Source: a virus. Taken from it: a stretch of DNA of 64,000 bases. The position numbers were made by a program, and so were the translations under genes. This document shows, in pieces, positions 1-64,000 of the stretch. The stretch covers positions 94,435 to 158,434 of IMG/VR virus record IMGVR_UViG_3300035703_000016, one strand, 5' to 3'. How positions within the stretch are numbered: the first letter of the stretch is position 1; each line of letters opens with the position of its first letter. The notes under the pieces are model-generated. The model was not told the origin of the DNA. It worked only from the letters and a program-made list of their open reading frames with translations, and made no database searches.

Positions 1-13
1 TAATTTTATCATT

Positions 14-973
14 TTAGATCATTTTTGCATAATTAAATAACTGTGTAGGATAAATTCCAAATCTTGCATCTTTTACTCCTTGTTGATTTACAGATTTCCT
101 ATATGATACTCCTAAAATTGGTTTGTATTTATCTGGAGGAACTTCTGGATATGTCCAAACTATTTGCTTATTTGATTGAGCTTTTATCTCATATAAAGTA
201 TTGCTTACTTTTACAAGAGTCATTGCTCCAACCACAACTAATTGAACTTTATTTAATCCAAAATTCTCATCTTTACCGTAAACAGCTTTTACCATTAATT
301 CTTCATCAGATATTTCAGATTTATAAGCAGTCTTTGGTTGCATTTGTCCTTGAGTAAGTTTATTTACTTTTTTTATAAATTTACTTACATCCGCATAATC
401 CAATAAAGATGCAACTCCACTATATTGCTGATACTTATCATAATCTTTGTGAGATATAAAAATTACGTCTTCTCCTTTATCATTTTTAAGAATAAAGTCA
501 GCCTTTGGATTAGCTGTTGGTTTCCCTCCAGAAACTATGTTTTTATAAATTTTTCCAGCTATTCTAATATTTACACTTCCTCCAGCTTCTTTGATTTGAT
601 TTAAAAATTCTGATAATGTTCTATCTTCTATCCCCATCCCCCTAGCAATCTCTTGACCGCCAAAATCAGAAGTTTTCTCTAATTTTCCAAGTAAATAAGA
701 TTCTCCATTTTTATCAAAAAACGGAATTTTTAATAAACTTTTATAGTCTTTATCCGTTAATTTTTGAATAAAATCTTTACTTTTTATTTTATCGACTACT
801 ATGTCATCTCCGCTAGTCAGTCTTAATGACTTATTTGAATTTATTAAACTTAGTAGAACTTCTCCTCTATCAGATAAATTTTTTACTTTTGTATCTTTTG
901 CTAATGTCCTTGGAGTTAAATTTCCCTTTTCATTAAGCTGAATACTATTATATATTTCAATTAGCTTTATCAT
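14..973 (-). CDS. Conserved phage protein, possible nuclease fold
   Basis: A 319-aa protein I cannot name. Around residues 150-175 it has a stretch of the form KADFILKNDKGEDVIFISHK: an acidic residue, then a strand ending in HK. This loosely resembles the core of PD-(D/E)XK nucleases, but I see no full motif, so that is only a guess. The ATG lies 11 nt after a TATTTATA box at 985-992. It is the last gene of the leftmost minus-strand block and follows the endolysin, which fits late expression. Confidence 0.75.
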   Translation of the reverse strand: MIKLIEIYNSIQLNEKGNLTPRTLAKDTKVKNLSDRGEVLLSLINSNKSLRLTSGDDIVVDKIKSKDFIQKLTDKDYKSLLKIPFFDKNGESYLLGKLEKTSDFGGQEIARGMGIEDRTLSEFLNQIKEAGGSVNIRIAGKIYKNIVSGGKPTANPKADFILKNDKGEDVIFISHKDYDKYQQYSGVASLLDYADVSKFIKKVNKLTQGQMQPKTAYKSEISDEELMVKAVYGKDENFGLNKVQLVVVGAMTLVKVSNTLYEIKAQSNKQIVWTYPEVPPDKYKPILGVSYRKSVNQQGVKDARFGIYPTQLFNYAKMI

Positions 974-984
974 TTTTATTTTTA

Positions 985-992
985 TATAAATA
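985..992 (-). promoter_or_regulatory. TATTTATA box (candidate late promoter)
   Basis: TATTTATA on the minus strand, 11 nt before the ATG of the 14..973 gene. It is one of about a dozen such boxes before structural or lysis genes here. Confidence 0.4.
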
Positions 993-994
993 TT

Positions 995-1594
995 TTATTT
1001 TAAAATAGAGTAATACTGATTAAAATGTTTTATTCTATCATTAATTCCAATTATTCCACCATTAACTCTTTTAGTAATTTTTGTTATAGTATCTGTAGTA
1101 GATCCTTCATCAGCAATCTTATGAAGTCCATTTATTGTAAAAAACCACGCAGCGGATGCAAGAGGGTACTTAGTAGAAACCAGATCTGGATTGGACACAC
1201 AGTCTTCATTGATGGATTCAGAAAATGCTCTATAATTGTTTTTACCTGTTAATTGGATAAAGCCCCTTCCTCTATATTTATATCCGTCTCCAGAATTTTC
1301 AGGACCATTTCCCATTCTACCTCCATAAACCAAATTTGCTATTTTTTCTGGTTTTCTTTCATACTGAATTGCCTTTTCTACTGTAGGAAAATATTTTTTA
1401 AAAGTCGTAAGTAGTCCTTTTGTATTATAGTTCAGATTTTCATTTAAAGATTTAAATCCTCCAGATTCATGACCAGCTTGGGCTAAAAAATGAGAGAGTC
1501 TTAAAGGAGTATTTATCTCGAATTTTTCAATCACGTTTGGAAGCATTTTAATTACAGAGTCTGGAATATGACCTTTTAATTTCTCTAAGTTCAT
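995..1594 (-). CDS. GH19-type endolysin (chitinase/lysozyme fold)
   Basis: Cell-wall hydrolase of about the usual size for a phage GH19 endolysin (199 aa). The catalytic region HFLAQAGHESGGF (near residue 35) carries the general-acid Glu, and YRGRGFIQLTGKNNY followed by NPDLV..P.LASAAWFF is the typical GH19 core. It is expected to cleave the peptidoglycan glycan strand at lysis. No signal peptide is visible, so it needs a holin; a candidate lies at 41091..41348. Its start overlaps the stop of the 1591..2058 gene by 4 nt, as in a tight operon. Confidence 0.9.
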   Translation of the reverse strand: MNLEKLKGHIPDSVIKMLPNVIEKFEINTPLRLSHFLAQAGHESGGFKSLNENLNYNTKGLLTTFKKYFPTVEKAIQYERKPEKIANLVYGGRMGNGPENSGDGYKYRGRGFIQLTGKNNYRAFSESINEDCVSNPDLVSTKYPLASAAWFFTINGLHKIADEGSTTDTITKITKRVNGGIIGINDRIKHFNQYYSILK

Positions 1595-2058
1595 GATTTT
1601 ACTAATTTTGTTTTATCAGAAAAAATAACTTTTCTTACAGCAGTTACTTTCTTAACTTTTTCTTTTATAGATTGAATAACACCATCGTTAAAAGTTTCAA
1701 ATGGAGCTGGATCTATTTTTATACTAATGTCAACAACATACTTTTTTAATTTTTCAGCAGAAGGTTGTCTATTGTTTGTTACTCTAACTACAGTAATTCC
1801 AGCTATTGCTCTAATATCAGAAAGAATATCAGCTAAAGATCTCCTTGTAGTATCTGCTATAAGTTGCCCTTCAATTTGATATATTTTTGGATTGTTAGTC
1901 TCTTTTATTGAATTTATTTCTTTAGCAGATTTTACAGCTTTTTTATAGGCATCACTTCCTTTTCTTGCAGGTTTTTCTCCTCTTTCTCTTTTAGCTTGGA
2001 TATTTGCCCAAAGACCTTTTCTTTTTATTTCTTGAAGTATGCTAATTAGCGATATCAT
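1591..2058 (-). CDS. Unknown basic phage protein
   Basis: A 155-aa Lys/Arg-rich protein. Its N-terminal half is basic and helical (AKRERGEKPARKGSDAYKKA), followed by a predicted alpha/beta part with VTNNRQPSAEKLKKY. I do not recognise a family. It overlaps the endolysin start (4 nt) and the end of the 2055..2312 gene (4 nt), so it is co-transcribed with them. A structural or assembly role is inferred only from context. Confidence 0.75.
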   Translation of the reverse strand: MISLISILQEIKRKGLWANIQAKRERGEKPARKGSDAYKKAVKSAKEINSIKETNNPKIYQIEGQLIADTTRRSLADILSDIRAIAGITVVRVTNNRQPSAEKLKKYVVDISIKIDPAPFETFNDGVIQSIKEKVKKVTAVRKVIFSDKTKLVKS

Positions 2059-2312
2059 TTTTTTATTATTTTTACTTTTATAGAATCAGATCCTTTTATA
2101 AGTCTATGCCATACTCCTTTAGGAATAAATATAGCTTTATTCATGTCTTCTGGAAGTTTATTCTCTATTTGAAATTTCCAATCTGTAGAATGCATAGACT
2201 CTATTAATCTATCTTCTCTATCTCTATGCCATTTTAATTCTTCTGGATCTACATTTTGATCAAATTCTCTTATAATATAATTAGAGTAGTTAATTTCTTT
2301 ATATGGAATCAT
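2055..2312 (-). CDS. Small cupin-like protein
   Basis: An 85-aa protein with a single cupin-like half barrel: a WHRDREDR stretch (residues 28-35) and IFIPKGVWHRLIKGSD (62-77), where His29 and His70 could bind metal. This resembles phage cupin-like proteins seen in T4-like assembly clusters, whose biochemical role is not established. It overlaps the downstream gene by 4 nt. Confidence 0.65.
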   Translation of the reverse strand: MIPYKEINYSNYIIREFDQNVDPEELKWHRDREDRLIESMHSTDWKFQIENKLPEDMNKAIFIPKGVWHRLIKGSDSIKVKIIKK

Positions 2313-2321
2313 TTTTTATTT

Positions 2322-2909
2322 TTACCAATATCCTGAAAAATTTGATTTTAATCCAAGTAAACTCGCAAATCTAGGTAATCGGCACGCCCAATACCCAGCT
2401 TTAGTTTTATCTTTTTTCTGAGAACATTTATGTCTTGCAGCAAAACTTTTTCTTGCTTTTGGATCATTTATTTTTGCTTTTAGACCAGTAGTATCTCCAA
2501 AACTTACTTTTTTGATTCCTCCAGTTTTTGGATTTCTAACGAATACATAAAATTTCTTAGAACCTCCTCTTTTAGGCTTATTTAATTCAGGAGTTTTTTT
2601 CTTTTTGACTTCTAATAAAAACTCTGTTGTCATTGGATAGTCAAGAGGAACTGTTATGCCCTTGTATACTCCAGTTAGTCCTAAATCAGTTTCTTTTAAA
2701 TACCAAATATCTTTATCGCTAAGAGTTAAAAGCTCCCTATTTAGCAACTGACGCGCTTCTATGAAAAGAGCTATAAAATTTATAGATTGAGGTCTATATA
2801 TATTTTCATTCAAGTCTATGCAGTTCTCCAAATGATAAGAAAGCCCCTCTGAGATGAGGAGCTTATTAACAGACTCATGTAGTGATATTTTAGATCTTGT
2901 ACAACACAT
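2322..2909 (-). CDS. Conserved phage protein with basic Cys-containing C-terminus
   Basis: A 195-aa protein. The N-terminal ~100 residues look like a helical phage domain (KLLISEGLSYHLENCIDLNENIYRP). The C-terminus is basic, with KRGGSKKFYVFVRNPKTGG, then SFAARHKCSQ..KTKAGYWACRLPRF. That C-terminal block recurs in T4-like phages of several hosts, where I know of no firm function. It starts 1 nt after the stop of the 2911..3285 gene. Confidence 0.75.
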   Translation of the reverse strand: MCCTRSKISLHESVNKLLISEGLSYHLENCIDLNENIYRPQSINFIALFIEARQLLNRELLTLSDKDIWYLKETDLGLTGVYKGITVPLDYPMTTEFLLEVKKKKTPELNKPKRGGSKKFYVFVRNPKTGGIKKVSFGDTTGLKAKINDPKARKSFAARHKCSQKKDKTKAGYWACRLPRFASLLGLKSNFSGYW

Positions 2910-2910
2910 T

Positions 2911-3285
2911 CTATTTTAAATATTCTAATTTATACAATGTAGTTTGAATCAATGTTACTATTTCATCTATTTGATTTTGTAAATAAGACTCTTGAGATAT
3001 CTTTGCTCTTATTAACTCAACATATCGATTTAGGGCTTTGAAATATATTATAGCGTTACTGTCTTCTCTAAATTGAGAATGAAAGCTATATCCTGTAATT
3101 ATTCCAAATTTTCCTTGATATGATTCTACAAATGCGTCAACTAGAGGTATAATTTCCTCATAATAAGCGCCTAATGCTAAATGTTTTGCATTTGAATCTT
3201 CTCCTATAGATTGCCAATGGTATATTTGAGCTTGATTTCTAGAAGACAGCAGAATTGATATAAATTTTGCTATTAATTGATTCAT
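2911..3285 (-). CDS. DUF5856-like helical protein
   Basis: A 124-aa, all-helical protein. The pattern SRNQAQIYHWQ...AKHLALGAYYEEIIPLVDAFVESYQGK (residues 15-60) matches a phage family I recall as DUF5856, with a ferritin-like four-helix look: paired His and Glu residues (HWQ, H34, EE) could bind metal. Function unknown. It sits in a close-packed operon with the neighbouring assembly-type genes. Confidence 0.7.
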   Translation of the reverse strand: MNQLIAKFISILLSSRNQAQIYHWQSIGEDSNAKHLALGAYYEEIIPLVDAFVESYQGKFGIITGYSFHSQFREDSNAIIYFKALNRYVELIRAKISQESYLQNQIDEIVTLIQTTLYKLEYLK

Positions 3286-3286
3286 T

Positions 3287-3712
3287 CTATTTATTTTTTG
3301 ATAATAGACATTTAATTATATTTTCAGATAAAATATCTTCACTATCTTTTTTTATTTTTGAATAGTCGTCAACTCCAGTTACAACTTTTCTAAATAAAGG
3401 CTTTTTATTTACAGCGTCTAAAACAATTATTTCACATCCATCTTTAACTTTCATCCATAATTTACCTTTATAAGAAGTATCAACGTCTTTTACAATGATC
3501 ATATTTGTTTTGATCCCACCTTTTGCTTTAATAGCTTCAATCATCGTGGCATCAAAGTTTTTAGATAATTGAAATTCGTCTGATCTATTTTGTCTAATAG
3601 CGTAGTGAATTGTGCCTTTCGGATCTTTTGCATTTTTAAATTCCAAAAATTTAATTTTGCCTTCTTTTGTGTCTACCCAAGACATTGGTATTTTAGTAGC
3701 ATATACATTCAT
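3287..3712 (-). CDS. Unknown protein
   Basis: A 141-aa alpha/beta protein with mixed charge. It begins MNVYATKIPMSWVDTKEGK and contains KDPKGTIHYAIRQNRSDEF. No motif I recognise and no membrane segment. One base separates it from each neighbouring gene, so it belongs to the assembly-type operon. Confidence 0.75.
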   Translation of the reverse strand: MNVYATKIPMSWVDTKEGKIKFLEFKNAKDPKGTIHYAIRQNRSDEFQLSKNFDATMIEAIKAKGGIKTNMIIVKDVDTSYKGKLWMKVKDGCEIIVLDAVNKKPLFRKVVTGVDDYSKIKKDSEDILSENIIKCLLSKNK

Positions 3713-3713
3713 A

Positions 3714-4718
3714 CTATTTCATTTTATCTAAAATAGATTTTATACTATATAGTGCGTCGCTTATCTCATATCCATACATCTTTGCTACACTACTAACAAA
3801 AGATTTTACTTTTTTTACCAATTCTGGATTTATTCCTGATATTGTCTGATTAACGTCTTCACTTACTTTTTGTTTTATTGTATAGTAGTAATATAGCCCT
3901 CTATCGTCTGATTCATCCTCATGCTCATATACTTCATATTTAGTTTCTAATTTTTCTATCTGTTTAGAACTCAATGGCTCGCCTCTTCCATATGTTAAAA
4001 CTGAACTGTTTTTTCCTTGTCTGATATTAATATCTAATCCAGGTAAAGTTGATTTAATATCAGATTCTATATTTTCTTTAAGAGTCTCTTTATCTTCTTT
4101 TGATTCAATCTCTTTTTTACTATTCTCTACTCTTGAAAGTTTATCCATTAAATCTTCTATTTTTGAAGATATCTCAGAAACGTGTTTTTTATGTTCAGCC
4201 GCAGTTTTAGGATCTGATTTTGCCATATCCATATGCTCTTTTCTTTTCTTTTCAAGCTTTGATATAGCTGTTGTTAGTTTACTCGCCACTGTACCTTTTT
4301 TCTCTTCTAGTTTTTTCATAGAACCAATATGCTCATTATATAGTTTTTCAGCTATTTTTTGAGCTTCTTCTGGAGTAGGGTAAACTCCATGAATATTTTT
4401 ACTATCAATGTTATGTTGTTGAATTCCAGTAATTGGATCTAATTCATATACCATACTAGACACATCACATCCTTCATATGGTTTTTGGACCATGTGAAAC
4501 GATCCTACTTTATTTTCATAATCCATATCTTCTTTTATAGATTTTTTTACTTTTTTTGGAAGTGTCTTTTTCTTTGTTGAAGCAAAGTCAGTAACAGATT
4601 TTTTTGACATATTTTTAGCTAGTTTTTTTATTTTTTCAGAAGGGGCTTTAGTTTTTCCAGATTGTACGGCATGAACTATTCCCATTAGTGCTTGTTGAGA
4701 TTTTGATTGAGACGGCAT
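3714..4718 (-). CDS. DUF3008-type N-terminus fused to coiled-coil protein
   Basis: A 334-aa protein. The first 55 residues (SKSQQALMGIVHA...SEKIKKLAKNMSKKSVTDFASTK) match the small DUF3008 family of phage and bacterial proteins. Residues about 130-215 form a Lys/Glu-rich coiled coil (KLEKKRKEHMDMAK...SKIEDLMDKLSRVE). The C-terminus is a separate ~45-aa helical piece. A scaffold or core role is possible but unproven. A TATTTATA box lies only 4 nt before the ATG. Confidence 0.75.
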   Translation of the reverse strand: MPSQSKSQQALMGIVHAVQSGKTKAPSEKIKKLAKNMSKKSVTDFASTKKKTLPKKVKKSIKEDMDYENKVGSFHMVQKPYEGCDVSSMVYELDPITGIQQHNIDSKNIHGVYPTPEEAQKIAEKLYNEHIGSMKKLEEKKGTVASKLTTAISKLEKKRKEHMDMAKSDPKTAAEHKKHVSEISSKIEDLMDKLSRVENSKKEIESKEDKETLKENIESDIKSTLPGLDINIRQGKNSSVLTYGRGEPLSSKQIEKLETKYEVYEHEDESDDRGLYYYYTIKQKVSEDVNQTISGINPELVKKVKSFVSSVAKMYGYEISDALYSIKSILDKMK

Positions 4719-4722
4719 TTGC

Positions 4723-4730
4723 TATAAATA
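4723..4730 (-). promoter_or_regulatory. TATTTATA box
   Basis: GATATTTATA on the minus strand, ending 4 nt before the ATG at 4718. If it is a -10 box, the transcript would be leaderless or start inside the gene. Confidence 0.35.
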
Positions 4731-4731
4731 T

Positions 4732-5307
4732 CTAAATTTCTAATGCTTTTATTTTTTCTAAATTTTGTTTTATTTGATTATATACTTGAGATTTATTTCC
4801 ACCTTTCCAACTTTCGACTTCTCCATTTTCAGAAACAAATGATTCATCTTCCATATTAAACCAATAATCAATTGCTTTTTCTACATCTTCAAGAGAGGCG
4901 TTCTTATTTTGATTTAATAAACCTTTCTCATATGCCTCCCACTTGCCTAATTGCTTTATTCTAGATTCCATTTCTATTACACAATCAAGACACATCTTAT
5001 GAATAGAGTACATTTTTTTATTTACTTCATGGGGTTTCATCGGATTTTTACAGTTTGGACAACATAAAGGAAAGCTAATTATTTTTTTTATTTCGTCTAA
5101 TTTTGTAATTGTCTGTTTTATTCCATTTTTTATTGTCCATGTTTTTCCTCTTTCTTCCCAAATGTCACCTTCTTTATAATACTGTTGCTCTTTATCATAA
5201 CCAGACTGGATCTGTGTTCTTTCTCCAGAATTTCCAGATATAATATTTCTTAATCTAGACACATCTCTTTTTGAGAATTCTTTCTTTAAATTTGTCTCTT
5301 TTGACAT
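4732..5307 (-). CDS. Zinc-ribbon-containing unknown protein
   Basis: A 191-aa protein. In the middle it has CCPNC (about residues 82-86) and, 20-odd residues later, CLDCVIEMESRIKQLGKWEAYEKG: a CxxC...CxxC zinc-ribbon layout followed by a helix. The same arrangement is common in phage proteins of unknown role near structural genes. The last third contains a WFNMEDESFVSENGEVESWKGG segment. It lies between the DUF3008 protein and the small zincin, all on one strand. Confidence 0.75.
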   Translation of the reverse strand: MSKETNLKKEFSKRDVSRLRNIISGNSGERTQIQSGYDKEQQYYKEGDIWEERGKTWTIKNGIKQTITKLDEIKKIISFPLCCPNCKNPMKPHEVNKKMYSIHKMCLDCVIEMESRIKQLGKWEAYEKGLLNQNKNASLEDVEKAIDYWFNMEDESFVSENGEVESWKGGNKSQVYNQIKQNLEKIKALEI

Positions 5308-5320
5308 TTATCGTAACTTT

Positions 5321-5683
5321 TTATTCGTATATATTTTGATGTAATTCTCCAAATTTTCTCATTATTATTCCAGCAATTTCATTTGCTTGATTTTCTATTT
5401 CTGAACCAGTTTGACCTGAATCTGGTTTTAATAAACCTAATTCATTTTGTTTATGATGAGTCATTTCATGAGCTAGAGTTCTCATACAATCTACTATATG
5501 TCTATCTCCAATATAAATCACTATAGAACATAATTCACTATTATATTGACCAAAAGATTTATTTTGTTGAGACCATTTATTGTCTTTTATAAATTGTATT
5601 TTTGGTAATTTTTGTATTCCAATTACAGATTTACAAAATTTTATAAATTCAAGAAGTGTTTTCGCTTTATTTTGTATGTCCAT
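5321..5683 (-). CDS. Small HExxH metallopeptidase-like protein
   Basis: A 120-aa protein with the zincin signature LAHEMTHHKQNELG near residues 75-88: two zinc-ligand His and a catalytic Glu. Downstream, EIENQANEIAGIIMRKFG can supply the third ligand through a Glu on a following helix, as in gluzincins. Only the core fold is present. It may process virion proteins or be a fold-only relative; no substrate can be inferred. It is separated by 2 nt from the 5686..8133 gene. Confidence 0.75.
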   Translation of the reverse strand: MDIQNKAKTLLEFIKFCKSVIGIQKLPKIQFIKDNKWSQQNKSFGQYNSELCSIVIYIGDRHIVDCMRTLAHEMTHHKQNELGLLKPDSGQTGSEIENQANEIAGIIMRKFGELHQNIYE

Positions 5684-5685
5684 TT

Positions 5686-8133
5686 CTATCTTTTTATAGC
5701 TCTATTTGCAGCAGTAAATCCTGCTCTATTTACTAATTTAATAGTACCTTTTGAATTAGAAATTACATAACCTTCTCCTCCTTTTATATCTCCAATATTA
5801 GCTTTTATGTCTGATTGTTGTGAATCTAATTGTTCTACTATTTGATTTTTTACATCCATTATTTTAGAGACTATATCAAATATTTTTAAAATTGATTCTC
5901 TATTCTGTTCTATATATTTCTCTAAATTTATTTTTTTAGATGAAGATATTGATTCTTTTTTTACATAGTCTAAAAAATCTTTACCTAAATTTTTACTGTC
6001 TCCAGCTTTTGAATTATTGTATTTATACATTAAGTCTGGGAGATCCGATATTTTTTTAGATGATAAAATTGATTTATTTAGTGTTGAATCTATGTTGGAT
6101 GCTTTTGATTTGATGTCTGACATTGCTGATTTAATAGCTCCTGTATTTATTTTTGGAGGAGTAGTAACAGAAATAGGAGGTACTACTAATAAACCAAATT
6201 TGTCTGAAAATTCGTATTGATCTATATCTTTTATAGAAGATTCATTTCCTGAAAAATCCATAAATCTATGAATAACAACTCCAGTTTTACTTTTTTCAAT
6301 TTGTTTACCAAGTTCGCTATTTTTAGAAATTGAGTAAGTTGTTATATTTGGCTTAAATACAAAATTTCCATCTACTACTTCAGGAGTCGTTTGATATAAT
6401 AAATCCCCCTTAAAATATCCCTTTACAGATTTAGGAACTGATTTTTCAAAAATACTAAAAATAGATCCCATACTTTTTGCAAATTTAGCATATGAACCAT
6501 TCTTATCTTCTTTTCCTTTTAATCTACCTAAAAACATTTTTTCTAAATCTTCTCCTGATTTAGCTTTTCCATCGTATCCTTTTGCAGAAAATCCACCTTT
6601 ATCAGTTAATATAAATTCACCATTTTCATTTCTTCCAAATATTATAGCTGGAGATCCATCCCACTTTATTGTTAAGTCTTTTGTATCTTTTCCTAATCCA
6701 GCTAAAATAGATAAAGCGTTTAATGCTCCTTTTGATCCTTCCCAAAATATTAAATCTTCTGGATGCTGAATTCTAGATTCTGCTGCTTCAGTCAAAATAT
6801 TTTCATTTATCGTTTTAGGTAGATCTAAATTCTCTTTTGAAAAATCCTCTCTAGCTTGAGTAACTAATTTTTCATAATCTGATCTGTTTTTTATTGCATT
6901 TATAACTGTTTCAACTGTAGCTATGTCATCTCTGGTTTTTCCTTTTCCTAGAAGTAATTCAGCTATTTTATTTGGTTCTTTAGATATAACTTCTCCGCTT
7001 TCTCTATTTATTAATCCATTTTTATAAGACCATTTCATTCCCTGAGCTTTAGCTATACTAGCTAATAAAAGATGCCTATGCACGCCTTTAAACTTAGAAA
7101 ATTCTGATCCTCCAGCCATAGAAAATTTCATCCATTCTGGATCTCCAAACATAAAGTCTGTTTGAACAAATCCATTTGATTCATCTCCTTTTATTGGAGT
7201 TTTAAAATGAACACTATCTCCAGACTTTGATATATAAGACTTGTCATATCCAGATTTTTCTAAAATTTTTATTAAAGATTCTTTACTATATTTTTTTACA
7301 TCTACAGCGAGATCTAAATCACCGCTTGTATCTTTTTTTCCAGTAGTACCAAGCATATTATCTTCTAAAGAAAGACCTGTGATTTTTTCCAACCATTTTA
7401 CTGTAGGAATCACGTCTGCTCTATTTATTCTTTGAGTACCAGAATCTCCGTTACTTGATTTAAATACGTTTCCTCCTTCAAAAATTAAAGTTTTTAATAA
7501 TGTTTCAAAAAATAATCTATTTTCTTTTAAAACTTTTGGAGGATTTGTAAATTTACTCTTCAGCATTTTTGCTATTTTTGGATCATACCAACCAAAGATA
7601 GACATAAAAAGTTTTTTATATTCTTCTTCTGATACATCAGCAGTAAGAGCTTTTCTTACATTAGTTCCACTCATTTCTCCTATGCCTGGAATATCTAAAC
7701 TTATATGAGGTGCTACAATAAGATACCCATGTCTATCAAATCCTTCTAGATTTTTCTCATTACCTTTATAAGGTTTGAAATAAGGATCTGATCCGTCTTT
7801 TTTCTGTTTTAATGAGAATCTTGGATTTTCAGTCATGTCCTTTTCTCCAACCATAAAAACTAATGCAGTATCTTCAGGATTATATTTCTGAGTAATTTCA
7901 ACTGCTTTATATGTATCTTTTACTTGAACTAGATTAGGACCATATCCAAATTTATCTATTATCATCCTCTTCTCTTCAAAATTAAGAGGACTTTTTTCAC
8001 CATCTACTTTGTTAGTAGTAGCTATAAATGTATTATTTCCAAATTTAGATTTCAACCATTCAAATGATAAAATATGATGACGAGACGGTGGTTGGAAACG
8101 TCCTGGATATATTGCGATGATATTTTTTGTCAT
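5686..8133 (-). CDS. Three-module nucleotidyltransferase protein
   Basis: An 815-aa protein carrying three nucleotide-handling modules. (1) Residues 1-195: cytidylyltransferase/NadM-like fold, with PGRFQPPSRHH (10-20) at the HxGH site and SGTNVR (155-160) as the ISSTxxR-type motif. (2) About 220-400: a polymerase-beta-type nucleotidyltransferase, with TSGDLDLAVD (269-278) giving the two-Asp motif and a third acid possible in QTDFMFGD (324-331). (3) About 455-700: KWDGSPAIIFGR (490-501), the KxDG motif I of ATP-grasping ligases and capping enzymes, where Lys490 would carry the nucleotide; GYFKGDLLY (572-580) fits a later motif. The helical C-terminus ends with basic residues. Similar phage proteins exist, but the combined reaction is unknown. 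A TATTTATA box lies upstream. Confidence 0.85.
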   Translation of the reverse strand: MTKNIIAIYPGRFQPPSRHHILSFEWLKSKFGNNTFIATTNKVDGEKSPLNFEEKRMIIDKFGYGPNLVQVKDTYKAVEITQKYNPEDTALVFMVGEKDMTENPRFSLKQKKDGSDPYFKPYKGNEKNLEGFDRHGYLIVAPHISLDIPGIGEMSGTNVRKALTADVSEEEYKKLFMSIFGWYDPKIAKMLKSKFTNPPKVLKENRLFFETLLKTLIFEGGNVFKSSNGDSGTQRINRADVIPTVKWLEKITGLSLEDNMLGTTGKKDTSGDLDLAVDVKKYSKESLIKILEKSGYDKSYISKSGDSVHFKTPIKGDESNGFVQTDFMFGDPEWMKFSMAGGSEFSKFKGVHRHLLLASIAKAQGMKWSYKNGLINRESGEVISKEPNKIAELLLGKGKTRDDIATVETVINAIKNRSDYEKLVTQAREDFSKENLDLPKTINENILTEAAESRIQHPEDLIFWEGSKGALNALSILAGLGKDTKDLTIKWDGSPAIIFGRNENGEFILTDKGGFSAKGYDGKAKSGEDLEKMFLGRLKGKEDKNGSYAKFAKSMGSIFSIFEKSVPKSVKGYFKGDLLYQTTPEVVDGNFVFKPNITTYSISKNSELGKQIEKSKTGVVIHRFMDFSGNESSIKDIDQYEFSDKFGLLVVPPISVTTPPKINTGAIKSAMSDIKSKASNIDSTLNKSILSSKKISDLPDLMYKYNNSKAGDSKNLGKDFLDYVKKESISSSKKINLEKYIEQNRESILKIFDIVSKIMDVKNQIVEQLDSQQSDIKANIGDIKGGEGYVISNSKGTIKLVNRAGFTAANRAIKR

Positions 8134-8144
8134 TACTCTTTTGT

Positions 8145-8152
8145 TATAAATA
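8145..8152 (-). promoter_or_regulatory. TATTTATA box
   Basis: Minus-strand TATTTATA, 12 nt before the ATG at 8133, embedded in AATAAATATTTATAAC. Likely promoter for the leftmost operon. Confidence 0.45.
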
Positions 8153-8198
8153 TTTATTATTTTTTATTAAGTATTTTAACTATTTTTTCTTATTTTAG

Positions 8199-8351
8199 TC
8201 ATCTTAAAATAATCTTATAGCTAACTTTATGCTTAATTGAGCCTTCTTTTATTGACTCGAGTATTTCTACTGTTTCTATTATTTGTATAGATTTTTTGAT
8301 AATTCATAAAATTAAAAAAAGTATCAAAGAAGTAAACAATGTCACTACCAT
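8199..8351 (-). pseudogene. Short ORF with internal TGA
   Basis: Most of the 8153-8425 gap. On the minus strand an ATG at 8351 opens a hydrophobic 15-codon peptide (MVVTLFTSLILFLIL) that meets TGA at 8306-8304. The same frame then stays open for 34 codons of ordinary-looking sequence (IETVEILESIKEGSIKHK) to the TGA at 8199. This is either a broken small membrane protein or chance. TGA is a normal stop elsewhere here, so recoding is unlikely. Confidence 0.25.
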
Positions 8352-8425
8352 TGAATACTCAATGAGTCAATAATTTCATATTACAGTCAGTTAGTAGTGA
8401 TAATTTCTTGTCTGTAATAAATATC

Positions 8426-11400
8426 TTAAGTATGATATACTTTAGAAAAACCAGAACTTTCTTTTGTAATTTCTATATGATTGTCAACTACATCTCTTAT
8501 AGTATCAATATGAGAAATCATTATAATAAACTTAAATTGAGTTTTTAAATATTCTAATAATACAGAAATATTACTCATGTTACTTTGATCAAGAGCTCCA
8601 AATCCTTCATCTATTGCTAAAAAATTAGGTCTTGGTAGAGAAGTTATATTTATTAAAGAAGTTCTAATTGCAAGAGTCAATATAAATTTTTCCATTCCAG
8701 AACTAAGTTCTATTGGCCATTTTCTAGATTCGTCATACTCAATATATGCATTTATATTTTTACCATCTGATTCAATTGCTATTTTAAAATCAACTATTTG
8801 AGACAACACATTATTTACATCTTCTTGTATTCTTGGAATAATAGATGTAATTATATCATATGGTAAACCATCTCTTCCAGTTGCTAAAAGATAATATTCA
8901 TAATACTTATATTTTTCTTCTATTGATTTTAAATTACTAATACTCTTTTTTGAATTTTCAATTTCAATTTCTAATAATTTAATATCTGTATTATATCTTA
9001 TTATAGAATTTGACACGATAGATAATTTATTTTTCGATTCCTCTATCTCTTTTTGACATTCTAAAACTTTATTTAAAATTTCTTGATTTGATTTTATTGC
9101 TGTTTCTTTCTTTTTATATTGATTTACTATATCTTCTATTGATTTTATAGATTCGGATGCCTGGTGTAGCTCCAGGGTTAGCCTATTGACGTTTGATTCT
9201 ATTTTAAGAATGTCATTCTTTTTTCTAGACAAATTATTTTGTAAAATATCATAATTGTCAACGGTTTTTTTATATATTTCAATATTTTCTCTTATAAGTT
9301 TTAAATTGTCAACTACTGTTTTTGCTTCAATTTTATCATTTTCTATAGAGTCTCTTGTTTGTATTGCGTCTTTAACAAAAATATTATCCATGCAAAATTC
9401 ACAATTTTCATCATACTTGAGATTTTCTAATTTTTTCATTTTCTCAAGTTTATTTTTTAAGTCTGCTTTTAGTTTTTCAACATATAAAGTCATTCTTTTT
9501 TCCTCTGCTTGTGTTTCTTGAAGTTGTTTTTTTAAATCTTCTATTTCTAAAAAATCATGTTTTAAAATCTCAGATTGAATAGTTTCAGAATCTTTTTTAA
9601 GCTCTATTATTATATTTTTATCATTATTCAGATCTATATTTATTTTTTCTATTTTAGAAATGTATAGTTCTTTTTTTTCTTGTAATCCAGATATGTCTAA
9701 TATTTTAGAATCTATTTGGAGTATTTTAGAATTTAATTTTATTAATTTATCATTCTGTTTTTCTATTTTTGTCTCAATTTCCTTTTTTTCTTTTTCTAAT
9801 TTTTTGTATTGAGAATGATAGACTTTTATTTTTTCTTCATTCTCTTGCAATTTAGTAAAATGATCAACTTTTTTATACTCTTTTATTAATACAGAATATT
9901 CTTTTATTTCTTCGCTGGCGGTTAAATATAAATCTTCATATACTTTTATATCTAGAAATTGAGCAAGTAAATCTTTTCTATCAGATTGACCCATATCAAT
10001 AAATCCAGTATTATTATTCTGCATCGACATACAAGTTAATATAAAATCCTCATAAGATCCTATTATTTCTCTTATTTTTGCATTTGTACTAAATCTATCT
10101 TCTCCGTTTAAAGAAACTTTTACATCGTCTTCTCCTATATAGTAAAATTCTACATCTTGTTTTACATTTTCTGATTTTGGTCTATAAGAAGCTTTTCTTT
10201 CAATTGTATAAGTTTTTCTATCTAATTCAAAATCTAATTTACAACTAAACTCTCTGGACTTATTATTCATTACAAGTCCAGCTTTTGAAGTTTTTGAGCA
10301 TTTATCAAAAAGACAATATACTAGAGCCTCTATACTAGAACTTTTTCCAGACGCATTTTGAGCAAAAATTCCATATATTCCTCCCATATTTGTAAAATCA
10401 ATTACGTTTCCCTCTCCATAACTAAACATATTAGAAAATTCAAGTCTTTTTGGACTCCATTGAATATTTCTAGTAACTTCTATTTTTGGAAGTTTATTGT
10501 TTATTGAAACATTTAATTCGCAAATTTTAGAAATGTCCTCTTTTTGTAAATTGTATTTACTTTTTAAATATTTTGCAAGTATATCATTCTGATAAGAAAT
10601 ATCTCTAACGTTTATAGCATTTGAATTAGAATGTGAAGTTATTCCAGAAACATCATTCATTATTTGATGAGTAATTTCTATTATATTTCTTGTTTTTCTA
10701 ATCTCAGACGCTATTTCTTTTATTTGAGAAGGAGGAGTATTTTTTGATCTTAATCTTAGATATAAATTTTTTGGAAGATTGTCTGGAAGATCTAAATAAA
10801 TTCCATTTTCTATATAGAGCGTGTAAAATGCTGTATCATTTTTAATTTGAATGTATTCTGCACTTCTTTTTTCTACATCCCACACAAATATTCCATGATC
10901 TAGACCCTCTGAATGACTTTGTTGAATCAATGAACCTGGATACCCAATTGTCTTTTTTTCATTTAAAAATTGAGTTTTATGAATATCTCCAAGAAGAGTC
11001 AAATCAAATCCATCAAAGTCATCTACACTTAAATTATAGCCAGATAAGAAAAACTCCCCCTCTGTAGATGAATTATTAACAGGACCATGAAAAAAACAAA
11101 TTTTGTATCCTGATTCTACTTGATTTGCTTTTGTATAAGTTTTTACGTCATCAAATACAGACCAATGAACAAAATTAATGTCTCCTATTTTGTAAACTCC
11201 ACTATCTTTTAAATAAATAATGTTAGTATCCCCCATTGCATTTATAATAGGAGTTAAACTATCCATTCTATGATTATTATTTAAATTTGCATCATGATTT
11301 CCTGGGATAATTATTGTAGGTAGTATAGATGACATCAACTTAAAAAAATGTTGAGTTTCTTCTACCAATTCTGGAGTAATATCTGTTTTAGAGTGCACAA

Positions 11401-11554
11401 TATCTCCTGTGATACAAATTATGCTATCATCTGTTTTAGTCGACTTTATATAATTTGCTACTCTATCAAAAACTCTTCTGTATTCTCCATGTCTTTTAAA
11501 GTTTCTAATATGAATATCAGATAAATGATATATTTTTTTAATAGCGCTTATCAT
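8426..11554 (-). CDS. Single-chain SbcD-SbcC (T4 gp47-gp46 type) nuclease/ATPase
   Basis: A 1042-aa fusion of what are two genes in T4 (47, 46) and bacteria (sbcD, sbcC). Residues 1-240 are the Mre11/SbcD phosphoesterase: SDIH (12-15), GD (50-51), GNHD (85-88), GDIH (189-192). Residues about 370-560 hold the Rad50/SbcC N-lobe with Walker A GIFAQNASGKSS (395-406). A long coiled coil with a zinc hook CEFC (718-721) follows. The C-lobe has the signature ELSSGMEK, Walker B LAIDEGFGALD (979-989) and ISH switch. It would process DNA ends for recombination-dependent replication. It overlaps the primase gene by 4 nt. Confidence 0.95.
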   Translation of the reverse strand: MISAIKKIYHLSDIHIRNFKRHGEYRRVFDRVANYIKSTKTDDSIICITGDIVHSKTDITPELVEETQHFFKLMSSILPTIIIPGNHDANLNNNHRMDSLTPIINAMGDTNIIYLKDSGVYKIGDINFVHWSVFDDVKTYTKANQVESGYKICFFHGPVNNSSTEGEFFLSGYNLSVDDFDGFDLTLLGDIHKTQFLNEKKTIGYPGSLIQQSHSEGLDHGIFVWDVEKRSAEYIQIKNDTAFYTLYIENGIYLDLPDNLPKNLYLRLRSKNTPPSQIKEIASEIRKTRNIIEITHQIMNDVSGITSHSNSNAINVRDISYQNDILAKYLKSKYNLQKEDISKICELNVSINNKLPKIEVTRNIQWSPKRLEFSNMFSYGEGNVIDFTNMGGIYGIFAQNASGKSSSIEALVYCLFDKCSKTSKAGLVMNNKSREFSCKLDFELDRKTYTIERKASYRPKSENVKQDVEFYYIGEDDVKVSLNGEDRFSTNAKIREIIGSYEDFILTCMSMQNNNTGFIDMGQSDRKDLLAQFLDIKVYEDLYLTASEEIKEYSVLIKEYKKVDHFTKLQENEEKIKVYHSQYKKLEKEKKEIETKIEKQNDKLIKLNSKILQIDSKILDISGLQEKKELYISKIEKINIDLNNDKNIIIELKKDSETIQSEILKHDFLEIEDLKKQLQETQAEEKRMTLYVEKLKADLKNKLEKMKKLENLKYDENCEFCMDNIFVKDAIQTRDSIENDKIEAKTVVDNLKLIRENIEIYKKTVDNYDILQNNLSRKKNDILKIESNVNRLTLELHQASESIKSIEDIVNQYKKKETAIKSNQEILNKVLECQKEIEESKNKLSIVSNSIIRYNTDIKLLEIEIENSKKSISNLKSIEEKYKYYEYYLLATGRDGLPYDIITSIIPRIQEDVNNVLSQIVDFKIAIESDGKNINAYIEYDESRKWPIELSSGMEKFILTLAIRTSLINITSLPRPNFLAIDEGFGALDQSNMSNISVLLEYLKTQFKFIIMISHIDTIRDVVDNHIEITKESSGFSKVYHT

Positions 11555-12486
11555 AATGATTTTTCAATTTTTAATTTTAATAATTTAGATACTGTAATTG
11601 GCTGTGAAAATTGCAATTTTTCAATCATTTTTTCAAATCCAATTTTTGAAGGATCTTTATCCTCTAGCTCAATTAAATAAACTTCTTTTCCGTAATCTAA
11701 TAATTGTTGAGCATGATCAATTGATTCTTTTATTGCGTCTTCATCTAAAGCTAGATATATTGTTTTAACTTCTGGCTGTAGTAATTTTATCATTAGAGCT
11801 TTAGAAATAGTTTTTCCAAAAAGAGGAATAGCATTTCTTTTTATAGCCATTGCATCAAATATTCCTTCACATAATATTACTGGAACACTCCAATTTATAA
11901 AGTATTCAAATCCAATAATTTCTGATTTAGTACAAGAAGGAGCATCTATTTTTTGAATAGGATTTTTTTCAAAGGATCTAGCTATAAAATAATTTAATCT
12001 ACCTCTACTATCATAAGAAGGAATAATTACTTTATTTTTATATCTTCCAGTTGAACAATATCCAATATTATATTTTTGAATATCTGACAATGTAATTTGT
12101 CTAGACTTTAAATAAGAAATAGCATGTCTTTTTTCTAAAGAATTGTCATTGTCTTTTGATAAACTTATAAACTCCTTTGGAATAATTATAGAGATAATCT
12201 CTTTTTCCTCTTCTATTTTTGAAAAATTACTTGGAAAATAATTTCTCATTTCTATAATAGCTTCATTTGGTACTTTAATTTTTTTAAATAAAGATACTGG
12301 AGATTTTCCACTTGTTTTTGGATGACAAGTAAAGCAATTATAGACTCCAGAAATAACATTTACCATTAGTTTTTCATTCTTATGCTGGCATATAGGACAG
12401 AAATAAGCATAATCCCCCTTAGCTAATTTTTTACCTTTTCCTAAGTAAACTTCTAATAAACTTTGAACAAATTCTGAATTATCCAT
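11551..12486 (-). CDS. DnaG-type primase
   Basis: About 311 aa from the ATG at 12486; a longer frame from a TTG at 12513 exists, but the ATG start (MDNSEF) is more natural. The N-terminal zinc finger is FCPICQHKNEK then YNCFTCH, the CHC2 type. A TOPRIM domain follows, with CEGIFDAMA (acidic Glu) and YLALDEDAIK (DxD-like). It would lay RNA primers for lagging-strand synthesis, as T4 gp61 does. It ends in a 4-nt overlap with the nuclease gene, so recombination and priming genes are co-expressed. The start lies next to the divergent control region. Confidence 0.93.
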   Translation of the reverse strand: MDNSEFVQSLLEVYLGKGKKLAKGDYAYFCPICQHKNEKLMVNVISGVYNCFTCHPKTSGKSPVSLFKKIKVPNEAIIEMRNYFPSNFSKIEEEKEIISIIIPKEFISLSKDNDNSLEKRHAISYLKSRQITLSDIQKYNIGYCSTGRYKNKVIIPSYDSRGRLNYFIARSFEKNPIQKIDAPSCTKSEIIGFEYFINWSVPVILCEGIFDAMAIKRNAIPLFGKTISKALMIKLLQPEVKTIYLALDEDAIKESIDHAQQLLDYGKEVYLIELEDKDPSKIGFEKMIEKLQFSQPITVSKLLKLKIEKSL

Positions 12487-12513
12487 ATAATTGAATATAT
12501 TAAAAATCCTCAA

Positions 12514-12676
12514 AGAAAAAAATTTTAAAAAAAAAGTGTAAAAATATTTTTTTTATTCGGAAATTTGTTTATATTAGTTCTAGGGGGAGGGGGGAATAGA
12601 GATAGAATATTATAATATATAAATAAAATAAAGAAAAAATAAGAATATACTTAGAATATAAGAATATTATAGTATT
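12514..12676. promoter_or_regulatory. Divergent control region with G tract
   Basis: A 163-nt gap where minus-strand replication genes and plus-strand late genes diverge. Very AT-rich, except for a run of five G, one A and six G at 12583-12594 on the plus strand. It must hold promoters for both directions; I see no sure -10/-33 pair. A replication origin is possible but unsupported. Confidence 0.45.
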
Positions 12677-12835
12677 ATGTTTAATATAGAAGAATATAAA
12701 AGAAGATATTTATCTAATATAGAGCTGGATTTATTATATTCATATTTAGATATTGAATTAGAAAATATGAATGATGAAGAAAAACAGATTTGGTTAAATA
12801 TTTTAAATAAAATTGATCCAGATAATGAAATATAA
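12677..12835 (+). CDS. Small acidic protein
   Basis: A 52-codon ORF from ATG at 12677 (starts MFNIEEYKRRYLSNIELD, ends KIDPDNEI). Composition and codon use match the neighbours. Its stop overlaps the start of the glutaredoxin-like gene by 11 nt, which supports translational coupling. No domain recognised. First gene of the rightward operon. Confidence 0.6.
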   Translation: MFNIEEYKRRYLSNIELDLLYSYLDIELENMNDEEKQIWLNILNKIDPDNEI

Positions 12836-13151
12836 AATAGTTTTAGCTACTCTAAAAGGTTGTAAATCTTGTGAATCTTTAAAAAATATTCTATTCCAGA
12901 ATAATATTAAATTTATTGATGTTCCATGTGAAAATGATCCTGGAATGTGTGATGAACTTGAAAAATTAACTAAAAGTTCAAAATATCCAATAGCAATAAT
13001 AAAAGATTTAACTAAGAACTTAGATTATGTATATTTCACTGGGATTAATTATAATGAATTAGGGAAAGAAGTAATAATAGATGAAAAATTAAGACTTGTT
13101 TCATATTTAACTCCAGATCAATTAGTTTATAAAATAAATTCAATAAAATGA
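12825..13151 (+). CDS. Glutaredoxin/thioredoxin-like protein
   Basis: A 108-aa protein. Translation most likely starts at the ATG at 12825 (MKYKIVLATLKGCKSC); a frame from TTG at 12813 is less likely. The CxxC redox site is GCKSC (near residues 12-16), preceded by a beta strand and followed by a helix, as in glutaredoxins; KYPIAIIKDL carries the usual cis-Pro region. Phage glutaredoxins commonly reduce ribonucleotide reductase, but no reductase is in this window. It overlaps the HD gene by 4 nt. Confidence 0.8.
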   Translation: MKYKIVLATLKGCKSCESLKNILFQNNIKFIDVPCENDPGMCDELEKLTKSSKYPIAIIKDLTKNLDYVYFTGINYNELGKEVIIDEKLRLVSYLTPDQLVYKINSIK

Positions 13152-13792
13152 AACAATTAACAGAACAAGAATTAATTAGCAATGTAGAAAAATTCTATGA
13201 TCTAATTAAAAAATATCTTCCAGATAATGAAAGAACAAAAAAATTAATAAAATTCTTTAAAGGAATAGAAGTAACGCTGTTAACATCTCCAGCTTCCACT
13301 AAAATAGATCATCATAATTGTTTTGTAGGTGGTTATGTTGAACATGTCAATAGAGTAGTCGAAGCTGCTTTAGTTTTAGATAAAGTATGGGATAGATTTG
13401 GTCAAGTAAAGACGCATACTACAGAAGAATTAGTATTTTCTGCTATAGTTCATGATTTAGGAAAATTAGGAACAAATGATCAACCGTTTTATATTCCACA
13501 AACTTCAGAATGGCATCAAAAAAATCAAGGCAAGTATTTTACTTATAATCCAGAAATTCAACATATGAGAATTGCAGATAGAAGTTTATTTTATTTGCAA
13601 AGAGCTGGGATAGAAGTTAGTGAAAATGAGTATATTGCTATAAAAACCCATGATGGATTATTCGAATCTGGGAATGAAGCATACTTAATAACTCATACTC
13701 CAGAATCAAAAATAAAAGGTAATTTACCACATATTTTACATCAAGCAGATTTTATGGCTTCTAATATAGAAAATCAAATAAATAGATCATGA
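13148..13792 (+). CDS. HD-domain phosphohydrolase
   Basis: A 214-aa metal-dependent phosphohydrolase. Ligands visible: H in DHHNCFVGGYVEHVNRV (around 55-70), the HD pair in FSAIVHDLGKLG (about 103-114), a later HM or TH pair (IQHMRIAD, IKTHDG) and the final D in LHQADFMAS. Many T4-like phages carry this kind of protein, and a nucleotide or nucleotide-messenger substrate is likely but not defined. It overlaps both neighbours by 4 nt, in an operon with the glutaredoxin-like and sigma genes. Confidence 0.88.
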   Translation: MKQLTEQELISNVEKFYDLIKKYLPDNERTKKLIKFFKGIEVTLLTSPASTKIDHHNCFVGGYVEHVNRVVEAALVLDKVWDRFGQVKTHTTEELVFSAIVHDLGKLGTNDQPFYIPQTSEWHQKNQGKYFTYNPEIQHMRIADRSLFYLQRAGIEVSENEYIAIKTHDGLFESGNEAYLITHTPESKIKGNLPHILHQADFMASNIENQINRS

Positions 13793-13980
13793 TAGCTAAC
13801 TGTCAGTGTTGCGGAAAATCATCAGATACACGCCTTGGATTTTGTTTTGATTGTGTAGAATGTGAGTCTGTTTTAGTTGAGGGACTTGATATGAATGACA
13901 ATGAAATTGAAAAATATCCTGGCTTGACAAACTCAATGAATAAACTTAAGTATATTTTGAAAAAATTTAAAGTTATATAA
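13789..13980 (+). CDS. Small zinc-finger protein
   Basis: A 63-aa protein with CQCCGK then FCFDCVEC: a four-Cys treble-clef-like finger in the first 30 residues, with a short helical tail. Role unknown. It overlaps the HD gene by 4 nt and is followed at once by the membrane protein gene. Confidence 0.7.
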   Translation: MIANCQCCGKSSDTRLGFCFDCVECESVLVEGLDMNDNEIEKYPGLTNSMNKLKYILKKFKVI

Positions 13981-13981
13981 A

Positions 13982-14254
13982 ATGTTGACAACATTATCTA
14001 TAATAATTTGGCCAATAGGTATAATATTCTATATCATTTGGAATTTATTTAGTAAAAATGTGAGACTAGAAGAAATGCTAAATAAACAAGAGACTTTTGT
14101 AAGATCTATTTTAAATTTAGCAGATAATATAGATAAAACAGCTATGAAAATAGATTCCACATTATGGGTATCTTCTGATCCAGAATTAAAAATGATGTTT
14201 GATGATATAAAAGCAATGCAAGAGCATATAAAATCATTTACTAATAAAATATAA
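13982..14254 (+). CDS. Small N-anchored membrane protein
   Basis: A 90-aa protein. Residues 3-22 (TLSIIIWPIGIIFYIIWNLF) form one transmembrane segment, followed by a soluble helical tail rich in charged residues. No family recognised. One base after the stop of the zinc-finger gene and 3 nt before the sigma gene, so it is in the same operon. Confidence 0.7.
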   Translation: MLTTLSIIIWPIGIIFYIIWNLFSKNVRLEEMLNKQETFVRSILNLADNIDKTAMKIDSTLWVSSDPELKMMFDDIKAMQEHIKSFTNKI

Positions 14255-14257
14255 ATA

Positions 14258-14992
14258 ATGACAGAAGAATCACTATATACCAAAAAAGGGACATTAAGAA
14301 AAAGAAAACCAAAAGTCAAAGTAGAATATTTTACTTTAGAAAATCAAAATGCTATTTTAAAATATCGAACTTTAAAAAATACTTTAGAAAAAGATAAATT
14401 ATATAATGAAAAAATACACGATGCTTTATATAAGTTAGTCGAAAATATTATACACTCTTTTGGATTTTACTATACAGAAGTTGATAACTTAGAAGACTTA
14501 AAATATGAAGTTATATCATTTCTTCTTCAAAAAATACATCTTTACGACGAATCTAAAGGAAAAGCATTTTCTTATTTTGGAACAATAACAAAAAGATATT
14601 TAATTTCTTATTGTCAAAAGAACTACAAAAAGATAATAGAAAAACAAGCTCTTCATAGAGTAGATAACAATATAAATACTGTAGATAGTCTCATATTAGA
14701 AATACCTTCACCAGAATTAGATAGAGCTTCTATAATAGATGAATTAATTGAAAATATAGAAAAAGACTTTGTAAGTATTTTTGATAAAGAAGATGAATTA
14801 AAAGCAGCAGATGCTATATTAGAAATACTAAAAAGACACGAAAATATAGATATATCCAATAAAAAAGCTCTATTTGTTTACGTAAAAGAAATAGCGGATG
14901 TTAAATCAACCTCCATTTCATCAGCAATAAGTAAATTAAAAGTAATTTATAAGAATATTCTAAATAGAAGAATTGAAAAAGATGATTTTTAA
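14258..14992 (+). CDS. Sigma factor-like protein (T4 gp55-like)
   Basis: A 244-aa, highly charged helical protein. The segment DEWKGKAFSYF-like region here (YDESKGKAFSYFGTITKRYLISYCQKN, residues 105-131) corresponds to sigma region 2: YDPxxGKAFSYFxxIAK is the standard phage late sigma pattern, where the -10 box is read. The C-terminal part is more divergent. By analogy with T4 gp55 it would direct host RNA polymerase to late promoters; the TATTTATA boxes here are candidate targets. It directly precedes the baseplate genes. Confidence 0.85.
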   Translation: MTEESLYTKKGTLRKRKPKVKVEYFTLENQNAILKYRTLKNTLEKDKLYNEKIHDALYKLVENIIHSFGFYYTEVDNLEDLKYEVISFLLQKIHLYDESKGKAFSYFGTITKRYLISYCQKNYKKIIEKQALHRVDNNINTVDSLILEIPSPELDRASIIDELIENIEKDFVSIFDKEDELKAADAILEILKRHENIDISNKKALFVYVKEIADVKSTSISSAISKLKVIYKNILNRRIEKDDF

Positions 14993-15000
14993 TATTTATA
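14993..15000 (+). promoter_or_regulatory. TATTTATA box
   Basis: Plus-strand AATATTTATAAATAA, 15 nt before the ATG of the 15016 gene and just after the sigma gene stop. Candidate late promoter for the spike and baseplate run. Confidence 0.45.
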
Positions 15001-15015
15001 AATAAATCGTATAAA

Positions 15016-15381
15016 ATGGCTATAGACTTAACTCAAGCTGTATTTGAGGGAAAAAATTTAGAAAGTTTAGTTAAAGAAGTTTATGATAATCATAAAGATC
15101 AAGACCAACTTCTAAAAACAGAAATAAAAAGACTTGCATCTATGATAACAAATCCAGGTGATGCGGTTGTTATAATTCCTATGCTAAAAGGCTTAATGGA
15201 CAGCAGTTTAAAGAATGATGAAACTATACTAAAGCTAGTAAATATATTCCAGAAAGCAGCCGAAAACGTCAAGAAAGATGATTCTGATGATCTGGGTATA
15301 TTAACGGAAAAAGATGTAGAACAATTATTTGAAGAAATAAATGTGATAAAGACAAGTAAACAACTAGTAGATGTCAAATAG
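15016..15381 (+). CDS. Unknown protein at head of baseplate run
   Basis: A 121-aa, all-helical acidic protein. It begins MAIDLTQAVFEGKNLESLVKE and contains PGDAVVIIPMLKGLMDSSLKND. No motif recognised. Its 3' end overlaps the gp5-like gene by 11 nt. Position suggests a baseplate or assembly function. Confidence 0.75.
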   Translation: MAIDLTQAVFEGKNLESLVKEVYDNHKDQDQLLKTEIKRLASMITNPGDAVVIIPMLKGLMDSSLKNDETILKLVNIFQKAAENVKKDDSDDLGILTEKDVEQLFEEINVIKTSKQLVDVK

Positions 15382-16285
15382 TCTAGGTCAATCAATAGGA
15401 TCTTCAAAATATAAAAGCAATAACTCTCCTTTTTATATAGGGAGAGTAACTTCTATTGTATTAAATCCATATTTAGATAATAGTAAAACACCAAATCCAG
15501 ATTATAAATCAGCAGCAGATATAGGTAAAATAAGATTTGACAGAATTTATTCTAGTGTTACTAGCACTAAAAATTCAAATGAAAATAATTTTGCTTATCC
15601 TATATATAGCTTTGTTAAACAATTTCCTTTAATAGGAGAAATAGTCCCTATTTTTTATGGTCCGTCGGATGGTCTAAATGACAATAAAGATAGTCAGAAA
15701 TTATATTACATGCCCGCTTTTGCTTTATGGAATGCAATAAACCATAATGCAATGCCGAATATATTAGAATATAGTCAATTTTTATCAAATTATGCTAAAC
15801 AACCTAATTACGGAGGTTCATCTGGTATTACTCCAGAGTTACCTAAAGGTTACACATTTTCTGAGAATGAAAATGTTAAAAATCTTACCAATTTTGAGGG
15901 TGATTCTATATTAGAAGGAAGATTTGGACAATCTATAAGATTTGGTTCTACAGTAACTAAATTTAAAGGATTTAATCCATGGTCAGATATTGGAGAAAAT
16001 GGATCTCCTATAGTTATAATAAGAAATGGACAGGGCAGAGTAACTAATCCAATAGATAAATTTTCAACTACAGTAGAAGATATAAATTCAGATAATTCTT
16101 CAATATATATGACTTCTGGACAAAGAATAGTTATTGACGATTTAAGTAATTTTCCACTAAATTCTTATAAAAAAGCAGTAGCTTCTACAGAAATATCTTC
16201 TTTGCCTATAGTATTTCAAAAACCATCATCTCAAGATTATTCTTCAGCAAATGATCAAGATAAATATTCATTTAATCAAACATGA
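15371..16285 (+). CDS. Baseplate hub/spike protein, gp5 OB-fold-like
   Basis: A 304-aa protein. Residues 20-130 look like an OB-fold barrel: YIGRVTSIVL, then IGKIRFDRIYS, then YPIYSFVKQFPLIGEIVPIF. This is the pattern of gp5/VgrG-type hub proteins and their cyanophage relatives. The C-terminal part has SPIVIIRNGQG and SIYMTSGQRI, typical of the strand-rich tail leading into a spike. It overlaps the next gene (beta-helix) by 4 nt, so the T4 gp5 spike seems split into two chains. Confidence 0.7.
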   Translation: MSNSLGQSIGSSKYKSNNSPFYIGRVTSIVLNPYLDNSKTPNPDYKSAADIGKIRFDRIYSSVTSTKNSNENNFAYPIYSFVKQFPLIGEIVPIFYGPSDGLNDNKDSQKLYYMPAFALWNAINHNAMPNILEYSQFLSNYAKQPNYGGSSGITPELPKGYTFSENENVKNLTNFEGDSILEGRFGQSIRFGSTVTKFKGFNPWSDIGENGSPIVIIRNGQGRVTNPIDKFSTTVEDINSDNSSIYMTSGQRIVIDDLSNFPLNSYKKAVASTEISSLPIVFQKPSSQDYSSANDQDKYSFNQT

Positions 16286-16716
16286 TAACTCCAGAATTTC
16301 CATATAAAGGCAATCAGATAATATTATCATCAGATAGAGTTACTCTCCATTCAAAAAAGGATGGAGTTTTTATATTTGGAAAAGCTACCATAGGACTATC
16401 ATCTGTAGGAACTGTAAATATAGATTCAAAAGAGAAAGTGTTAATAGATTCTCCAAAAATAGAATTAGGAAGTAGAGCAGAGCAATTTGGTGAACCAGTT
16501 CCTTTGGGAAATTCTTTACAGTCAATTCTAATTGAAATGAATCAAGCCTTAAGTTTAATTGCTAATTCTATGTCAAAAGCAAATGGAACAAATGATATTA
16601 GTACTGCCAGTTCTCTTTCGACTATACAAGTTGCTGGAAGCACTAGTTTAATATCCTTAAAAGATATTGAACGTAGACTTCAAAATATTCTATCACAAAC
16701 TACATTTACTACATAA
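16282..16716 (+). CDS. Probable spike beta-helix subunit
   Basis: A 144-aa protein. The first ~75 residues are short repeating strands (NQIILSSDRVTLHSKKDGVFIFG...SVGTVNIDSKEKVLIDSPKIELG), as in the triple-stranded beta-helix at the C-terminus of gp5/VgrG spikes. The rest is helical. It likely forms the membrane-piercing needle with the preceding hub protein. It shares overlapping stop/start bases with both neighbours. Confidence 0.65.
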   Translation: MITPEFPYKGNQIILSSDRVTLHSKKDGVFIFGKATIGLSSVGTVNIDSKEKVLIDSPKIELGSRAEQFGEPVPLGNSLQSILIEMNQALSLIANSMSKANGTNDISTASSLSTIQVAGSTSLISLKDIERRLQNILSQTTFTT

Positions 16717-18539
16717 TGGCTCAAGAAAAACCTATAGCAAATCTATCAGAGCAATTAAATAAAATTAGAGAATCTTTTAGACAATTAAAAAATGTTTCAA
16801 GTTCTCTAGATGAAACTGTAGGAAATAGTAATGCAACTGGGATGGCTGCAGTGTCTAATAATATATGGAAATCTATATTATCTTATTTTAGAAAATTTCC
16901 TGAAATTTTTTTTGGTAAAAGTTCTTCTAAAAATGGTCAAAAATCTTCAAACTGGGCTGATTATGGAATTGCGTATTTAACTGCATTATTGGCGTCATTA
17001 GACTTATGCTCTATAATAAATACAATAGGAAATTTAACTGAGAATTTAAATGGAGCAAAATTTAATCCAAATGAAAATCCGCCTCCAAATGATTTTAAAT
17101 GGAAGGTTCAAAAAACAGCTTATGAAATTCAAGTATCAATAGATTTATTTAATAGAGCGTATTCTCTATCAGCTAATCCAGGATTTACGATATCTACATT
17201 TATATCTTCAGTTTCTCCAAATATTCAAAGATTAACAAGTCAAGAGTATCTTGGATCTGAAGATATGAGAAAAGCTTTCCCTCAAGTAGATCAAATGAAT
17301 AATTGGATTATTGATACTTTGTCTGATTGGCAAAATAATAATACAATATCTAATACAGATAATAAAAAAATAAGTAAGAGATTAAAAGCTATATCTTTAT
17401 TAAGAAGTACATGCATTCTTATTCAAGGATTATCAACCCCAGCAAATTTTTCAAGATATGCTTTATCAGCAGTTGACTCATCTACGTATGATACTATTGA
17501 TAAAATAGGAAAAGATAATTTAGATCCAAAAAAATTAGGAGATACAATAGGAAGCATACAAAGTCTACTAATTCCTATAAATAAGAGTGCGTCTTTTATA
17601 TTAAAATATATACAATATCTACAATTTATAGTTAAAGTTACACTCACTTTAGTAAAAATATTTAGAATATTAATAAACTTTTTTATATTATTACCAATAC
17701 CAAATATGGTTACGACCACTGGAGTAACTACTGGATTATCTAAGAGTGAAAGAAAACTAGATGAATACTTAAAAAACATGATTAAAATACTATCTGAGAT
17801 AAATTTATTTATTTCAATGATAGTTAGTTTGTTGAGAGGATTAACAGCTGTTATAGATCAGATACTTTCAGATTTAGAAATTATATTACAAAAATTTAAA
17901 AATTGTACCAGAGTAAGCGATAATACAAATACAGCTGAAGCTGACACTATAAGAGGACTTGAAGTTATTACTACAGATCTTAAGAATACGAATCAATCTT
18001 TAAAGAATTTTATTTCTAATTATGATTCAAAAAAAGACAATAATAATAAGACATACGAAGGATACACGATAGAAATTAGAATAGAAGATGTATCAGATCA
18101 AAATGTTCTAAAAACAGCTCTTCCTAGAAGATATGGAATAGCTATAGATGGTTCTGGTATACAAGCTGTAAGGTCTGATTATACATTTGCATCAGACGAT
18201 AGTGTAATAATAAATCAAGTAAAATTGCTGCTTACATCTAAAGGACTTATAAAACCTCAAGAGCAATTATTTACAAATGAACAATTAAAAGTTTTAAATG
18301 AAGCTATGGCAGCTATAGAAGATAATTCTATTTCTATGGAAGATATACCTCAACCAGATTCTTTAAATGAATATATAGATATGCCAGATAATGAAAACGA
18401 AAATGATGGATTAGGATTAAATGCTTTTGTAAATAAATTAAGTGGTGGAAAAAGATTGAGAAAAAGAATAAAAGAAAATTTAGCTAAAAGCAGAGAAAAA
18501 TTAAATTCTGATTTAAATTCAGTAAAAAATAATAGATAA
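16716..18539 (+). CDS. Large baseplate/hub or tail-associated protein
   Basis: A 607-aa protein of unknown family. It is mostly helical, with a very hydrophobic stretch around residues 295-400 (FIVKVTLTLVKIFRILINFF; LFISMIVSLLRGLTAVIDQI) that could pass for membrane segments, and a basic C-terminus (GGKRLRKRIKENLAKSREKL). Its place between the spike and gp25 suggests a hub or tape-measure-related role; hydrophobic helices also occur in tape measures. Confidence 0.7.
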   Translation: MAQEKPIANLSEQLNKIRESFRQLKNVSSSLDETVGNSNATGMAAVSNNIWKSILSYFRKFPEIFFGKSSSKNGQKSSNWADYGIAYLTALLASLDLCSIINTIGNLTENLNGAKFNPNENPPPNDFKWKVQKTAYEIQVSIDLFNRAYSLSANPGFTISTFISSVSPNIQRLTSQEYLGSEDMRKAFPQVDQMNNWIIDTLSDWQNNNTISNTDNKKISKRLKAISLLRSTCILIQGLSTPANFSRYALSAVDSSTYDTIDKIGKDNLDPKKLGDTIGSIQSLLIPINKSASFILKYIQYLQFIVKVTLTLVKIFRILINFFILLPIPNMVTTTGVTTGLSKSERKLDEYLKNMIKILSEINLFISMIVSLLRGLTAVIDQILSDLEIILQKFKNCTRVSDNTNTAEADTIRGLEVITTDLKNTNQSLKNFISNYDSKKDNNNKTYEGYTIEIRIEDVSDQNVLKTALPRRYGIAIDGSGIQAVRSDYTFASDDSVIINQVKLLLTSKGLIKPQEQLFTNEQLKVLNEAMAAIEDNSISMEDIPQPDSLNEYIDMPDNENENDGLGLNAFVNKLSGGKRLRKRIKENLAKSREKLNSDLNSVKNNR

Positions 18540-18543
18540 AAGA

Positions 18544-18551
18544 TATTTATA
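18544..18551 (+). promoter_or_regulatory. TATTTATA box
   Basis: GATATTTATA ends 4 nt before the ATG at 18556, the same close spacing as at 4723 and 54693. Confidence 0.35.
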
Positions 18552-18555
18552 GAAT

Positions 18556-19029
18556 ATGACAAAAACAGATCTTTTTAGAAAAATTATTAGAGAAGAGGTT
18601 CAAAAAGCTCTAAGAGATGAGATGCCTAAAATACTAAAAGAAATAAAAATAAGTTCTAATAATAAAGAAAATTTAAAAGAAAGTACAAAAGACATATATG
18701 GAGTTCCATTAACTCTAAATGAACCAAGAAAACCTCAACCTATCAATAAAAAAGAACTTCCATCTTTTGCAAAAAATCAATCAATAAATAGTTTATTACA
18801 AGAGACTATGTTAAGCATGACAAGCGATGACGCAATGGGATTTGGAGTAAATACTGAAGAAGTGCATCCAATGCAAGTTTTTCAACCTGTAGAAGATAAA
18901 GTAGGAGGAGTGGAAGATATGTTAAGATCAGCAAGACCTTCTGGTAATTTAGAAGCTGTTCAGGTAAATGTAGTTCCAGATTTTAGTGCATTAATGGATA
19001 GACTTATTCAATCAGGTGATATGAAATAA
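18556..19029 (+). CDS. Unknown tail-region protein
   Basis: A 157-aa protein. The N-terminal ~45 residues are a basic helix (DLFRKIIREEVQKALRDEMPKILKEI) of a kind often seen in phage assembly proteins. The middle is flexible and Asn/Ser/Pro-rich, and the end is NVVPDFSALMDRLIQSGDMK. Immediately upstream of the gp25 gene (1-nt gap). Confidence 0.75.
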   Translation: MTKTDLFRKIIREEVQKALRDEMPKILKEIKISSNNKENLKESTKDIYGVPLTLNEPRKPQPINKKELPSFAKNQSINSLLQETMLSMTSDDAMGFGVNTEEVHPMQVFQPVEDKVGGVEDMLRSARPSGNLEAVQVNVVPDFSALMDRLIQSGDMK

Positions 19030-19030
19030 T

Positions 19031-19441
19031 ATGGCATACGGACTTAAACAAATACCCATAGTTGATTTAAAACCATCTACTGCACTAGGAGTTGCGCTTC
19101 CTTTTCAAGCAAAAAATGTTTTTACTTCTGTATATTCAACAGCAGAACAAACAAAATATAACATGATAAATTTTATGTTAACTGATAGAAGAGAAAGACC
19201 ATTTAATCCAAACTTTGGAGCAGGACTCAGATCTAGATTATTTGAACAAATTACTCAAGATGATTTAGATAATCTAAAACAAACTATAACAAATCAAATA
19301 GAGTCGTATTTTCCAAATGTTCAAGTAAATAAACTAGATGTAATTGGTAATCCTGACGATAATTCTATATCAGTAACAATGTCTTATTCTTTAAAAAATA
19401 TTAAAGTTTCAGACAACCTAGTCATAAAGATACAAAATTAA
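19031..19441 (+). CDS. gp25: Baseplate wedge protein, gp25-like
   Basis: A 136-aa protein of normal gp25 length. Diagnostic features: NMINFMLTDRRERPFNPNFGAGLRSRLFE (residues 44-72), where the E.R..NP.FG.gL.. motif defines the gp25/lysozyme-like wedge family, and the C-terminal strands ISVTMSYSLKN. It sits at the inner baseplate and helps start sheath assembly. Followed after 5 nt by the gp6-like gene, the order found in T4-like and many contractile systems. Confidence 0.93.
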   Translation: MAYGLKQIPIVDLKPSTALGVALPFQAKNVFTSVYSTAEQTKYNMINFMLTDRRERPFNPNFGAGLRSRLFEQITQDDLDNLKQTITNQIESYFPNVQVNKLDVIGNPDDNSISVTMSYSLKNIKVSDNLVIKIQN

Positions 19442-19446
19442 ATGAA

Positions 19447-21285
19447 ATGTCGAATCAAATAAAAGATATAAAGTACATAAATAAAAACTTTGATTCATTC
19501 AAAGGAGAACTTATAGAATATGCAAAAGCATATTTTCCTCAAAGTTATACAGACTTTAGTCAACCAGGTCCAGGTTCAATGTTTATTGAAATGGCATCTT
19601 ATGTAGGAGACGTTTTATCTTTTTATCTTGATAATCAGATACAAGAGACTTTTATTCAATACGCAAAACAAGGAAATAATCTATATCCTCTAGCTTATAT
19701 GTTAGGGTATAGACCAAAAGTCGTATCAACCGCTTTAGTTAATTTAGATGTATATCAACAAATACCATCAAAACAAGTAGGACCTGATTATGTTCCAGAC
19801 TGGGATTACGCATTGAATATAGAACAGGGAATGCAAGTAAAATCTAATGTAAATTCTAATGTTTATTTTTATGTACCTCAAAGAATAAATTTTACATTGT
19901 CTTCTTCATTAGATCCAACTGAAATCTCAGTATATTCATTATCTGGAGCCAATCCAGCATCTTATTTATTGAAAAAAACAACACCTGCTATATCTGGTCA
20001 AATAAAAACTATTTCATTTACTTTTGGAGCAGCTGAAAGATTTAACACTGTAACTATTAATGACTCTAATATAGTATCTATTGTCTCTGCTGTTGATAGT
20101 TCAGGAAATAATTGGTATGAAGTTCCATATCTTGCTCAAGATTTTATACTTAGCGGTTCGGTAAATAATGGATCTGATAAAAGCATGGTACCTTATATTA
20201 TGCAAAAGGTAACGACTCCTAGAAGATTTACATCTAGATTTCAATCAAATGAAAGTCTAATGATAGAATTTGGAGCTGGGATAAATTCGAATAATGACAC
20301 TTCTTATATACCTAATCCAAATTCTGTAAGCGTTGGATTAACTGGAGGAGGACTAAGTCAAATTAATACTGCTTATGATCCTACAAACTTTGTAACTACT
20401 CAGACATATGGCCTTAGTCCTAAAAATACGACTATAACGATATCATATCTAGTTGCTGGAGGTTCTCAAGACAATGCATTAGCTAATCAATTAACTATTC
20501 CAGTGTCATTTGTTGCCACTGGCACTAATACTGCATATCAAAACACAATTGTTACTAATAACCCCAATGCTGCTTCTGGAGGAGGAGACGGCGACACCGC
20601 TTTAGAATTAAGAATGAATTCAATGGCAGAGTTTCCTACTCAATATAGAGCCGTAACTGAACAAGATTATCTTGCAAGAACTCTTAGTATGCCAGGACAA
20701 TGGGGAAAAGTATCTAAAGCCTATGTTACGAAAGACGATATAACTTTTTCAAATTATAATTCAAGTGATCCTGCTGATAGAGATCCAATCTTAATGAGCT
20801 TATATGTACTTGGTCTAGACTTTAACGGAAAATTAGCCGTTCCATCAATAAATCTAGTTGAAAACATAAAAACTTATCTTCAGAATTATAGAATGATGAC
20901 AGATTCTATAAAAATAAAACCCGCATATATTATAAACATAGGCGTAAATTATGATATTGTATTAAGACCTAATTATAATGGACAAGACGTATTAACAAGG
21001 ACTCTAATTGCAGTACAGGGATTTTTTAATATAGATAATTGGCAAATAAATCAACCAATTGTTTTATCAAATCTGTATACTATTATAGATTCTGTAGAGG
21101 GTGTTCAAACAGTAAAAAATATAGAAATAGTAAATCTATCAGGAGAAATTAATGGATATTCTAAGTATAGTTATGACATAAAAGGGGCTACAAATAATAA
21201 TGTAGTATATCCGTCTCTAGATCCATCAATATTTGAAGTAAAATATCCAAATATAGACATAAAAGGTAGAATTGTTCAATTATAA
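19447..21285 (+). CDS. gp6: Baseplate wedge protein, gp6/J-like
   Basis: A 612-aa protein matching the T4 gp6/J-like wedge family: an N-terminal FVEMASYVGDVLSFYLDNQIQET-like region (here MFIEMASYVGDVLSFYLD, residues 44-61), PTQYRAVTEQDYLARTLSMPG (about 395-416) and a C-terminal domain ending in EGVQTVKNIEIVNLSG. In T4, gp6 dimers tie wedges into the baseplate ring. The gene follows gp25 closely, which supports the call. Confidence 0.93.
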   Translation: MSNQIKDIKYINKNFDSFKGELIEYAKAYFPQSYTDFSQPGPGSMFIEMASYVGDVLSFYLDNQIQETFIQYAKQGNNLYPLAYMLGYRPKVVSTALVNLDVYQQIPSKQVGPDYVPDWDYALNIEQGMQVKSNVNSNVYFYVPQRINFTLSSSLDPTEISVYSLSGANPASYLLKKTTPAISGQIKTISFTFGAAERFNTVTINDSNIVSIVSAVDSSGNNWYEVPYLAQDFILSGSVNNGSDKSMVPYIMQKVTTPRRFTSRFQSNESLMIEFGAGINSNNDTSYIPNPNSVSVGLTGGGLSQINTAYDPTNFVTTQTYGLSPKNTTITISYLVAGGSQDNALANQLTIPVSFVATGTNTAYQNTIVTNNPNAASGGGDGDTALELRMNSMAEFPTQYRAVTEQDYLARTLSMPGQWGKVSKAYVTKDDITFSNYNSSDPADRDPILMSLYVLGLDFNGKLAVPSINLVENIKTYLQNYRMMTDSIKIKPAYIINIGVNYDIVLRPNYNGQDVLTRTLIAVQGFFNIDNWQINQPIVLSNLYTIIDSVEGVQTVKNIEIVNLSGEINGYSKYSYDIKGATNNNVVYPSLDPSIFEVKYPNIDIKGRIVQL

Positions 21286-21295
21286 TTATTAAAAA

Positions 21296-22387
21296 ATGGC
21301 AGTATACAAAATATTCGCGTCTGCAGATTCTACTCTATACTCTGCATATCCTACCCAAAATAGCGGATTAGACGAAATTTTAGAAGTTGGATGCAAAAAC
21401 GGCCAACTTCCAGAAGTAGTATTACAATCTAATTCAGCAGATGATATTAGAAGATCTGTAGTTACTTTTTCTAATGAAGATATAGTAAAAGCTATAAATT
21501 TAGTTGAATCGACTGGATCCTATGAAGTAAATTTAAGACTTTATTTTGCTAATGCAGAAAATTTGAACACAACATACACTCTGTATGTGCATCCACTATC
21601 TCAAAGTTGGGATATGGGGACTGGAAAGTTTTTAGACACTCCTGAAATAAAAAATGGAGTATCTTGGAAAAATAAAACTCAGACTTTACCTTGGATAGAT
21701 CCTACAAGTTACTTTAATACTGTTGGAGGAGGTACATGGAATAATTCTATTTCTTTATCTCAATCATTTAATTATAAAGATTCAAAAGATTTAAACATAG
21801 GAAATTTATCTTCAATTGTTAATAGTTGGCATGACGACTTAAGTACTAACTATGGACTTATAGTAAAAATGTCATCTTCTATTGAACAAAATACTGGAAG
21901 TTATATAAATTTAAATTTTTTTAGTGTAGATACTCATACTATATATCCTCCAACATTAGAATTTAAATGGGACGATAGTTCTTATTCTACTGGAAGTTTA
22001 TCAATTGTTTCTAATAATAATGCAATAATTACATTAGGAAATAATCCAAATGTATTTAAGGATGACACTTCTAAATATATTTTTACTGTAAACGCAAGAG
22101 ATAAATACCCTGCTAGAGCTTTTACAACATCTTCAATCTATACAGTAAATAAAGCTCTCCCAAGTTCATCATATTGGGCACTTCAAGATGTAAAAACAGA
22201 AGAATTAGTCATAGATTTTGATACTAATTACACTAAAATAAGTTGTAATGAAAATGGATCATATTTTCCTATTTATATAAATGGATTAGAGCCAGAAAGG
22301 TATTATAAAGTACTAATAAGAGTAGATTTACCAACTGGAGAAAGCATAGACATCGATGGAAATAATACTTTTAAAATTATAAGATAA
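21296..22387 (+). CDS. Tail/baseplate protein with DNRLRE-like module
   Basis: A 363-aa protein. The first ~230 residues resemble the DNRLRE/CBM96-like beta-sandwich: IFASADSTLYSAYPTQNSG (5-23) followed by strands with LRLYFANAENL and WDMGTGKF. The rest has a second beta domain with SIYTVNKALPSSSYWAL. Carbohydrate or structural binding is plausible. Directly after the gp6-like gene, so a peripheral wedge role is likely. Confidence 0.7.
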   Translation: MAVYKIFASADSTLYSAYPTQNSGLDEILEVGCKNGQLPEVVLQSNSADDIRRSVVTFSNEDIVKAINLVESTGSYEVNLRLYFANAENLNTTYTLYVHPLSQSWDMGTGKFLDTPEIKNGVSWKNKTQTLPWIDPTSYFNTVGGGTWNNSISLSQSFNYKDSKDLNIGNLSSIVNSWHDDLSTNYGLIVKMSSSIEQNTGSYINLNFFSVDTHTIYPPTLEFKWDDSSYSTGSLSIVSNNNAIITLGNNPNVFKDDTSKYIFTVNARDKYPARAFTTSSIYTVNKALPSSSYWALQDVKTEELVIDFDTNYTKISCNENGSYFPIYINGLEPERYYKVLIRVDLPTGESIDIDGNNTFKIIR

Positions 22388-22388
22388 A

Positions 22389-22730
22389 ATGTCTGAAAAT
22401 ATAACGCTAATAAAAGAAGTTAGAGGACTTAATACTTATAAAAAAGTAGTAGATACTAGCTTTACTGAACTAGTTACACCAGTTCAAGAAATTTCAGCCC
22501 CTATAGTTACTGTTAGCGATTTTTTTAACTACTATGATCAACTATTTTTTGATATTCCTGCTACTGGAGTAACAAATTCTCATACGTACTTAATAGAAAA
22601 AAGTCAACAGTACGTAGGAGATGGCATAATTGATCAAGAAAAACAGGCTCTAATAGAAGAAATAAATTCATTAAGAGAGCAATTAAATGATTTAAGCTCA
22701 ACTTATCTTAACATCTCACAATTAACATAA
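22389..22730 (+). CDS. Small tail-region protein with C-terminal coiled coil
   Basis: A 113-aa protein whose last ~30 residues (DQEKQALIEEINSLREQLNDLSS) form a clear coiled coil; the front half is strand-rich. It could trimerise or bind a fibre. Its stop overlaps the ATG of the giant 1743-aa gene by 1 nt. Confidence 0.75.
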   Translation: MSENITLIKEVRGLNTYKKVVDTSFTELVTPVQEISAPIVTVSDFFNYYDQLFFDIPATGVTNSHTYLIEKSQQYVGDGIIDQEKQALIEEINSLREQLNDLSSTYLNISQLT

Positions 22731-25700
22731 TGACAGAGATAGTAAATATATCATATGTAGGGTCTGGAATAGAAACTCAGACTTATACAGAAAAAGACAA
22801 TTCTCTCATAACAAATAGTTTTATCTATACGCAATTTGGAGATCCAAAGGATAGCATAGAGTATTTTATTTATGACGGAACGGGAAATTTAATAGATAAA
22901 GTTTATAATTCAACGAGTTATAAACCAAATTCTTCTGTAAATTCATCTACAGATCTGTATGGGTCTATCATTTTAGACCCTAAATCGGATTTACTATCTA
23001 GAGGATTTAATAGAGGAACTTTAGACATTCAATATAATTTTCTTAGAAATCTTTTTAATTCTTCTTACGGGAAGTTTTATTGGATTAAAGAAATATCTCC
23101 CAGTAGAACAGAAATTAGATTAGCTTCTCAGAATATAAGCAATATCGATATTTTATCTGGATTTAATCAATATCAATCATATATAGCTAGTTTAAATTAC
23201 TATAATGATTTTTATCTTAATTTTGGAGATAATAAACATATAATAGCTGTCAACGTAGCGTATACAGAAGACGAATCTGGCGCTTATTTATTAATTAAGC
23301 TATATGAACCATTACCAAGTGATTTCGATGTCAAGGATCAGCTCTGGATATCAGAAAAGATAGCTGAATCTAGTAGATATACAGTAGATATTCAAATAGA
23401 AGCCTCTAATATAGTAGAACAAAATGTATTAAGAGGACCAAATTATAATATTAATTTAAATCAACAAATATCTCAAACAACTCCTTATTACTCTTATTCT
23501 GGATTAACCTCTACTTCTGTATCAAGCTCATTTCAAAAAATGATGAGTTATTATCAAGACAGAGCAATGGAAATAAATGTTGATTATTCTGACTTTTCAA
23601 ATTTTATACATTTTTCTAGCGTAAATTCTAGAATACAAAACTTTTATTCTAAAGTTTCTAATATAGAAAATTATAATAATATAATTATAAGTCAAAGTAG
23701 TATATTAGATACATCTGGAGTAGTTAGTAGTTCTATAGTTGGGTTAAGAAATGATATTAATTCAATTATAACTAATTTTGATCCGTATGAGTATTATTTA
23801 TACTTTGGTTCAGGTTCATATACTTGGCCAAAAAGTAACGCTGTTCAGCCATATTCTCTATACTCTGTTACATCTTCTGTTGCGATAAATTGGATGAATT
23901 CATCTCTCCAATCAGCATCTCTATTTGATAATACAAATAAAGATTTATTAACTAATATTATACCTCAATATATTTTAGATGATGAATCTAATGCTCCATA
24001 CGTTAGTTTTGTAAACATGATAGGGCAGCATTTTGATAATATTTGGATATATTATAAAGATGTTACTAATAGATTTCAAGCTACTAATAATCCATCTACT
24101 GGAATTTCATTAGACTTAGTAGCTGACGCTCTTATAGGACTTGGAAGTACGTTATACACTAATTCTAATTTATCAGATAATCTATATTATAGTCTTTTTG
24201 GAATAAATGAAGACGGATCTTTATTACCTCCTACTGGGTCGGAAAAAAATATAACATATATAACTTCAAGTTTAGAAACTCTAAGTCCAAAAACTATTCA
24301 AAGTGAGATATATAAAAGAATTTATCATAATATTCCCTATTTATATAAAACAAAGGGGACTAGAAATTGTATAGATGCCATAGTTAATATTTTTGGGATT
24401 CCTAAATCTATACTGACCATTGACGAATTTGGGGGATATGAAAGAGATTTATATACTGGTCTAGATTCTGCATATAATACTAAAATAACAGGATCTACGG
24501 CTGTAGACGAAGTTAGTGGATCTACTCTAAATCCTAATGTGACTATTCAATATTACAATAATACAGATAGAATTAATTCTAATAATTTAGAATTTGGATT
24601 TTCTCCTGCTAACTCTATAAATAATTTTATATCTTCATCTAGAGGATTTATAAATATTGATCAGTTAATAGGAGATCCATCATACCAATACTCATCTTCT
24701 TATTTAGGATTACAAGAGTACCAGAATTCGTTTTTTACTGGGTCTCAGGTTCATGACATATATGAATACATTAGACTTTTAAAATACTTTGATAATTCTT
24801 TATTTAAAATGATAAAGGATTACGTTCCAGCAAGATCGAATTTATCAAATGGATTAATAGTAAAATCTCACGTTTTAGAGAGAAATAGATATGAAAGACA
24901 TGAGCCAATTGTAGAAAATGACTTTAATTATTCTCAATCTCTAGAGACTTCTGTAATTTCTGCTACTGATGCTCCAGTCTTATTATTTCCTACATCTTAT
25001 ACGACTGAAACTCAATATACAGTAGTTAGTCCATACATAGCAACAGGATCAAATAATACATATGGACCGGTTAGAATTAATAATAATTATTCTTGGGAAA
25101 AATACACCGGTGAATTTGGAGGATCTAAAATAGATGCGGCATACGGTGAATTTAGTCAATTAGAAAGATCGTCTATTACAAGTCCATGGACATCTTCTGT
25201 AGCGTCTACACAATCAATATTCACATTTTATAATAATGGAGCCTTTATTAATAATGTTATTAACTCTCAAGAATCATCTAAATTTATAAATGCGGAATAT
25301 AGTTATGGAATTGATTCTCCAATAAACTTTGCTAGTATAGTTTCTCAATCATCTTGTGAAAATTGTCACAGAATAGATTGTTTAACATATCAATTATATA
25401 ATGGAGATACTTCACCTTCTCTATATAGCTATATTGACTGTAACAACTTATATTATGATAGTTCTTCTATAAATCCAACTTCAAGTGTTTATATATGCGT
25501 TAAACCTGGAACTTTATTAACTTCATCATTTATTACGTCTAGTATTTTAGGAAATTGTGGAGCTCTAAGAGTAGATACTCCATATGGTTCTTGCTATAAA
25601 ACAACGATAACTAATTTTAATACATCAGATAGTTTAGATATAAATTGGACTAATTGTAATGGATCTACTGGATCAGCAACAATCCCAGCTGGAGCCGGAG

Positions 25701-27961
25701 TAGAGTCAGCTCAACAGTGCGTTAGAAGAGGGTCTATGCAAATATCAAGACTTGCAATATCTCCAACATATAGCGTATCTGAGTATAATGAATGCGGAGT
25801 ATTTTCAAACAGCCCTTCATGTTATTCTTTTACTGGTTCTTGGAGTGCAACTGGAGGTGGGGAAACTGGGTCATATAAAGACTGTTATACGGGAGAGACT
25901 ATATTTCAAATATTTCCTGACGGAGGTCCAACAACTGTTAGAGTATCATGTGCACAGACTGGGAGTTTTAGAGTATTTACAAATAACGGATCAACTATAG
26001 TGTCATCTCTATCAAATGTGATTTTATGTGCGAATCCTGGAGAAATTATCCCAGATCCTGAAAATTCAAGATGTATAAAACTAGATGCAGTTTCTGTTGG
26101 AGTTGGGTATTATACATTAGGATATGATAAATGTAATGGAGAATCGGTATTACTTTCTGGAAGTTCTATTGGAGAATCATTAGTATTAAATGATTGCGTA
26201 AGACTAAATTCTATAGTATCTTCTAATGTAGTTGCAATAATAACAGGGTCATATTGCGGATACTATTCTAAAGAAAAAGAGTATACTGGGTCTTTAGACT
26301 ATGCTGAAATTCAAGATTATAACTATAATAGAACAAGTGCTGTACATTCTAAATATGCTGGAGCAAAGTACTCAAATCAAGACACTAGTCAAGATTGGAA
26401 ATTTGGAGCTTCTTACAATCCAAGAGATTACTACGTAGATTATACAGGACTATTCACTGAAATTCAATCTAGTTCATACGATCCTTCTCAAATGATAGTT
26501 AAATTGCCATATCTTGCAAATATATCAGGAGGAATTCAAGAATTAAATTTACAAAATGAAAATTTAGTATACTTTCAGAGCATTTATAAGCCTGGAACAA
26601 ACGTTACGTTAAAACAATTTAATTCGACTCAATACTCTAATCAAAAATATTTAGATAAATCATTTAAGATAGTAGAAAGCGGATTTTCTTATAGACCATA
26701 TTTTTATAGAAAAATGGGACAACAGTATGAATGTTATGATTTATCTATAGGAGGAGATTCATTCTTGAGTGGATCAAAAGCTCTAAGAGAGACAAGTATA
26801 AAAAGCGGCGTTGAGAATGATATCGTCAATTCAATTTTTTATCCGGATCCTTTTGGTCTTGCACGATCATTCTCAACTATTCCTTCAGGATCTTCATTAT
26901 CTGGAAGTTGGAATTGGTATAATACTAGTTTAGATATTGGAGCTTCGACATCTAGTAGTTTAGCTACAAATATAATAAGTGATCCTAATAATCTACTTAC
27001 CGCATATTCTAGTGGAAGTGGAGATTTATCGGGATCATTTTATACTGTTCCATTTGACGGAGTTTATAGTATTACTGCTGGGTTTCCATGGAATATGAGA
27101 ATAGTGGAAGTCCCAACACTAACTGCAAATTTTAGAGTAAAAGTAGAAATATTAAGAAATGCTACTACTTCTTCCGGATTTTTAGAAGGAGAAATATTGG
27201 CAACTAAGACAGATACTGTCTCAAGCGGAGATGCTGGGGTTGTATATGGCGGATTTACTACGGCCCAAATACTAAACACCCCATTACAATTTGGACAAAC
27301 GATCTGGACTAAAGTATCTATACAGGCTGGGTTTAATGATGTTCAAGTTTTTGGAATGGGAGCTTATTTTGAAGCAGAGAGTTCTAAGTTTAATGGCTCA
27401 TATTGTATTAATCCAAGTTCTGCTATTAATAAATTATTTGATACTTCTAGTTTTTTACCTGGAAATAATGTACTTACTATTAGTGAAAATATGAATCCAT
27501 TTTTTTTAGAAAATGTAACATTCATTCCATCATATACATCCGGATCTATTACTGAGTCTCCGTTATATGAAACTTTTGGCGAAGTAGACTATGGAACTAA
27601 AATAGAAGAAGGAGACTATTTATATCTATATTACAGCGGAATTAGCGTAGGATATTCAGTAGGTGGAATGTCAACTCCTATATTAAGTAGAATAACTTCT
27701 ATTACTACTGGAAGCGTAACTAGTAGTTTTACAGTATATCCAAATTTACCTAGTTATATAACTAATGGAAATTTAAACTCGTATGATAAATTAGTATTTA
27801 CAAAAAGAATTCCAGACGAAACTACAATTACTCTTAGAGGAAAAAAGAATGCTGGAAAAACATCTTATGGATTTGCAATACCTCAAGATATAAATCCAGA
27901 GATTCTAAAAAATGCAAATACTCTTCAATCAACTATACAATCTCAAATATTAAACTATTAA
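22730..27961 (+). CDS. Giant tail/baseplate protein with Cys modules
   Basis: A 1743-aa protein, the longest here. The first ~740 residues are a unique large region likely tied to the baseplate (position and size recall T4 gp7, but I see no sure homology). Between roughly 885 and 1190 lie about four modules of the type YxDC..G....C...GS: IDCNNLYY...YICVKPGT, WTNCNGSTG...QQCVRRGSM, YKDCYTGET...VSCAQTGSF, YDKCNGESV...NDCVRLNSI. Such modules are familiar from tail proteins of Bacteroidota phages. Ser/Gly/Thr-rich beta domains follow. Probably fibre-bearing or receptor-contacting. Confidence 0.8.
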   Translation: MTEIVNISYVGSGIETQTYTEKDNSLITNSFIYTQFGDPKDSIEYFIYDGTGNLIDKVYNSTSYKPNSSVNSSTDLYGSIILDPKSDLLSRGFNRGTLDIQYNFLRNLFNSSYGKFYWIKEISPSRTEIRLASQNISNIDILSGFNQYQSYIASLNYYNDFYLNFGDNKHIIAVNVAYTEDESGAYLLIKLYEPLPSDFDVKDQLWISEKIAESSRYTVDIQIEASNIVEQNVLRGPNYNINLNQQISQTTPYYSYSGLTSTSVSSSFQKMMSYYQDRAMEINVDYSDFSNFIHFSSVNSRIQNFYSKVSNIENYNNIIISQSSILDTSGVVSSSIVGLRNDINSIITNFDPYEYYLYFGSGSYTWPKSNAVQPYSLYSVTSSVAINWMNSSLQSASLFDNTNKDLLTNIIPQYILDDESNAPYVSFVNMIGQHFDNIWIYYKDVTNRFQATNNPSTGISLDLVADALIGLGSTLYTNSNLSDNLYYSLFGINEDGSLLPPTGSEKNITYITSSLETLSPKTIQSEIYKRIYHNIPYLYKTKGTRNCIDAIVNIFGIPKSILTIDEFGGYERDLYTGLDSAYNTKITGSTAVDEVSGSTLNPNVTIQYYNNTDRINSNNLEFGFSPANSINNFISSSRGFINIDQLIGDPSYQYSSSYLGLQEYQNSFFTGSQVHDIYEYIRLLKYFDNSLFKMIKDYVPARSNLSNGLIVKSHVLERNRYERHEPIVENDFNYSQSLETSVISATDAPVLLFPTSYTTETQYTVVSPYIATGSNNTYGPVRINNNYSWEKYTGEFGGSKIDAAYGEFSQLERSSITSPWTSSVASTQSIFTFYNNGAFINNVINSQESSKFINAEYSYGIDSPINFASIVSQSSCENCHRIDCLTYQLYNGDTSPSLYSYIDCNNLYYDSSSINPTSSVYICVKPGTLLTSSFITSSILGNCGALRVDTPYGSCYKTTITNFNTSDSLDINWTNCNGSTGSATIPAGAGVESAQQCVRRGSMQISRLAISPTYSVSEYNECGVFSNSPSCYSFTGSWSATGGGETGSYKDCYTGETIFQIFPDGGPTTVRVSCAQTGSFRVFTNNGSTIVSSLSNVILCANPGEIIPDPENSRCIKLDAVSVGVGYYTLGYDKCNGESVLLSGSSIGESLVLNDCVRLNSIVSSNVVAIITGSYCGYYSKEKEYTGSLDYAEIQDYNYNRTSAVHSKYAGAKYSNQDTSQDWKFGASYNPRDYYVDYTGLFTEIQSSSYDPSQMIVKLPYLANISGGIQELNLQNENLVYFQSIYKPGTNVTLKQFNSTQYSNQKYLDKSFKIVESGFSYRPYFYRKMGQQYECYDLSIGGDSFLSGSKALRETSIKSGVENDIVNSIFYPDPFGLARSFSTIPSGSSLSGSWNWYNTSLDIGASTSSSLATNIISDPNNLLTAYSSGSGDLSGSFYTVPFDGVYSITAGFPWNMRIVEVPTLTANFRVKVEILRNATTSSGFLEGEILATKTDTVSSGDAGVVYGGFTTAQILNTPLQFGQTIWTKVSIQAGFNDVQVFGMGAYFEAESSKFNGSYCINPSSAINKLFDTSSFLPGNNVLTISENMNPFFLENVTFIPSYTSGSITESPLYETFGEVDYGTKIEEGDYLYLYYSGISVGYSVGGMSTPILSRITSITTGSVTSSFTVYPNLPSYITNGNLNSYDKLVFTKRIPDETTITLRGKKNAGKTSYGFAIPQDINPEILKNANTLQSTIQSQILNY

Positions 27962-27967
27962 TTTAGA

Positions 27968-27975
27968 TATTTATA
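27968..27975 (+). promoter_or_regulatory. TATTTATA box
   Basis: AGATATTTATAAAC, 23 nt before the ATG at 27999, in the only sizeable gap (37 nt) of the tail run. Candidate late promoter for the tail-tip genes. Confidence 0.45.
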
Positions 27976-27998
27976 AACATAAACAAGATAATTAAAAA

Positions 27999-28658
27999 AT
28001 GGCTTATTTAAATGGCACATCGGTGGTAATTGACGCCATCTTAACAAAAAAAGGAAGAGAATTACTCGCTAGAAATGATGGTTCTTTTAGAATAACGCAG
28101 TTTAGTTTAGCTGATGATGAGATAGACTATAGTCTTTATAATCCCTATCATCCATCAGGAAGTGCATTTTATGGAGAAGCAATTCAGTCAATGCCAATTA
28201 TACAAGCATATCCTGAAGATCAAGAAATAATGAAATATAAATTGATTACTTTACCGAGAGGAACCGGAGCAATTCCAGTAATAAGTTCAATTCCAACAAG
28301 TATTTCTCTTGTAATAGGCTCTCCATTATCAATTTCTCCTTCTACAGCAAATTACAATGGATCTAGTACATTTTTTGAAACTTCCGGATATCAATTTACT
28401 ATAGGGGACGTAAGAACAATGTCAAATTTTACAGCAATAGGTATAAATACTCAAGACGCAGTTGCTCTAAATACAAGTACTACAATAGGTACAAATGTAT
28501 CTAAAACTGTAATAGGAACTACTCTTAATTTATCCGCAACAACTATTAGATCTCTATTTGGATCTAGTACATCTTCTACTCTATCCACAGTCTTAACTAT
28601 TGTAGGAAGAGACTCAGGAGCAAGAATTACAATACCAGTTACAATTACTCAAAGCTAA
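27999..28658 (+). CDS. Tail structural protein
   Basis: A 219-aa protein. The N-terminal ~85 residues (VVIDAILTKKGRELLARNDGSFRITQFSLADDEIDYSLYNP) form a block I associate with tail proteins of T4-like phages that have small genomes' worth of adhesins nearby; no firm function. The C-terminal ~120 residues are Ser/Thr-rich and Ig-like (SIPTSISLVIGSPLSISPS). Likely a tail-tip or fibre-base protein. Confidence 0.75.
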   Translation: MAYLNGTSVVIDAILTKKGRELLARNDGSFRITQFSLADDEIDYSLYNPYHPSGSAFYGEAIQSMPIIQAYPEDQEIMKYKLITLPRGTGAIPVISSIPTSISLVIGSPLSISPSTANYNGSSTFFETSGYQFTIGDVRTMSNFTAIGINTQDAVALNTSTTIGTNVSKTVIGTTLNLSATTIRSLFGSSTSSTLSTVLTIVGRDSGARITIPVTITQS

Positions 28659-28672
28659 TAAAAAATATATAA

Positions 28673-29731
28673 ATGTCATTTACAACACTAGACGCTTCAG
28701 ATTTCGTAATAAGTTCAGATTCAGTCGTAGCTCCAGCTTGGAGTACTGGAAATCCTACTTTAACAGGAGCTAACATGATAACAGCCTCTACTATATCCCC
28801 GGCGCCTGAATTTTATATAAATGTTTATGATACAGCTCTAACTGGATCAACAGCCGAAATACAATTTTCTATCGCATATGGTAATGCTTTAGGATCTGGT
28901 TCATCTTTATATAATGATTTAGTTCCAGGACTTAGTCCTTCAAGAACTACATACGGACAGTATAGAAATCTTGTATACGCAGATGAAACAAAGCTATTTA
29001 ATTTTGGAACAGGAAATACTTCTTCTCCAGATATTATAGCTATTAATATAGATAGAAATAGATACAAAGAGAGCTTATTTCCGGGGACATTAAAATTAGT
29101 TTTATCTTCTGGAAGTAATGCAATAACTATTACAGATGACAGTGTCTACACAACTAATAATAATCTTACTGTTAATTTTGGAGATTGCGGAAGAATATTT
29201 AATTTAATATCTGGATCTTACGGATTACCAACATCTACAACAATAGGATCTTCAGCCGCTGGATATACTCCATCAGGATCTTATGGATTTTTCTTACCTG
29301 ATATAGGCACTATAATATTAAATCCAAGAGCGTTAGCTCTACCTGCTGCTTCAGGAGGAATAGGGATGGTAATAGATACATCTTCATACGCTCAAGGCAC
29401 TTTAGCTTCATCAACAAATAATAATGAAATATTTAAAGTTGTAAAAAATGGACAATGCTTTCAATTAAATTCTCAAGAGACTGTATCTGCTAATTATGTA
29501 TTTGTAAGAGTAAAAAATGGAGACTATAATTACAGTAATAACCCTTCATTTTTATCTGGATCTAGCGGACAATTAATATATCCTAGTCTTGTAAATAATC
29601 CACAAACATTTCCAACAACAGTGGGACTTTATAATAATAATGGCGATTTACTAGCTGTTGCTAAGATGAGTAGACCTATGTTAAAAGACTTCACTAGAGA
29701 ATCTTTGCTAAGAATAAAAATTGATTGGTAA
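28673..29731 (+). CDS. Tail-tip/receptor-binding structural protein A
   Basis: A 352-aa, beta-rich protein. IINIDRNRYKESLFPGTLKL followed by ITITDDS recalls a phage tail block of the form IPRxxYGExIxPGSFxL...DDG. The C-terminus has DYNYSNNPSFLSGSSG then GLYNNNGDLLAVAKMSRP, a module shared with the 31346..31654 protein. Its place after the baseplate genes supports a surface role. Confidence 0.75.
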   Translation: MSFTTLDASDFVISSDSVVAPAWSTGNPTLTGANMITASTISPAPEFYINVYDTALTGSTAEIQFSIAYGNALGSGSSLYNDLVPGLSPSRTTYGQYRNLVYADETKLFNFGTGNTSSPDIIAINIDRNRYKESLFPGTLKLVLSSGSNAITITDDSVYTTNNNLTVNFGDCGRIFNLISGSYGLPTSTTIGSSAAGYTPSGSYGFFLPDIGTIILNPRALALPAASGGIGMVIDTSSYAQGTLASSTNNNEIFKVVKNGQCFQLNSQETVSANYVFVRVKNGDYNYSNNPSFLSGSSGQLIYPSLVNNPQTFPTTVGLYNNNGDLLAVAKMSRPMLKDFTRESLLRIKIDW

Positions 29732-29746
29732 AAATAAAATATTTAC

Positions 29747-31342
29747 ATGGGTCGTTGCCTAAATACTCTTAAAGGATCAGACGTTACTATTACACCTATA
29801 AAACTGAAGTATTCTAATCAAATAGAAAGTTCGTCTTTAAGTTCAAATAATATAACATTAACAGTGGCAAGTAATCAAAATTTTGATTACAATAATCCAA
29901 GTTATGACGATAATTTTCTTTTATATAGATCTATTCAAGGACTATATTATATGAATTTTATTTCAGGATCTTTAATAGGCTCTGCAAGTGCGTATCAGTG
30001 GAATCCTCAATCAACAGCGGCAAGTGGTACATTTGACGACGATTATAGATATTTTCCTACAGAATCAGGTTCAAAAATTTTAGTTATTTCTATTCCAAGA
30101 GCTAAATATGGAGAAAATATCGCAAGATCATCATTTAGTATATCTTCTTCTGGGTATAACATAGTCGATGACGGAAATGGAAACTTAGTTGATTTAAATT
30201 CTGGAAGTATTCATGTAGGAAATTTACTTTATAATCAAGGAATAGGAATAATAACAAATTCAGAGTACATCTACTCTTTAGTTCCTATTCCAGTATGCGA
30301 TGTTCCTATTATCATTGATCCAATACCCGTAGGATCAAATATTGCTACTCCTAGATGGGAAGTACCAAATCCGCCAACTATTTATCAATATGCATTATAT
30401 ACTTCTAGTATTAGTCCAATAGGATCAGGAACGGAAATTACTTCTATTTTAAACACTGGGTCTATAAATTTTACTGGACTATCTTCTAGTACAGAATACT
30501 ATTTTTATCTAAGAACTAAATGTAGTTCTACTAGTTTTAGTAATTGGGTATCAAAGTCATTTACTACTAGAGTTGGACTAGTTCCTCTTAGAGATGGACT
30601 GATCATGGAATTAGAATCATTTACTGGATCTATTTCATCAAGTGGATATATTACTCAATGGGACGATATGTCTGGATTTGGAAATAATGTATATAGAGAT
30701 TCATCTCAATACCAGCCGGTATATGTATCTTCTTATTTTAACAATCAACCTGGAATATTTTTTAGTGCATCTGGAGCGCCAAATCTGACAGGGTCTGTTC
30801 TTAGGACTAGTGGAAATCTTATAGGATTAAGCGGAAGTACAGGAGTAACAGCTTTTATAGTTTCTAGACCGTCTAGTAGTCTCACAAGCGGACCAGTAAT
30901 TGAATACGCTAAATTAGGAACATCAACAGATTCTTATTTAAATAGCACAGGTAGTTTTCAATATTATCAAGTATTTACTGGAGGAGGTATTGTAACAGCT
31001 GGAGCAGAAACACGAGGGAACGTTGGTATATCTGGAGTTGAAGATTCTACAGTTAGAACTCAATCTCAATTTTATATAGAATCAGTTATCATAGACTACA
31101 CACTATCTAGTAAAGAGGTAACAGTTTATACAAATAATTCTACTGGAAGTTTAACTTGGTCTGAAGCAAATAATTCTGGATCATTTGAATCTTATCCTCT
31201 TGCTATAAGTTCTGGAGTTAATAATGGAAGATGGCAAGGTTGGCAAGGTTATATAGGAGCTGTTTTATTGTATAATAGAGCATTAAATGAATCAGAAAGA
31301 ACACAAGTTTATAACTATTTATCATCATCATATTTACAATAA
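29747..31342 (+). CDS. Receptor-binding tail protein with Fn3 and LamG-like domains
   Basis: A 531-aa protein. Residues 1-190 form a tail block similar to protein A (SIPRAKYGENIARSSFSI...DDGNGNL). About 200-275 is a fibronectin type III domain (LSSSTEYYFYLRTKCSSTSFSNW). About 285-531 is a concanavalin/LamG-like sandwich (LIMELESFTGS..ITQWDDMSGFGNN, ending WQGYIGAVLLYNRALNESE). Such C-terminal sandwiches bind surface glycans, so this is the best adhesin candidate in the window. Confidence 0.8.
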   Translation: MGRCLNTLKGSDVTITPIKLKYSNQIESSSLSSNNITLTVASNQNFDYNNPSYDDNFLLYRSIQGLYYMNFISGSLIGSASAYQWNPQSTAASGTFDDDYRYFPTESGSKILVISIPRAKYGENIARSSFSISSSGYNIVDDGNGNLVDLNSGSIHVGNLLYNQGIGIITNSEYIYSLVPIPVCDVPIIIDPIPVGSNIATPRWEVPNPPTIYQYALYTSSISPIGSGTEITSILNTGSINFTGLSSSTEYYFYLRTKCSSTSFSNWVSKSFTTRVGLVPLRDGLIMELESFTGSISSSGYITQWDDMSGFGNNVYRDSSQYQPVYVSSYFNNQPGIFFSASGAPNLTGSVLRTSGNLIGLSGSTGVTAFIVSRPSSSLTSGPVIEYAKLGTSTDSYLNSTGSFQYYQVFTGGGIVTAGAETRGNVGISGVEDSTVRTQSQFYIESVIIDYTLSSKEVTVYTNNSTGSLTWSEANNSGSFESYPLAISSGVNNGRWQGWQGYIGAVLLYNRALNESERTQVYNYLSSSYLQ

Positions 31343-31345
31343 ACT

Positions 31346-31654
31346 ATGCCTTCATATTCGCCATTTTCAATGTCATTCCAATCTGAAACAACGATTTATC
31401 AGAACGAGATAAGATGTCATGTAAATGAAAATGATTTTAATTATACAATAAACCCGTCAGCTATAAAATCAGGTTCTGGAATATTACCTGGAACTTTAAA
31501 TGATAATGTATCAGGATCAGATTTTACTCCTTTTGCTACTTCAATAGGATTATATAATTCTCAAGGGGATCTTTTAGTAGTAGGAAAATTTGGAACTCCA
31601 TATCCTATACCATCACACATAGACATAACCTTTGTTGTAAAATACGACACATAA
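31346..31654 (+). CDS. Small tail protein sharing module with protein A
   Basis: A 102-aa protein almost wholly made of the module seen at the C-terminus of the 28673..29731 protein: CHVNENDFNYTINPS...SG, then SIGLYNSQGDLLVVGKFG. It probably sits at the same kind of interface, for instance a tail-tip cap. Adjacent to the adhesin gene with 3 nt between. Confidence 0.75.
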   Translation: MPSYSPFSMSFQSETTIYQNEIRCHVNENDFNYTINPSAIKSGSGILPGTLNDNVSGSDFTPFATSIGLYNSQGDLLVVGKFGTPYPIPSHIDITFVVKYDT

Positions 31655-31660
31655 TATAAA

Positions 31661-32107
31661 ATGAATTGGACTTTAAATGGACAAGAAATAACAGAAATAT
31701 CTCAATTTGGAGATAAAGCTGTAGGATTTATATATAAAATAACGAATACTAAAACTGGTAAATTTTATATAGGGAAAAAAATACTAGAAAGTAGAACTAA
31801 AAAAACTCTTACAAAAAAAGAACAATCAGAATGGAGTAAACCTGGAAGAATTCCTAAGAAAAAAGTCATAATAAAAGAAAGTACTTGGTCTACATATTGG
31901 GGAAGTTGTAAACCTCTTTTAGAAGAATTAAAAATTAATAAATCTGACTTTAAAAGAGAAATTATAAAAATATGTTTTACAAAACGAGAACTTTCATATT
32001 ATGAAGTTTATTATCAATTTGAATATAAAGTACTTCATGTAGATAGCTTCAATGAAAATGTTTTGGGCAAATTTTATAGAAGAGACGCTCAAGGCGCGAA
32101 TTCTTAG
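31661..32107 (+). CDS. GIY-YIG-like endonuclease domain protein
   Basis: A 148-aa protein. GFIYKITNTKTGKFYIGKK (residues 22-40) is a GIY-YIG motif (YKI...YIG) with a following long helix and a basic loop (KKTLTKKEQ). The catalytic Glu could be in KRELSYYEVYYQFE. It may be a homing-type nuclease, or a structural-cluster relative found at this place in many T4-like phages. Last gene before the terminator at 32165. Confidence 0.75.
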   Translation: MNWTLNGQEITEISQFGDKAVGFIYKITNTKTGKFYIGKKILESRTKKTLTKKEQSEWSKPGRIPKKKVIIKESTWSTYWGSCKPLLEELKINKSDFKREIIKICFTKRELSYYEVYYQFEYKVLHVDSFNENVLGKFYRRDAQGANS

Positions 32108-32164
32108 CTATTAGATCGCTCAGAATCGTTTAATATATAAATATCGATAAGAAATGTAGAAACA

Positions 32165-32195
32165 TAAAAAAGAGCCCAAAAAGAGCTCTAATTTA
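32165..32195. terminator. Terminator between convergent gene blocks
   Basis: Stem AGAGC (32171-32175) with GCTCT (32185-32189), flanked by A/T runs on both sides, in the 110-nt gap where plus- and minus-strand blocks converge. It could serve both directions. Confidence 0.6.
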
Positions 32196-32217
32196 ATATT
32201 ATGAAATTATTTATTTA

Positions 32218-32853
32218 TTAAAAATCTTCATCATCATCAGTTCCGTAAAGAAGATCGCGAATATCTTTTTCAGGATTTAGACCTTTTACAGCTTTTGCTC
32301 CCTTTTTAGCCTGTTTCATAGCCATTGCTGCTATTTTTTCATCTTCATCTGGTTCTGGTTCATCAACTGGAGTACTCATTACAACTCCTGAAATTTTTGT
32401 TTTTATTTCGTCTGGTACCATTGCCCAGCCCATATAAGCGTAATCAGCTAATCCCTCTTCTGTATCATCTACTGAGTCTAGTATAGATTCTTTGTCTTCT
32501 ATTGGAATAAGATCCCATTTTTGATGAATAGGCATTGAAGGTACTTTAGCCGATGGTCTTGCTTCACCTAATTCATTTTCTTCTGGATATGAATTATAAT
32601 AGTTATCCAAATCCTCTTTATCATTCATACCAGCTGCAAAATCATCATCTGTAAATTCATCATCTGTAAATTCTTCGCTTAAATGTCCCACTGGCTGAAG
32701 ATCTATCAAACCCATAAGACCTTCATTCAAACCAGTCTTTGACTTAGGTTTTGAAGACTTTAATATTGTTTTTTCTACGCCATTCGGACCTGCGTAAGGA
32801 CCTTGTTTTTGCTCACGCATCCATCCTTGTAAATCAAAATTATCTGCTGCCAT
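32218..32853 (-). CDS. Acidic unknown protein
   Basis: About 211 aa from the ATG at 32853 (MAADNFDLQGWMREQKQGPY). An upstream in-frame ATG at 32883 lies inside a TATTTATA box and is unlikely to be the start. Very acidic, with repeated short acid clusters (EEFTDDEFTDDDF; PDEDEKI; TDDDEDF). The N-terminal WMREQKQGPYAGPNG stretch recurs in phage assembly or scaffold-type proteins. Function unknown. Confidence 0.75.
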   Translation of the reverse strand: MAADNFDLQGWMREQKQGPYAGPNGVEKTILKSSKPKSKTGLNEGLMGLIDLQPVGHLSEEFTDDEFTDDDFAAGMNDKEDLDNYYNSYPEENELGEARPSAKVPSMPIHQKWDLIPIEDKESILDSVDDTEEGLADYAYMGWAMVPDEIKTKISGVVMSTPVDEPEPDEDEKIAAMAMKQAKKGAKAVKGLNPEKDIRDLLYGTDDDEDF

Positions 32854-32870
32854 TTTTGCTATCGTTTTGT

Positions 32871-32878
32871 TATAAATA
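32871..32878 (-). promoter_or_regulatory. TATTTATA box
   Basis: Minus-strand GTATATTTATAAC, 17 nt before the ATG at 32853. It places the true start at 32853, not 32883. Confidence 0.45.
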
Positions 32879-32888
32879 TACAAAATAA

Positions 32889-33134
32889 TTATTGAATTTG
32901 TAAAAGTTGTTCGTGATTTACCATTTCAAATTCAATTTCTTCTATTTTTTTACAAAAGAAAATTCTAGAATCATTTTTTAGAATAATATCATGATCTATT
33001 GATTCTCTATGTGAAGTGAATAAAGACTCATCATGATTATCAGATTCATCTAGAAAATAAGTAGAAGGAAAGCTATCTACTACTTCGTATAAATCTTCAT
33101 TTTGACGTAACAATTGTTTGTGATAAGAAAGCAT
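32889..33134 (-). CDS. Unknown small protein
   Basis: An 81-aa acidic protein (FPSTYFLDESDNHDESLFTSHRES) with no motif I recognise. It follows the kinase gene on the same strand with a 12-nt gap. Confidence 0.65.
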   Translation of the reverse strand: MLSYHKQLLRQNEDLYEVVDSFPSTYFLDESDNHDESLFTSHRESIDHDIILKNDSRIFFCKKIEEIEFEMVNHEQLLQIQ

Positions 33135-33146
33135 AAACTATATTAT

Positions 33147-33671
33147 TTAAGAAAAATTTGGATTATTAATTATAACATCATAATTTAAAAAACCATTAAA
33201 ATCCAGTTCGTCAGCTAAAATCCGTCTTTCCACTGAATCAGCATCTGATCTAAGAGACAATCTATTTCTTCTTATATCTTCTGGAATATCAAAATATACA
33301 ACGAAAGAATCTCTTCTATCAGCATATTTCATTTTAGATAATCCAGAAGGAGTCATAATAAAGACAACATTCTCTCTTTCCATTTGATATTTAGAAGTTC
33401 CATAATACCAAGAATTAAAAACAGTCCATTCGTAAAAGAAATCTTGAGAAATTAAATTTTCAAAATCAGATTGAGATAGAAAATTATAATCCATACCATC
33501 AATTTCTCCAATTCTAATCGGTCTAGTCGTATAAGCTACTTGATATGGATATTCAAATTTCTCTAAAAGCTTTCTTGCATGATCTTTTCCAGAAGCTGCT
33601 TTTCCAACTAAAACTATTCTTTTTTTTCTGCTAGACATCTTAATAATGTCAGAAATAGAATGTATAATCAT
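33147..33671 (-). CDS. Guanylate kinase-like P-loop protein
   Basis: A 174-aa protein. Walker A VLVGKAASGKDHARK (residues 20-34), then YTTRPIRIGEIDGMDYNFLSQSDFE, the GMP-binding pattern of guanylate kinases, then VFIMTPSGLSKM and a RNRLSLRSD lid. It probably phosphorylates dGMP/GMP for DNA synthesis, alongside thymidylate synthase nearby. The loop GKAASGKD differs from the usual GPSGxGK, so substrate choice is not certain. Confidence 0.85.
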   Translation of the reverse strand: MIIHSISDIIKMSSRKKRIVLVGKAASGKDHARKLLEKFEYPYQVAYTTRPIRIGEIDGMDYNFLSQSDFENLISQDFFYEWTVFNSWYYGTSKYQMERENVVFIMTPSGLSKMKYADRRDSFVVYFDIPEDIRRNRLSLRSDADSVERRILADELDFNGFLNYDVIINNPNFS

Positions 33672-33672
33672 A

Positions 33673-33837
33673 TTATTCTGATGATAATGAAGTTATAAAT
33701 TTTGTTTTATCTAACTCTTTATCAATAAGAGCTATGCATGCATTTCTGACATCATCAGAAGAAAATGAAAATTTTTCAAAACATAGAACGTTAAATGTCC
33801 TGTCTACTAAAATAGCTGCTGCTTGTTCTTGTGTCAT
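33673..33837 (-). CDS. Small unknown protein
   Basis: A 54-aa ORF (starts MTQEQAAAILVDRTFNV, ends KFITSLSSE) with good codon use, ending 1 nt before the guanylate kinase start. It fills an otherwise empty gap. No domain recognised. Confidence 0.6.
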   Translation of the reverse strand: MTQEQAAAILVDRTFNVLCFEKFSFSSDDVRNACIALIDKELDKTKFITSLSSE

Positions 33838-33888
33838 ATAAATTATTTATGTAAAAATACAGAAAAAATAAAGAAATAGGAAATAAAT

Positions 33889-34386
33889 CTACAAAGTTGA
33901 ACAATAATATAAACTGTCTTGAACTCGAATAAAATCTTTATTGCTTTTTATAATACCTAATAGTCTTTTTTTATAAGAATTACATTCAGAGTATTGTTTT
34001 CCTAAAAAAGATAGATATTGTTGTCTACTCATATTTTTATTTCTTAAAATATAATTTTGATATAGTAAATAATCATTTATGCAATCTTTCCATTGAAAAT
34101 ATTTAGCATAACCTTTTACGTTTGCAATAGCGGTTGTCGCTCTTTTTTTAGGAAACTTCATTCCTAAAAAATTATTATTAGTTTTTGTTAATTTGCTTTT
34201 TAGATTAGAAGATTCTAATAATACTTGAGCAAAAACCACATCAGGATGTAATATTCCACTTTTTTTAATTTCAAAATAGACGTTTTCTTTTGTGCATTGT
34301 TTATTTTTTAAAGATTCTATATCTGTATAACATAGAAAACTACTACTAATTGACAAAAATATAAATAAAATAAGAAATTTCTTCAT
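33889..34386 (-). CDS. Exported glucosaminidase (Bax-like)
   Basis: A 165-aa protein. The N-terminus MKKFLILFIFLSISSSFLC is a signal peptide. The rest matches the mannosyl-glycoprotein endo-glucosaminidase/Bax family: HPDVVFAQVLLESSNLKSKLT (residues 49-69, catalytic Glu in LLES), NNFLGMKFPK and YAKYFQWKDCINDYL. It would act on peptidoglycan from the periplasmic side, unlike the signal-less GH19 endolysin. It might also aid lysis or be an exclusion factor. Confidence 0.85.
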   Translation of the reverse strand: MKKFLILFIFLSISSSFLCYTDIESLKNKQCTKENVYFEIKKSGILHPDVVFAQVLLESSNLKSKLTKTNNNFLGMKFPKKRATTAIANVKGYAKYFQWKDCINDYLLYQNYILRNKNMSRQQYLSFLGKQYSECNSYKKRLLGIIKSNKDFIRVQDSLYYCSTL

Positions 34387-34407
34387 TTTTTATTTTTTAA
34401 AGTTAAT

Positions 34408-35325
34408 TTATTCTATTGAAAAGTCTTTAATATACTTAAAAACAGCTAAATCTTTAGCCTTTGCTTCTATTTCTATATCAAATTTTAGTCCAAAAGTCTG
34501 TATTTTTTCATAAATATAATCTGCATGAGCAGTTGGGACTGATTTATTATCCTCTAAACGTCTAGAAGAAGACATATGAGTAATAGGAACTGTATACCAC
34601 GTAGAGCATGCAAGTTTTAATGCGTCTTCCATACTTTGATCTTGAGGACCATAATTAAAATGATGTTGATCGAATACAATAGGGATGCCTATGTTACAAT
34701 AAATCAAATCATATAACATTTTAACAGAATATTGATTTGGGCTGTCATCATTTTCTATAGTAAGACGAGATTTGCAACTATCTGACAGTCTAGAAAAGTT
34801 AGTTACAAAGCGCTGGGACGCTGTTTCTCGGCATGATTTTGTTGTATTGATATGAATATTAATAGGGTAATAAGGAGATGCTGGAAGATCCATCATATCT
34901 AAAATCTCTGCATGTCTATTTAAGTCAATAATTGATTTTTCTACTACTTGAGGATTTTCACTAGCAAGTACATCAAATGGACCTGGATGGAAAGAAACTC
35001 TAATATCATTATCCTTAATATAATTGCCTAAGTCAGATAGTAAAAATTTAATAATAGAAAATCTGGGTAAATCTTTAAATTCATATAATCCCATAAAAGC
35101 AAACATATCACTAGACATTCTATAAAGTTTTATGCCTTTAGAAAGATTATACTTAAGAATTTTCTTACAATCATCTATATTTTGTATAGCAAGTTCAGAA
35201 ACATAATCAAGACCTTTAGAGTCAAATGTACGCTTTACCATAGTTCTATTTACAGATATATGATCGCGTTTATGTTTTCCTTGATTTATACCAAGAGAAA
35301 TACAACAATATCCCAGTCTTCTCAT
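34408..35325 (-). CDS. uvsE: UV damage endonuclease (UvsE/UvdE family)
   Basis: A 305-aa TIM-barrel enzyme of normal family length. Visible family blocks: RRLGYCCISLG at the start, SFHPGPFDVL (about 111-120), NIHINTTK (151-158), RLTIENDD (188-195) and IPIVFDQHHFN (214-224), whose His, Glu and Asp bind the metal ions. It nicks DNA 5' of UV photoproducts. Same strand as thymidylate synthase. Confidence 0.92.
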   Translation of the reverse strand: MRRLGYCCISLGINQGKHKRDHISVNRTMVKRTFDSKGLDYVSELAIQNIDDCKKILKYNLSKGIKLYRMSSDMFAFMGLYEFKDLPRFSIIKFLLSDLGNYIKDNDIRVSFHPGPFDVLASENPQVVEKSIIDLNRHAEILDMMDLPASPYYPINIHINTTKSCRETASQRFVTNFSRLSDSCKSRLTIENDDSPNQYSVKMLYDLIYCNIGIPIVFDQHHFNYGPQDQSMEDALKLACSTWYTVPITHMSSSRRLEDNKSVPTAHADYIYEKIQTFGLKFDIEIEAKAKDLAVFKYIKDFSIE

Positions 35326-35343
35326 AAACTTTATTTATTTTTT

Positions 35344-35514
35344 TTAATATACAAAAAATGATTGTAAGATAATACCAAGTCTTTGTACTTTGAATTTAAA
35401 AGATTGATAATTATCTACTATATCCGTCATAGGGATATTAATAAGACTAGCAAGACTAAAATGATTTACGCTGTCTGGACATATCCCTATGACGTGCATG
35501 ATTTCGTGAAACAT
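35344..35514 (-). CDS. Short HEXXH-bearing ORF, possibly truncated zincin
   Basis: A 56-aa ORF starting MFHEIMHVIGICPDS: HEIMH is a zincin motif, but it lies at residues 3-7 with no domain in front. The frame is open upstream to a TAA without an ATG, giving IFSFIFLNLL before the Met, so a non-AUG start or a lost N-terminus is possible. The remainder is short. Likely a remnant or a small unannotated gene between uvsE and thyA. Confidence 0.4.
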   Translation of the reverse strand: MFHEIMHVIGICPDSVNHFSLASLINIPMTDIVDNYQSFKFKVQRLGIILQSFFVY

Positions 35515-35562
35515 AAGTAAATTTAAGAAAATAAAGCTAAATATGGTAATTTAAGTTTTAAG

Positions 35563-36735
35563 TTAATTAGAAAGAGGCATTTTTATAGTTGAATGATATC
35601 GATAATTTTCTAGAATAAAATCATTAATGTTGTATCTTGAAATATCCTTAACTACACGATCAGATATCTTTACTATTGGTAATTCAAATGGTTCTCTTGT
35701 TAATTGTTCTTTAATTCCTTCAATTTGATTTGAATAGATATGCGTATCTCCTAAATTTCCTATTAATTCGTCTGGAATCATATTAACAGTTTTTGCTAGT
35801 ATTTCAAGCAATAGAGCATATGAAGCGATATTAAAGGGAAGCCCAAGCCCTGTATCTACGCTCCTCTGATTCCACATTAATGAGATTGCTCGTTTTGGAA
35901 AATCAATAATATCGCCATTTAACAAGGTGAACGGTTTATCTAAATTAACAATATTAAAATACTTTCTAACGGAGTCAATATCTTCATTGTATTTCTTTGC
36001 ATACCACCTATATTTTTCCTTCTCACTCAATTCCCTAGTATAAACTTGAAACCCATAATGACATGGAGGCAAAACAGCTGAATCTATATCAGCTACATTC
36101 CACGCATTAACCATTAATCTACGTGAGTCTGGATTTGTTTTGAGGTCTTGGATAAGGTTTGCGATTTGGTCAATATCTCCGTCTTTCCATATTTCCTCTG
36201 TTTCTGGGAAACCCTTGAACTTAGTTATTGTTTTATATTTAGTCCAATTTCGCCACTGTTTACCATATATTGGCCCAAGGTCACCCCACTTTTCAGCAAA
36301 CTCAGAGTTGGTTTTGATACGCTCTATGAACTCATCTTGCGAATAAGGTCTAAAAATAGCATTACTTATAGTACCACTAATAGTGCCCCACAAATGAATT
36401 TTTTGATAAGGAACTCGTAAATTTTCTAATGTTAACTCTTTTGTTTTTAAAAAATAAGCTCTGTAACAATCTCCGTCCCAAATATGACAATCATTTTTTA
36501 AAAGATATTCTATTGAAGTGTCTCCACGTAAGAACCACAACAATTCTGTAACAATTCCTTTAAAATACATTTTCTTTGTCGTAAGTAATGGGAACTTTCC
36601 ATCTTTAAATTTATATCTAATTTGTCTACCAAAGACAGATAAGGTCTTTCCACTCCTTGTTTCTTTTTCTACTCCATTCTCTAGAATATCTTTGAGTAGT
36701 TCTTGGTATTGAGTATCTATTGTATTAGTTATCAT
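35563..36735 (-). CDS. thyA: Thymidylate synthase
   Basis: A 390-aa enzyme making dTMP from dUMP with methylene-tetrahydrofolate. Catalytic Cys225 in LPPCHYGFQ, RR at 205-206 followed by LMVNAWN for phosphate binding, WGDLGPIYGKQWRNW (150-164) and SYALLLEILAKTVNMIPDELIGNLGDTHIYSNQIEG near the end. It is about 125 residues longer than bacterial ThyA (264 aa), with extra segments near 95-135 and after the catalytic Cys (ELSEKEKYRWYAKKYNED). It overlaps the next gene by 4 nt. Confidence 0.96.
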   Translation of the reverse strand: MITNTIDTQYQELLKDILENGVEKETRSGKTLSVFGRQIRYKFKDGKFPLLTTKKMYFKGIVTELLWFLRGDTSIEYLLKNDCHIWDGDCYRAYFLKTKELTLENLRVPYQKIHLWGTISGTISNAIFRPYSQDEFIERIKTNSEFAEKWGDLGPIYGKQWRNWTKYKTITKFKGFPETEEIWKDGDIDQIANLIQDLKTNPDSRRLMVNAWNVADIDSAVLPPCHYGFQVYTRELSEKEKYRWYAKKYNEDIDSVRKYFNIVNLDKPFTLLNGDIIDFPKRAISLMWNQRSVDTGLGLPFNIASYALLLEILAKTVNMIPDELIGNLGDTHIYSNQIEGIKEQLTREPFELPIVKISDRVVKDISRYNINDFILENYRYHSTIKMPLSN

Positions 36736-36956
36736 GATTTTCTTATTGATGTTGTCGTATCTTGAAATTCAAAACTATTAGATTGTAGATCTAATTGAGA
36801 TTCATTAAAGATATGTAGCATTCCGTACTCATCCATTTCAGCCACAACTCTGATCTCTCCAGCAACAGTCGTGAATACTGAAACTATCGTACATGGGAAT
36901 TTATATCCTTTAGGCTTCCATGCTTTATCACCTACTTTAAATTTAGTATTATTCAT
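36732..36956 (-). CDS. Small SH3/KOW-like 'KVGD' protein
   Basis: A 74-aa protein built on FKVGDKAWKPKGYKFPCTIVSVF, a small beta-barrel pattern also seen in the accessory proteins at 58469..59890, 60652..61365 and 62362..63456. It overlaps the thyA start by 4 nt. Function unknown. Confidence 0.7.
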   Translation of the reverse strand: MNNTKFKVGDKAWKPKGYKFPCTIVSVFTTVAGEIRVVAEMDEYGMLHIFNESQLDLQSNSFEFQDTTTSIRKS

Positions 36957-36960
36957 TTTA

Positions 36961-37749
36961 TTATTTTATAGTTTTAATCATTTCTTTTAAATCAGATTGA
37001 TGCTTTTTTTGTCCGTTTAGAGCATATTTCATTTTGGCGTTCATTACATCTAAAATAGGACAAACTTTATACATAAAACCTTCAAACTCGATGAATTCAT
37101 ATTTGCATTTAGGATCTATTTTATAATCAACTATTGCAAAATTAGATTGATGCTCAATAGTAAAACACTCATCAAAGTCATTTCCAGATGGTTTAATGTT
37201 TGATTCAAGTATTTTAAATTTACCTGTCTTAGTCTCTGGTAGAATATAATAAGGAGAAATTAAGTCAATATCAGATTGATCGTCGTGCCATCTTCCTAAT
37301 CTAACTCCATGTAAAAATAATGCTACTGATCCTGCTATAATAAATTGAGGGTAACATACTTGAAGTTTTTTTATGAGATCAAGATTTAAATTTGATTTAA
37401 TTAATTTTAAAGATTTATTTTGTTTTTCTTGTTCTATTATATCTTTCATAGATTGAGAATCTAGTTCTTCTAAAATTCTAAAACTGGTAGTATTACTCTT
37501 ATTATGACCATCTTTAAAATCACCAAGCACTTCTATTTTAAAAAATCTGTTAGATCCATTATTACTATAAAATTGAAAAACATCAGTTAATTCATTACAA
37601 TAATGATATCCGTCTGAACTACATAACACCGGTGGTCTATCTAGAGATTGTTTCTCGTATATTACTCCAAGTTGATATATAGTTTTTTTATTTACTGGAC
37701 ATGCAGTTGTTTCCATATCTTTAGTCAAACCTTTATAACCTATTTTCAT
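36961..37749 (-). CDS. DUF7666-like domain fused to nucleotidyltransferase
   Basis: A 262-aa two-part protein. Residues 1-100 carry SDGYHYCNELTDVFQFY...RFFKIEVLGDF, the pattern I know as DUF7666 in phages (function unknown). Residues 115-262 look like a polymerase-beta-type nucleotidyltransferase: IIAGSVALFLHG (137-148) and QSDIDLISP (158-166, Asp160 and Asp162), with a third acid possible in NFAIVDYKID. Target unknown; it could modify a nucleotide, RNA or host factor. It overlaps the 37733..37942 gene by 17 nt. Confidence 0.75.
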   Translation of the reverse strand: MKIGYKGLTKDMETTACPVNKKTIYQLGVIYEKQSLDRPPVLCSSDGYHYCNELTDVFQFYSNNGSNRFFKIEVLGDFKDGHNKSNTTSFRILEELDSQSMKDIIEQEKQNKSLKLIKSNLNLDLIKKLQVCYPQFIIAGSVALFLHGVRLGRWHDDQSDIDLISPYYILPETKTGKFKILESNIKPSGNDFDECFTIEHQSNFAIVDYKIDPKCKYEFIEFEGFMYKVCPILDVMNAKMKYALNGQKKHQSDLKEMIKTIK

Positions 37750-37942
37750 TTTCTTGATTTTTAATTATTTGTTTTAAATTTAACCAATCTTTTTGTATTT
37801 TATTTACTTCATGTGACATTTTAATAACTCTATGATTATCTGCTCCTAAAGTTTGAGCTAGTTCTTTATGAAATTTAAAATTTTCATAATAATTACCGGC
37901 TAGAATTTCTTCACTTAGTAGCAAACTATAATCATTTTTCAT
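37733..37942 (-). CDS. Small helical protein
   Basis: A 69-aa protein (YYENFKFHKELAQTLGADNHRVIKMSHEVNKIQKDW), all helix. It overlaps genes on both sides (17 nt downstream, 11 nt upstream), so it is translated as part of a chain. No family recognised. Confidence 0.6.
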   Translation of the reverse strand: MKNDYSLLLSEEILAGNYYENFKFHKELAQTLGADNHRVIKMSHEVNKIQKDWLNLKQIIKNQENENRL

Positions 37943-38165
37943 ATAATTCTACTTGTGTATAATTAATACCTGAATGTAATGTGTGTGATATAGACCCAGA
38001 TACTTTAATTCTATAATGAACTATGTTATGACTTTCAAGATTTTCTAAAGATGTTACTTCAGCATATTCATCTAAAATATCTCCATAGCACTCAAAATGA
38101 TAATCGTAATCTTCTTGAGGAAGTTGAATTTTCTGACCAATATAAAAGTCTTCTTTATTTATTAT
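37932..38165 (-). CDS. ORF without AUG, about 77 codons
   Basis: The frame between 38165 and the TGA at 37934-37932 reads as a normal protein (IGQKIQLPQEDYDYHFECYG; ending YTQVELYEK) but contains no ATG, GTG or TTG near its front. It opens with two ATA codons overlapping the TAATAA end of the 38155..38703 gene. Start choice is therefore open: ATA, ATT or coupling to the gene before. It overlaps the next gene by 11 nt. Coding looks real; the exact start is a guess. Confidence 0.45.
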   Translation of the reverse strand: MINKEDFYIGQKIQLPQEDYDYHFECYGDILDEYAEVTSLENLESHNIVHYRIKVSGSISHTLHSGINYTQVELYEK

Positions 38166-38703
38166 TTGATAATTTTGCTAGTTCCTTTTCCAAAGTTGAT
38201 ATTGAATATCCAGAATTAAATTTAGAATCAGGACATAATTCTTTTATTTGAGCGGCTAAATCTTCTCTATATCCGTCTGAGTAAAATCTATGTTCTATTG
38301 CTCTTGCTAAGTCTTGACATTGTCCATCGCCAGATATTGAAATTCTAAGATCATAATCAGTCCATTTGGTTTTAAAATCAGATATCATATAACATTTAGA
38401 TAATTTTGCATATAGTCTATGTAAATACCAATTTCTGACTCTGACTATAGAATTATCATTACCAAATAAATGAAGAAATCTTAAAACAAATCTAGGACAA
38501 TATTTTGGTTTTGCTTTATAGTCCATGAATATTACAAGAGGCTCCATAGCTTTAAATAATTGTCCTTTTTCTTGATAAGGCACACTACCTAAATATAGAT
38601 ACTTTTCATAAAAGTTTTTAGGAAAAAATACAGCTCTGATATCATCAATAGAAATATTTCTAGTATGAATTATTCCCTTTTTCTTACCTCTAAATAGTAT
38701 CAT
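38155..38703 (-). CDS. Unknown protein
   Basis: A 182-aa alpha/beta protein with a basic N-terminus (FRGKKKGIIHTRNISIDD) and SISGDGQCQDLARAIEHRF in the second half. No family recognised. Flanked on both sides by ORFs that lack an AUG (37932..38165, 38700..38861), with short overlaps. Confidence 0.7.
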   Translation of the reverse strand: MILFRGKKKGIIHTRNISIDDIRAVFFPKNFYEKYLYLGSVPYQEKGQLFKAMEPLVIFMDYKAKPKYCPRFVLRFLHLFGNDNSIVRVRNWYLHRLYAKLSKCYMISDFKTKWTDYDLRISISGDGQCQDLARAIEHRFYSDGYREDLAAQIKELCPDSKFNSGYSISTLEKELAKLSNNK

Positions 38704-38861
38704 ATATTTATATGTTTTAATATTTCTAATTTAGATTTTGTTTCTTCTAATTTATCTAAATAATTTAATTTGATTATTCTTAAAGAAGATTCTAGTCCTG
38801 AGATATAACCTCTACTAAAAGTATCTATGGGAGGTATACTATCTTTTAAAACTTTCTCCAG
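38700..38861 (-). CDS. ORF without AUG, about 53 codons
   Basis: A frame in the 135-nt gap reads SIPPIDTFSRGYISGLESSL and ends KSKLEILKHINI-TGA, overlapping the next ATG as ATGA. It has no ATG; a CTG at 38861 is the first possible start. It begins inside the end of the 38839..39036 gene in another frame, so a shifted extension of that gene is the alternative. Coding looks plausible. Confidence 0.4.
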   Translation of the reverse strand: MEKVLKDSIPPIDTFSRGYISGLESSLRIIKLNYLDKLEETKSKLEILKHINI

Positions 38862-39036
38862 ACTTTATATCTTTTAATAAATCTTCAAGTAAACTAATAG
38901 AAGAATATAATTTAGCTTCTATTACTAATTTTGCTAATTCTTCTGCCGTTTCTTTATTTGCAAATTTTGATATACAAAAAAACTGCTCTTCTAAACTAGT
39001 TCTTAAATCTGGGATTAATGTACTTAAACTAGGCAT
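38839..39036 (-). CDS. Small helical protein
   Basis: A 65-aa helical protein (SLEEQFFCISKFANKETAEELAKLVIEAKL). It overlaps the end of smpB by 13 nt. No family recognised. Confidence 0.6.
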   Translation of the reverse strand: MPSLSTLIPDLRTSLEEQFFCISKFANKETAEELAKLVIEAKLYSSISLLEDLLKDIKSGESFKR

Positions 39037-39464
39037 AAACTTAATTCTTTTTGAGTTTGGATTTTAATATCTCTTTCTTTAATAGTCTGTCTTTTGTCGT
39101 ATAATTTTTTTCCTTTAGCCACTGCAATAGAAAGCTTAATCTTACCATTTTTCATAAAAACAGTCAATGGTATAATAGTATTACCTATTTCTAGGCTACT
39201 TTTTGATATGCTCTTGATCTCTTTTTTATTTAGCAATAGTTTTTTATCTCTTAGTTCATCATGCACCCCAAAACAGCAATTAAGTCGACTAATTCTCATT
39301 CCTTTTATAAAAACCTCTCCATTGTGAATATAAATAAAACTCTCTGAAATACTAGCATCATAATTTTTAGTTGATCTAACTTCAGAACCGAAAAGTTGAA
39401 TTCCGGCCGTATATTCTTTTATAATATCGTATTCAAATCTAGCTTTTCGGTTCTGAATTAGCAT
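39024..39464 (-). CDS. smpB: SmpB, tmRNA-binding protein
   Basis: A 146-aa protein close to the bacterial SmpB length. Conserved blocks: NRKARFEYDIIKEYTAGIQLFGSEVRS (residues 5-31), KKLLLNKKEIKSI (73-85), IPLTVFMKNGKIKLSIAVAKGKKLYDKRQTIKERD (97-131). The last block is the tmRNA/ribosome-contact tail. It brings tmRNA to stalled ribosomes. The window also encodes a tmRNA (44804..45280), so the phage carries both parts of trans-translation. Confidence 0.95.
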   Translation of the reverse strand: MLIQNRKARFEYDIIKEYTAGIQLFGSEVRSTKNYDASISESFIYIHNGEVFIKGMRISRLNCCFGVHDELRDKKLLLNKKEIKSISKSSLEIGNTIIPLTVFMKNGKIKLSIAVAKGKKLYDKRQTIKERDIKIQTQKELSLCLV

Positions 39465-39484
39465 ATAACTTTATTTTTTAAATT

Positions 39485-40612
39485 TTAGTGACTATCACCA
39501 ACATCATTTTTTTCTCCAAAGATAAGATAATCTGGATTTATAACTTTTGCTACTCTTTTACGATCTCCAGAAGTGTGCTTAATAACTACTCCTTCATGAG
39601 GAGTCTTTGTGCCTTTGATATAATTATTGAAAACAAACTTATCTTGTATTTCTTGAGACCAAAACCCAGTATATAGAACTTCTACATGAGGCAAATCTAG
39701 AATATCTTCTACAACTGCTTTTGTAGTATATGTTCCAAAATATTGACCATTTTCTTGACAATCAAATACGCAAAATTCAATATTTTTTAGACAATAATCA
39801 TAATTTTTTTGAATGCCTGCTCCATAAATTTCACCGTATATAATAAAACCGCTTCCAATTTCATTTGGAGTCCATATTTTTACATAATTCCACAATTTTC
39901 GTTTGATATCATATTTATTGGCTATTTCATACCAAACATTAGTATTATAAAAACCTTGAGAATCTGAGCCTTTTTCTACATTATGAGAACCAACAACAAA
40001 TTCGAAATCTGCCCATTTATTTCCAAATAATTTTTTAATTCTGTCTAAAATAGATATCTTAGATTTTTTTACAATACCGAATCTAGCGTTTGTACCATGT
40101 ATTTTACGAGTTATTTGAACGTCATCATTTTCTGTAAAAAGACCCTTTACATTTTTTATATTTGGAAACTTATGATAGATATTAAAATTAGGATTTTCAA
40201 AATATCTTACTTTTCTCCCTGAAGATAATTGTATTTGTTTTGCTTCAGGTTCAAACTTAAAAATACCTAATAGAGACATTACATCATCTCCTTCTTTTAA
40301 ATTATTCTTACTTGTCAAATTAGCAAACTTAAGAGGAATAATAAGACATTCTGAATAAACCCCCCTTAATTTAATTGTTCTCACTCTATTTCCAGAACGA
40401 AGATAATTTGTAATACTGAGAGATTCAGCTAAATTTTGAGGAATAACTGCATCTGTCGTAGCGCATATAATTAATTCTCCTACAAAATGAGAATCTTTTT
40501 TTACTATGCATGACCATCCATTAATAGTCGCTGATTGAATATTATCAGCTCCTGGGATATTGTTAATAGAATCTATTTTTGCTACAAAAGCAACTGAATT
40601 TTGATTTTCCAT
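39485..40612 (-). CDS. RNA ligase with N-terminal OB domain (DRB0094/Rnl5-like)
   Basis: A 375-aa enzyme. Residues 1-115 look like the OB-type N-terminal domain found in this ligase family. The catalytic core has motif I KIHGTNARFG (Lys170 is the AMP-carrying residue), motif III-like FIIYGEIYGAGIQ, motif IV EGVVIKH and motif V KRVAKVI. It seals nicks in RNA, most likely 3'-OH/5'-phosphate ends. Partners for end healing are the kinase (48267..48662), cREC (45814..46239) and macro protein (56112..56618). A weak copy of the 29-nt promoter element lies 14 nt upstream. Confidence 0.88.
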   Translation of the reverse strand: MENQNSVAFVAKIDSINNIPGADNIQSATINGWSCIVKKDSHFVGELIICATTDAVIPQNLAESLSITNYLRSGNRVRTIKLRGVYSECLIIPLKFANLTSKNNLKEGDDVMSLLGIFKFEPEAKQIQLSSGRKVRYFENPNFNIYHKFPNIKNVKGLFTENDDVQITRKIHGTNARFGIVKKSKISILDRIKKLFGNKWADFEFVVGSHNVEKGSDSQGFYNTNVWYEIANKYDIKRKLWNYVKIWTPNEIGSGFIIYGEIYGAGIQKNYDYCLKNIEFCVFDCQENGQYFGTYTTKAVVEDILDLPHVEVLYTGFWSQEIQDKFVFNNYIKGTKTPHEGVVIKHTSGDRKRVAKVINPDYLIFGEKNDVGDSH

Positions 40613-40626
40613 AATCTTTATTTGTT

Positions 40627-40655
40627 TTAGTAAATTTAATGAAAATAATGATAAA
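40627..40655 (-). promoter_or_regulatory. 29-nt element, weak copy
   Basis: TTTATCA-N10-TAAATTTACTAA on the minus strand, 14 nt before the RNA ligase ATG. It matches the accessory-gene element at most positions. Confidence 0.35.
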
Positions 40656-40675
40656 AATAGAGGTTTTCTTTTGAG

Positions 40676-40882
40676 TTAAGATATATTTTCTATAACAAAA
40701 GCAATTATTCTACTTTCTAAATCAACATCTGTAATGTATTCTCCGTCATCGTCATAAATCTCCCAAGATGTATAACCGCTTTGAGGATTTTTGTCTTCTG
40801 TAAAAATTACTGAATATGATTCTCCTTCAAATTCAGCATTTATCATCAACTCTGTCTGTATAATTTCTATTTTGTTTTCCAT
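40676..40882 (-). CDS. Unknown small acidic protein
   Basis: A 68-aa strand-rich acidic protein (YSVIFTEDKNPQSGYTSWEI, then YDDDGEYITDVDLESR). No family recognised. Between the RNA ligase and a terminator-like hairpin. Confidence 0.65.
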   Translation of the reverse strand: MENKIEIIQTELMINAEFEGESYSVIFTEDKNPQSGYTSWEIYDDDGEYITDVDLESRIIAFVIENIS

Positions 40883-40915
40883 GTCTTAAAATTAAATGAA
40901 TTTGACTAAAATAAA

Positions 40916-40957
40916 AATAAGAAGTACAAAGTCCAAAAGGAAAATATACTTCTTATT
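40916..40957 (-). terminator. Terminator hairpin
   Basis: An 11-bp perfect stem, AATAAGAAGTA (40916-40926) with TACTTCTTATT (40947-40957), followed on the minus strand by a T-rich run. It separates the holin/lipoprotein transcript from the 40676..40882 gene. Confidence 0.6.
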
Positions 40958-40974
40958 TAATTAAATTCTAATTA

Positions 40975-41094
40975 TTATTTTTTATAACATCTATATGATT
41001 TCATGTTTTTAGTATTTGGCTTATTATAAACCCCATATCTAGAACAAGATGAAAATAGAAATAAAAATATCACAAAAACTATTATTTTTTTCAT
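40975..41094 (-). CDS. Small lipoprotein
   Basis: A 39-aa ORF: MKKIIVFVIFLFLFSSCSR is a lipoprotein signal with lipobox FSSC, then a 20-residue basic tail. It overlaps the stop of the holin-like gene by 4 nt (ATGA). Could be a lysis accessory, but nothing proves it. Confidence 0.65.
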   Translation of the reverse strand: MKKIIVFVIFLFLFSSCSRYGVYNKPNTKNMKSYRCYKK

Positions 41095-41348
41095 TCGTCT
41101 TTTTTAGTTTTAAAGGAAAATTTATCAGCCGTGTCTGCTCCCATTCCTATTATTGTAATTATCATAACAGCATTTATTAAGTCTGGAGAAGGTTTATATT
41201 CATTATGAGTAAAAGAGCTCAGTACTAAAGTGCCGCATAGAAATAAAGAACCAATAAAAGCGATAACAGGTTTTATAGAAGTAGATCCTCTTTCATCTTC
41301 AAATAAATCTTTAACCCATTCAATAAATTTTGTTTTTTGAGTTTTCAT
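41091..41348 (-). CDS. Holin-like membrane protein
   Basis: An 85-aa protein with two membrane segments (IKPVIAFIGSLFLCGTLVLSSF at 25-46; LINAVMIITIIGMGADTADKF at 57-77), a charged N-terminus (EWVKDLFEDERGSTS) and a charged C-terminus: the layout of phage holins. A TATTTATA box 16 nt upstream fits late timing. It would release the GH19 endolysin. Confidence 0.7.
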   Translation of the reverse strand: MKTQKTKFIEWVKDLFEDERGSTSIKPVIAFIGSLFLCGTLVLSSFTHNEYKPSPDLINAVMIITIIGMGADTADKFSFKTKKDE

Positions 41349-41364
41349 AGAGAGTTGTTTTTTT

Positions 41365-41372
41365 TATAAATA
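41365..41372 (-). promoter_or_regulatory. TATTTATA box
   Basis: Minus-strand GTATATTTATAAAAA before the holin-like gene (16 nt to ATG). Confidence 0.4.
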
Positions 41373-41387
41373 TACAACTCAATATAA

Positions 41388-41930
41388 TTAATCGTGATCG
41401 TACTCGACAACTTCTATTCTACCGTCTGAAAATAGAGTTATTTCAGCATGATCTCCAAATAAGTCTTTAAAAAAGTCTCTTGGTATATCATTTAAAATAT
41501 CAGAAATCATTCTACTAGATTTAGCTAAAGATTCATTATAGTCTGGATTAAATTTAAGACCTCTTTGCCCTATTTTATTGGTTTCATACCAAGAATATCC
41601 AGCTAATTTACTAACTTGTTTATTAATTTCTACATCTTCTTCAGATTCCAATTTATCTACATAACAATGAATGCTAAGACATTCATTTTCAGAATCTCCG
41701 TTTACGATTAAATCATCGCAATGAACACTGAAAACACATTCATCACCATCATTGAAGTATGGAGTATATTGAGTCCACCCTACTGATTTTAATTCTGGAG
41801 TTTGAGCAAATATCTCAGAAAATAAAGAAGGAAATTGAGTTCTAAGATTTTCTATAAGTGTCTTCTTTTTTTCTTCAAATGCAGCAAATTCTGCTTTAAT
41901 TTTTGAAACTATTTCATTTTCGTTTTTCAT
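41388..41930 (-). CDS. Unknown protein
   Basis: A 180-aa acidic protein. Helical N-terminus (IKAEFAAFEEKKKTLIENL), then YTPYFNDGDECVFSVHCDDLIVNGD, a pattern I have seen in phage proteins of unknown role. Adjacent to the 41932 gene with a 1-nt gap. Confidence 0.7.
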   Translation of the reverse strand: MKNENEIVSKIKAEFAAFEEKKKTLIENLRTQFPSLFSEIFAQTPELKSVGWTQYTPYFNDGDECVFSVHCDDLIVNGDSENECLSIHCYVDKLESEEDVEINKQVSKLAGYSWYETNKIGQRGLKFNPDYNESLAKSSRMISDILNDIPRDFFKDLFGDHAEITLFSDGRIEVVEYDHD

Positions 41931-41931
41931 A

Positions 41932-42156
41932 TTATTCTTCTATTTTTATAATTTTAAATGGCATAAGCGGCTCATCATTCCAATCTCTAAACCACTCGTC
42001 TTCTGATTTTTCTTTATTAAGTCTGTCAACTTCCTCCTGAGCTTGACCAAGTTGATCTTCTGAATATAATTTAGATTTAATATTATATCCATCTGTCTTA
42101 TTATAGTATTCATCATTATACTCATAACAAGTTTCTACAATTAGATATTTTGCCAT
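41932..42156 (-). CDS. Unknown small acidic protein
   Basis: A 74-aa protein from the ATG at 42156 (MAKYLIVETCYEYNDEYY); the longer frame begins at a TTG and is less likely. Acidic throughout (EEVDRLNKEKSEDEWFRDW). No family recognised. Confidence 0.65.
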   Translation of the reverse strand: MAKYLIVETCYEYNDEYYNKTDGYNIKSKLYSEDQLGQAQEEVDRLNKEKSEDEWFRDWNDEPLMPFKIIKIEE

Positions 42157-42160
42157 AATT

Positions 42161-42577
42161 TTAATCAATTATTGAGACCTCGCCTCGATTTATAAATGAA
42201 TCAATTTCTTCTTTATTTTTAAATATTAGTTGACAACGATTTGGAGATCCCATCCCATTATTCATCCAAGGTTGAACTACTAAATTTTCTAAATAGTCTT
42301 GAACAGAAGGAATAAATTTCATTCTAAAATCCTCTAGAATATGATATTCACCAACGTCCTTAACATTGTATTTTTTCCCGTCTGAATTGATTCTTTGATG
42401 ACCGAATACTTTTGGAAGGATAGTTACAACAAACCACGAATTATGAGTTAAAACCCTATGTGCATTATTAGGGAAAGCTGCTTTACTTGAATCCATTAAT
42501 TCATGAATATCTAAGTAATCTTCTGGAACACCTCCAAATCTTTTTGCAGATAATTCTGCGTGAATAAAAGGAATCAT
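42161..42577 (-). CDS. DUF6915-like protein
   Basis: A 138-aa protein. HAELSAKRFGGVPEDYLDIHELMDSSK (residues 6-32), then HRVLTHNSWFVVTILPKVFG and the DVGEYHILEDF stretch match a phage/bacterial family I recall as DUF6915, rich in conserved His and Asp that could bind metal. Function unknown. Confidence 0.7.
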   Translation of the reverse strand: MIPFIHAELSAKRFGGVPEDYLDIHELMDSSKAAFPNNAHRVLTHNSWFVVTILPKVFGHQRINSDGKKYNVKDVGEYHILEDFRMKFIPSVQDYLENLVVQPWMNNGMGSPNRCQLIFKNKEEIDSFINRGEVSIID

Positions 42578-42591
42578 AACTGTTTATTTTT

Positions 42592-43296
42592 TTAAATAAA
42601 TTCTATATTATTAGTTTCATTGTCCCAAATTACAGAAACTGGTTTATTTCTATAAGTGTAATTTTCCCCCAAAACAGCCGCATTAATGAAATGAGTATTA
42701 TTGTGAAATCTATATCCGTATCCTGAATGAATATGACCAAAGACGTGAATTTTTGGTTTTAGATAATTTACTCGTTCCATTAACATTTCACAGCCCAATT
42801 TATCCCATCTACCATCAACTTGATCTAAAATACCTGAAGGAGGACCATGAGTAATTAGGATATCTGTATTTTCTGGAATTAATAACCATTTAGACCACAT
42901 TTCTGGAGAATTTCTAGGAAGGTTAAACGCCCAATTATAGAATTCAGGTTGCCAAGGAGATCCCCATATTTTTACTCTATCTTCGTAATTATCATCATCT
43001 TCTCCTAATAAATGTAAATCATCCTGGAGATATATTACGTTAGGGTATTCAGACAATATTTTCTTTACTTTTTCAACATTATCTTGGAATCCCCAATCAT
43101 GATTACCTGCTATAAATATTTTATTAGTGTAAGAAGACAATCTACTAAACCAAGATAAAAACTCTCTTATTTCATGTTCGTGTCCCATAGATGAAATATC
43201 TCCAGAACATATAATCACGTCTCCACCAGTAAGATCAGAAGTTATTTGCTTGTGTTTACCGTGAGTATCTGATATAAATGTGATATTATATTTCAT
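42592..43296 (-). CDS. Metallophosphoesterase
   Basis: A 234-aa calcineurin-like phosphoesterase: SDTHGKH (9-15), CSGDISSMGH (30-39), AGNHDWGF (62-69), THGPPSGILDQVD (146-158) and GHIHSGYGY (about 197-205). All metal-ligand positions are present. Likely a phosphodiesterase; substrate unknown. It lies 2 nt from the spanin-like gene. Confidence 0.9.
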   Translation of the reverse strand: MKYNITFISDTHGKHKQITSDLTGGDVIICSGDISSMGHEHEIREFLSWFSRLSSYTNKIFIAGNHDWGFQDNVEKVKKILSEYPNVIYLQDDLHLLGEDDDNYEDRVKIWGSPWQPEFYNWAFNLPRNSPEMWSKWLLIPENTDILITHGPPSGILDQVDGRWDKLGCEMLMERVNYLKPKIHVFGHIHSGYGYRFHNNTHFINAAVLGENYTYRNKPVSVIWDNETNNIEFI

Positions 43297-43298
43297 AA

Positions 43299-43703
43299 TT
43301 AAAGTGATTGAGAAATAATAGTTCCAACTGATATAGCTAATAAAACAAATCCAATTCTTGTTATAATTTTATGTTTTATTTTTTGTTTTTTTAAATCATT
43401 TTGTAAAGTAGTTACTGAAGACTTGTACTGAATTTCTTTTTCTTGAAAAATAGAAATTTGTTGTTTATATAATACAGTCTTACTTTCCATACTTTTTATT
43501 ATAGAGTCTTTACTATTACATTTATCTTGAGTTAATTCGAGTATTTTTGATTTAATATCAAAAGATTGTCGTAAACTATCACATGATATTAAATCTAGTG
43601 CAACTCTATTTGCTATTGGATATTGAAGAGTCACTGTACCTTGCTGAGAAAAAACTGTCGAGCTGAGAAGGAGTATAGTGAGAAACGCGAGTACGAATTT
43701 CAT
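43299..43703 (-). CDS. Exported coiled-coil protein, spanin-cluster candidate
   Basis: About 134 aa from the ATG at 43703. MKFVLAFLTILLLSSTVFSQ is a signal peptide. A long coiled coil follows (FDIKSKILELTQDK; YKQQISIFQEKEIQYKSSVTTLQNDLKKQK), then a C-terminal membrane segment (IGFVLLAISVGTIISQ). It overlaps the 43606..43965 gene by 98 nt in another frame, the nested layout typical of Rz/Rz1 pairs. Confidence 0.65.
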   Translation of the reverse strand: MKFVLAFLTILLLSSTVFSQQGTVTLQYPIANRVALDLISCDSLRQSFDIKSKILELTQDKCNSKDSIIKSMESKTVLYKQQISIFQEKEIQYKSSVTTLQNDLKKQKIKHKIITRIGFVLLAISVGTIISQSL

Positions 43704-43965
43704 CAAATTTTATTTTAAGAGTAACGTATTTTGTCTTTTCAACTTCAATTAATTTATCGACAATATCAACTTTATTTTTGTAGGATAAAATTAAACTATC
43801 TTGTTTAAAATGAAAAGAATCTAATTGGACAATTTTATTAGAAAGACTATCTATTTTATGTTGATTAGAAAGTAAATGGGCTTTATTAGAATTGAATAAA
43901 TAAAATCCAAAAAGTAATAAAGCCCATACAAACCAGATAATTATCCCAGTTTTCCAATTTGTCAT
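43606..43965 (-). CDS. Inner-membrane spanin candidate (Rz-like)
   Basis: A 119-aa protein from the ATG at 43965. One N-terminal membrane segment (TGIIIWFVWALLLFGFYLF) followed by a periplasmic coiled coil (IDSLSNKIVQLDSFHFKQDS; KVDIVDKLIEVEKTKYVTL) is the i-spanin layout. It lies 1 nt after a lipoprotein gene and overlaps the next gene by 98 nt. An inner/outer-membrane fusion role at lysis is inferred. Confidence 0.65.
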   Translation of the reverse strand: MTNWKTGIIIWFVWALLLFGFYLFNSNKAHLLSNQHKIDSLSNKIVQLDSFHFKQDSLILSYKNKVDIVDKLIEVEKTKYVTLKIKFDEIRTRVSHYTPSQLDSFFSARYSDSSISNSK

Positions 43966-43966
43966 A

Positions 43967-44134
43967 CTAGTGTTTTGAAGTATCAATCACGCAAGAATCA
44001 AATTTAATAAAATTAGAATCAACAATTGTTGTTGTAGAATCATTTGAAAAATCAGATGTAGTATCTACATTATTTTGACAAGAAGCAAATAGAGTAATTA
44101 CAAAAACAAGAGCAACCGCTTTTAAGTATTTCAT
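43967..44134 (-). CDS. Small lipoprotein, outer-membrane spanin candidate
   Basis: 55 aa from the ATG at 44134 (MKYLKAVALVFVITLFASCQ), a clear lipoprotein signal with lipobox FASC; a longer frame would begin inside tRNA-Glu and is rejected. The mature part is short and Ser/Thr/Asp-rich. Next to the Rz-like gene, so o-spanin is the natural guess. Confidence 0.65.
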   Translation of the reverse strand: MKYLKAVALVFVITLFASCQNNVDTTSDFSNDSTTTIVDSNFIKFDSCVIDTSKH

Positions 44135-44155
44135 TTTTATATTTTTTAATGTTAG

Positions 44156-44227
44156 TAATCCTATCGAGAATCGAACTCGAGACTTTTCATGGAAAGTGAA
44201 ACGTGATAACCTCTTCACCATAGGATC
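44156..44227 (-). tRNA. tRNA-Glu(UUC)
   Basis: Acceptor GATCCTA/TAGGATT, D arm GTGA..TCAC, anticodon stem TTTCA/TGAAA with loop CTTTCCA, T arm CTCGAGTTCGATTCTCG-like. Discriminator A, no encoded CCA. Decodes GAA/GAG. Confidence 0.93.
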
Positions 44228-44237
44228 AATTAAATTT

Positions 44238-44423
44238 CTATGCTAAATAGTAGCCAGAATTTCCAGGTTCTAGAGCAGACGCTAGTTTAACTGCTTCACC
44301 ATGAATTACAGTTCCATTTTTAGAAAATCCTACCCATTGTTCAGATGGAGCAATAGATCTTAGAGTATTGCGTTGCATTTTTCCGTTTACTTCTACATTT
44401 TTGTAGATTACAATTTTTTTCAT
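44238..44423 (-). CDS. Unknown small protein
   Basis: About 61 aa (MKKIVIYKNVEVNGKMQRNT), beta-rich, ending LEPGNSGYYLA. An ATG two codons upstream is also possible. It sits between tRNA-Glu and tRNA-fMet. No family recognised. Confidence 0.65.
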   Translation of the reverse strand: MKKIVIYKNVEVNGKMQRNTLRSIAPSEQWVGFSKNGTVIHGEAVKLASALEPGNSGYYLA

Positions 44424-44460
44424 AAACATATTGTTTTTAAAAGATAAAAAAATAATTTAG

Positions 44461-44533
44461 AGGCGAGTGCAGGATTCGAACCTGCGACCACTAGGGTTAT
44501 GAGCCCTGTAAGCTACCACTGCTCTAACTCGCT
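44461..44533 (-). tRNA. Initiator tRNA-fMet(CAU)
   Basis: Anticodon stem-loop GGGCTCATAACCC has the three G-C pairs unique to initiator tRNA, and the acceptor has an unpaired first position (A1 opposite C72), the other initiator mark, although bacteria usually have C1-A72. D arm GAGC..GCTT, T arm GCAGGTTCGAATCCTGC. Discriminator U, no CCA. Confidence 0.85.
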
Positions 44534-44643
44534 ATTTAATATTTTAAGCATCTCCGCCCATTTTTTAAAAATATTTGATTGCTATATTATAAAAGTAATA
44601 AAATTTTTCTAACTTTTACAATTTTTCTATTAAGTAATAAATT

Positions 44644-44682
44644 AGAAGATAAGAGTTACTCTCCATTGAGCTAAACACCCTG
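44644..44682 (-). pseudogene. tRNA remnant (5' half)
   Basis: On the minus strand a D-arm stretch TTTAGCTCAATGGAGAGT with an acceptor-like GGGTG before it, but no T arm or 3' acceptor follows. Reads as the front half of a decayed tRNA. Confidence 0.45.
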
Positions 44683-44773
44683 AAAAGATCGTATCTGAAT
44701 TTAACCAGTAACATTCTCTTACCTTCATTTAAAGTGATACTTTTTTTCTAATCTTGACATATTTATTTTTTAT

Positions 44774-44781
44774 TATAAATA
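44774..44781 (-). promoter_or_regulatory. TATTTATA box
   Basis: Minus-strand GTATATTTATAATA just past the tmRNA 3' end; could drive tRNA-fMet and the genes after it. Confidence 0.3.
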
Positions 44782-44803
44782 TACTCAAGGTACAAAAAAA
44801 TGT

Positions 44804-45280
44804 CCGAGGAGTCATAGGGAATCGAACCCTAATCCAAACAATAATAATCAATAGACTCATTCACAAGCTTAGTTAATTTTTCTAAACTAACAAAATAATC
44901 TTTTCCTATTTTAACATCGTTAAAGATAACTGTGTCGAATTCACTTTTAATATGGTAGAAATTCTGAACTAGACCATTATACAATTCAGTCTGTATATAA
45001 CTAGTGAGTTTCTGTTCCTAGGTACCTTACTCAACAACCCGATGAACTAAGCCGCTACAGCGTACTCTCCGTCTACAAATGCTAGAGCATCTTCAACAGT
45101 CCAAGTAGAAAGTTCTACTTTTGCATTTATTTGTGAATACATTTGTTAGGTAAGCTATCGGAATCTCTAACACAGTGTAGTGCCATATTTCCATGTCAAG
45201 TCTTACTTTAAGCACTATATCCTCGTGCTTGCTTGCATCATCTCAAAGAACTTTATCGCTGTCAAAACCTGTGTGACCCC
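44804..45280 (-). ncRNA. ssrA: tmRNA (transfer-messenger RNA)
   Basis: Two tRNA-like ends: 5' GGGGTCA (45280-45274) pairs with 3' TGACTCC (44814-44808), all 7 bp, with a G3-U70 wobble, the alanine identity mark. After the 5' acceptor comes CAGGTTTTGACAG, like the tmRNA GGATTCGAC element. The 3' part has T arm TAGGGTTCGATTCCCTA. TGCAAGC near the 5' end pairs with GCTTGTG before the T arm (helix 2). The internal reading frame ends GTAGAC-GGA-GAG-TAC-GCT-GTA-GCG-GCT-TAG (stop 45049-45047), giving a tag ending GEYAVAA, like Bacteroidota tags (GE..YA.AA) and E. coli TACGCTTTAGCAGCTTAA. No CCA is encoded; discriminator U is unusual. At 477 nt it is longer than most. Confidence 0.9.
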
Positions 45281-45297
45281 TTATTGTTTTTATATAC

Positions 45298-45305
45298 TAT
45301 AAATA
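45298..45305 (-). promoter_or_regulatory. TATTTATA box before tmRNA
   Basis: Minus-strand GTATATTTATAGTATA, 17 nt before the tmRNA 5' end, with TTGAC just upstream. Candidate promoter. Confidence 0.45.
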
Positions 45306-45355
45306 TACGTCAATTTATTTGATTTAAAAAGTAATTCTTTAGAGTAACTATTTAA

Positions 45356-45814
45356 TTAAGACTTTACTAAATGATCGGCACAATACGTCATCATTGGACT
45401 GTCACCCTTATGTCTTACAGAATATCCAAGACCTTCTGCCCAACCAACTGCTGCACGTAAAACTTCATTTGATTTAAATCTAGGATCGGGGTTTAGATCA
45501 ATATCTATGTATTTTGTCTTTGGTAGACCTGCGTCTTTTATTTCATTTGCTAAATTAATGGATTCCCAAACTTCATTCATAAGTCTTGAAGAAATATCTC
45601 TATCTCTAATAGTCTTAAATTTATGAAAAAGAACATGAGCCCCCTTTCCTGGAGTATATAAAGCTAAAACTAGAGCATATAGAGTTTCTCTTCCTTTTAC
45701 TTGAGAATCACATCCGATAAGAATATCTACATCTTTATGACTCTCTAAATAAGTTTTAATATAATCTATTAATTGTACTTCTTTTTTTCCTATAAGAGTC
45801 TTAAATGTTTTCAT
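45356..45814 (-). CDS. YkuK/DUF458-like RNase H-fold protein
   Basis: 152 aa from the ATG at 45814. IDILIGCDSQVKGRETLYALVLALYTPGKGAHVLFHK-like core (residues 30-66) with Asp in GCDSQ, and TKYIDIDLNPDPRFKSNEVLRAAVGWAEGLGY, match the DUF458/YkuK family, which has an RNase H-like fold. Activity unknown; RNA-related work is plausible given the setting. The start codon overlaps the cREC stop (TGATG). Confidence 0.82.
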   Translation of the reverse strand: MKTFKTLIGKKEVQLIDYIKTYLESHKDVDILIGCDSQVKGRETLYALVLALYTPGKGAHVLFHKFKTIRDRDISSRLMNEVWESINLANEIKDAGLPKTKYIDIDLNPDPRFKSNEVLRAAVGWAEGLGYSVRHKGDSPMMTYCADHLVKS

Positions 45815-46239
45815 CAAATAGTGTGTTTAATTTGAACTCGAATACAATCTTGAGGTAATTTATTTTTCATCAAGAAGTTATTAATATAACCCATTATGTT
45901 TGCACTTCCAATAGGATTTGCGCTGTGAGTATAAATTCTTGGAAGTTTTATTCCAGTTTCTATACTATGATTAACAATCCACTTTGCGCAATCCATTCCA
46001 GTTTTTTCAGTGATATTAGAATAGTCTAAATGATAATTTGGAGAAACATTCCTAAAAAATTCTGCCATCGCTGAATCTCCTAAATCATGATCTAGTGAAA
46101 TAAGTTCTATATTATCTAAACCAATTTCAGTTATTTTAGAAACAAATTCATCATAATTTCTAACAACTATCCAATTAATATCTAAAATATCCTGTATTGG
46201 AGTTCTTACATCATCTAAATAAATCCAAACTTTTTTCAT
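45814..46239 (-). CDS. cREC (cyclic-phosphate receiver-like) domain protein
   Basis: A 141-aa protein. IYLDDVRTPIQ (residues 6-16), WIVVRNYDEFV (23-33), ISLDHDLGDS (48-57) and PRIYTHSANPIGSANIMGYINNF (100-122) match the cREC family, a receiver-fold domain proposed in RNA-repair contexts to act on cyclic phosphates. Conserved Asp and His residues are all present. It overlaps the YkuK-like gene by 1 nt. Confidence 0.82.
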   Translation of the reverse strand: MKKVWIYLDDVRTPIQDILDINWIVVRNYDEFVSKITEIGLDNIELISLDHDLGDSAMAEFFRNVSPNYHLDYSNITEKTGMDCAKWIVNHSIETGIKLPRIYTHSANPIGSANIMGYINNFLMKNKLPQDCIRVQIKHTI

Positions 46240-46254
46240 ATTATTTTTTTTAAG

Positions 46255-46340
46255 TGCTCCCGATGGGAATCGAACCCATACGAACTTTACAGTTCATTGG
46301 TTTTTAAGACCAACCTGGTTACCAGTTACAGCACGAGAGC
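46255..46340 (-). tRNA. tRNA-Leu(UAA)
   Basis: Acceptor GCTCTCG/CGGGAGC, anticodon stem TTGGT/ACCAA with loop CTTAAAA, long variable arm GAACTGTAAAGTTC. Discriminator A. Decodes UUA, likely a heavily used codon here. Confidence 0.93.
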
Positions 46341-46355
46341 ATCATTATTTTCTAG

Positions 46356-46384
46356 ATTGTAAATATACAAAATCTTTTTGACAA
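46356..46384 (-). promoter_or_regulatory. 29-nt element
   Basis: TTGTCAA-N10-TATATTTACAAT on the minus strand, 15 nt before tRNA-Leu(UAA). Confidence 0.6.
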
Positions 46385-46420
46385 TTTAAAGACTTTTCTC
46401 GTATATTTGTTTTTATTATT

Positions 46421-48148
46421 TTAATCCTCTCTTAGAACTATTCTTTCTAAAAATTCATTAGGAAAATTATCTGAAGATCTTGTAATTAAATCCGATAAGC
46501 AGCCATCTAAAAAATAAGTTACGGCCCAGTCATCTTCTGATCTAACTGATCTACCTACTCCTTGAAGAATAGACGTACAAGTTTTCCAATTATACCAGCC
46601 TTTAGAATATTTCATTTTTTCAGAAACATATTTATCTCCTAAATTTGGATATGGCACTTTTAAAAAAATCTGAAGTCTGCTTTTATCATCCTTTAAATCA
46701 AGACCTTCTAATAAAGATGGACCTATTAAAATGTTTCCTGGAGTATCAATGAATTTTTTTAAACTATCCATTTTTTCTTCAGTTCCTTTATAAATATGGA
46801 TTCTTTTTTGTTTTTGTTTAGATAACTTATAAAGTAATTTATTTCCTAATTCATAAGAGCCAGAATGAATAACTCCAGATTCAGTTGGGTGAGCATCCAT
46901 AATATCAGACACAGTTTTAATTAACCAAGTCATATTTTTGTCAATATCCTTTTTACTCATTCTACGAGAAGGATAAAAATAAATAGGAGACTTTTTATAA
47001 TTAAAAGTTGATTCCATTTTTCTATAAAAAGATTTTTTAGCGCCAATACTAGATTCAAATTCAGACTTAGCGCCCATAGTAGCAGTCATAAGAAGCTTAA
47101 ATCCAAATCTATCTAAAAAATGTTTCTTCATTAGATATTTTTCATCAAGACAATTAAATGTTACTTCAGTATCATTAAGAGCTTTTATCATAAAATGAAG
47201 ACCTGATTTTTCAACTATTTCTATATAATCTTCAACTTTGCAAAGAACATCTTTTACATAGTCAAAGTTCTTAAATACCGATTTCCATTCTCCTGGAACA
47301 TTATCTCCTCCAAATTTGTCTTTTGCTGTTTTTTGAACTTCATCTCTATATGATTGAGCTCTACCTAAAATCATCATTGTGCGCTTTAGGTGCTTCAAGA
47401 GGACGCTCTTTTCTTCTTCACGAACAATATCATTAACTACGTCTCTTAACTGATCTACTGGTATTAGAGCGTTAGGAAATCCTATGTCTGCTAAGCCTAA
47501 AGAGAGTTTAAGAACATTATCCACAGTTTTAGGACTAATCTTTGGACTAAAATGACTTTGAACTATGTCTACTACTTTATGAGCTTCATCACAAATTACA
47601 AAATCTCTTTGTTCAAACGCAGATCCATTTTGGGACTTATCTTCTACATAATTTCTTTGAATAAGGGCATAAGAATAAGTTAATAATGCGACGTCTGAAT
47701 CTATAGCCCTTCTTCTAGACTGAAAATATCCACAGTTTCCATAGCAATTTAGTTTTTCAGACTCTTGATAATTAAGTCCTTTATTTTTACATTCTCCTAT
47801 TGAAAATTTTTCATTATTTAAAGAGCAAGTGTAGTTATCAACTCCTTTAATTTGACCCCAAGAAATAAGCCCGTGTTTAGAAAAATCTCTTGAGTATTGA
47901 TCATGAAGACTGATATCTGAAGTTAAAATGTATCCTTTTTTTCCACGACTTGCCATAAAAGCAGAAAATAGAATTGCAATTAGAGATTTACCTGTTCCAG
48001 TTGGAGCATCTAATAAGTACACTCCATTTTTATCTAAATTATAACTCTTTATAATGTCCTCTACTGTCTCTCTTTGTCCTTTTCTATATTTAAAATCCGG
48101 AAATCTTGATTTTACAAATCCGTCGAATTCTCTATATGATAATGTCAT
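46421..48148 (-). CDS. DinG/XPD-like helicase
   Basis: A 575-aa superfamily 2 helicase. Walker A DAPTGTGKS (45-53); CDEAHKV for the DEAH box (about 187-193); four cysteines in YTCSLNN...GECKNK...LNCYGNCGYF that can hold an Fe-S cluster, as in XPD/DinG; GVGRSVRSEDDW (about 532-543) is motif VI. It would unwind DNA or R-loops, 5' to 3' in this family. An in-phage role in repair or replication is likely. Confidence 0.9.
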   Translation of the reverse strand: MTLSYREFDGFVKSRFPDFKYRKGQRETVEDIIKSYNLDKNGVYLLDAPTGTGKSLIAILFSAFMASRGKKGYILTSDISLHDQYSRDFSKHGLISWGQIKGVDNYTCSLNNEKFSIGECKNKGLNYQESEKLNCYGNCGYFQSRRRAIDSDVALLTYSYALIQRNYVEDKSQNGSAFEQRDFVICDEAHKVVDIVQSHFSPKISPKTVDNVLKLSLGLADIGFPNALIPVDQLRDVVNDIVREEEKSVLLKHLKRTMMILGRAQSYRDEVQKTAKDKFGGDNVPGEWKSVFKNFDYVKDVLCKVEDYIEIVEKSGLHFMIKALNDTEVTFNCLDEKYLMKKHFLDRFGFKLLMTATMGAKSEFESSIGAKKSFYRKMESTFNYKKSPIYFYPSRRMSKKDIDKNMTWLIKTVSDIMDAHPTESGVIHSGSYELGNKLLYKLSKQKQKRIHIYKGTEEKMDSLKKFIDTPGNILIGPSLLEGLDLKDDKSRLQIFLKVPYPNLGDKYVSEKMKYSKGWYNWKTCTSILQGVGRSVRSEDDWAVTYFLDGCLSDLITRSSDNFPNEFLERIVLRED

Positions 48149-48150
48149 TT

Positions 48151-48270
48151 TTAATTTTTATGTCCGCATGATTCGCAATAATCACCTCTTCTAGCATCAT
48201 ACTCTAATCCGCAATTTTTACACCTCATCCAGATTTCGTGGTTAAATATTTTTATTAATCTCTTTATCAT
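48151..48270 (-). CDS. Small zinc-ribbon protein
   Basis: A 39-aa ORF: MIKRLIKIFNHEIW then RCKNCG...DYCESCGHK, a CxxC...CxxC ribbon. It overlaps the kinase gene by 4 nt (ATGA) and ends 2 nt before the helicase ATG. Short but consistent with a real gene. Confidence 0.65.
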   Translation of the reverse strand: MIKRLIKIFNHEIWMRCKNCGLEYDARRGDYCESCGHKN

Positions 48271-48662
48271 ATGAGTTTTATTTCAAATCGATCTTTCATT
48301 TTTTGGATTGTCTCATTTGGAACTCCATGTATACTTTCGTTGCCATGTCTATTTTCAACTATAAGAGAAACTACACGATATCCGAATTCTTCTGCCATTT
48401 GTAAATATGGTTGCATTTCTTTCTCAGTTGTAGAAGTGTTTGATATAACTACTTGAGGTTTTCCATTTCCTAATAAATGTCTTACTATTCTTTTACACCA
48501 ATCGTGTGCATCTTTTAATCTAGCAGGATTAAACCTATATTCATCATTAAGATAAAAAAATTGATCAGCTTCACATATAACAGCTTCAGGCCACATCAAA
48601 CTTGCAAATGTACTTTTACCTGAGCCAGGTAACCCTCTTAGTAAAATTAAAACTTTTTCCAT
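48267..48662 (-). CDS. Polynucleotide kinase-like P-loop protein
   Basis: A 131-aa AAA_33-type kinase. Walker A LLRGLPGSGKSTFA (residues 7-20), a substrate Asp in CEADQFFY, VISNTSTTEKEMQPYLQMAEEFGYRV, then HGVPNETIQKMKDRF, the lid pattern shared by PNK-like and NEDD4BP2L-like kinases. It is the natural 5'-end kinase for the RNA ligase. A 3'-phosphatase domain, present in T4 Pnk, is absent. Confidence 0.8.
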   Translation of the reverse strand: MEKVLILLRGLPGSGKSTFASLMWPEAVICEADQFFYLNDEYRFNPARLKDAHDWCKRIVRHLLGNGKPQVVISNTSTTEKEMQPYLQMAEEFGYRVVSLIVENRHGNESIHGVPNETIQKMKDRFEIKLI

Positions 48663-48698
48663 AACATAAATTTAAATAATATATTTCAAATATCAAAG

Positions 48699-49361
48699 CT
48701 AATCTGCGTGGTGATCATGCTCCATTAAAGATTTATTTGGTCTGTCTTTTAGTAGTGTTACTACCTCACTCAGAGAATATGGAATTAAGTTATTTCCATC
48801 CACACCCACATCAAGCATTTTACCTGGACCAAGTTTTCTCATTTTATCTAAATGAACATGTCCATGAAGATGCATCCACCCCTTTCTTATGTTGTTGTGA
48901 GACGCTATAGGAAAGTGACATAAAACAAAGTTATGCTTAGTTAATCCACCCAATATCTGATGAGTTGCGTTTTTTGTTATTTCTAACTCCAAGTAATGAT
49001 GTACAGACGAAAATAACGATTGATAGTTGTCTGTGTTCTTCTGGATATGCTCATCATGATTTCCATATACAAATATAATATTCTTGCAAACAATGCGATT
49101 GCGGAACTCTGGGATATGCTGATGACCTCCAAAAGAGAAGTCTCCAAGGTGAACTAAAATATCCTTTTGTCCAACTCTTCTGTTTATATTATTAATTAAT
49201 GCGGAATTCATTTCTTCGAGATTTTTAAAATCCCTAGTTCTTAAATGACCTTTTGAAGGATCGTCTAGCCATTCGCTAACACCTCTGCAGATGTTCTTGT
49301 GGTTTATGTGCGTATCTGAAGTAAAGAATATATCTTGACCTTGATTTAATGTAATCTTCAT
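48699..49361 (-). CDS. Metallophosphoesterase
   Basis: A 220-aa phosphoesterase: FTSDTHINHKNI (13-24), VHLGDFSFGG (70-79), FVYGNHDEHI (97-106), LCHFPIAS and LHGHVHLDK near residues 150-180. This is the HNICR/DTH type seen in many T4-like phages. Substrate unknown; a second such enzyme lies at 42592..43296. Confidence 0.9.
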   Translation of the reverse strand: MKITLNQGQDIFFTSDTHINHKNICRGVSEWLDDPSKGHLRTRDFKNLEEMNSALINNINRRVGQKDILVHLGDFSFGGHQHIPEFRNRIVCKNIIFVYGNHDEHIQKNTDNYQSLFSSVHHYLELEITKNATHQILGGLTKHNFVLCHFPIASHNNIRKGWMHLHGHVHLDKMRKLGPGKMLDVGVDGNNLIPYSLSEVVTLLKDRPNKSLMEHDHHAD

Positions 49362-49391
49362 TTTTTAAATTTAGTATTTTTTAAAAATCTT

Positions 49392-49622
49392 CTAATTAGT
49401 CCACTGAATTACTTCATAATCATATTTAGTCAATGCTATTAGAGGAGCACTAGTCAACCAAGGAGACTCACTTTTAGATCCTTTTTGGTATTTTGGATTA
49501 GTAATGTATACTACTTGAGTTTCTGGATCATAGTCTACATTGGATACTTCAATAGGAATATTTGGTAGATCAAATCCGCGTTTCTCATTTCCGTCTTTTA
49601 CGATTATCAATTTTGGCTTCAT
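49392..49622 (-). CDS. Unknown small protein
   Basis: A 76-aa strand-rich protein (PKLIIVKDGNEKRGFDLPN; then LTKYDYEVIQWTN). No family recognised. Between the phosphoesterase and tRNA-Arg(UCU). Confidence 0.65.
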   Translation of the reverse strand: MKPKLIIVKDGNEKRGFDLPNIPIEVSNVDYDPETQVVYITNPKYQKGSKSESPWLTSAPLIALTKYDYEVIQWTN

Positions 49623-49642
49623 AACTTTTATTTTTATAGATG

Positions 49643-49713
49643 TAGTCCCAAAGGGATTCGAACCCCTACGTTCTCCTTAGAAGAGAGACAGTCTTCCATT
49701 AACTTATAGGACT
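49643..49713 (-). tRNA. tRNA-Arg(UCU)
   Basis: Acceptor AGTCCTA/TGGGACT, anticodon stem TCTCT/GGAGA with loop CTTCTAA, T arm GTAGGGGTTCGAATCCCTT. Discriminator A. Reads AGA. Confidence 0.92.
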
Positions 49714-49790
49714 ATGGTCCGGGTCTATCCCCGACTGTCATATCAACTGTTCTATGCATATTTAGGTCGTTATATATCTACACCTTATCG
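49714..49790. other. Inter-tRNA spacer, unexplained hairpin
   Basis: 77 nt between two tRNAs with no tRNA I can fold. It has a CGGG-TCTATC-CCCG hairpin near 49720. No gene. Confidence 0.3.
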
Positions 49791-49862
49791 TGCACCTTAA
49801 GGGGATTGAACCCATGACCTCCACATTATGAGTGTGTTGCTCTACCGCTGAGCTAAAGGTGC
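49791..49862 (-). tRNA. tRNA-Met(CAU), elongator or Ile2
   Basis: Acceptor GCACCTT/AAGGTGC, D arm GCTC..GAGC, anticodon loop CTCATAA, T arm ATGGGTTCAATCCCCT. Discriminator A. CAU also serves AUA decoding if the C is modified; sequence alone cannot tell. Confidence 0.9.
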
Positions 49863-49871
49863 AAAAAAATA

Positions 49872-50165
49872 CTAATTATTAACTTTATTTTTATATGTAT
49901 ATGTTGCGTCAAATGTTAACCATGACATATCTTTAACAATAAATCTTCTAATATAATAAAAAGGATTAAACCATTTAGTTATGTTATTAAATTTGTTTAT
50001 TGTACTAACAATCTTAACGCATTTAATATAATCTTCAAGTGTCAATAAATTACTATTACATTTTGGGCATTTTGAATCTATATATTTTTCATAATCTTCC
50101 CAAGCAACTGAATCATCTCTGTATGAGCAATGATCACATTTTAATCCACTAAAATTAACTTCCAT
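49872..50165 (-). CDS. Zinc-finger protein
   Basis: 97 aa from the ATG at 50165; a longer GTG-started frame would begin inside tRNA-Asp and is rejected. It has CDHCSYRDD and CPKCNSN, a CxxC...CxxC finger. The end is basic and aromatic (KWFNPFYYIRRFIVKDMSW). Function unknown. Confidence 0.7.
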   Translation of the reverse strand: MEVNFSGLKCDHCSYRDDSVAWEDYEKYIDSKCPKCNSNLLTLEDYIKCVKIVSTINKFNNITKWFNPFYYIRRFIVKDMSWLTFDATYTYKNKVNN

Positions 50166-50187
50166 AACTTTTTTATTTTTTAAAAAG

Positions 50188-50262
50188 CGGTCTATCACGG
50201 ATTCGAACCGAGGATCTCCTCATAGACAGTGAGGAGGGACGTCCAGACTCCCCTAATAGACC
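50188..50262 (-). tRNA. tRNA-Asp(GUC)
   Basis: Acceptor GGTCTAT/ATAGACC, anticodon stem CCTCA/TGAGG with loop CTGTCTA, T arm CTCGGTTCGAATCCGTG. Discriminator G, as expected for Asp. Confidence 0.92.
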
Positions 50263-50281
50263 AATTATATTTTTTTTAAAG

Positions 50282-50363
50282 TGCTCCAGGAGGGACTCGA
50301 ACCCTCAATCCTTACGGAGTCTGTTTCTAAGACAGAAGTGTATACCAGTTCCACCACCGGAGC
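50282..50363 (-). tRNA. tRNA-Leu(UAG)
   Basis: Acceptor GCTCCGG/CTGGAGC, anticodon stem TCTGT/ACAGA with loop CTTAGAA, long variable arm. Discriminator A. Confidence 0.92.
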
Positions 50364-50371
50364 ATATATCA

Positions 50372-50578
50372 CTAATAATCACCTAAATCAACATGAATAG
50401 CCTTTGACTCAAGAGAAGTTAATAGAGATATATTTAATTCTTCATCGTATAGACCACCAGTATCTAAAATCTCTCTTATCATAATTTCAGCATCATTTAT
50501 ATTTCCTGCGCTAACTATTATCGTGCTGCCAACATAGTGACCTGGACCTCGATGAAGGTAAAAGTTTAAGTTTTTCAT
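50372..50578 (-). CDS. Unknown small protein
   Basis: A 68-aa protein (FYLHRGPGHYVGSTIIVSAG; NDAEIMIREILDTGGL), alpha/beta. No family recognised. It fits exactly between tRNA-Leu(UAG) and tRNA-Tyr. Confidence 0.7.
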   Translation of the reverse strand: MKNLNFYLHRGPGHYVGSTIIVSAGNINDAEIMIREILDTGGLYDEELNISLLTSLESKAIHVDLGDY

Positions 50579-50581
50579 AAG

Positions 50582-50665
50582 TGCCGCACATAGGATTCGA
50601 ACCTATTCAGTCATAAGACAACGATTTTACAGACCGTCCTAGCTCTCCAACTCTAGCGGTGTGGC
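50582..50665 (-). tRNA. tRNA-Tyr(GUA)
   Basis: Acceptor GCCACAC/GTGCGGC with one A-C mismatch at pair 4, anticodon stem ACGGT/ATCGT with loop CTGTAAA, long variable arm as in bacterial Tyr, T arm ATAGGTTCGAATCCTAT. Discriminator A. Confidence 0.9.
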
Positions 50666-50694
50666 ATTGTAAATATACTAAAAGATCTTGACAA
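50666..50694 (-). promoter_or_regulatory. 29-nt element
   Basis: TTGTCAA-N10-TATATTTACAAT directly abutting the tRNA-Tyr 5' end. Confidence 0.6.
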
Positions 50695-50716
50695 CATTCA
50701 GTCTATCTTTTAAGTG

Positions 50717-50789
50717 CGGGTATGGAAGGATTCGAACCTACGACCTGAGAGTTAACAGCTCCCTGCTCTACCACTGGAGCTACATACCC
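50717..50789 (-). tRNA. tRNA-Asn(GUU)
   Basis: Acceptor GGGTATG/CATACCC, D arm GCTC..GAGC, anticodon loop CTGTTAA, T arm GTAGGTTCGAATCCTTC. Discriminator G. Confidence 0.93.
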
Positions 50790-50796
50790 ATAATTT

Positions 50797-50871
50797 TGGT
50801 AGGACCACCAGGACTCGAACCTGAATTAATTGAGTATCAGTCAACTGTGCTAACCATTCTACTATAGTCCT
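50797..50871 (-). tRNA. tRNA-Ile(GAU), CCA encoded
   Basis: Acceptor AGGACTA/TGGTCCT, anticodon stem GTTGA/TCAAT with loop CTGATAC, T arm CAGGTTCGAGTCCTG. The gene reads ACCA at the 3' end (50800-50797), the only tRNA here where I see the CCA. Confidence 0.92.
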
Positions 50872-50878
50872 AAAAGCG

Positions 50879-50963
50879 CGGAAGATGGAGGTAACGATCC
50901 CCCTTGGGTTTTATCCCAGCCATAGCTTAGCAAGCCAGCCGATTACCTTTCTCGCAATCTTCC
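50879..50963 (-). tRNA. tRNA-Ser(GCU)
   Basis: Acceptor GGAAGAT/ATCTTCC, anticodon loop TTGCTAA, long variable arm. T loop is ATCGTTA, lacking the usual T54. Discriminator G. Confidence 0.88.
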
Positions 50964-50968
50964 AAAAT

Positions 50969-51013
50969 GTAGGGGTTCTCTAACCGGACTTCTCTGCTGG
51001 TACCCTACTCCGG
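50969..51013. repeat. Interleaved inverted repeats in spacer
   Basis: GTAGGG (50969-50974) pairs with CCCTAC (51003-51008), and CCGGA (50984-50988) with TCCGG (51009-51013). The pairs interleave, so either a pseudoknot or two alternative hairpins. Confidence 0.5.
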
Positions 51014-51018
51014 ATTTG

Positions 51019-51089
51019 TGTGACAGTGGGTTTCGATCCCTTTCTAAGATATTCACAACATCTCGTGCTTCCATTACACTACAGTCACC
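51019..51089 (-). tRNA. tRNA-His(GUG)
   Basis: G-1 present before GTGACTG, which pairs with CTGTCAC (one T-T mismatch). Anticodon loop TTGTGAA. T stem is poor and the T loop is ATCGAAA. Possibly weakened, but the His marks are clear. Confidence 0.82.
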
Positions 51090-51096
51090 ATGTTAA

Positions 51097-51168
51097 AAAG
51101 TAACTCACTGGAAACGTTATTACTGAAGTTATCAGCCTATGCGTTAAGCACTCCTATTATGTTACTTT
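51097..51168 (-). pseudogene. tRNA-sized fold-back, likely decayed tRNA
   Basis: 8-bp inverted ends AAAGTAAC (51097-51104) and GTTACTTT (51161-51168) enclose exactly 72 nt, the size of a tRNA, but no T arm (TTCRA) is recognisable on either strand. Confidence 0.35.
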
Positions 51169-51185
51169 CTCGTACTCCAAGTTGG

Positions 51186-51273
51186 CGGTAGAGGTAGGAT
51201 TCGAACCCACAACCCGAGTAAACGAGACCGGTTTTCAAGACCGGAGCGGTCAGCCATTACGCTTTACTCTACC
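51186..51273 (-). tRNA. tRNA-Ser(UGA)
   Basis: Acceptor GGTAGAG/CTCTACC, anticodon stem CCGGT/ACCGG with loop CTTGAAA, long variable arm CTCGTTTACTCGGG, T arm GTGGGTTCGAATCCTAC. Discriminator G. Confidence 0.93.
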
Positions 51274-51390
51274 AAAATATCTTTACTGTCTTCTTTACAG
51301 AGAAAAATGCATTTGTTGCCATGTGTAATCTTGGGTGAGCCTATTCAGCATACATCTCTTTCATTGAATAACGCTACTGTAATAGCTATG

Positions 51391-51464
51391 ATTGCTTTCT
51401 TCCTACGACTTTACGGGTGATTCACCAAGGAGTTTCATTATCACTATTCAACTAATCAAGCAAT
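51391..51464 (-). pseudogene. tRNA-sized fold-back, likely decayed tRNA
   Basis: 7-bp inverted ends ATTGCTT (51391-51397) and AAGCAAT (51458-51464) enclose 74 nt with no canonical T arm. The rest of the 51274-51470 gap holds no gene I can see. Confidence 0.35.
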
Positions 51465-51470
51465 AAATTG

Positions 51471-51542
51471 TAGTCGTTAATGGAATCGAACCACTATCTT
51501 TGGGATCAAAACCCAACGTGTTAGCCTTTATACTAAACGACT
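51471..51542 (-). tRNA. tRNA-Gln(UUG)
   Basis: Acceptor AGTCGTT/AACGACT, anticodon stem TTGGG/CCCAA with loop TTTTGAT, T arm AGTGGTTCGATTCCATT. Discriminator A. Confidence 0.92.
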
Positions 51543-51549
51543 ATATTAG

Positions 51550-51622
51550 AGCGAGTGATGGGATTCAAACCCACAACCCCCGACTTGGAAGGACGGTGCG
51601 CTATCAGTTGCGCTACACTCGC
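51550..51622 (-). tRNA. tRNA-Gly(UCC)
   Basis: Acceptor GCGAGTG/CACTCGC, anticodon loop CTTCCAA, T arm TGTGGGTTTGAATCCCATC. Discriminator U, usual for Gly. Confidence 0.92.
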
Positions 51623-51823
51623 ATAGTTAATAATTAATTTTATCGAATTCGTTGGACACATTTGCTAAATTATTATTACCCTCATATGCTCTTGTCGGCA
51701 CACCTAGAATTTGCATCTGGAATCTGGGCTTGTCATGCCTCAGCGGGTTAATCTTATCTAATAATTCTTATTCGCACACAAAATATCGTTTCTGTTGACG
51801 TTTCGTTAGTTAATTTTTTTGTG
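51623..51823. other. Spacer without a recognised gene
   Basis: A 200-nt gap between tRNA-Gly and tRNA-Val. I see no ORF, tRNA or strong hairpin in it. Confidence 0.3.
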
Positions 51824-51898
51824 TAGTCACTGTCAGATTCGAACTGACGACCTATTGCTTGTAAGGCAATTGCTCTGAACCAACTGAGCTAAGCGACT
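51824..51898 (-). tRNA. tRNA-Val(UAC)
   Basis: Acceptor AGTCGCT/AGTGACT, D arm GCTC..GAGC, anticodon stem ATTGC/GCAAT with loop CTTACAA, T arm GTCAGTTCGAATCTGAC. Discriminator A. Confidence 0.93.
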
Positions 51899-51958
51899 GA
51901 TTTGCGTTTACCTTTGCAAAGGTTATAGAGGCACGCATACGCCTTTATCTATATTATG

Positions 51959-52032
51959 TGGAATCGATGAGATTCGAACTCATCACATAGATCTTGCAAA
52001 GATCCATCGCCAGCCTAGGAACATGCGACCCC
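51959..52032 (-). tRNA. tRNA-Ala(UGC)
   Basis: Acceptor GGGGTCG/CGATTCC includes G3-U70, the alanine identity pair; anticodon stem GGATC/GATCT with loop TTTGCAA; T arm ATGAGTTCGAATCTCAT. The D stem is weak (CAT/ATG). Discriminator A. Confidence 0.88.
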
Positions 52033-52057
52033 TTGCGCCCATCTTTTCACTGCTATG

Positions 52058-52093
52058 GCGGAGACTAGTTTTTCAACTACTGATGGACCCCGC
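52058..52093 (-). repeat. Two-tier hairpin with GAAA tetraloop
   Basis: On the minus strand GCGGGG pairs with CTCCGC (one G-U), enclosing TAGTT-GAAA-AACTA. It lies in the 94-nt spacer between tRNA-Ala and tRNA-Pro and is not a tRNA. Confidence 0.45.
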
Positions 52094-52126
52094 TGACCTT
52101 TATATAGAAAATGCCAGTAAAACTTG

Positions 52127-52201
52127 TATAAGTGGAGAGATTCGAACTCTCGATAACTTGGTCCCAAACCAAGAGGGTATAGCCTTCTGCCCGACACCTA
52201 T
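52127..52201 (-). tRNA. tRNA-Pro(UGG)
   Basis: Acceptor ATAGGTG/CACTTAT (one G-U), anticodon stem CTTGG/CCAAG with loop TTTGGGA, T arm GAGAGTTCGAATCTCTC. Discriminator A. Confidence 0.92.
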
Positions 52202-52279
52202 ATAATTCGTTTGTTTATTAAAAGTAATACTATTTTTTGATCTTTTTCAATTGATCTTAAAAGTGTTACCTTTTTTTTG

Positions 52280-52350
52280 AAGGCGATACAAGATTTGAAC
52301 TTGTGTAGTGGGATTTGCAATCCCAAGCCTCGCCTCTCGGCCAATCGCCC
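52280..52350 (-). tRNA. tRNA-Cys(GCA)
   Basis: Acceptor GGGCGAT/ATCGCCT, anticodon stem TGGGA/TCCCA with loop TTGCAAA, T arm ACAAGTTCAAATCTTGT. Discriminator U, the Cys mark. Confidence 0.93.
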
Positions 52351-52354
52351 AGTG

Positions 52355-52417
52355 TGGTAGATATTGAATCACACGATTATTGGTTATTCTCTAATCTTCA
52401 ATATACGCTATCTACCA
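52355..52417 (-). pseudogene. Fold-back of 63 nt, possible decayed tRNA
   Basis: 9-bp inverted ends TGGTAGATA (52355-52363) and TATCTACCA (52409-52417), with an inner TTGA/TCAA pair. The minus strand has GATTCAAT near its 3' end, T-loop-like. Ten nt short of a tRNA. Confidence 0.35.
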
Positions 52418-52442
52418 AAACCTATGCGTATAAAGAACCTCG

Positions 52443-52515
52443 TAGCTCCAAAGGGATTCGAACCCCTATCTGATGATTCGTAGTCACCCGTTCTTATCCA
52501 TTGAACTATGGAACT
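52443..52515 (-). tRNA. tRNA-Arg(ACG)
   Basis: Acceptor AGTTCCA/TGGAGCT, anticodon stem GGTGA/TCATC with loop CTACGAA, T arm TAGGGGTTCGAATCCCTT. Discriminator A. A34 would need editing to inosine by a host enzyme. Confidence 0.92.
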
Positions 52516-52525
52516 ATATTTTTTG

Positions 52526-52599
52526 CACCGAGAACCGGAGTCGAACCGATAATTGCCTGCTTACAAGGCAGGTGCTGTAACCAATTGAGCCATCCCGGT
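52526..52599 (-). tRNA. tRNA-Thr(UGU)
   Basis: Acceptor ACCGGGA/TCTCGGT, D arm GCTC..., anticodon stem CCTGC/GCAGG with loop CTTGTAA, T arm ATCGGTTCGACTCCGGT. Discriminator G, unusual for Thr. Confidence 0.91.
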
Positions 52600-52744
52600 A
52601 AATTACAACTTTTAAATTATCCCCATAGTTGTCAACTGTGCTGGCATACGATCCAGAGGTTCAGTGGCGGGTGGTGTAGCTATACACCTTAACCAGACTT
52701 TCCTATCTTCGATTCATAGTGAACGTTCACCAGAGGACTTTTTG

Positions 52745-52815
52745 CACAATCAGCAGGATTCGAACCTACATCAACGGTTTTGGAGACCGCTATTCTACCA
52801 TTGAACTATGAATGT
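52745..52815 (-). tRNA. tRNA-Trp(CCA)
   Basis: Acceptor ACATTCA/TGATTGT with one T-T mismatch, anticodon stem GCGGT/ACCGT with loop CTCCAAA, T arm GTAGGTTCGAATCCTGC. Discriminator G, the Trp mark. Confidence 0.9.
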
Positions 52816-52824
52816 GTGTTTGCT

Positions 52825-53295
52825 CTATTGAAGAGCTTTTATGATTTTATCTTTTATTCCAGTCTGTTTAATTCCTTCTGATGAAAGAGGAGTTCGAATA
52901 AAATTTTCAAGTTCGGAAAGATCTAAATCATCTACTGCAACCCATTTTATTATTTCTGGATGAAGAGATAAAAAATCATTAATTTCTTCTACTCTTGCTT
53001 TTTCGAGTTGAGATCCAGAACAACTAATGTATGAAGTAATATCAATTGGTAATTTCCTAATTCCTCTTATTTTGTACAACTCTTGAAGTTCTTCTAAAGT
53101 AGCATAATGTCTCCAATCTGATGAAATTACTATTTCACAATTTGTTATTTCAATAATTTCATTTAAAATTTCAAGAGCTTTACTATTAAAATTATCGAAT
53201 CTTTTATCTATCCCGTCACCTTTTTTAAGAGCTCTACTGCCCCATTCACTAGATAAACAAATTACACCATCGTGATCTAAAAATAAAACTTTCAT
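52825..53295 (-). CDS. HAD-like protein
   Basis: 156 aa from the ATG at 53295 (MKVLFLDHDGVICLSSEWG); the longer frame runs back into a tRNA fragment. LFLDHDGV is the HAD motif I (Asp nucleophile), ISSDWRH motif II, and KWVAVDDLDLSELE the acidic motif IV. These short HAD proteins (HAD_2-like 'SSDWR' type) are common in phages. Phosphatase action is likely; substrate unknown. Confidence 0.85.
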   Translation of the reverse strand: MKVLFLDHDGVICLSSEWGSRALKKGDGIDKRFDNFNSKALEILNEIIEITNCEIVISSDWRHYATLEELQELYKIRGIRKLPIDITSYISCSGSQLEKARVEEINDFLSLHPEIIKWVAVDDLDLSELENFIRTPLSSEGIKQTGIKDKIIKALQ

Positions 53296-53309
53296 GATTT
53301 TAGTTATTG

Positions 53310-53339
53310 TGCGCCCGGATGGATTCAAACCAACATCGA
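53310..53339 (-). pseudogene. tRNA 3' half, split by HNH cassette
   Basis: Minus strand: T arm GTTGGTTTGAATCCATC, then acceptor CGGGCGC and discriminator A. The matching 5' half (GCGCTCG) is at 54119, 743 bp away. Confidence 0.6.
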
Positions 53340-53349
53340 AATAGCGAAA

Positions 53350-53985
53350 TTAAAGATAATATTCTCTTTTAATTTTATGACATCTAGGATAATTAGCCCC
53401 CTTAGCAGCTAAATTGACTTCTATAAGAGCTTGTCTCATATTCCAATTATTATTTAATAAAGCTTCTAATAGTCTTTCATCAGTTACTTTACATCCTTTA
53501 CGTCTTTGTATTTTTTTATTACGACCTCTCCAAGTATCTGTTAATGCATGACAATTTGGACATAGTAACTCGAGGTTATTTCTATCATTATTAAAATGGT
53601 CACCATCTTTATGTTCTAATTCTAATGGAATATCTCTGCCTTGCCATTTATCATTTCCGCAATTGTTACACTTTCGTCCTTGTTCATAATAAATCTTAAG
53701 TCTCTGATTAGGCCATGTTAGCTCTTCAAATTTAGTTTCAATAATCTTAATGATTTTCTTTTGTCTATTCTCTTCAACCCTCTGTTTATATTTTATAATT
53801 CGTTCAGAATTATCTGCATTTTTTCTATTAGCTTGTTTTACTTTATCAGATTTTTTTGCAGATTCTGATTTTTTCTTCTTATCTTCCTCTGACCATGATT
53901 TGCCTTGTCGACATTTCATGGAACAATAATTAATCAATCCTTTACTCGGTTGAAATTCTACACCGCATTTATTACAATTCTTCAT
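53350..53985 (-). CDS. HNH homing-type endonuclease
   Basis: A 211-aa protein. N-terminal zinc finger (CNKCGVEF...YCSMKCRQGK), basic linker, then the HNH core: CNNCGNDKW, LELEHKDGDHFNNDRNNLELLCPNCHALTDTW (about 127-157), with both Cys pairs and the catalytic His/Asn. The C-terminus carries a helix-turn-helix-like segment (LLEALLNNNWNMRQALIEVNL). It lies between the two halves of a broken tRNA, so it probably arrived as a mobile cassette. Confidence 0.9.
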   Translation of the reverse strand: MKNCNKCGVEFQPSKGLINYCSMKCRQGKSWSEEDKKKKSESAKKSDKVKQANRKNADNSERIIKYKQRVEENRQKKIIKIIETKFEELTWPNQRLKIYYEQGRKCNNCGNDKWQGRDIPLELEHKDGDHFNNDRNNLELLCPNCHALTDTWRGRNKKIQRRKGCKVTDERLLEALLNNNWNMRQALIEVNLAAKGANYPRCHKIKREYYL

Positions 53986-54000
53986 GAGATATTTTTTTAT

Positions 54001-54008
54001 TATAAATA
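54001..54008 (-). promoter_or_regulatory. TATTTATA box
   Basis: Minus-strand GGGATATTTATAATA, 15 nt before the HNH ATG. Confidence 0.4.
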
Positions 54009-54083
54009 TCCCAATTGAACCTTTAATATAGTAAATTTTAAAATAATTATTAAAATAATTCCTAAACAGATAAAAGATAAAAA

Positions 54084-54119
54084 TTAGTGCAATGCTCTAA
54101 TCAACTGAGCTACGAGCGC
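54084..54119 (-). pseudogene. tRNA 5' half, split by HNH cassette
   Basis: Minus strand: acceptor GCGCTCG (54119-54113), TA, D arm GCTCAGTTGATTAGAGC, then anticodon-stem-like TTGCA and CT, where homology ends. GCGCTCG pairs fully with CGGGCGC at 53312-53318. Confidence 0.6.
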
Positions 54120-54291
54120 ATTTTTTAAATTTTGTTTTACGGAATTTCTTCCAATTTCTTTGTCTTCCTTTTCCTCTACTATTACAACCGCGATTTGGTC
54201 CACATATTGGACATCCAAGTACTACACTTCTAAGTGCAAGTTTGTAAGTTCGAGAATCTAGTGTCTCTGATACAATTTTATTTACTTTCAT
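54097..54291 (-). CDS. Small basic CPxCGPxRGCN protein
   Basis: A 64-aa basic protein. GCPICGPNRGCNSRGKGRQRN (residues 26-46) then WKKFRKTKFK recall a small zinc-binding protein seen near phage tRNAs. Its last ~8 codons are read through the tRNA 5' half, so the native C-terminus probably was nearer KTKFK. No known function. Confidence 0.6.
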   Translation of the reverse strand: MKVNKIVSETLDSRTYKLALRSVVLGCPICGPNRGCNSRGKGRQRNWKKFRKTKFKKCARSSVD

Positions 54292-54355
54292 TTTATTAGG
54301 TTTTTAAAACCTAATACATGTCAAATTTCTTTTTCATTTTATTTATATTTTTCCG

Positions 54356-54428
54356 CGGTAATGATCAGTATCGACCTGATTCCTCCAGATTTTCAGTCTG
54401 GCGCTTCTATCTAGTTAGCTTCATTACC
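54356..54428 (-). tRNA. tRNA-Phe(GAA)
   Basis: Acceptor GGTAATG/CATTACC, anticodon stem CCAGA/TCTGG with loop CTGAAAA. T arm ATCAG-GTCGATA-CTGAT lacks T54. Discriminator G, unusual for Phe. Last tRNA of the array. Confidence 0.9.
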
Positions 54429-54443
54429 TTGTTTGTTTGCTAT

Positions 54444-54472
54444 ATTGTAAATGTACAAAATCCTTTTGACAT
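54444..54472 (-). promoter_or_regulatory. 29-nt element
   Basis: ATGTCAA-N10-TACATTTACAAT, 15 nt before tRNA-Phe, the same distance as the copy at 46356. Confidence 0.6.
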
Positions 54473-54512
54473 TTTAAAGTTTTTCTCGTATATTTGTTTT
54501 TATTATCATTAA

Positions 54513-54549
54513 AAAAGCCCTGAAATTTTTTTAATTATCCAGGGCTTTT
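54513..54549. terminator. Terminator hairpin
   Basis: 10-bp stem AAAAGCCCTG (54513-54522) with CAGGGCTTTT (54540-54549), A/T flanks on both sides. It ends minus-strand transcription from the genes to its right. Confidence 0.7.
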
Positions 54550-54571
54550 AAAATTAGATTATAAAGTTTAT

Positions 54572-54688
54572 TTATCCTTTATCGTCTGTATCCCTGAAAG
54601 GTTTATATTTTCCCCAAAAGCTAATACTTATTGGAGTAAGAGCTCCAGTATTGATGTCTAGTTTTAAATGTCTTGGATGTTGTATCAT
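54572..54688 (-). CDS. Small unknown protein
   Basis: A 38-aa ORF (MIQHPRHLKLDINTGALTP...FWGKYKPFRDTDDKG) with a TATTTATA box 4 nt upstream and a terminator 22 nt downstream: a one-gene transcription unit. No family recognised. Confidence 0.65.
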   Translation of the reverse strand: MIQHPRHLKLDINTGALTPISISFWGKYKPFRDTDDKG

Positions 54689-54692
54689 ATTT

Positions 54693-54700
54693 TATAAATA
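54693..54700 (-). promoter_or_regulatory. TATTTATA box
   Basis: Minus-strand CAGATATTTATAAAAT-ATG: 4 nt to the start codon, as at 4723 and 18544. Confidence 0.35.
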
Positions 54701-54741
54701 TCTGAATATAAATATAAATCAAGAAATTGAGAAAAATTATT

Positions 54742-54957
54742 TTATTTTTTAAGTGGATAAATAACTTCTACAATTTTACTATTACCACTTGATTTCACTT
54801 CAAAATCCCTAATGTGAAGAGCTTCAAAATGTTCATACACTCTAGCTTCACTCTCTGTAACTGAATCAGCTTCTACTAAATACTTTACAATTTCTTTTTT
54901 TGGCTTGTCCTTGTTAGGATCTACTGTTCTAAATTCTACTTTAACTTCAAAAAACAT
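54742..54957 (-). CDS. Unknown small protein
   Basis: A 71-aa alpha/beta protein (FEVKVEFRTVDPNKDKPKKE; TESEARVYEHFEALHIRDFEV), similar in feel to small phage proteins that keep the pattern VKVxFxTxDPxxxKxKK. No function known. Confidence 0.7.
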   Translation of the reverse strand: MFFEVKVEFRTVDPNKDKPKKEIVKYLVEADSVTESEARVYEHFEALHIRDFEVKSSGNSKIVEVIYPLKK

Positions 54958-54995
54958 AGTTATTTTATTAATAAGTATACAAAAAATTACGAAAA

Positions 54996-55586
54996 TTAAG
55001 GAATATATAATAATGTTGGATTATTTTTATGAACATCTACTTCTGAAAATGTATGAGAAAATGAATCTAGTCTAAAAGGTCGAGTAATTAAATGAATTCC
55101 ATTTTTAGTAGGAATTTTAGCAATAATTTTTTCACCTTCTGGCATCTCCGACTCTATATATTTAGTCATAGAATCAATGTATACTGAATCTATAGTTTCA
55201 CTAAAGTCAATATCAATTATCCAACTTTTATTCTCTCCTGTACCAAATTGACCAGAAACACTTTCATACGCTTTTCTAACTGATTTAAAATCTTTATTAA
55301 GAATCTGATCAGTTACTTTTTTTAGCATTTGGAATGCTAATGTTTCAAAAGATCTAGGATTTAAATTAATATAAGCTCTTGCATTATGAAATTTACATAA
55401 TTCAACAATCTCAGGATATTTTTTATTTAAATAGTCTAAACTTGATATATAATAAGTTTTAACAACATATGAATTTCTTCCAATTTCAGGATGTTCTTTT
55501 TTTCTTTTTAGAATCTGCAAATGATAGAATGTATCATTAGAGCTAAAATGAAGCAGCTTTTCTATTATCGCTATGTTATCTATCAT
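54996..55586 (-). CDS. Conserved phage protein, possible AEP/primase-like fold
   Basis: A 196-aa protein. RAYINLNPRSFETLAFQMLKK (residues 69-89), SWIIDIDFSETID (121-133) and TKNGIHLITRPF (156-167) followed by DVHKNNPTLLYIP. The DxD strand and the later HLI strand recall archaeo-eukaryotic primase-type cores, but I am not sure. Homologues are widespread in large phages. It is 5 nt from the 55592 gene. Confidence 0.7.
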   Translation of the reverse strand: MIDNIAIIEKLLHFSSNDTFYHLQILKRKKEHPEIGRNSYVVKTYYISSLDYLNKKYPEIVELCKFHNARAYINLNPRSFETLAFQMLKKVTDQILNKDFKSVRKAYESVSGQFGTGENKSWIIDIDFSETIDSVYIDSMTKYIESEMPEGEKIIAKIPTKNGIHLITRPFRLDSFSHTFSEVDVHKNNPTLLYIP

Positions 55587-55591
55587 AATTA

Positions 55592-55828
55592 TTAATTTTG
55601 CGTCTCTAATGAGACCTGGGATAGCTTAATATTAATACATGGCATTCTATCTATTGTAATCTGAAGACCAAAATCAGGAAATCTAGAATTATATCCTATA
55701 TAGTCACATTTTCCAACTATATCACTAATAGGAAACGGAGGTAGACTTTTATACCCTTTTAAGCGAACCCTTTTTCCTTCAAGTTGAGATTTTATAGTAG
55801 TCAATATAGTCTCTGATAATCTATCCAC
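55592..55828 (-). CDS. Unknown small protein
   Basis: A 78-aa, beta-rich protein (VRLKGYKSLPPFPISDIVGKCDYIG), SH3-like in feel. It overlaps the next gene by 8 nt. No family recognised. Confidence 0.65.
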   Translation of the reverse strand: MDRLSETILTTIKSQLEGKRVRLKGYKSLPPFPISDIVGKCDYIGYNSRFPDFGLQITIDRMPCINIKLSQVSLETQN

Positions 55829-56045
55829 GTCTAAGAAATAAAAATATAAAAAATATTATAAAAGTAATACCTATTACAAAATTATCAGAATTGTTTGCGA
55901 TATACGTCTCTTTCCTATTTCTATAATATAATTTTTTACATTCTTTATATGTAGTATCAAGAGGAGTATAATTATGATATGTCAACATGTCATGTTTTCT
56001 TAAACTACATATAAAATCTATTTCTTCTTTAGCTTGTTTTGTCAT
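55821..56045 (-). CDS. Small C-anchored membrane protein
   Basis: A 74-aa protein with a basic soluble front and one C-terminal membrane segment (FVIGITFIIFFIFLFLRRG). Function unknown. Confidence 0.65.
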   Translation of the reverse strand: MTKQAKEEIDFICSLRKHDMLTYHNYTPLDTTYKECKKLYYRNRKETYIANNSDNFVIGITFIIFFIFLFLRRG

Positions 56046-56111
56046 AACCTATTTTAATTATCGTAAATATACCAATAAACAATTAAACTAAGTAAAATAT
56101 CTTCTAAGTAT

Positions 56112-56618
56112 TTATTTTTTATCAAAGATCACAACAACCACATCGCAATCTCTTAACTCATTGATTATCATAGTCTTAACTCTACTCCAATCTCCACCAG
56201 CTAATCCGCATCCTATTTGAGGTAGTCCAATTGTTTTGCCTTTAAATTGTATATTCATTTTTCTTAAACATAAAGCTAAAGCTTCATAATCAAGAGGAGG
56301 ACCATCTCTAAACCCATAATGATTTTGAGTATAGGCATTTACAACTATAACCTCTGGATCGTTAGCGTTATTTTTAAAATCTAAAGTAGACCAAGTTGAA
56401 TTTTTTCCTAAAACTATAGTTTCATAGTCTATATTTCCTAGTTTATGAGCTGTAGGACCCCAAGTTTCCATCTCAAATTTATCACAACCAAACGCCTTAG
56501 CCATAAGAGGCGCTATACCGGCTCCCATATTAGATTGACAATTGCAACCATGAGCAATTACATTAAATTCTCCTTTTTTTGCTAGATTAATAAGATCCCC
56601 TTTAATTTCTTTATACAT
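56112..56618 (-). CDS. Macro domain protein (ADP-ribose-1''-phosphate type)
   Basis: A 168-aa protein that is a single macro domain. VIAHGCNCQSNMGAGIAPLMAKAFG (residues 20-44) holds the ADP-ribose loop and VVNAYTQNHYGF (93-104) and IGLPQIGCGLAGGDW (129-143) complete the site, as in the Poa1/Appr-1''-phosphatase group. It would remove the phosphate from ADP-ribose-1''-phosphate, a by-product of tRNA 2'-phosphate transfer, or de-modify targets. It fits with the RNA ligase and cREC genes. Confidence 0.9.
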   Translation of the reverse strand: MYKEIKGDLINLAKKGEFNVIAHGCNCQSNMGAGIAPLMAKAFGCDKFEMETWGPTAHKLGNIDYETIVLGKNSTWSTLDFKNNANDPEVIVVNAYTQNHYGFRDGPPLDYEALALCLRKMNIQFKGKTIGLPQIGCGLAGGDWSRVKTMIINELRDCDVVVVIFDKK

Positions 56619-56793
56619 TACGCTCTATATTATATAATTGATTACATCCAGTTTGTAAATTTATAAATTAGAATTTATAAATTTTTACGATAAAAATCAT
56701 CACAACTGAAAAATGTCAAATATTGATGATATATACAATTTATAGTTGCTTTATTCAAATCTAATCAATTTAGCAAAACTAAAATGAGCTTGA

Positions 56794-56964
56794 CTATGAA
56801 TTATAGGAAATATATTTTTCATGAAGTTGTAAGTTAATTGGTATTTTGATATTTGTTGCAATGATATCTTTTAGTTCGCATAAAATATTAGTTCGGGCAT
56901 AATATAATTCAGAAGTAAAACCAACGTTCTTAAAAATATTAGGAGCAAAACTTATTTTTTTCAT
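56794..56964 (-). CDS. Small unknown protein
   Basis: A 56-aa ORF from ATG at 56964 (MKKISFAPNIFKNVGFTSEL, ending QLHEKYISYNS), helical. It explains most of the 56619-57019 gap. No family recognised. Confidence 0.55.
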   Translation of the reverse strand: MKKISFAPNIFKNVGFTSELYYARTNILCELKDIIATNIKIPINLQLHEKYISYNS

Positions 56965-57019
56965 GATCTACATTTTAATAAATCTACTTTTAATGTATTT
57001 TATTTTTCTTTTTGGAAAT

Positions 57020-57301
57020 TTAAATTTTACTTAGATTTTGTATTTTTTCTTCATAGTCTGCTCTGTTAGGTCGGCTATAGTTGCCGTCACCTCTGCATAT
57101 ACCGTTCCTAAAACCATCTCGCCAACCGCTAGTGTATGCCTCTTTCATCAACTCATACACCACACCAGCCATTACCATTTGTTGCCGAATTTGGTTCTGT
57201 AAGGCACTAGGTGGGAGTAACTCCTCGTACGGTTGATTGTGGGCTTGTTTTAGCTTATTTACAAGCAATTCAGCTAGTTTTGTTTGTTGGAGGTGTGTCA
57301 T
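57020..57301 (-). CDS. Unknown small protein, higher GC
   Basis: A 93-aa helical protein (LLVNKLKQAHNQPYEELLPP...AYTSGWRDGFRNG). Noticeably higher GC than most of the window. Part of a three-gene minus-strand set (57020-58053) that looks newly acquired. Confidence 0.7.
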   Translation of the reverse strand: MTHLQQTKLAELLVNKLKQAHNQPYEELLPPSALQNQIRQQMVMAGVVYELMKEAYTSGWRDGFRNGICRGDGNYSRPNRADYEEKIQNLSKI

Positions 57302-57304
57302 AAT

Positions 57305-57454
57305 TTACATAGTATGGCGTACCTGCCAGTAAGGTTGTGATGTTCTAAAACATTGTTGGGTTAGGTGACTTAAAACGATTCCAAGCATGTCAAATTTATA
57401 ATCGGATATTAAATACCTATGTTTTTTTGCTATTTTCAAAAATCTTTGTTTCAT
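57305..57454 (-). CDS. Small unknown protein
   Basis: A 49-aa ORF (MKQRFLKIAKKHRYLISDYK, ending WQVRHTM), overlapping the ASCH-like gene stop by 4 nt (ATGA) and ending 3 nt before the next ATG. Coupling supports a real gene. Confidence 0.6.
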   Translation of the reverse strand: MKQRFLKIAKKHRYLISDYKFDMLGIVLSHLTQQCFRTSQPYWQVRHTM

Positions 57455-58053
57455 ATATTTTCAATTTTATAGTACCAAATAAAGTGATTGTTATCCCATG
57501 CGGATTGACCTAATTTTGCAACTATGTGCTGTCTGAAATATCCTGTTAGGTTTGTTGTGTTCTTGTAATTTTCATCATATCCTAAAATAGAACGTATATT
57601 GTCAAATGATACATCATACACCCTCACCGCCTCACAACTTACAATCTTAAATCGTGTACGTGCTGCTGATTTTGGCATGGTAACGGGTGATTGCCAACCA
57701 ACATTTAACCATTCTTCATAAGTCCACTCTGTACCAACATTATCGTCTGCCTTATAGTCGTATTGTATCTCGTCAACCTTTGCCCACGTTTCCCTAACAT
57801 ACACCTCCTGACCGAGTGCGTAGGATACAATATCCATAAGCGTTAAATACTCTCCATTAGTATCGTATGCGTTATTCTCATTTGTATCAACTAAAGAATA
57901 ACATGTTGGGTCTTTTTGCCGTCCCCCTTGCAATTCGATACGCTTACACCACTTAGGTAACTTCATAGCTACCACTATAGCACTTTGCGTACCGTTGTGC
58001 AGGTTTAAAGCCTCGCTGCTATTGGCTATGTATGAGTTACGCATGTGTATCAA
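57451..58053 (-). CDS. ASCH/PUA-like protein
   Basis: A 200-aa protein. GQEVYVRETWAKVDEI (about 82-97), SPVTMPKSAARTRFKIVSCEAVRVYDVS (about 122-149) and AWDNNHFIWYYKI near the end match a phage PUA/ASCH-like family that often has LRETWA...MPxxASR...NPWVW. Such folds bind RNA or modified bases. An AUG at residue 4 is an alternative start. Higher GC than neighbours. Confidence 0.75.
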   Translation of the reverse strand: MIHMRNSYIANSSEALNLHNGTQSAIVVAMKLPKWCKRIELQGGRQKDPTCYSLVDTNENNAYDTNGEYLTLMDIVSYALGQEVYVRETWAKVDEIQYDYKADDNVGTEWTYEEWLNVGWQSPVTMPKSAARTRFKIVSCEAVRVYDVSFDNIRSILGYDENYKNTTNLTGYFRQHIVAKLGQSAWDNNHFIWYYKIENI

Positions 58054-58468
58054 GTTTTTTTAAGTATAAGATCAACTCCTGCCGATAATGCAAGGTCGTG
58101 TGTGTTCCATTATTTTCTTAAATTTAATCATTTTTTGAGAATTTAGATTCCCTATTCCTTAAGTAGTAGAATAAATATTTTTTTCATGTGAATCTAATTT
58201 TCTCCCCGGGTCGATAATCACATTTTTTATAATATAAGAGAAAAACTGGATATGGAAAATCATAGCATATATTTTTTGGAGAGAGTGGAGAAATTCCCCG
58301 GTGTGTGAAAAACCTTTAGCGACCAGGCCCCCTGCCACCAAGCTCCCAGCACCATAAAACCAGACTCCTAGTAATTTGCCAGCATTATGCTTGTGACTCG
58401 CTAATAAAATTTTAAAAATAAAAAAGAGGAGTTGTTAGCTCCTCTCTTCTAAACCAAACAAACGTCTT
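58054..58468. other. Intergenic region with GC-rich patch
   Basis: Over 400 nt without a convincing gene. From about 58190 to 58390 the GC content is clearly above the surroundings (patches CTCCCCGGGTCG, CAGGCCCCCTGCCACC). A 60-codon minus-strand frame at 58159..58341 exists, but I do not trust it. It could be an imported piece or a structured RNA. Confidence 0.35.
58421..58447 (-). terminator. Terminator hairpin
   Basis: Stem AGAGGAG/CTCCTCT (58425-58431 with 58439-58445) followed on the minus strand by a T run. It ends the transcript of the 58469..59890 gene. Confidence 0.7.
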
Positions 58469-59890
58469 CTACTTACTGTGTTTTTTCAACAAGTCATTCA
58501 ATTCTTGTATAAATAATTCTCTGTTCTTTAGATTGCTCTCATTGATTATTGGCATTAGTGAATGACTATTATTCTTACATTTAACACTCTCTATTGCAAT
58601 CCATAAGTCAGATGTATCACTTATTAATCCAGCAAGTCTTCCGTTTATCTCCTTAATCTTTTCTATGTGTCTGTCGCCAATAAAAAAGTTTTCTTTTCTA
58701 TAAGTCCAACCATTGTCAATTGAGTATCCATAAAACCACTTGTGCTCATTATTATTTAAGAAGTCGGCTAATAGCTTATGTCCTACTTTGATTGGAGATT
58801 CTACTAATTCAAAGCAATCTCTTGGGTGACAGTAAATTTTTCCTTTTAAGTCTAGGAATGAATTTGGTCCAAATTTATCAAGCTGACCGTTATGTCCTAT
58901 ACTAGTTATTTCATATTCTTCACCTACAGTTAGTCCGTCCAGTTTAAAGAAACAGTCTCTATCATAGATATTACTCTTAAACGTTACTAGTTTAACCTTG
59001 TCACCTACTTTGAATGATGGATTGTTTACTACCATAGTCTCTTCTTTCTTATATTCTTTTACTACTTCAAATCTATGGGCATATGTTCCTGAGTCTGAAA
59101 CGATTCCATTATCGAATGTTTCAAGTCTAAAAAACTTTGTATTATTACCTCTTACCTCATAGTCCATTGCTCTATACAGTTTTCCTACTGTAAGTCTGTC
59201 TGTATATCCTTCTGTATGATTATTTTTACATTTAACAACGTATGGCCACTCAGCAGTTGGTTCTAGCTCCGTTTCTTTTTGAACTAGTTTAAAACAATCA
59301 GCCGCTAAATTAAATTTACACTTACCCTCTTTTATTTGTACCCATTGTATTTTAAGTCTAGAAGAGAGAGAATCGCTTATAACATCTAGAAATGACTTTG
59401 ATATTGTGTAGATATTGCCAGGAATTAATCCGTCTTTTTCTGCAGCATAGTCTGATTCTTTGTAATCACTATTTGAATTTGGAACATATATCACTCTATC
59501 TCCAACTTTAAATGGCGGTTCTGTCTCTTTTTCTACTAATTTCCCTGCTCTATTACCTGTTATAATACTACACTCGGTCTGGTATTTTACAATTTTCTCT
59601 TTCATCTTTGTCTTGTCATGGTTAGTACCTTTATATCCTCTTGCTATTTCTAGCGCATTTAGGGTACACCAAGTTGGTATATGATAGATTACTCGCCAAA
59701 TTCCTCTTGACGTATTGGATACAAATCCAGCGCTTCTGAGATATGTTCTATAGCTGTTTATCCTATAGTTAGGTTGATATTGGTCTTTATATCCCTCTGC
59801 TTTCATATAAGAATGAAACTGAGTAGTAGTAAATGTAGTGCCTACTGGGTGACTATTAATAAATTCTACGACTGTTTGATAAATATTCAT
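58469..59890 (-). CDS. Multi-domain KVGD/SH3-like protein
   Basis: A 473-aa protein. Residues 1-75 look like a winged-helix DNA/RNA-binding domain (TVVEFINSHPVGTTFTTTQFHSYMKAEGY...SNTSRGIWRV). Then come repeated ~65-residue barrels each beginning KVGDRVIYV, then ...YTDRLTVGKLYRAM, then FKVGDKVKLVTF, each closing with a 'CFKLV/CFELV' strand. KOW/SH3-like barrels bind nucleic acid or protein. A 29-nt promoter element lies upstream. Function unknown. Confidence 0.75.
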   Translation of the reverse strand: MNIYQTVVEFINSHPVGTTFTTTQFHSYMKAEGYKDQYQPNYRINSYRTYLRSAGFVSNTSRGIWRVIYHIPTWCTLNALEIARGYKGTNHDKTKMKEKIVKYQTECSIITGNRAGKLVEKETEPPFKVGDRVIYVPNSNSDYKESDYAAEKDGLIPGNIYTISKSFLDVISDSLSSRLKIQWVQIKEGKCKFNLAADCFKLVQKETELEPTAEWPYVVKCKNNHTEGYTDRLTVGKLYRAMDYEVRGNNTKFFRLETFDNGIVSDSGTYAHRFEVVKEYKKEETMVVNNPSFKVGDKVKLVTFKSNIYDRDCFFKLDGLTVGEEYEITSIGHNGQLDKFGPNSFLDLKGKIYCHPRDCFELVESPIKVGHKLLADFLNNNEHKWFYGYSIDNGWTYRKENFFIGDRHIEKIKEINGRLAGLISDTSDLWIAIESVKCKNNSHSLMPIINESNLKNRELFIQELNDLLKKHSK

Positions 59891-59928
59891 GTTGTTTGTT
59901 GTTTAGTGAATCAATATTCTATTGCTTC

Positions 59929-59957
59929 TTTGTAAATCTAATGAAAATTATTGACAA
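59929..59957 (-). promoter_or_regulatory. 29-nt element
   Basis: TTGTCAA-N10-TAGATTTACAAA, 38 nt before the ATG at 59890. Confidence 0.6.
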
Positions 59958-60004
59958 TAAAAAGTTTTTTTCAGATATTCTATTTTCAACGATATCATAT
60001 ATGT

Positions 60005-60427
60005 TTAATTGATGTTACTACAATCACTACAATCATTGCAATAACTGCAATAATTACAAGAACTGCAAGAAATGCAATTATGACAATAACTGCAATAATT
60101 ACAAGAACTACAATCACTACAATAACTACAATCACTACAAGAACTACAAGAACTACAATCACTACAATCACTACAATCATTGCAATAACGACAAGAACTA
60201 CAATAACGACAAGAACTACAATAACTGCAATCATTGCAATCATTGCAATAACGGCAATTATGGCAATTATGGCAATAACTGCAGTTACTGCAATTCCAAC
60301 ATCCTTTATTAGTAGAATTGTCATCTACATAATTAGGATTATTTTTTGCAAAATTAGGCGATACGCCGTTTACTAATTTGTTTGTTCTGTTTATAAACTC
60401 TGAATAGGAATCAAAAATCTGTGTCAT
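60005..60427 (-). CDS. Cys-X-X repeat protein 1
   Basis: A 140-aa protein. After a 40-residue ordinary N-terminus (MTQIFDSYSEFINRTNKLVNG) nearly every third residue is Cys (CxxCxxC...) for about 33 turns, with Ser, Asn, Asp and Tyr between. DNA repeats in 9-nt steps. It could bind many metal ions, or be a stacked solenoid like pentapeptide proteins. It has its own 29-nt promoter element 24 nt upstream, so it is expressed on purpose. 124 bp of it are identical to 63874-63997. Confidence 0.75.
   Translation of the reverse strand: MTQIFDSYSEFINRTNKLVNGVSPNFAKNNPNYVDDNSTNKGCWNCSNCSYCHNCHNCRYCNDCNDCSYCSSCRYCSSCRYCNDCSDCSDCSSCSSCSDCSYCSDCSSCNYCSYCHNCISCSSCNYCSYCNDCSDCSNIN
60017..60140. repeat. 124-bp identical repeat, copy 1
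   Basis: Identical base for base to 63874-63997 (offset 3857). Both copies encode Cys-X-X turns in the same frame on the minus strand. Confidence 0.9.
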
Positions 60428-60451
60428 ATTGCTTTGTTTGTTGTTTGGTAT

Positions 60452-60480
60452 ACTGTAAATCTACTAAAAATTATTGACAA
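60452..60480 (-). promoter_or_regulatory. 29-nt element
   Basis: TTGTCAA-N10-TAGATTTACAGT, 24 nt before the Cys-repeat protein 1 ATG. Confidence 0.6.
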
Positions 60481-60600
60481 TAAAAATTTTTTTCAGATAT
60501 TCTTTTTCTTCATTTATAGAACTAGTTATTTCTGGTTTAATCAACAAATATATCAAATTAACTACTAATAAAGAATAATTAGTTTCGAGTAAAAATAAAA

Positions 60601-60625
60601 AAAGAGGAGCACTTAACTCCTCTTT
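60601..60625 (-). terminator. Terminator hairpin
   Basis: 9-bp stem AAAGAGGAG (60601-60609) with CTCCTCTTT (60617-60625), T-rich on the minus-strand 3' side. It ends the 60652..61365 transcript. Confidence 0.7.
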
Positions 60626-60651
60626 GTCTATTATATTAATTAAATTATGTT

Positions 60652-61365
60652 CTATTTAGATTCTATTGCAATTACCCAATGTTCTCCCTCTTTTACTACG
60701 CTTACATCCTTTACATCTTTCCCAGATACTACTATGCACCTGTCACGTTTTGCTTCATCTGACACCATGCCGCGTCCAATCGTCAATGTTACATCTTTAC
60801 CAGGTTCTGGAGTTACTCCATAAGTTCCAAGATTTAAAGTGTTCTTTCTAACATCTCCAGATGAATTAATTAACTGTATGTATCTTGGACCAAACAATTC
60901 TGGATATTGAGTAGAGATTTTGTTTTTCCACTCTGTGTCTGCTGCCGAATGAGCTTTTCTAATAAACTCTTCTGATACTTCCACTATACTAGGTAGAATT
61001 GTCTTTAAAAATTTATTACTGATAGGAGTACCGTCTAAATTAGTTACATTGTCATTTACCCAGTCAGAAGAGCGATCTAAAGCATCGCAAAATTCTCCAT
61101 AAGTAACATTATAAACGTCTTTTACTATATGTGGTTTTGTCCAGCAATTTCCACTTTCTATAGACACTAACATAATTGAATTAATAGCTGATCGAGCAAT
61201 GATATACTCACCCATATCACTGATTTTTAATCTGTCTCCCACTTTTAAAGTGGTCTCTTTTGGGAATAATTCTGGAAATTCTCTTTCAATCTTCCGTTTC
61301 CAATCTTTACAAGCGATTGCATGTCTGTCTAATACAAATTGCGATGGTGTTTTGAATGATTTCAT
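60652..61365 (-). CDS. KVGD-type protein with internal duplication
   Basis: A 237-aa protein. Two copies of a helix pair: FVLDRHAIACKDWKRKIEREFPELFP (residues 10-35) and FIRKAHSAADTEWKNKISTQYPELFG (134-159). The first is followed by LKVGDRLKISDMGEYIIA, an SH3-like barrel start. Family unknown; same style as the 58469 and 62362 proteins. Confidence 0.7.
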   Translation of the reverse strand: MKSFKTPSQFVLDRHAIACKDWKRKIEREFPELFPKETTLKVGDRLKISDMGEYIIARSAINSIMLVSIESGNCWTKPHIVKDVYNVTYGEFCDALDRSSDWVNDNVTNLDGTPISNKFLKTILPSIVEVSEEFIRKAHSAADTEWKNKISTQYPELFGPRYIQLINSSGDVRKNTLNLGTYGVTPEPGKDVTLTIGRGMVSDEAKRDRCIVVSGKDVKDVSVVKEGEHWVIAIESK

Positions 61366-61388
61366 AGTCTTTATTGATTTTTGTTTGT

Positions 61389-61417
61389 CAATTAAAAGTA
61401 CTAAAAATTATTGAAAG
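61389..61417 (-). promoter_or_regulatory. 29-nt element, weak copy
   Basis: CTTTCAA-N10-TACTTTTAATTG, 23 nt before the ATG at 61365. Same length and position as the good copies, but with several changes. Confidence 0.35.
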
Positions 61418-61441
61418 TAAAAAATTTATTTTGAGATATTT

Positions 61442-61681
61442 TTATTTTAACTGTGATTGTAAGTGTTCTATAAGTTGTTTTATCTCTGTCTGGTCCAAAT
61501 ATATTATAAGACTATCTCTTGTAAATCTATCCATTAAAGATAATTCAAGACTATCGATTGAGGGCGCATTAGAATTACCGGCTACACGCGGTAATACATA
61601 TCCTACTTCTAATATACTATGGTTATGCTCTATACTTAAAGTTTGATATTCTGTGTCTACTCCTAATAAGCTTGTTGACAT
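61442..61681 (-). CDS. Unknown small protein
   Basis: A 79-aa acidic protein (LGVDTEYQTLSIEHNHSILEVGYVLPRVAG; C-terminal helix TEIKQLIEHLQSQLK). No family recognised. A 29-nt element lies 46 nt upstream. Confidence 0.65.
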   Translation of the reverse strand: MSTSLLGVDTEYQTLSIEHNHSILEVGYVLPRVAGNSNAPSIDSLELSLMDRFTRDSLIIYLDQTEIKQLIEHLQSQLK

Positions 61682-61727
61682 AACTAATTATTTGTTGTTT
61701 GAAGAGACATTCATTATTGATTGTCTC

Positions 61728-61756
61728 ATTGTAAATCTACACAAAATAATCGACAC
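61728..61756 (-). promoter_or_regulatory. 29-nt element
   Basis: GTGTCGA-N10-TAGATTTACAAT, 46 nt before the ATG at 61681. Confidence 0.55.
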
Positions 61757-61768
61757 TAAAAAGTTTTT

Positions 61769-62299
61769 CTATAGATTTATTTTTTCTTCATATAGTCTAC
61801 CGTCTTCATAAAACAAGATACCTTGTTTAAATATGGAAATTTTAGCATACTCATCTGTTTCAATCTCCTTTGCAAATCCCTCTATTAAAAGCATATATGC
61901 TGCTTTTAAATTATCTAAGTACTCAGATTTTAACTCATCTACAGTTTGTCCATATTCTAGCATGTCTGAAACACTCGGTCCTACACTACCATTTTCCAGT
62001 TCATCCAGATCGTCTAAAAATTCTCTTGCGATAGAATATATGGTTGAATCAATTTCTGTAGCAGAAACGATGCCCAGGGCGCTCTCTTTTGCGTTTATAC
62101 AGAATTTAGCAACTATGTTTGACGGATTAAGCTGATATTCTGATATATCAATACCTAACATATCACGTCCATCTATTATAACTTGCTCTCTCCAGCTAGT
62201 GGAATTAGATATTAATTTTTTTATACTGTAGATTGCTTTGGATTGAGCATCATTGTTTAGCTCATCAAATGTGTATATGTTCTGTGTGATTTTGTACAT
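61769..62299 (-). CDS. 'YTFDEL..DAQSKAI' family phage protein
   Basis: A 176-aa protein. Its front (TFDELNNDAQSKAIYSIKKLI, residues 9-29) matches a pattern common in phages and plasmids (YxFxELxxxAKxKAxE) of unknown role. The rest is helical and acidic (FLDDLDELENGSVGPSVSDML). The 29-nt element abuts its ATG, so a start further in is possible. Confidence 0.7.
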   Translation of the reverse strand: MYKITQNIYTFDELNNDAQSKAIYSIKKLISNSTSWREQVIIDGRDMLGIDISEYQLNPSNIVAKFCINAKESALGIVSATEIDSTIYSIAREFLDDLDELENGSVGPSVSDMLEYGQTVDELKSEYLDNLKAAYMLLIEGFAKEIETDEYAKISIFKQGILFYEDGRLYEEKINL

Positions 62300-62328
62300 G
62301 TTGTAAATTTAATTAAAAAAATTGACAC
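62300..62328 (-). promoter_or_regulatory. 29-nt element
   Basis: GTGTCAA-N10-TAAATTTACAAC directly before the ATG at 62299. Confidence 0.55.
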
Positions 62329-62361
62329 TAGAAAGAAAAATCTCAGGTATTTGTTTTCTTA

Positions 62362-63456
62362 CTATGATATCTCCGCTGCTTGGACTATTGATTCTAGTTG
62401 AGCAAGAGTAACTCCTACAGTACAACCTATATTGATAGTTGGAATATCTATAGGCCATCCGTATTTTGTTCCCATTTTTTGGATAGATTTTAGTTTAGCT
62501 ATCAGAGACTCGATATCTTTTAGCTGTATAATATTATTATCTACTTTGATAATTTTATTGCATATTTTTACGGTTTTAGATAAGTCTGATCCTATATTAA
62601 TGATTTGTTTTCTAGTATTTCTATGAAAATAGTCCTTTTCTGATTTTGAAGCATATCTAAAGTGAAAGTACGAATTTTGCCAACCCATATCATCAGTTAC
62701 ACTCGACATTATATCTTGACTTATAGAATCTATATTTCTTATATGATATATAATGTTAGGCCTTACTCTGACCGGCTGTCCTTTTAAATGTCTTGGAACT
62801 GTATCATAAAATTTATCAGAGCTCTCTATAACTACTATGTCGTCTTTCTGGAATCCAGAGAATAGACTTATTCCCTTTTGAGATATCAATAGCTCAGAGC
62901 CATCATAAAATCTAATTCCATATAGGATAGTATTTGAAAATGCAGGATGTCGACCAATATCAAATATAGTAGCGATTTTAAGATTCATCATTGAAAATGA
63001 GTCATTAAATTTAGTATTTTTAAAACCCATTTCTTTAAATACAGATGAATAAGTAGAGTAACATTCCAAAGCGTCAGTTATTATAACTCTATCGCCAACT
63101 TTATAAGACGAGCCTGGAATAGTATAACCTGATACTTGTCTTACTTCTATTGGGTCTGAAAACATAGAAGACTTTTTATAGTACAGTATCTCTGTTATTG
63201 TAGACATGTCTTTTGTTAAACAGTATACAGGAATTTTCTCTTTACCATAAAGATCGGTATTGTTTGCACAAATATACGTCTTAGAATCAGTATTAATTAA
63301 AATATAATTATACTCCATGTTATATGCTCCATCTTTGCTGTCTAAATCAATTGGAGCATGTCCATTCTCTTTTAGCATTGATACAAGAGCAGAAGCAAGT
63401 AATTTTACTTGAGTATTTATTAATGAAACGTAGAATAGTGTTGGTTGATTTGTCAT
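62362..63456 (-). CDS. KVGD-containing unknown protein
   Basis: A 364-aa protein. Residues 1-110 form an alpha/beta part (LLASALVSMLKENGHAPIDL; YNYILINTDSKTYICANNT). Around 120-260 lie SH3-like barrels (SYKVGDRVIITDALECYS; GFQKDDIVVIESSDKF). The C-terminus is helical. Related in style to the 58469 and 60652 proteins. Function unknown. Confidence 0.7.
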   Translation of the reverse strand: MTNQPTLFYVSLINTQVKLLASALVSMLKENGHAPIDLDSKDGAYNMEYNYILINTDSKTYICANNTDLYGKEKIPVYCLTKDMSTITEILYYKKSSMFSDPIEVRQVSGYTIPGSSYKVGDRVIITDALECYSTYSSVFKEMGFKNTKFNDSFSMMNLKIATIFDIGRHPAFSNTILYGIRFYDGSELLISQKGISLFSGFQKDDIVVIESSDKFYDTVPRHLKGQPVRVRPNIIYHIRNIDSISQDIMSSVTDDMGWQNSYFHFRYASKSEKDYFHRNTRKQIINIGSDLSKTVKICNKIIKVDNNIIQLKDIESLIAKLKSIQKMGTKYGWPIDIPTINIGCTVGVTLAQLESIVQAAEIS

Positions 63457-63498
63457 AACTTTGATTGATTATGCGTTTTGTTTAATAATTAGCAAATG

Positions 63499-64000
63499 TT
63501 AAATTGTTTGTTTTTCAAGTTCGGCACATCTTACAATATCCTTCATGCTTTCTTCGTTGTTTACATAAAACATTGTAGGGGATACTTTAATGTGACTACT
63601 TGCATTATATATAGTCATTGCAGCAAAACAAGTATCTGTTTTACTTTCCAATTCCTTACCAGCTTCCCCAGCCAATACGACTACCCAACCAGCACGGCAA
63701 TGTGTAGTATCGCAAGTATGCCATGTAGACATATCTAGAGCACAATCAACCGATGTTACTTGTAATATTGATTGATGTATATTACTAATAGTTGGGGGTA
63801 CAAAGTTCTCATTGTTATTTATTGTTAAATTTAAAGAACTGCAAGAACTACAAGAACTACAAGAACTACAAGAACTACAATCACTACAATCATTGCAATA
63901 ACTGCAATAATTACAAGAACTGCAAGAAATGCAATTATGACAATAACTGCAATAATTACAAGAACTACAATCACTACAATAACTACAATCACTACAATCA
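63499..64000 (-). CDS. Cys-X-X repeat protein 2, C-terminal part (runs off window)
   Basis: The frame ending at 63499 stays open to the window edge, so the gene extends beyond 64000. At the edge it encodes Cys-X-X turns (CSDCSYCSDCSSCNYC...) down to about 63838, then a linker (LNLTINNNENFVPPTISN), then the C-terminal domain MSTWHTCDTTHCRAGWVVVLAGEAGKELE...CFAAMTIYNASSHIKVSPTMF. That domain often follows pentapeptide-type repeats in other phages; here Cys-X-X turns take their place. Starting the gene at the internal ATG at 63732 would miss the repeats. Confidence 0.7.
   Translation of the reverse strand, partial: DCSDCSYCSDCSSCNYCSYCHNCISCSSCNYCSYCNDCSDCSSCSSCSSCSSCSSLNLTINNNENFVPPTISNIHQSILQVTSVDCALDMSTWHTCDTTHCRAGWVVVLAGEAGKELESKTDTCFAAMTIYNASSHIKVSPTMFYVNNEESMKDIVRCAELEKQTI
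63874..63997. repeat. 124-bp identical repeat, copy 2
   Basis: Perfect copy of 60017-60140; identity stops at 63998 (t against g) and at 63873 (a against t). Confidence 0.9.

Follow-up and report, generated by a model that had tools for sequence, protein, structure and literature searches.

A widespread phage protein family with cysteine at every third residue, a candidate triplet solenoid that shares its C-terminal domain with pentapeptide-repeat proteins

The pentapeptide repeat forms a right-handed quadrilateral β-solenoid, and this fold is also that of the known gyrase-binding DNA mimics. A second point of reference is the antifreeze protein of Tenebrio molitor (1EZG), a Cys-rich β-helix. 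Two phage clusters matched by the proteins described here, PHROG 15341 and PHROG 31265, are automatic groupings for which no assigned function, structure, or description was found. Homologues have been deposited as 'hypothetical' or as 'insect antifreeze protein', and no description of the family was found in open papers, the literature covered here. The repeat regions published for Campylobacter phages were considered as members and rejected, being mostly extragenic arrays of about 75 bp (PMC4546147, PMC2853527). We report a widespread and apparently undescribed family, in which cysteine is followed by two further residues (X1 and X2) in long tandem runs of CXX triplets.

The window, that is, the whole 64-kb stretch of DNA analyzed in this study, covers the final 64 kb of a virus record 158,434 bp long. 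An earlier note on this DNA, made from the sequence alone, had described a protein with about 33 CXX steps. The unbroken tract with cysteine at every third residue was borne out, with an exact count of 32 (Table 1), and is followed by Ile-Asn-stop. Among the six frames of the window, runs of at least five CXX steps occurred twice, namely this tract and one of 18 triplets (63837-63998), which continues past the window end, where the contig also ends. The periods reported by TRF were 9, 18, 27, and 45 nt.

Table 1. Coordinates of the features of the CXX locus in the window
Feature	Position	Strand	Remarks
CXX-repeat protein gene	60005..60427	-	140 aa, ATG start, stop codon included; has homologues
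N-terminal domain, presumed solenoid cap, residues 1-42	60302..60427	-	alignment, pN/pS, AlphaFold2 block
(CXX)32 tract, residues 43-138	60014..60301	-	9-nt units TGY-NNT-NNT; PHROG 15341 match
Promoter-like element TTTATTGTCAATAATTTTTAGTAGATTTACA, 31 nt	60454..60484	-	26 nt upstream of the CXX start codon
Terminator-like hairpin and T-run, ends the upstream gene	60601..60625	-	
Paralogue 3' part: 18 CXX triplets and helical C-terminal domain (WHTC.TTHCRAGW)	63499..63999	-	PHROG 31265, E=1.4e-26

As had been pointed out in that note, the strand opposite the gene is open as well (TTG ORF, 59951-60376). The Cys codons of the tract comprise 18 TGT and 14 TGC, which are synonymous on the minus strand and would read as Thr or Ala on the other. 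The N-terminal domain shows the conserved pattern F..R..K..NGV..FA..N.TNKG in the alignment, shares 62.8% identity with the unrelated Vibrio phage 1.238 over residues 2-44, and gave pN/pS values of about 0.17-0.36 in five of six pairs of paralogues, the sixth pair having too few changes. Because the alternation of TGT and TGC is silent there and pN/pS of the N-domain is low, the minus strand is favored as coding. Purifying selection on the N-domain, the TGT/TGC mixture, the promoter-like element, and the homologues agree with the earlier opinion that a chance antisense frame is unlikely; the minus-strand ORF is a genuine coding gene and an antisense artefact is ruled out.

The promoter element of 29 nt that had been assigned to this gene holds in substance, since a recurring element was found upstream, although its length is 31 nt (Table 1). 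A second copy with one mismatch (59931-59961, minus strand; 0 expected in shuffles) precedes the next gene, and variants lie upstream of two of the three other CXX copies and of several neighboring minus-strand genes. AAACAACAAA often stands between such an element and the start codon. The shared element looks like a phage gene-class promoter, in a phage that is AT-rich and possibly infects Bacteroidota. The terminator-like hairpin marks the end of the upstream gene, so that the CXX gene probably forms a transcription unit of its own. Neighbors of the CXX genes in this phage include a DUF932 gene and a RecA/DnaB-like ATPase gene. The phage resembles T4-like myoviruses and carries baseplate-wedge and SbcCD-type genes; SbcD-like and SbcC-like subunits appear to be fused in a 1042-aa ORF (8426-11554, minus strand; PHROG 100 followed by PHROG 77). 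A macro-domain-like protein (56112-56618, minus strand), whose PF01661 score falls slightly short of the Pfam threshold, is encoded a few kb away from the CXX gene. The phage also carries a translation cluster (44155-52815, minus strand) with 20 tRNAs, including tRNA-Cys (52279-52350), and a predicted tmRNA (44806-45280) with the tag AKVELSTWTVEDALAFVDGEYAVAA.

In the coordinates of the record, CXX matches were located at 154442-154861 (the window gene), 5207-5599, 2268-2615, 1-339, and 158305-158430. The last two are halves of one gene split across the contig ends, so that the N-terminal part of the paralogue in Table 1 sits at the opposite end (record 1-339). The ends share an exact 46-nt overlap within the CXX tract (record 1-46 and 158389-158434; window 63955-64000), and the record is classed as linear despite this overlap. 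The end overlap probably arose where assembly of a circular or permuted genome broke off in a repeat that the paralogues have in common; because the copies share this repeat, circularity is likely rather than certain. With a circular record, four CXX copies would lie within roughly 10 kb. Only the broken copy carries the C-terminal domain in this phage, and the window copy lacks it.

Database searches returned dozens of homologues, which excludes the lack of homologues that the earlier note had listed as part of a refuting outcome. We identified 43 related loci in a scan of IMG/VR and 34 in bacterial genomes searched with the C-terminal motif. Hypothetical proteins of Vibrio phage 1.238 (gene 68), Flavobacterium phage FL-1, and Campylobacter phages CP21, CC_R7, and WX1 resemble the window protein in the N-domain and/or the CXX tract, whereas the Campylobacter copies differ from it in having a second type of N-cap and degenerate triplets. 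The window protein matches PHROG 15341 with E=2.2e-11 over residues 45-138. It had no match in Pfam or NCBIfam at E<=10, in line with the earlier statement that it is neither a standard metallothionein nor a pentapeptide protein, and no model of these two collections covers the CXX family or gave a usable match.

The architecture of the family is modular, with an interchangeable N-cap before a (CXX)n tract that spans about 8-60 triplets; a C-terminal domain frequently follows. The first type of N-cap reads '..NGVS..FA...TNKGCWNC' and the second 'W..DENGN..SVEYFGS.EAA..AL.SL..C'; a third, short type occurs at L041, L044, and L048. The C-terminal domain has the motif WH.C.TTHCRAGW (PHROG 31265), and one locus, L030, has another C-terminal part matching PHROG 20532 and 7964. 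Within the tracts, X1 is mostly Ser, Arg, Asn, or His, and X2 is Asp, Gly, Arg, Tyr, Asn, or Ser. The FL-1 homologue (L088:3950-4817) is annotated as a split gene and has its CXX tract and C-terminal domain in different frames; the frame difference may be a sequencing error or a genuine frameshift. Phage CP21 (L090:3277-4714) has two adjacent CXX genes, CP21_165 and CP21_166, flanked by genes for portal and DNA ligase; their products have the second N-cap type and lack the C-terminal domain. The TTHCRAGW domain was also found behind an LRR-like stretch (L067:2-427) and behind an Ala/Trp-rich repeat (L082:7542-8234), which suggests that it has been joined to several repeat types. No partner gene common to the whole family was found among the neighbors of the loci. 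The largest clusters shared among the neighbors consisted of the C-terminal domain or of alternative frames across the repeat, and the remaining ones were confined to YqaJ, RecT, and helicase-type genes. In L038, YqaJ follows closely downstream, as RecT does in L068; such adjacency was seen in some relatives with either repeat type but not in the phage of the window.

The same C-terminal domain stands behind (CXX)n in 34 rows and behind pentapeptide repeats in about 15, for seven of which PF00805 was confirmed (E 2e-20 to 5e-43). This arrangement indicates that (CXX)n appears to replace a known β-solenoid, although a common C-terminal domain does not prove a common fold of the two repeats. In a tree of the domain, six pentapeptide rows fell together with all 34 CXX rows in a group with 99% SH-aLRT, and nine pentapeptide rows fell outside; the tree is based on 104 columns with many open forks and leaves the number and direction of the swaps unsettled. 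In the pentapeptide sisters, the Ala/Leu core codons and the third bases are near-fixed, and the outward positions i-1, i+1, and i+2 are variable.

A similar pattern was observed inside the CXX tracts, for which 40 tracts with 1062 units were analyzed. Heterozygosity was 0.46 and 0.40 at the first and second bases of the X2 codon, and 0.055, 0.077, and 0.025 at the three third positions; the invariance of Cys is partly built in, as the tracts were found by their cysteines, and the third-base comparison is unaffected by this. Position 8 was more heterozygous than position 9 (the second and third bases of X2) in 37 of 38 tracts (p=3e-10), and X2 is encoded by an NRY codon (D, G, R, Y, N, S, or H) in 93% of cases, where a change of the third base is silent. 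Tracts rather than units were counted in this test, because neighboring units of an array are not independent of each other and a small number of ancestral unit types may account for much of the diversity; X2 diversity could in part go back to recombination that shuffled a few old types of unit. The background codons differ between tracts (TGC-TCC, TGC-TCG, TGT-TCC, or TGC-AGC), which indicates that each lineage homogenized its array while the diversity of X2 was kept. The third base of the Cys codons is less uniform in the copies of the phage studied here. Homologues encode the same residues with entirely different codons (AGY or TCN for serine; TGT or TGC for cysteine).

Two contigs that are near-identical over 4566 bp differ by three bases, all in the X2 codons of two adjacent triplets. 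In another contig pair, the differences are a 27-nt deletion and a single base; the location of differences within the tract was checked base by base in the 4566-bp pair only. In degenerate members, the 37 in-phase residues other than Cys were S (20), I (6), L (6), G (3), T (1), and F (1), none of them charged; the register is kept, and X1 and X2 are mostly E, K, N, or D. Uncharged in-phase replacements argue that the Cys position looks inward. Hypervariation by a DGR was considered and rejected, given the lack of a reverse transcriptase (no PF00078 match in the phage's own record, which is possibly incomplete) and the variable Cys third bases of its own copies.

Structure prediction, which the earlier note had named as a check, gave moderate to good models of the N- and C-terminal domains and did not resolve the repeat. 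AlphaFold2 gave pLDDT of about 71-87 for the N-domain block and, for a helical C-terminal domain, about 82-97 over most of its length, whereas most of the CXX tract stayed below 50 with two alignments. Foldseek searches of the PDB and of viral models recovered a single phage homologue and gave no significant match to a PDB fold, and the model of the C-terminal domain had no match in the PDB. Autocorrelation of the repeats gave no clear or consistent lag for the coil length; a lag of 5 in the phage's own genome probably reflects 45-nt duplications. We therefore infer the solenoid from sequence. The best PDB sequence match was 1EZG (profile E=0.0015), with C, S, C, and A aligned at every third residue. 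An antifreeze role is disfavored, because the TxT ice-binding array is missing; Thr is absent from the window tract and rare at X1 across the family.

Taken together, we propose, with a probability of roughly 0.5, that the gene product is an intracellular phage protein made of a cap and a solenoid of three-residue repeats, in which each triplet would place Cys in the core and X1 and X2 on the surface. The CXX tract would then be the triplet counterpart of the pentapeptide-repeat β-solenoid in front of the common helical C-terminal domain, and during infection its surface may form a modular interface that contacts a partner, either protein or nucleic acid. Recombination between tandem repeats could quickly re-deal the length and pattern of the tract, while selection would preserve the core residue and maintain diversity at the outer one. 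The swap with pentapeptide repeats, the surface diversity, and the likely missing signal peptide (none was seen by eye in the alignment) fit such an intracellular binding scaffold. RecT and YqaJ neighbors in some relatives hint at a tie to a recombination or DNA-metabolism program, or to a block of host nuclease or gyrase. A bolder form, to which we give somewhat less than even credence, is a new class of triplet solenoid with a continuous Cys-lined core, thiol or metal-filled, and an outward residue that selection keeps diverse and recombination re-deals, forming a fast-evolving, modular recognition rod exchanged with pentapeptide rods before the same effector domain.

The earlier note had suggested a Cys-lined solenoid that binds many metal ions or disulfides; the solenoid remains the best structural reading of the sequence, but metals or disulfides as its purpose do not agree with the Cys-free sisters or with the S, I, L, G, T, and F replacements. 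As a metallothionein-like sink or store, the 32 cysteines would hold many Zn, Cu, or Fe-S ions. This role is unlikely, even though CXXC spacing is typical of metal sites, thiols are free in the reducing cytosol, and Cys is the most conserved part of the tracts, which were themselves selected by Cys. It leaves the retained X2 diversity unexplained, no metal-binding family was matched in Pfam or NCBIfam, Cys-free pentapeptide repeats precede the same C-terminal domain in sister proteins, and degenerate members exchange the in-phase Cys for I, L, S, or G.

Two further roles both appear improbable. In the first, an exported or virion-associated protein would be stapled by a ladder of disulfides like a secreted β-helix, as the inward every-third-residue pattern of the disulfide-stapled insect antifreeze protein would allow; however, the N-terminus in the alignment does not, by inspection, resemble a signal peptide, the phage's own genes lie among DUF932 and RecA/DnaB-like genes, and they have no structural-gene neighbor, although the Campylobacter phage copies adjoin portal genes. 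In the second, the protein would mimic DNA, as Qnr/MfpA or lambda Gam do, and occupy gyrase or a recombination nuclease, which is consistent with the exchange with pentapeptide repeats and with the RecT/YqaJ neighbors of some relatives, but the net charge of the tracts, about -17 to +4 and often near neutral, is not strongly acidic and speaks against a general DNA mimic.

A RiPP-like precursor, with a leader-like N-domain and a Cys/Ser core cross-linked through thioethers by a peptide-modifying enzyme, is very improbable. The conserved N-terminal part before a Cys/Ser-rich repeat, the weak resemblance, below threshold, that one member bears to the His-Xaa-Ser repeat family, and the many radical SAM genes of Campylobacter phages (PMC2853527) speak for it, while many members have a large conserved C-terminal domain, no conserved enzyme neighbor was found, and no radical SAM gene (PF04055) was found in the phage's own record, which is possibly incomplete. 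The view that a microsatellite-like 9-nt array is open by chance and has no protein function, for which the strong tandem repeat and the open opposite strand could be cited, is practically negligible given the conserved N-domain under low pN/pS, the different codons for the same residues, the C-domain kept in relatives, and the promoter element.

The triplet solenoid with inward Cys and a re-assorting surface, if true, would have one of the smallest repeat units known for solenoids, and a core made up entirely of Cys would be unusual. What the surface binds, and whether that partner drives the diversity, becomes testable through the swap with pentapeptide repeats and the pattern within tracts. 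These results also correct the labels 'insect antifreeze protein' and 'hypothetical protein' in Vibrio, Flavobacterium, and Campylobacter phages and prophage-like loci, and they point to an uncharacterized helical domain (WH.C.TTHCRAGW) worth solving.

The CXX proteins would belong among the short-repeat solenoid proteins. Metallothioneins are likewise short and very Cys-rich, but they lack the strict three-residue period, the separate N-domain, and the solenoid-swapping relatives of the CXX family, which matched no metallothionein family. The Tenebrio antifreeze protein, of the type to which the label 'insect antifreeze protein' of a Vibrio phage homologue refers, shares a core residue at every third position; in contrast, the CXX proteins have no TxT array, their X positions are diverse, and they are likely intracellular, and the match score is weak and driven by Cys. 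The pentapeptide-repeat proteins (PF00805; QnrB, MfpA) differ in their A(D/N)LXX unit from the three-residue unit with a Cys core, and the window protein has no PF00805 match, yet both combine fixed core codons with variable outward codons, and their outward pairs draw on the same small set of residues (S/R then G/D).
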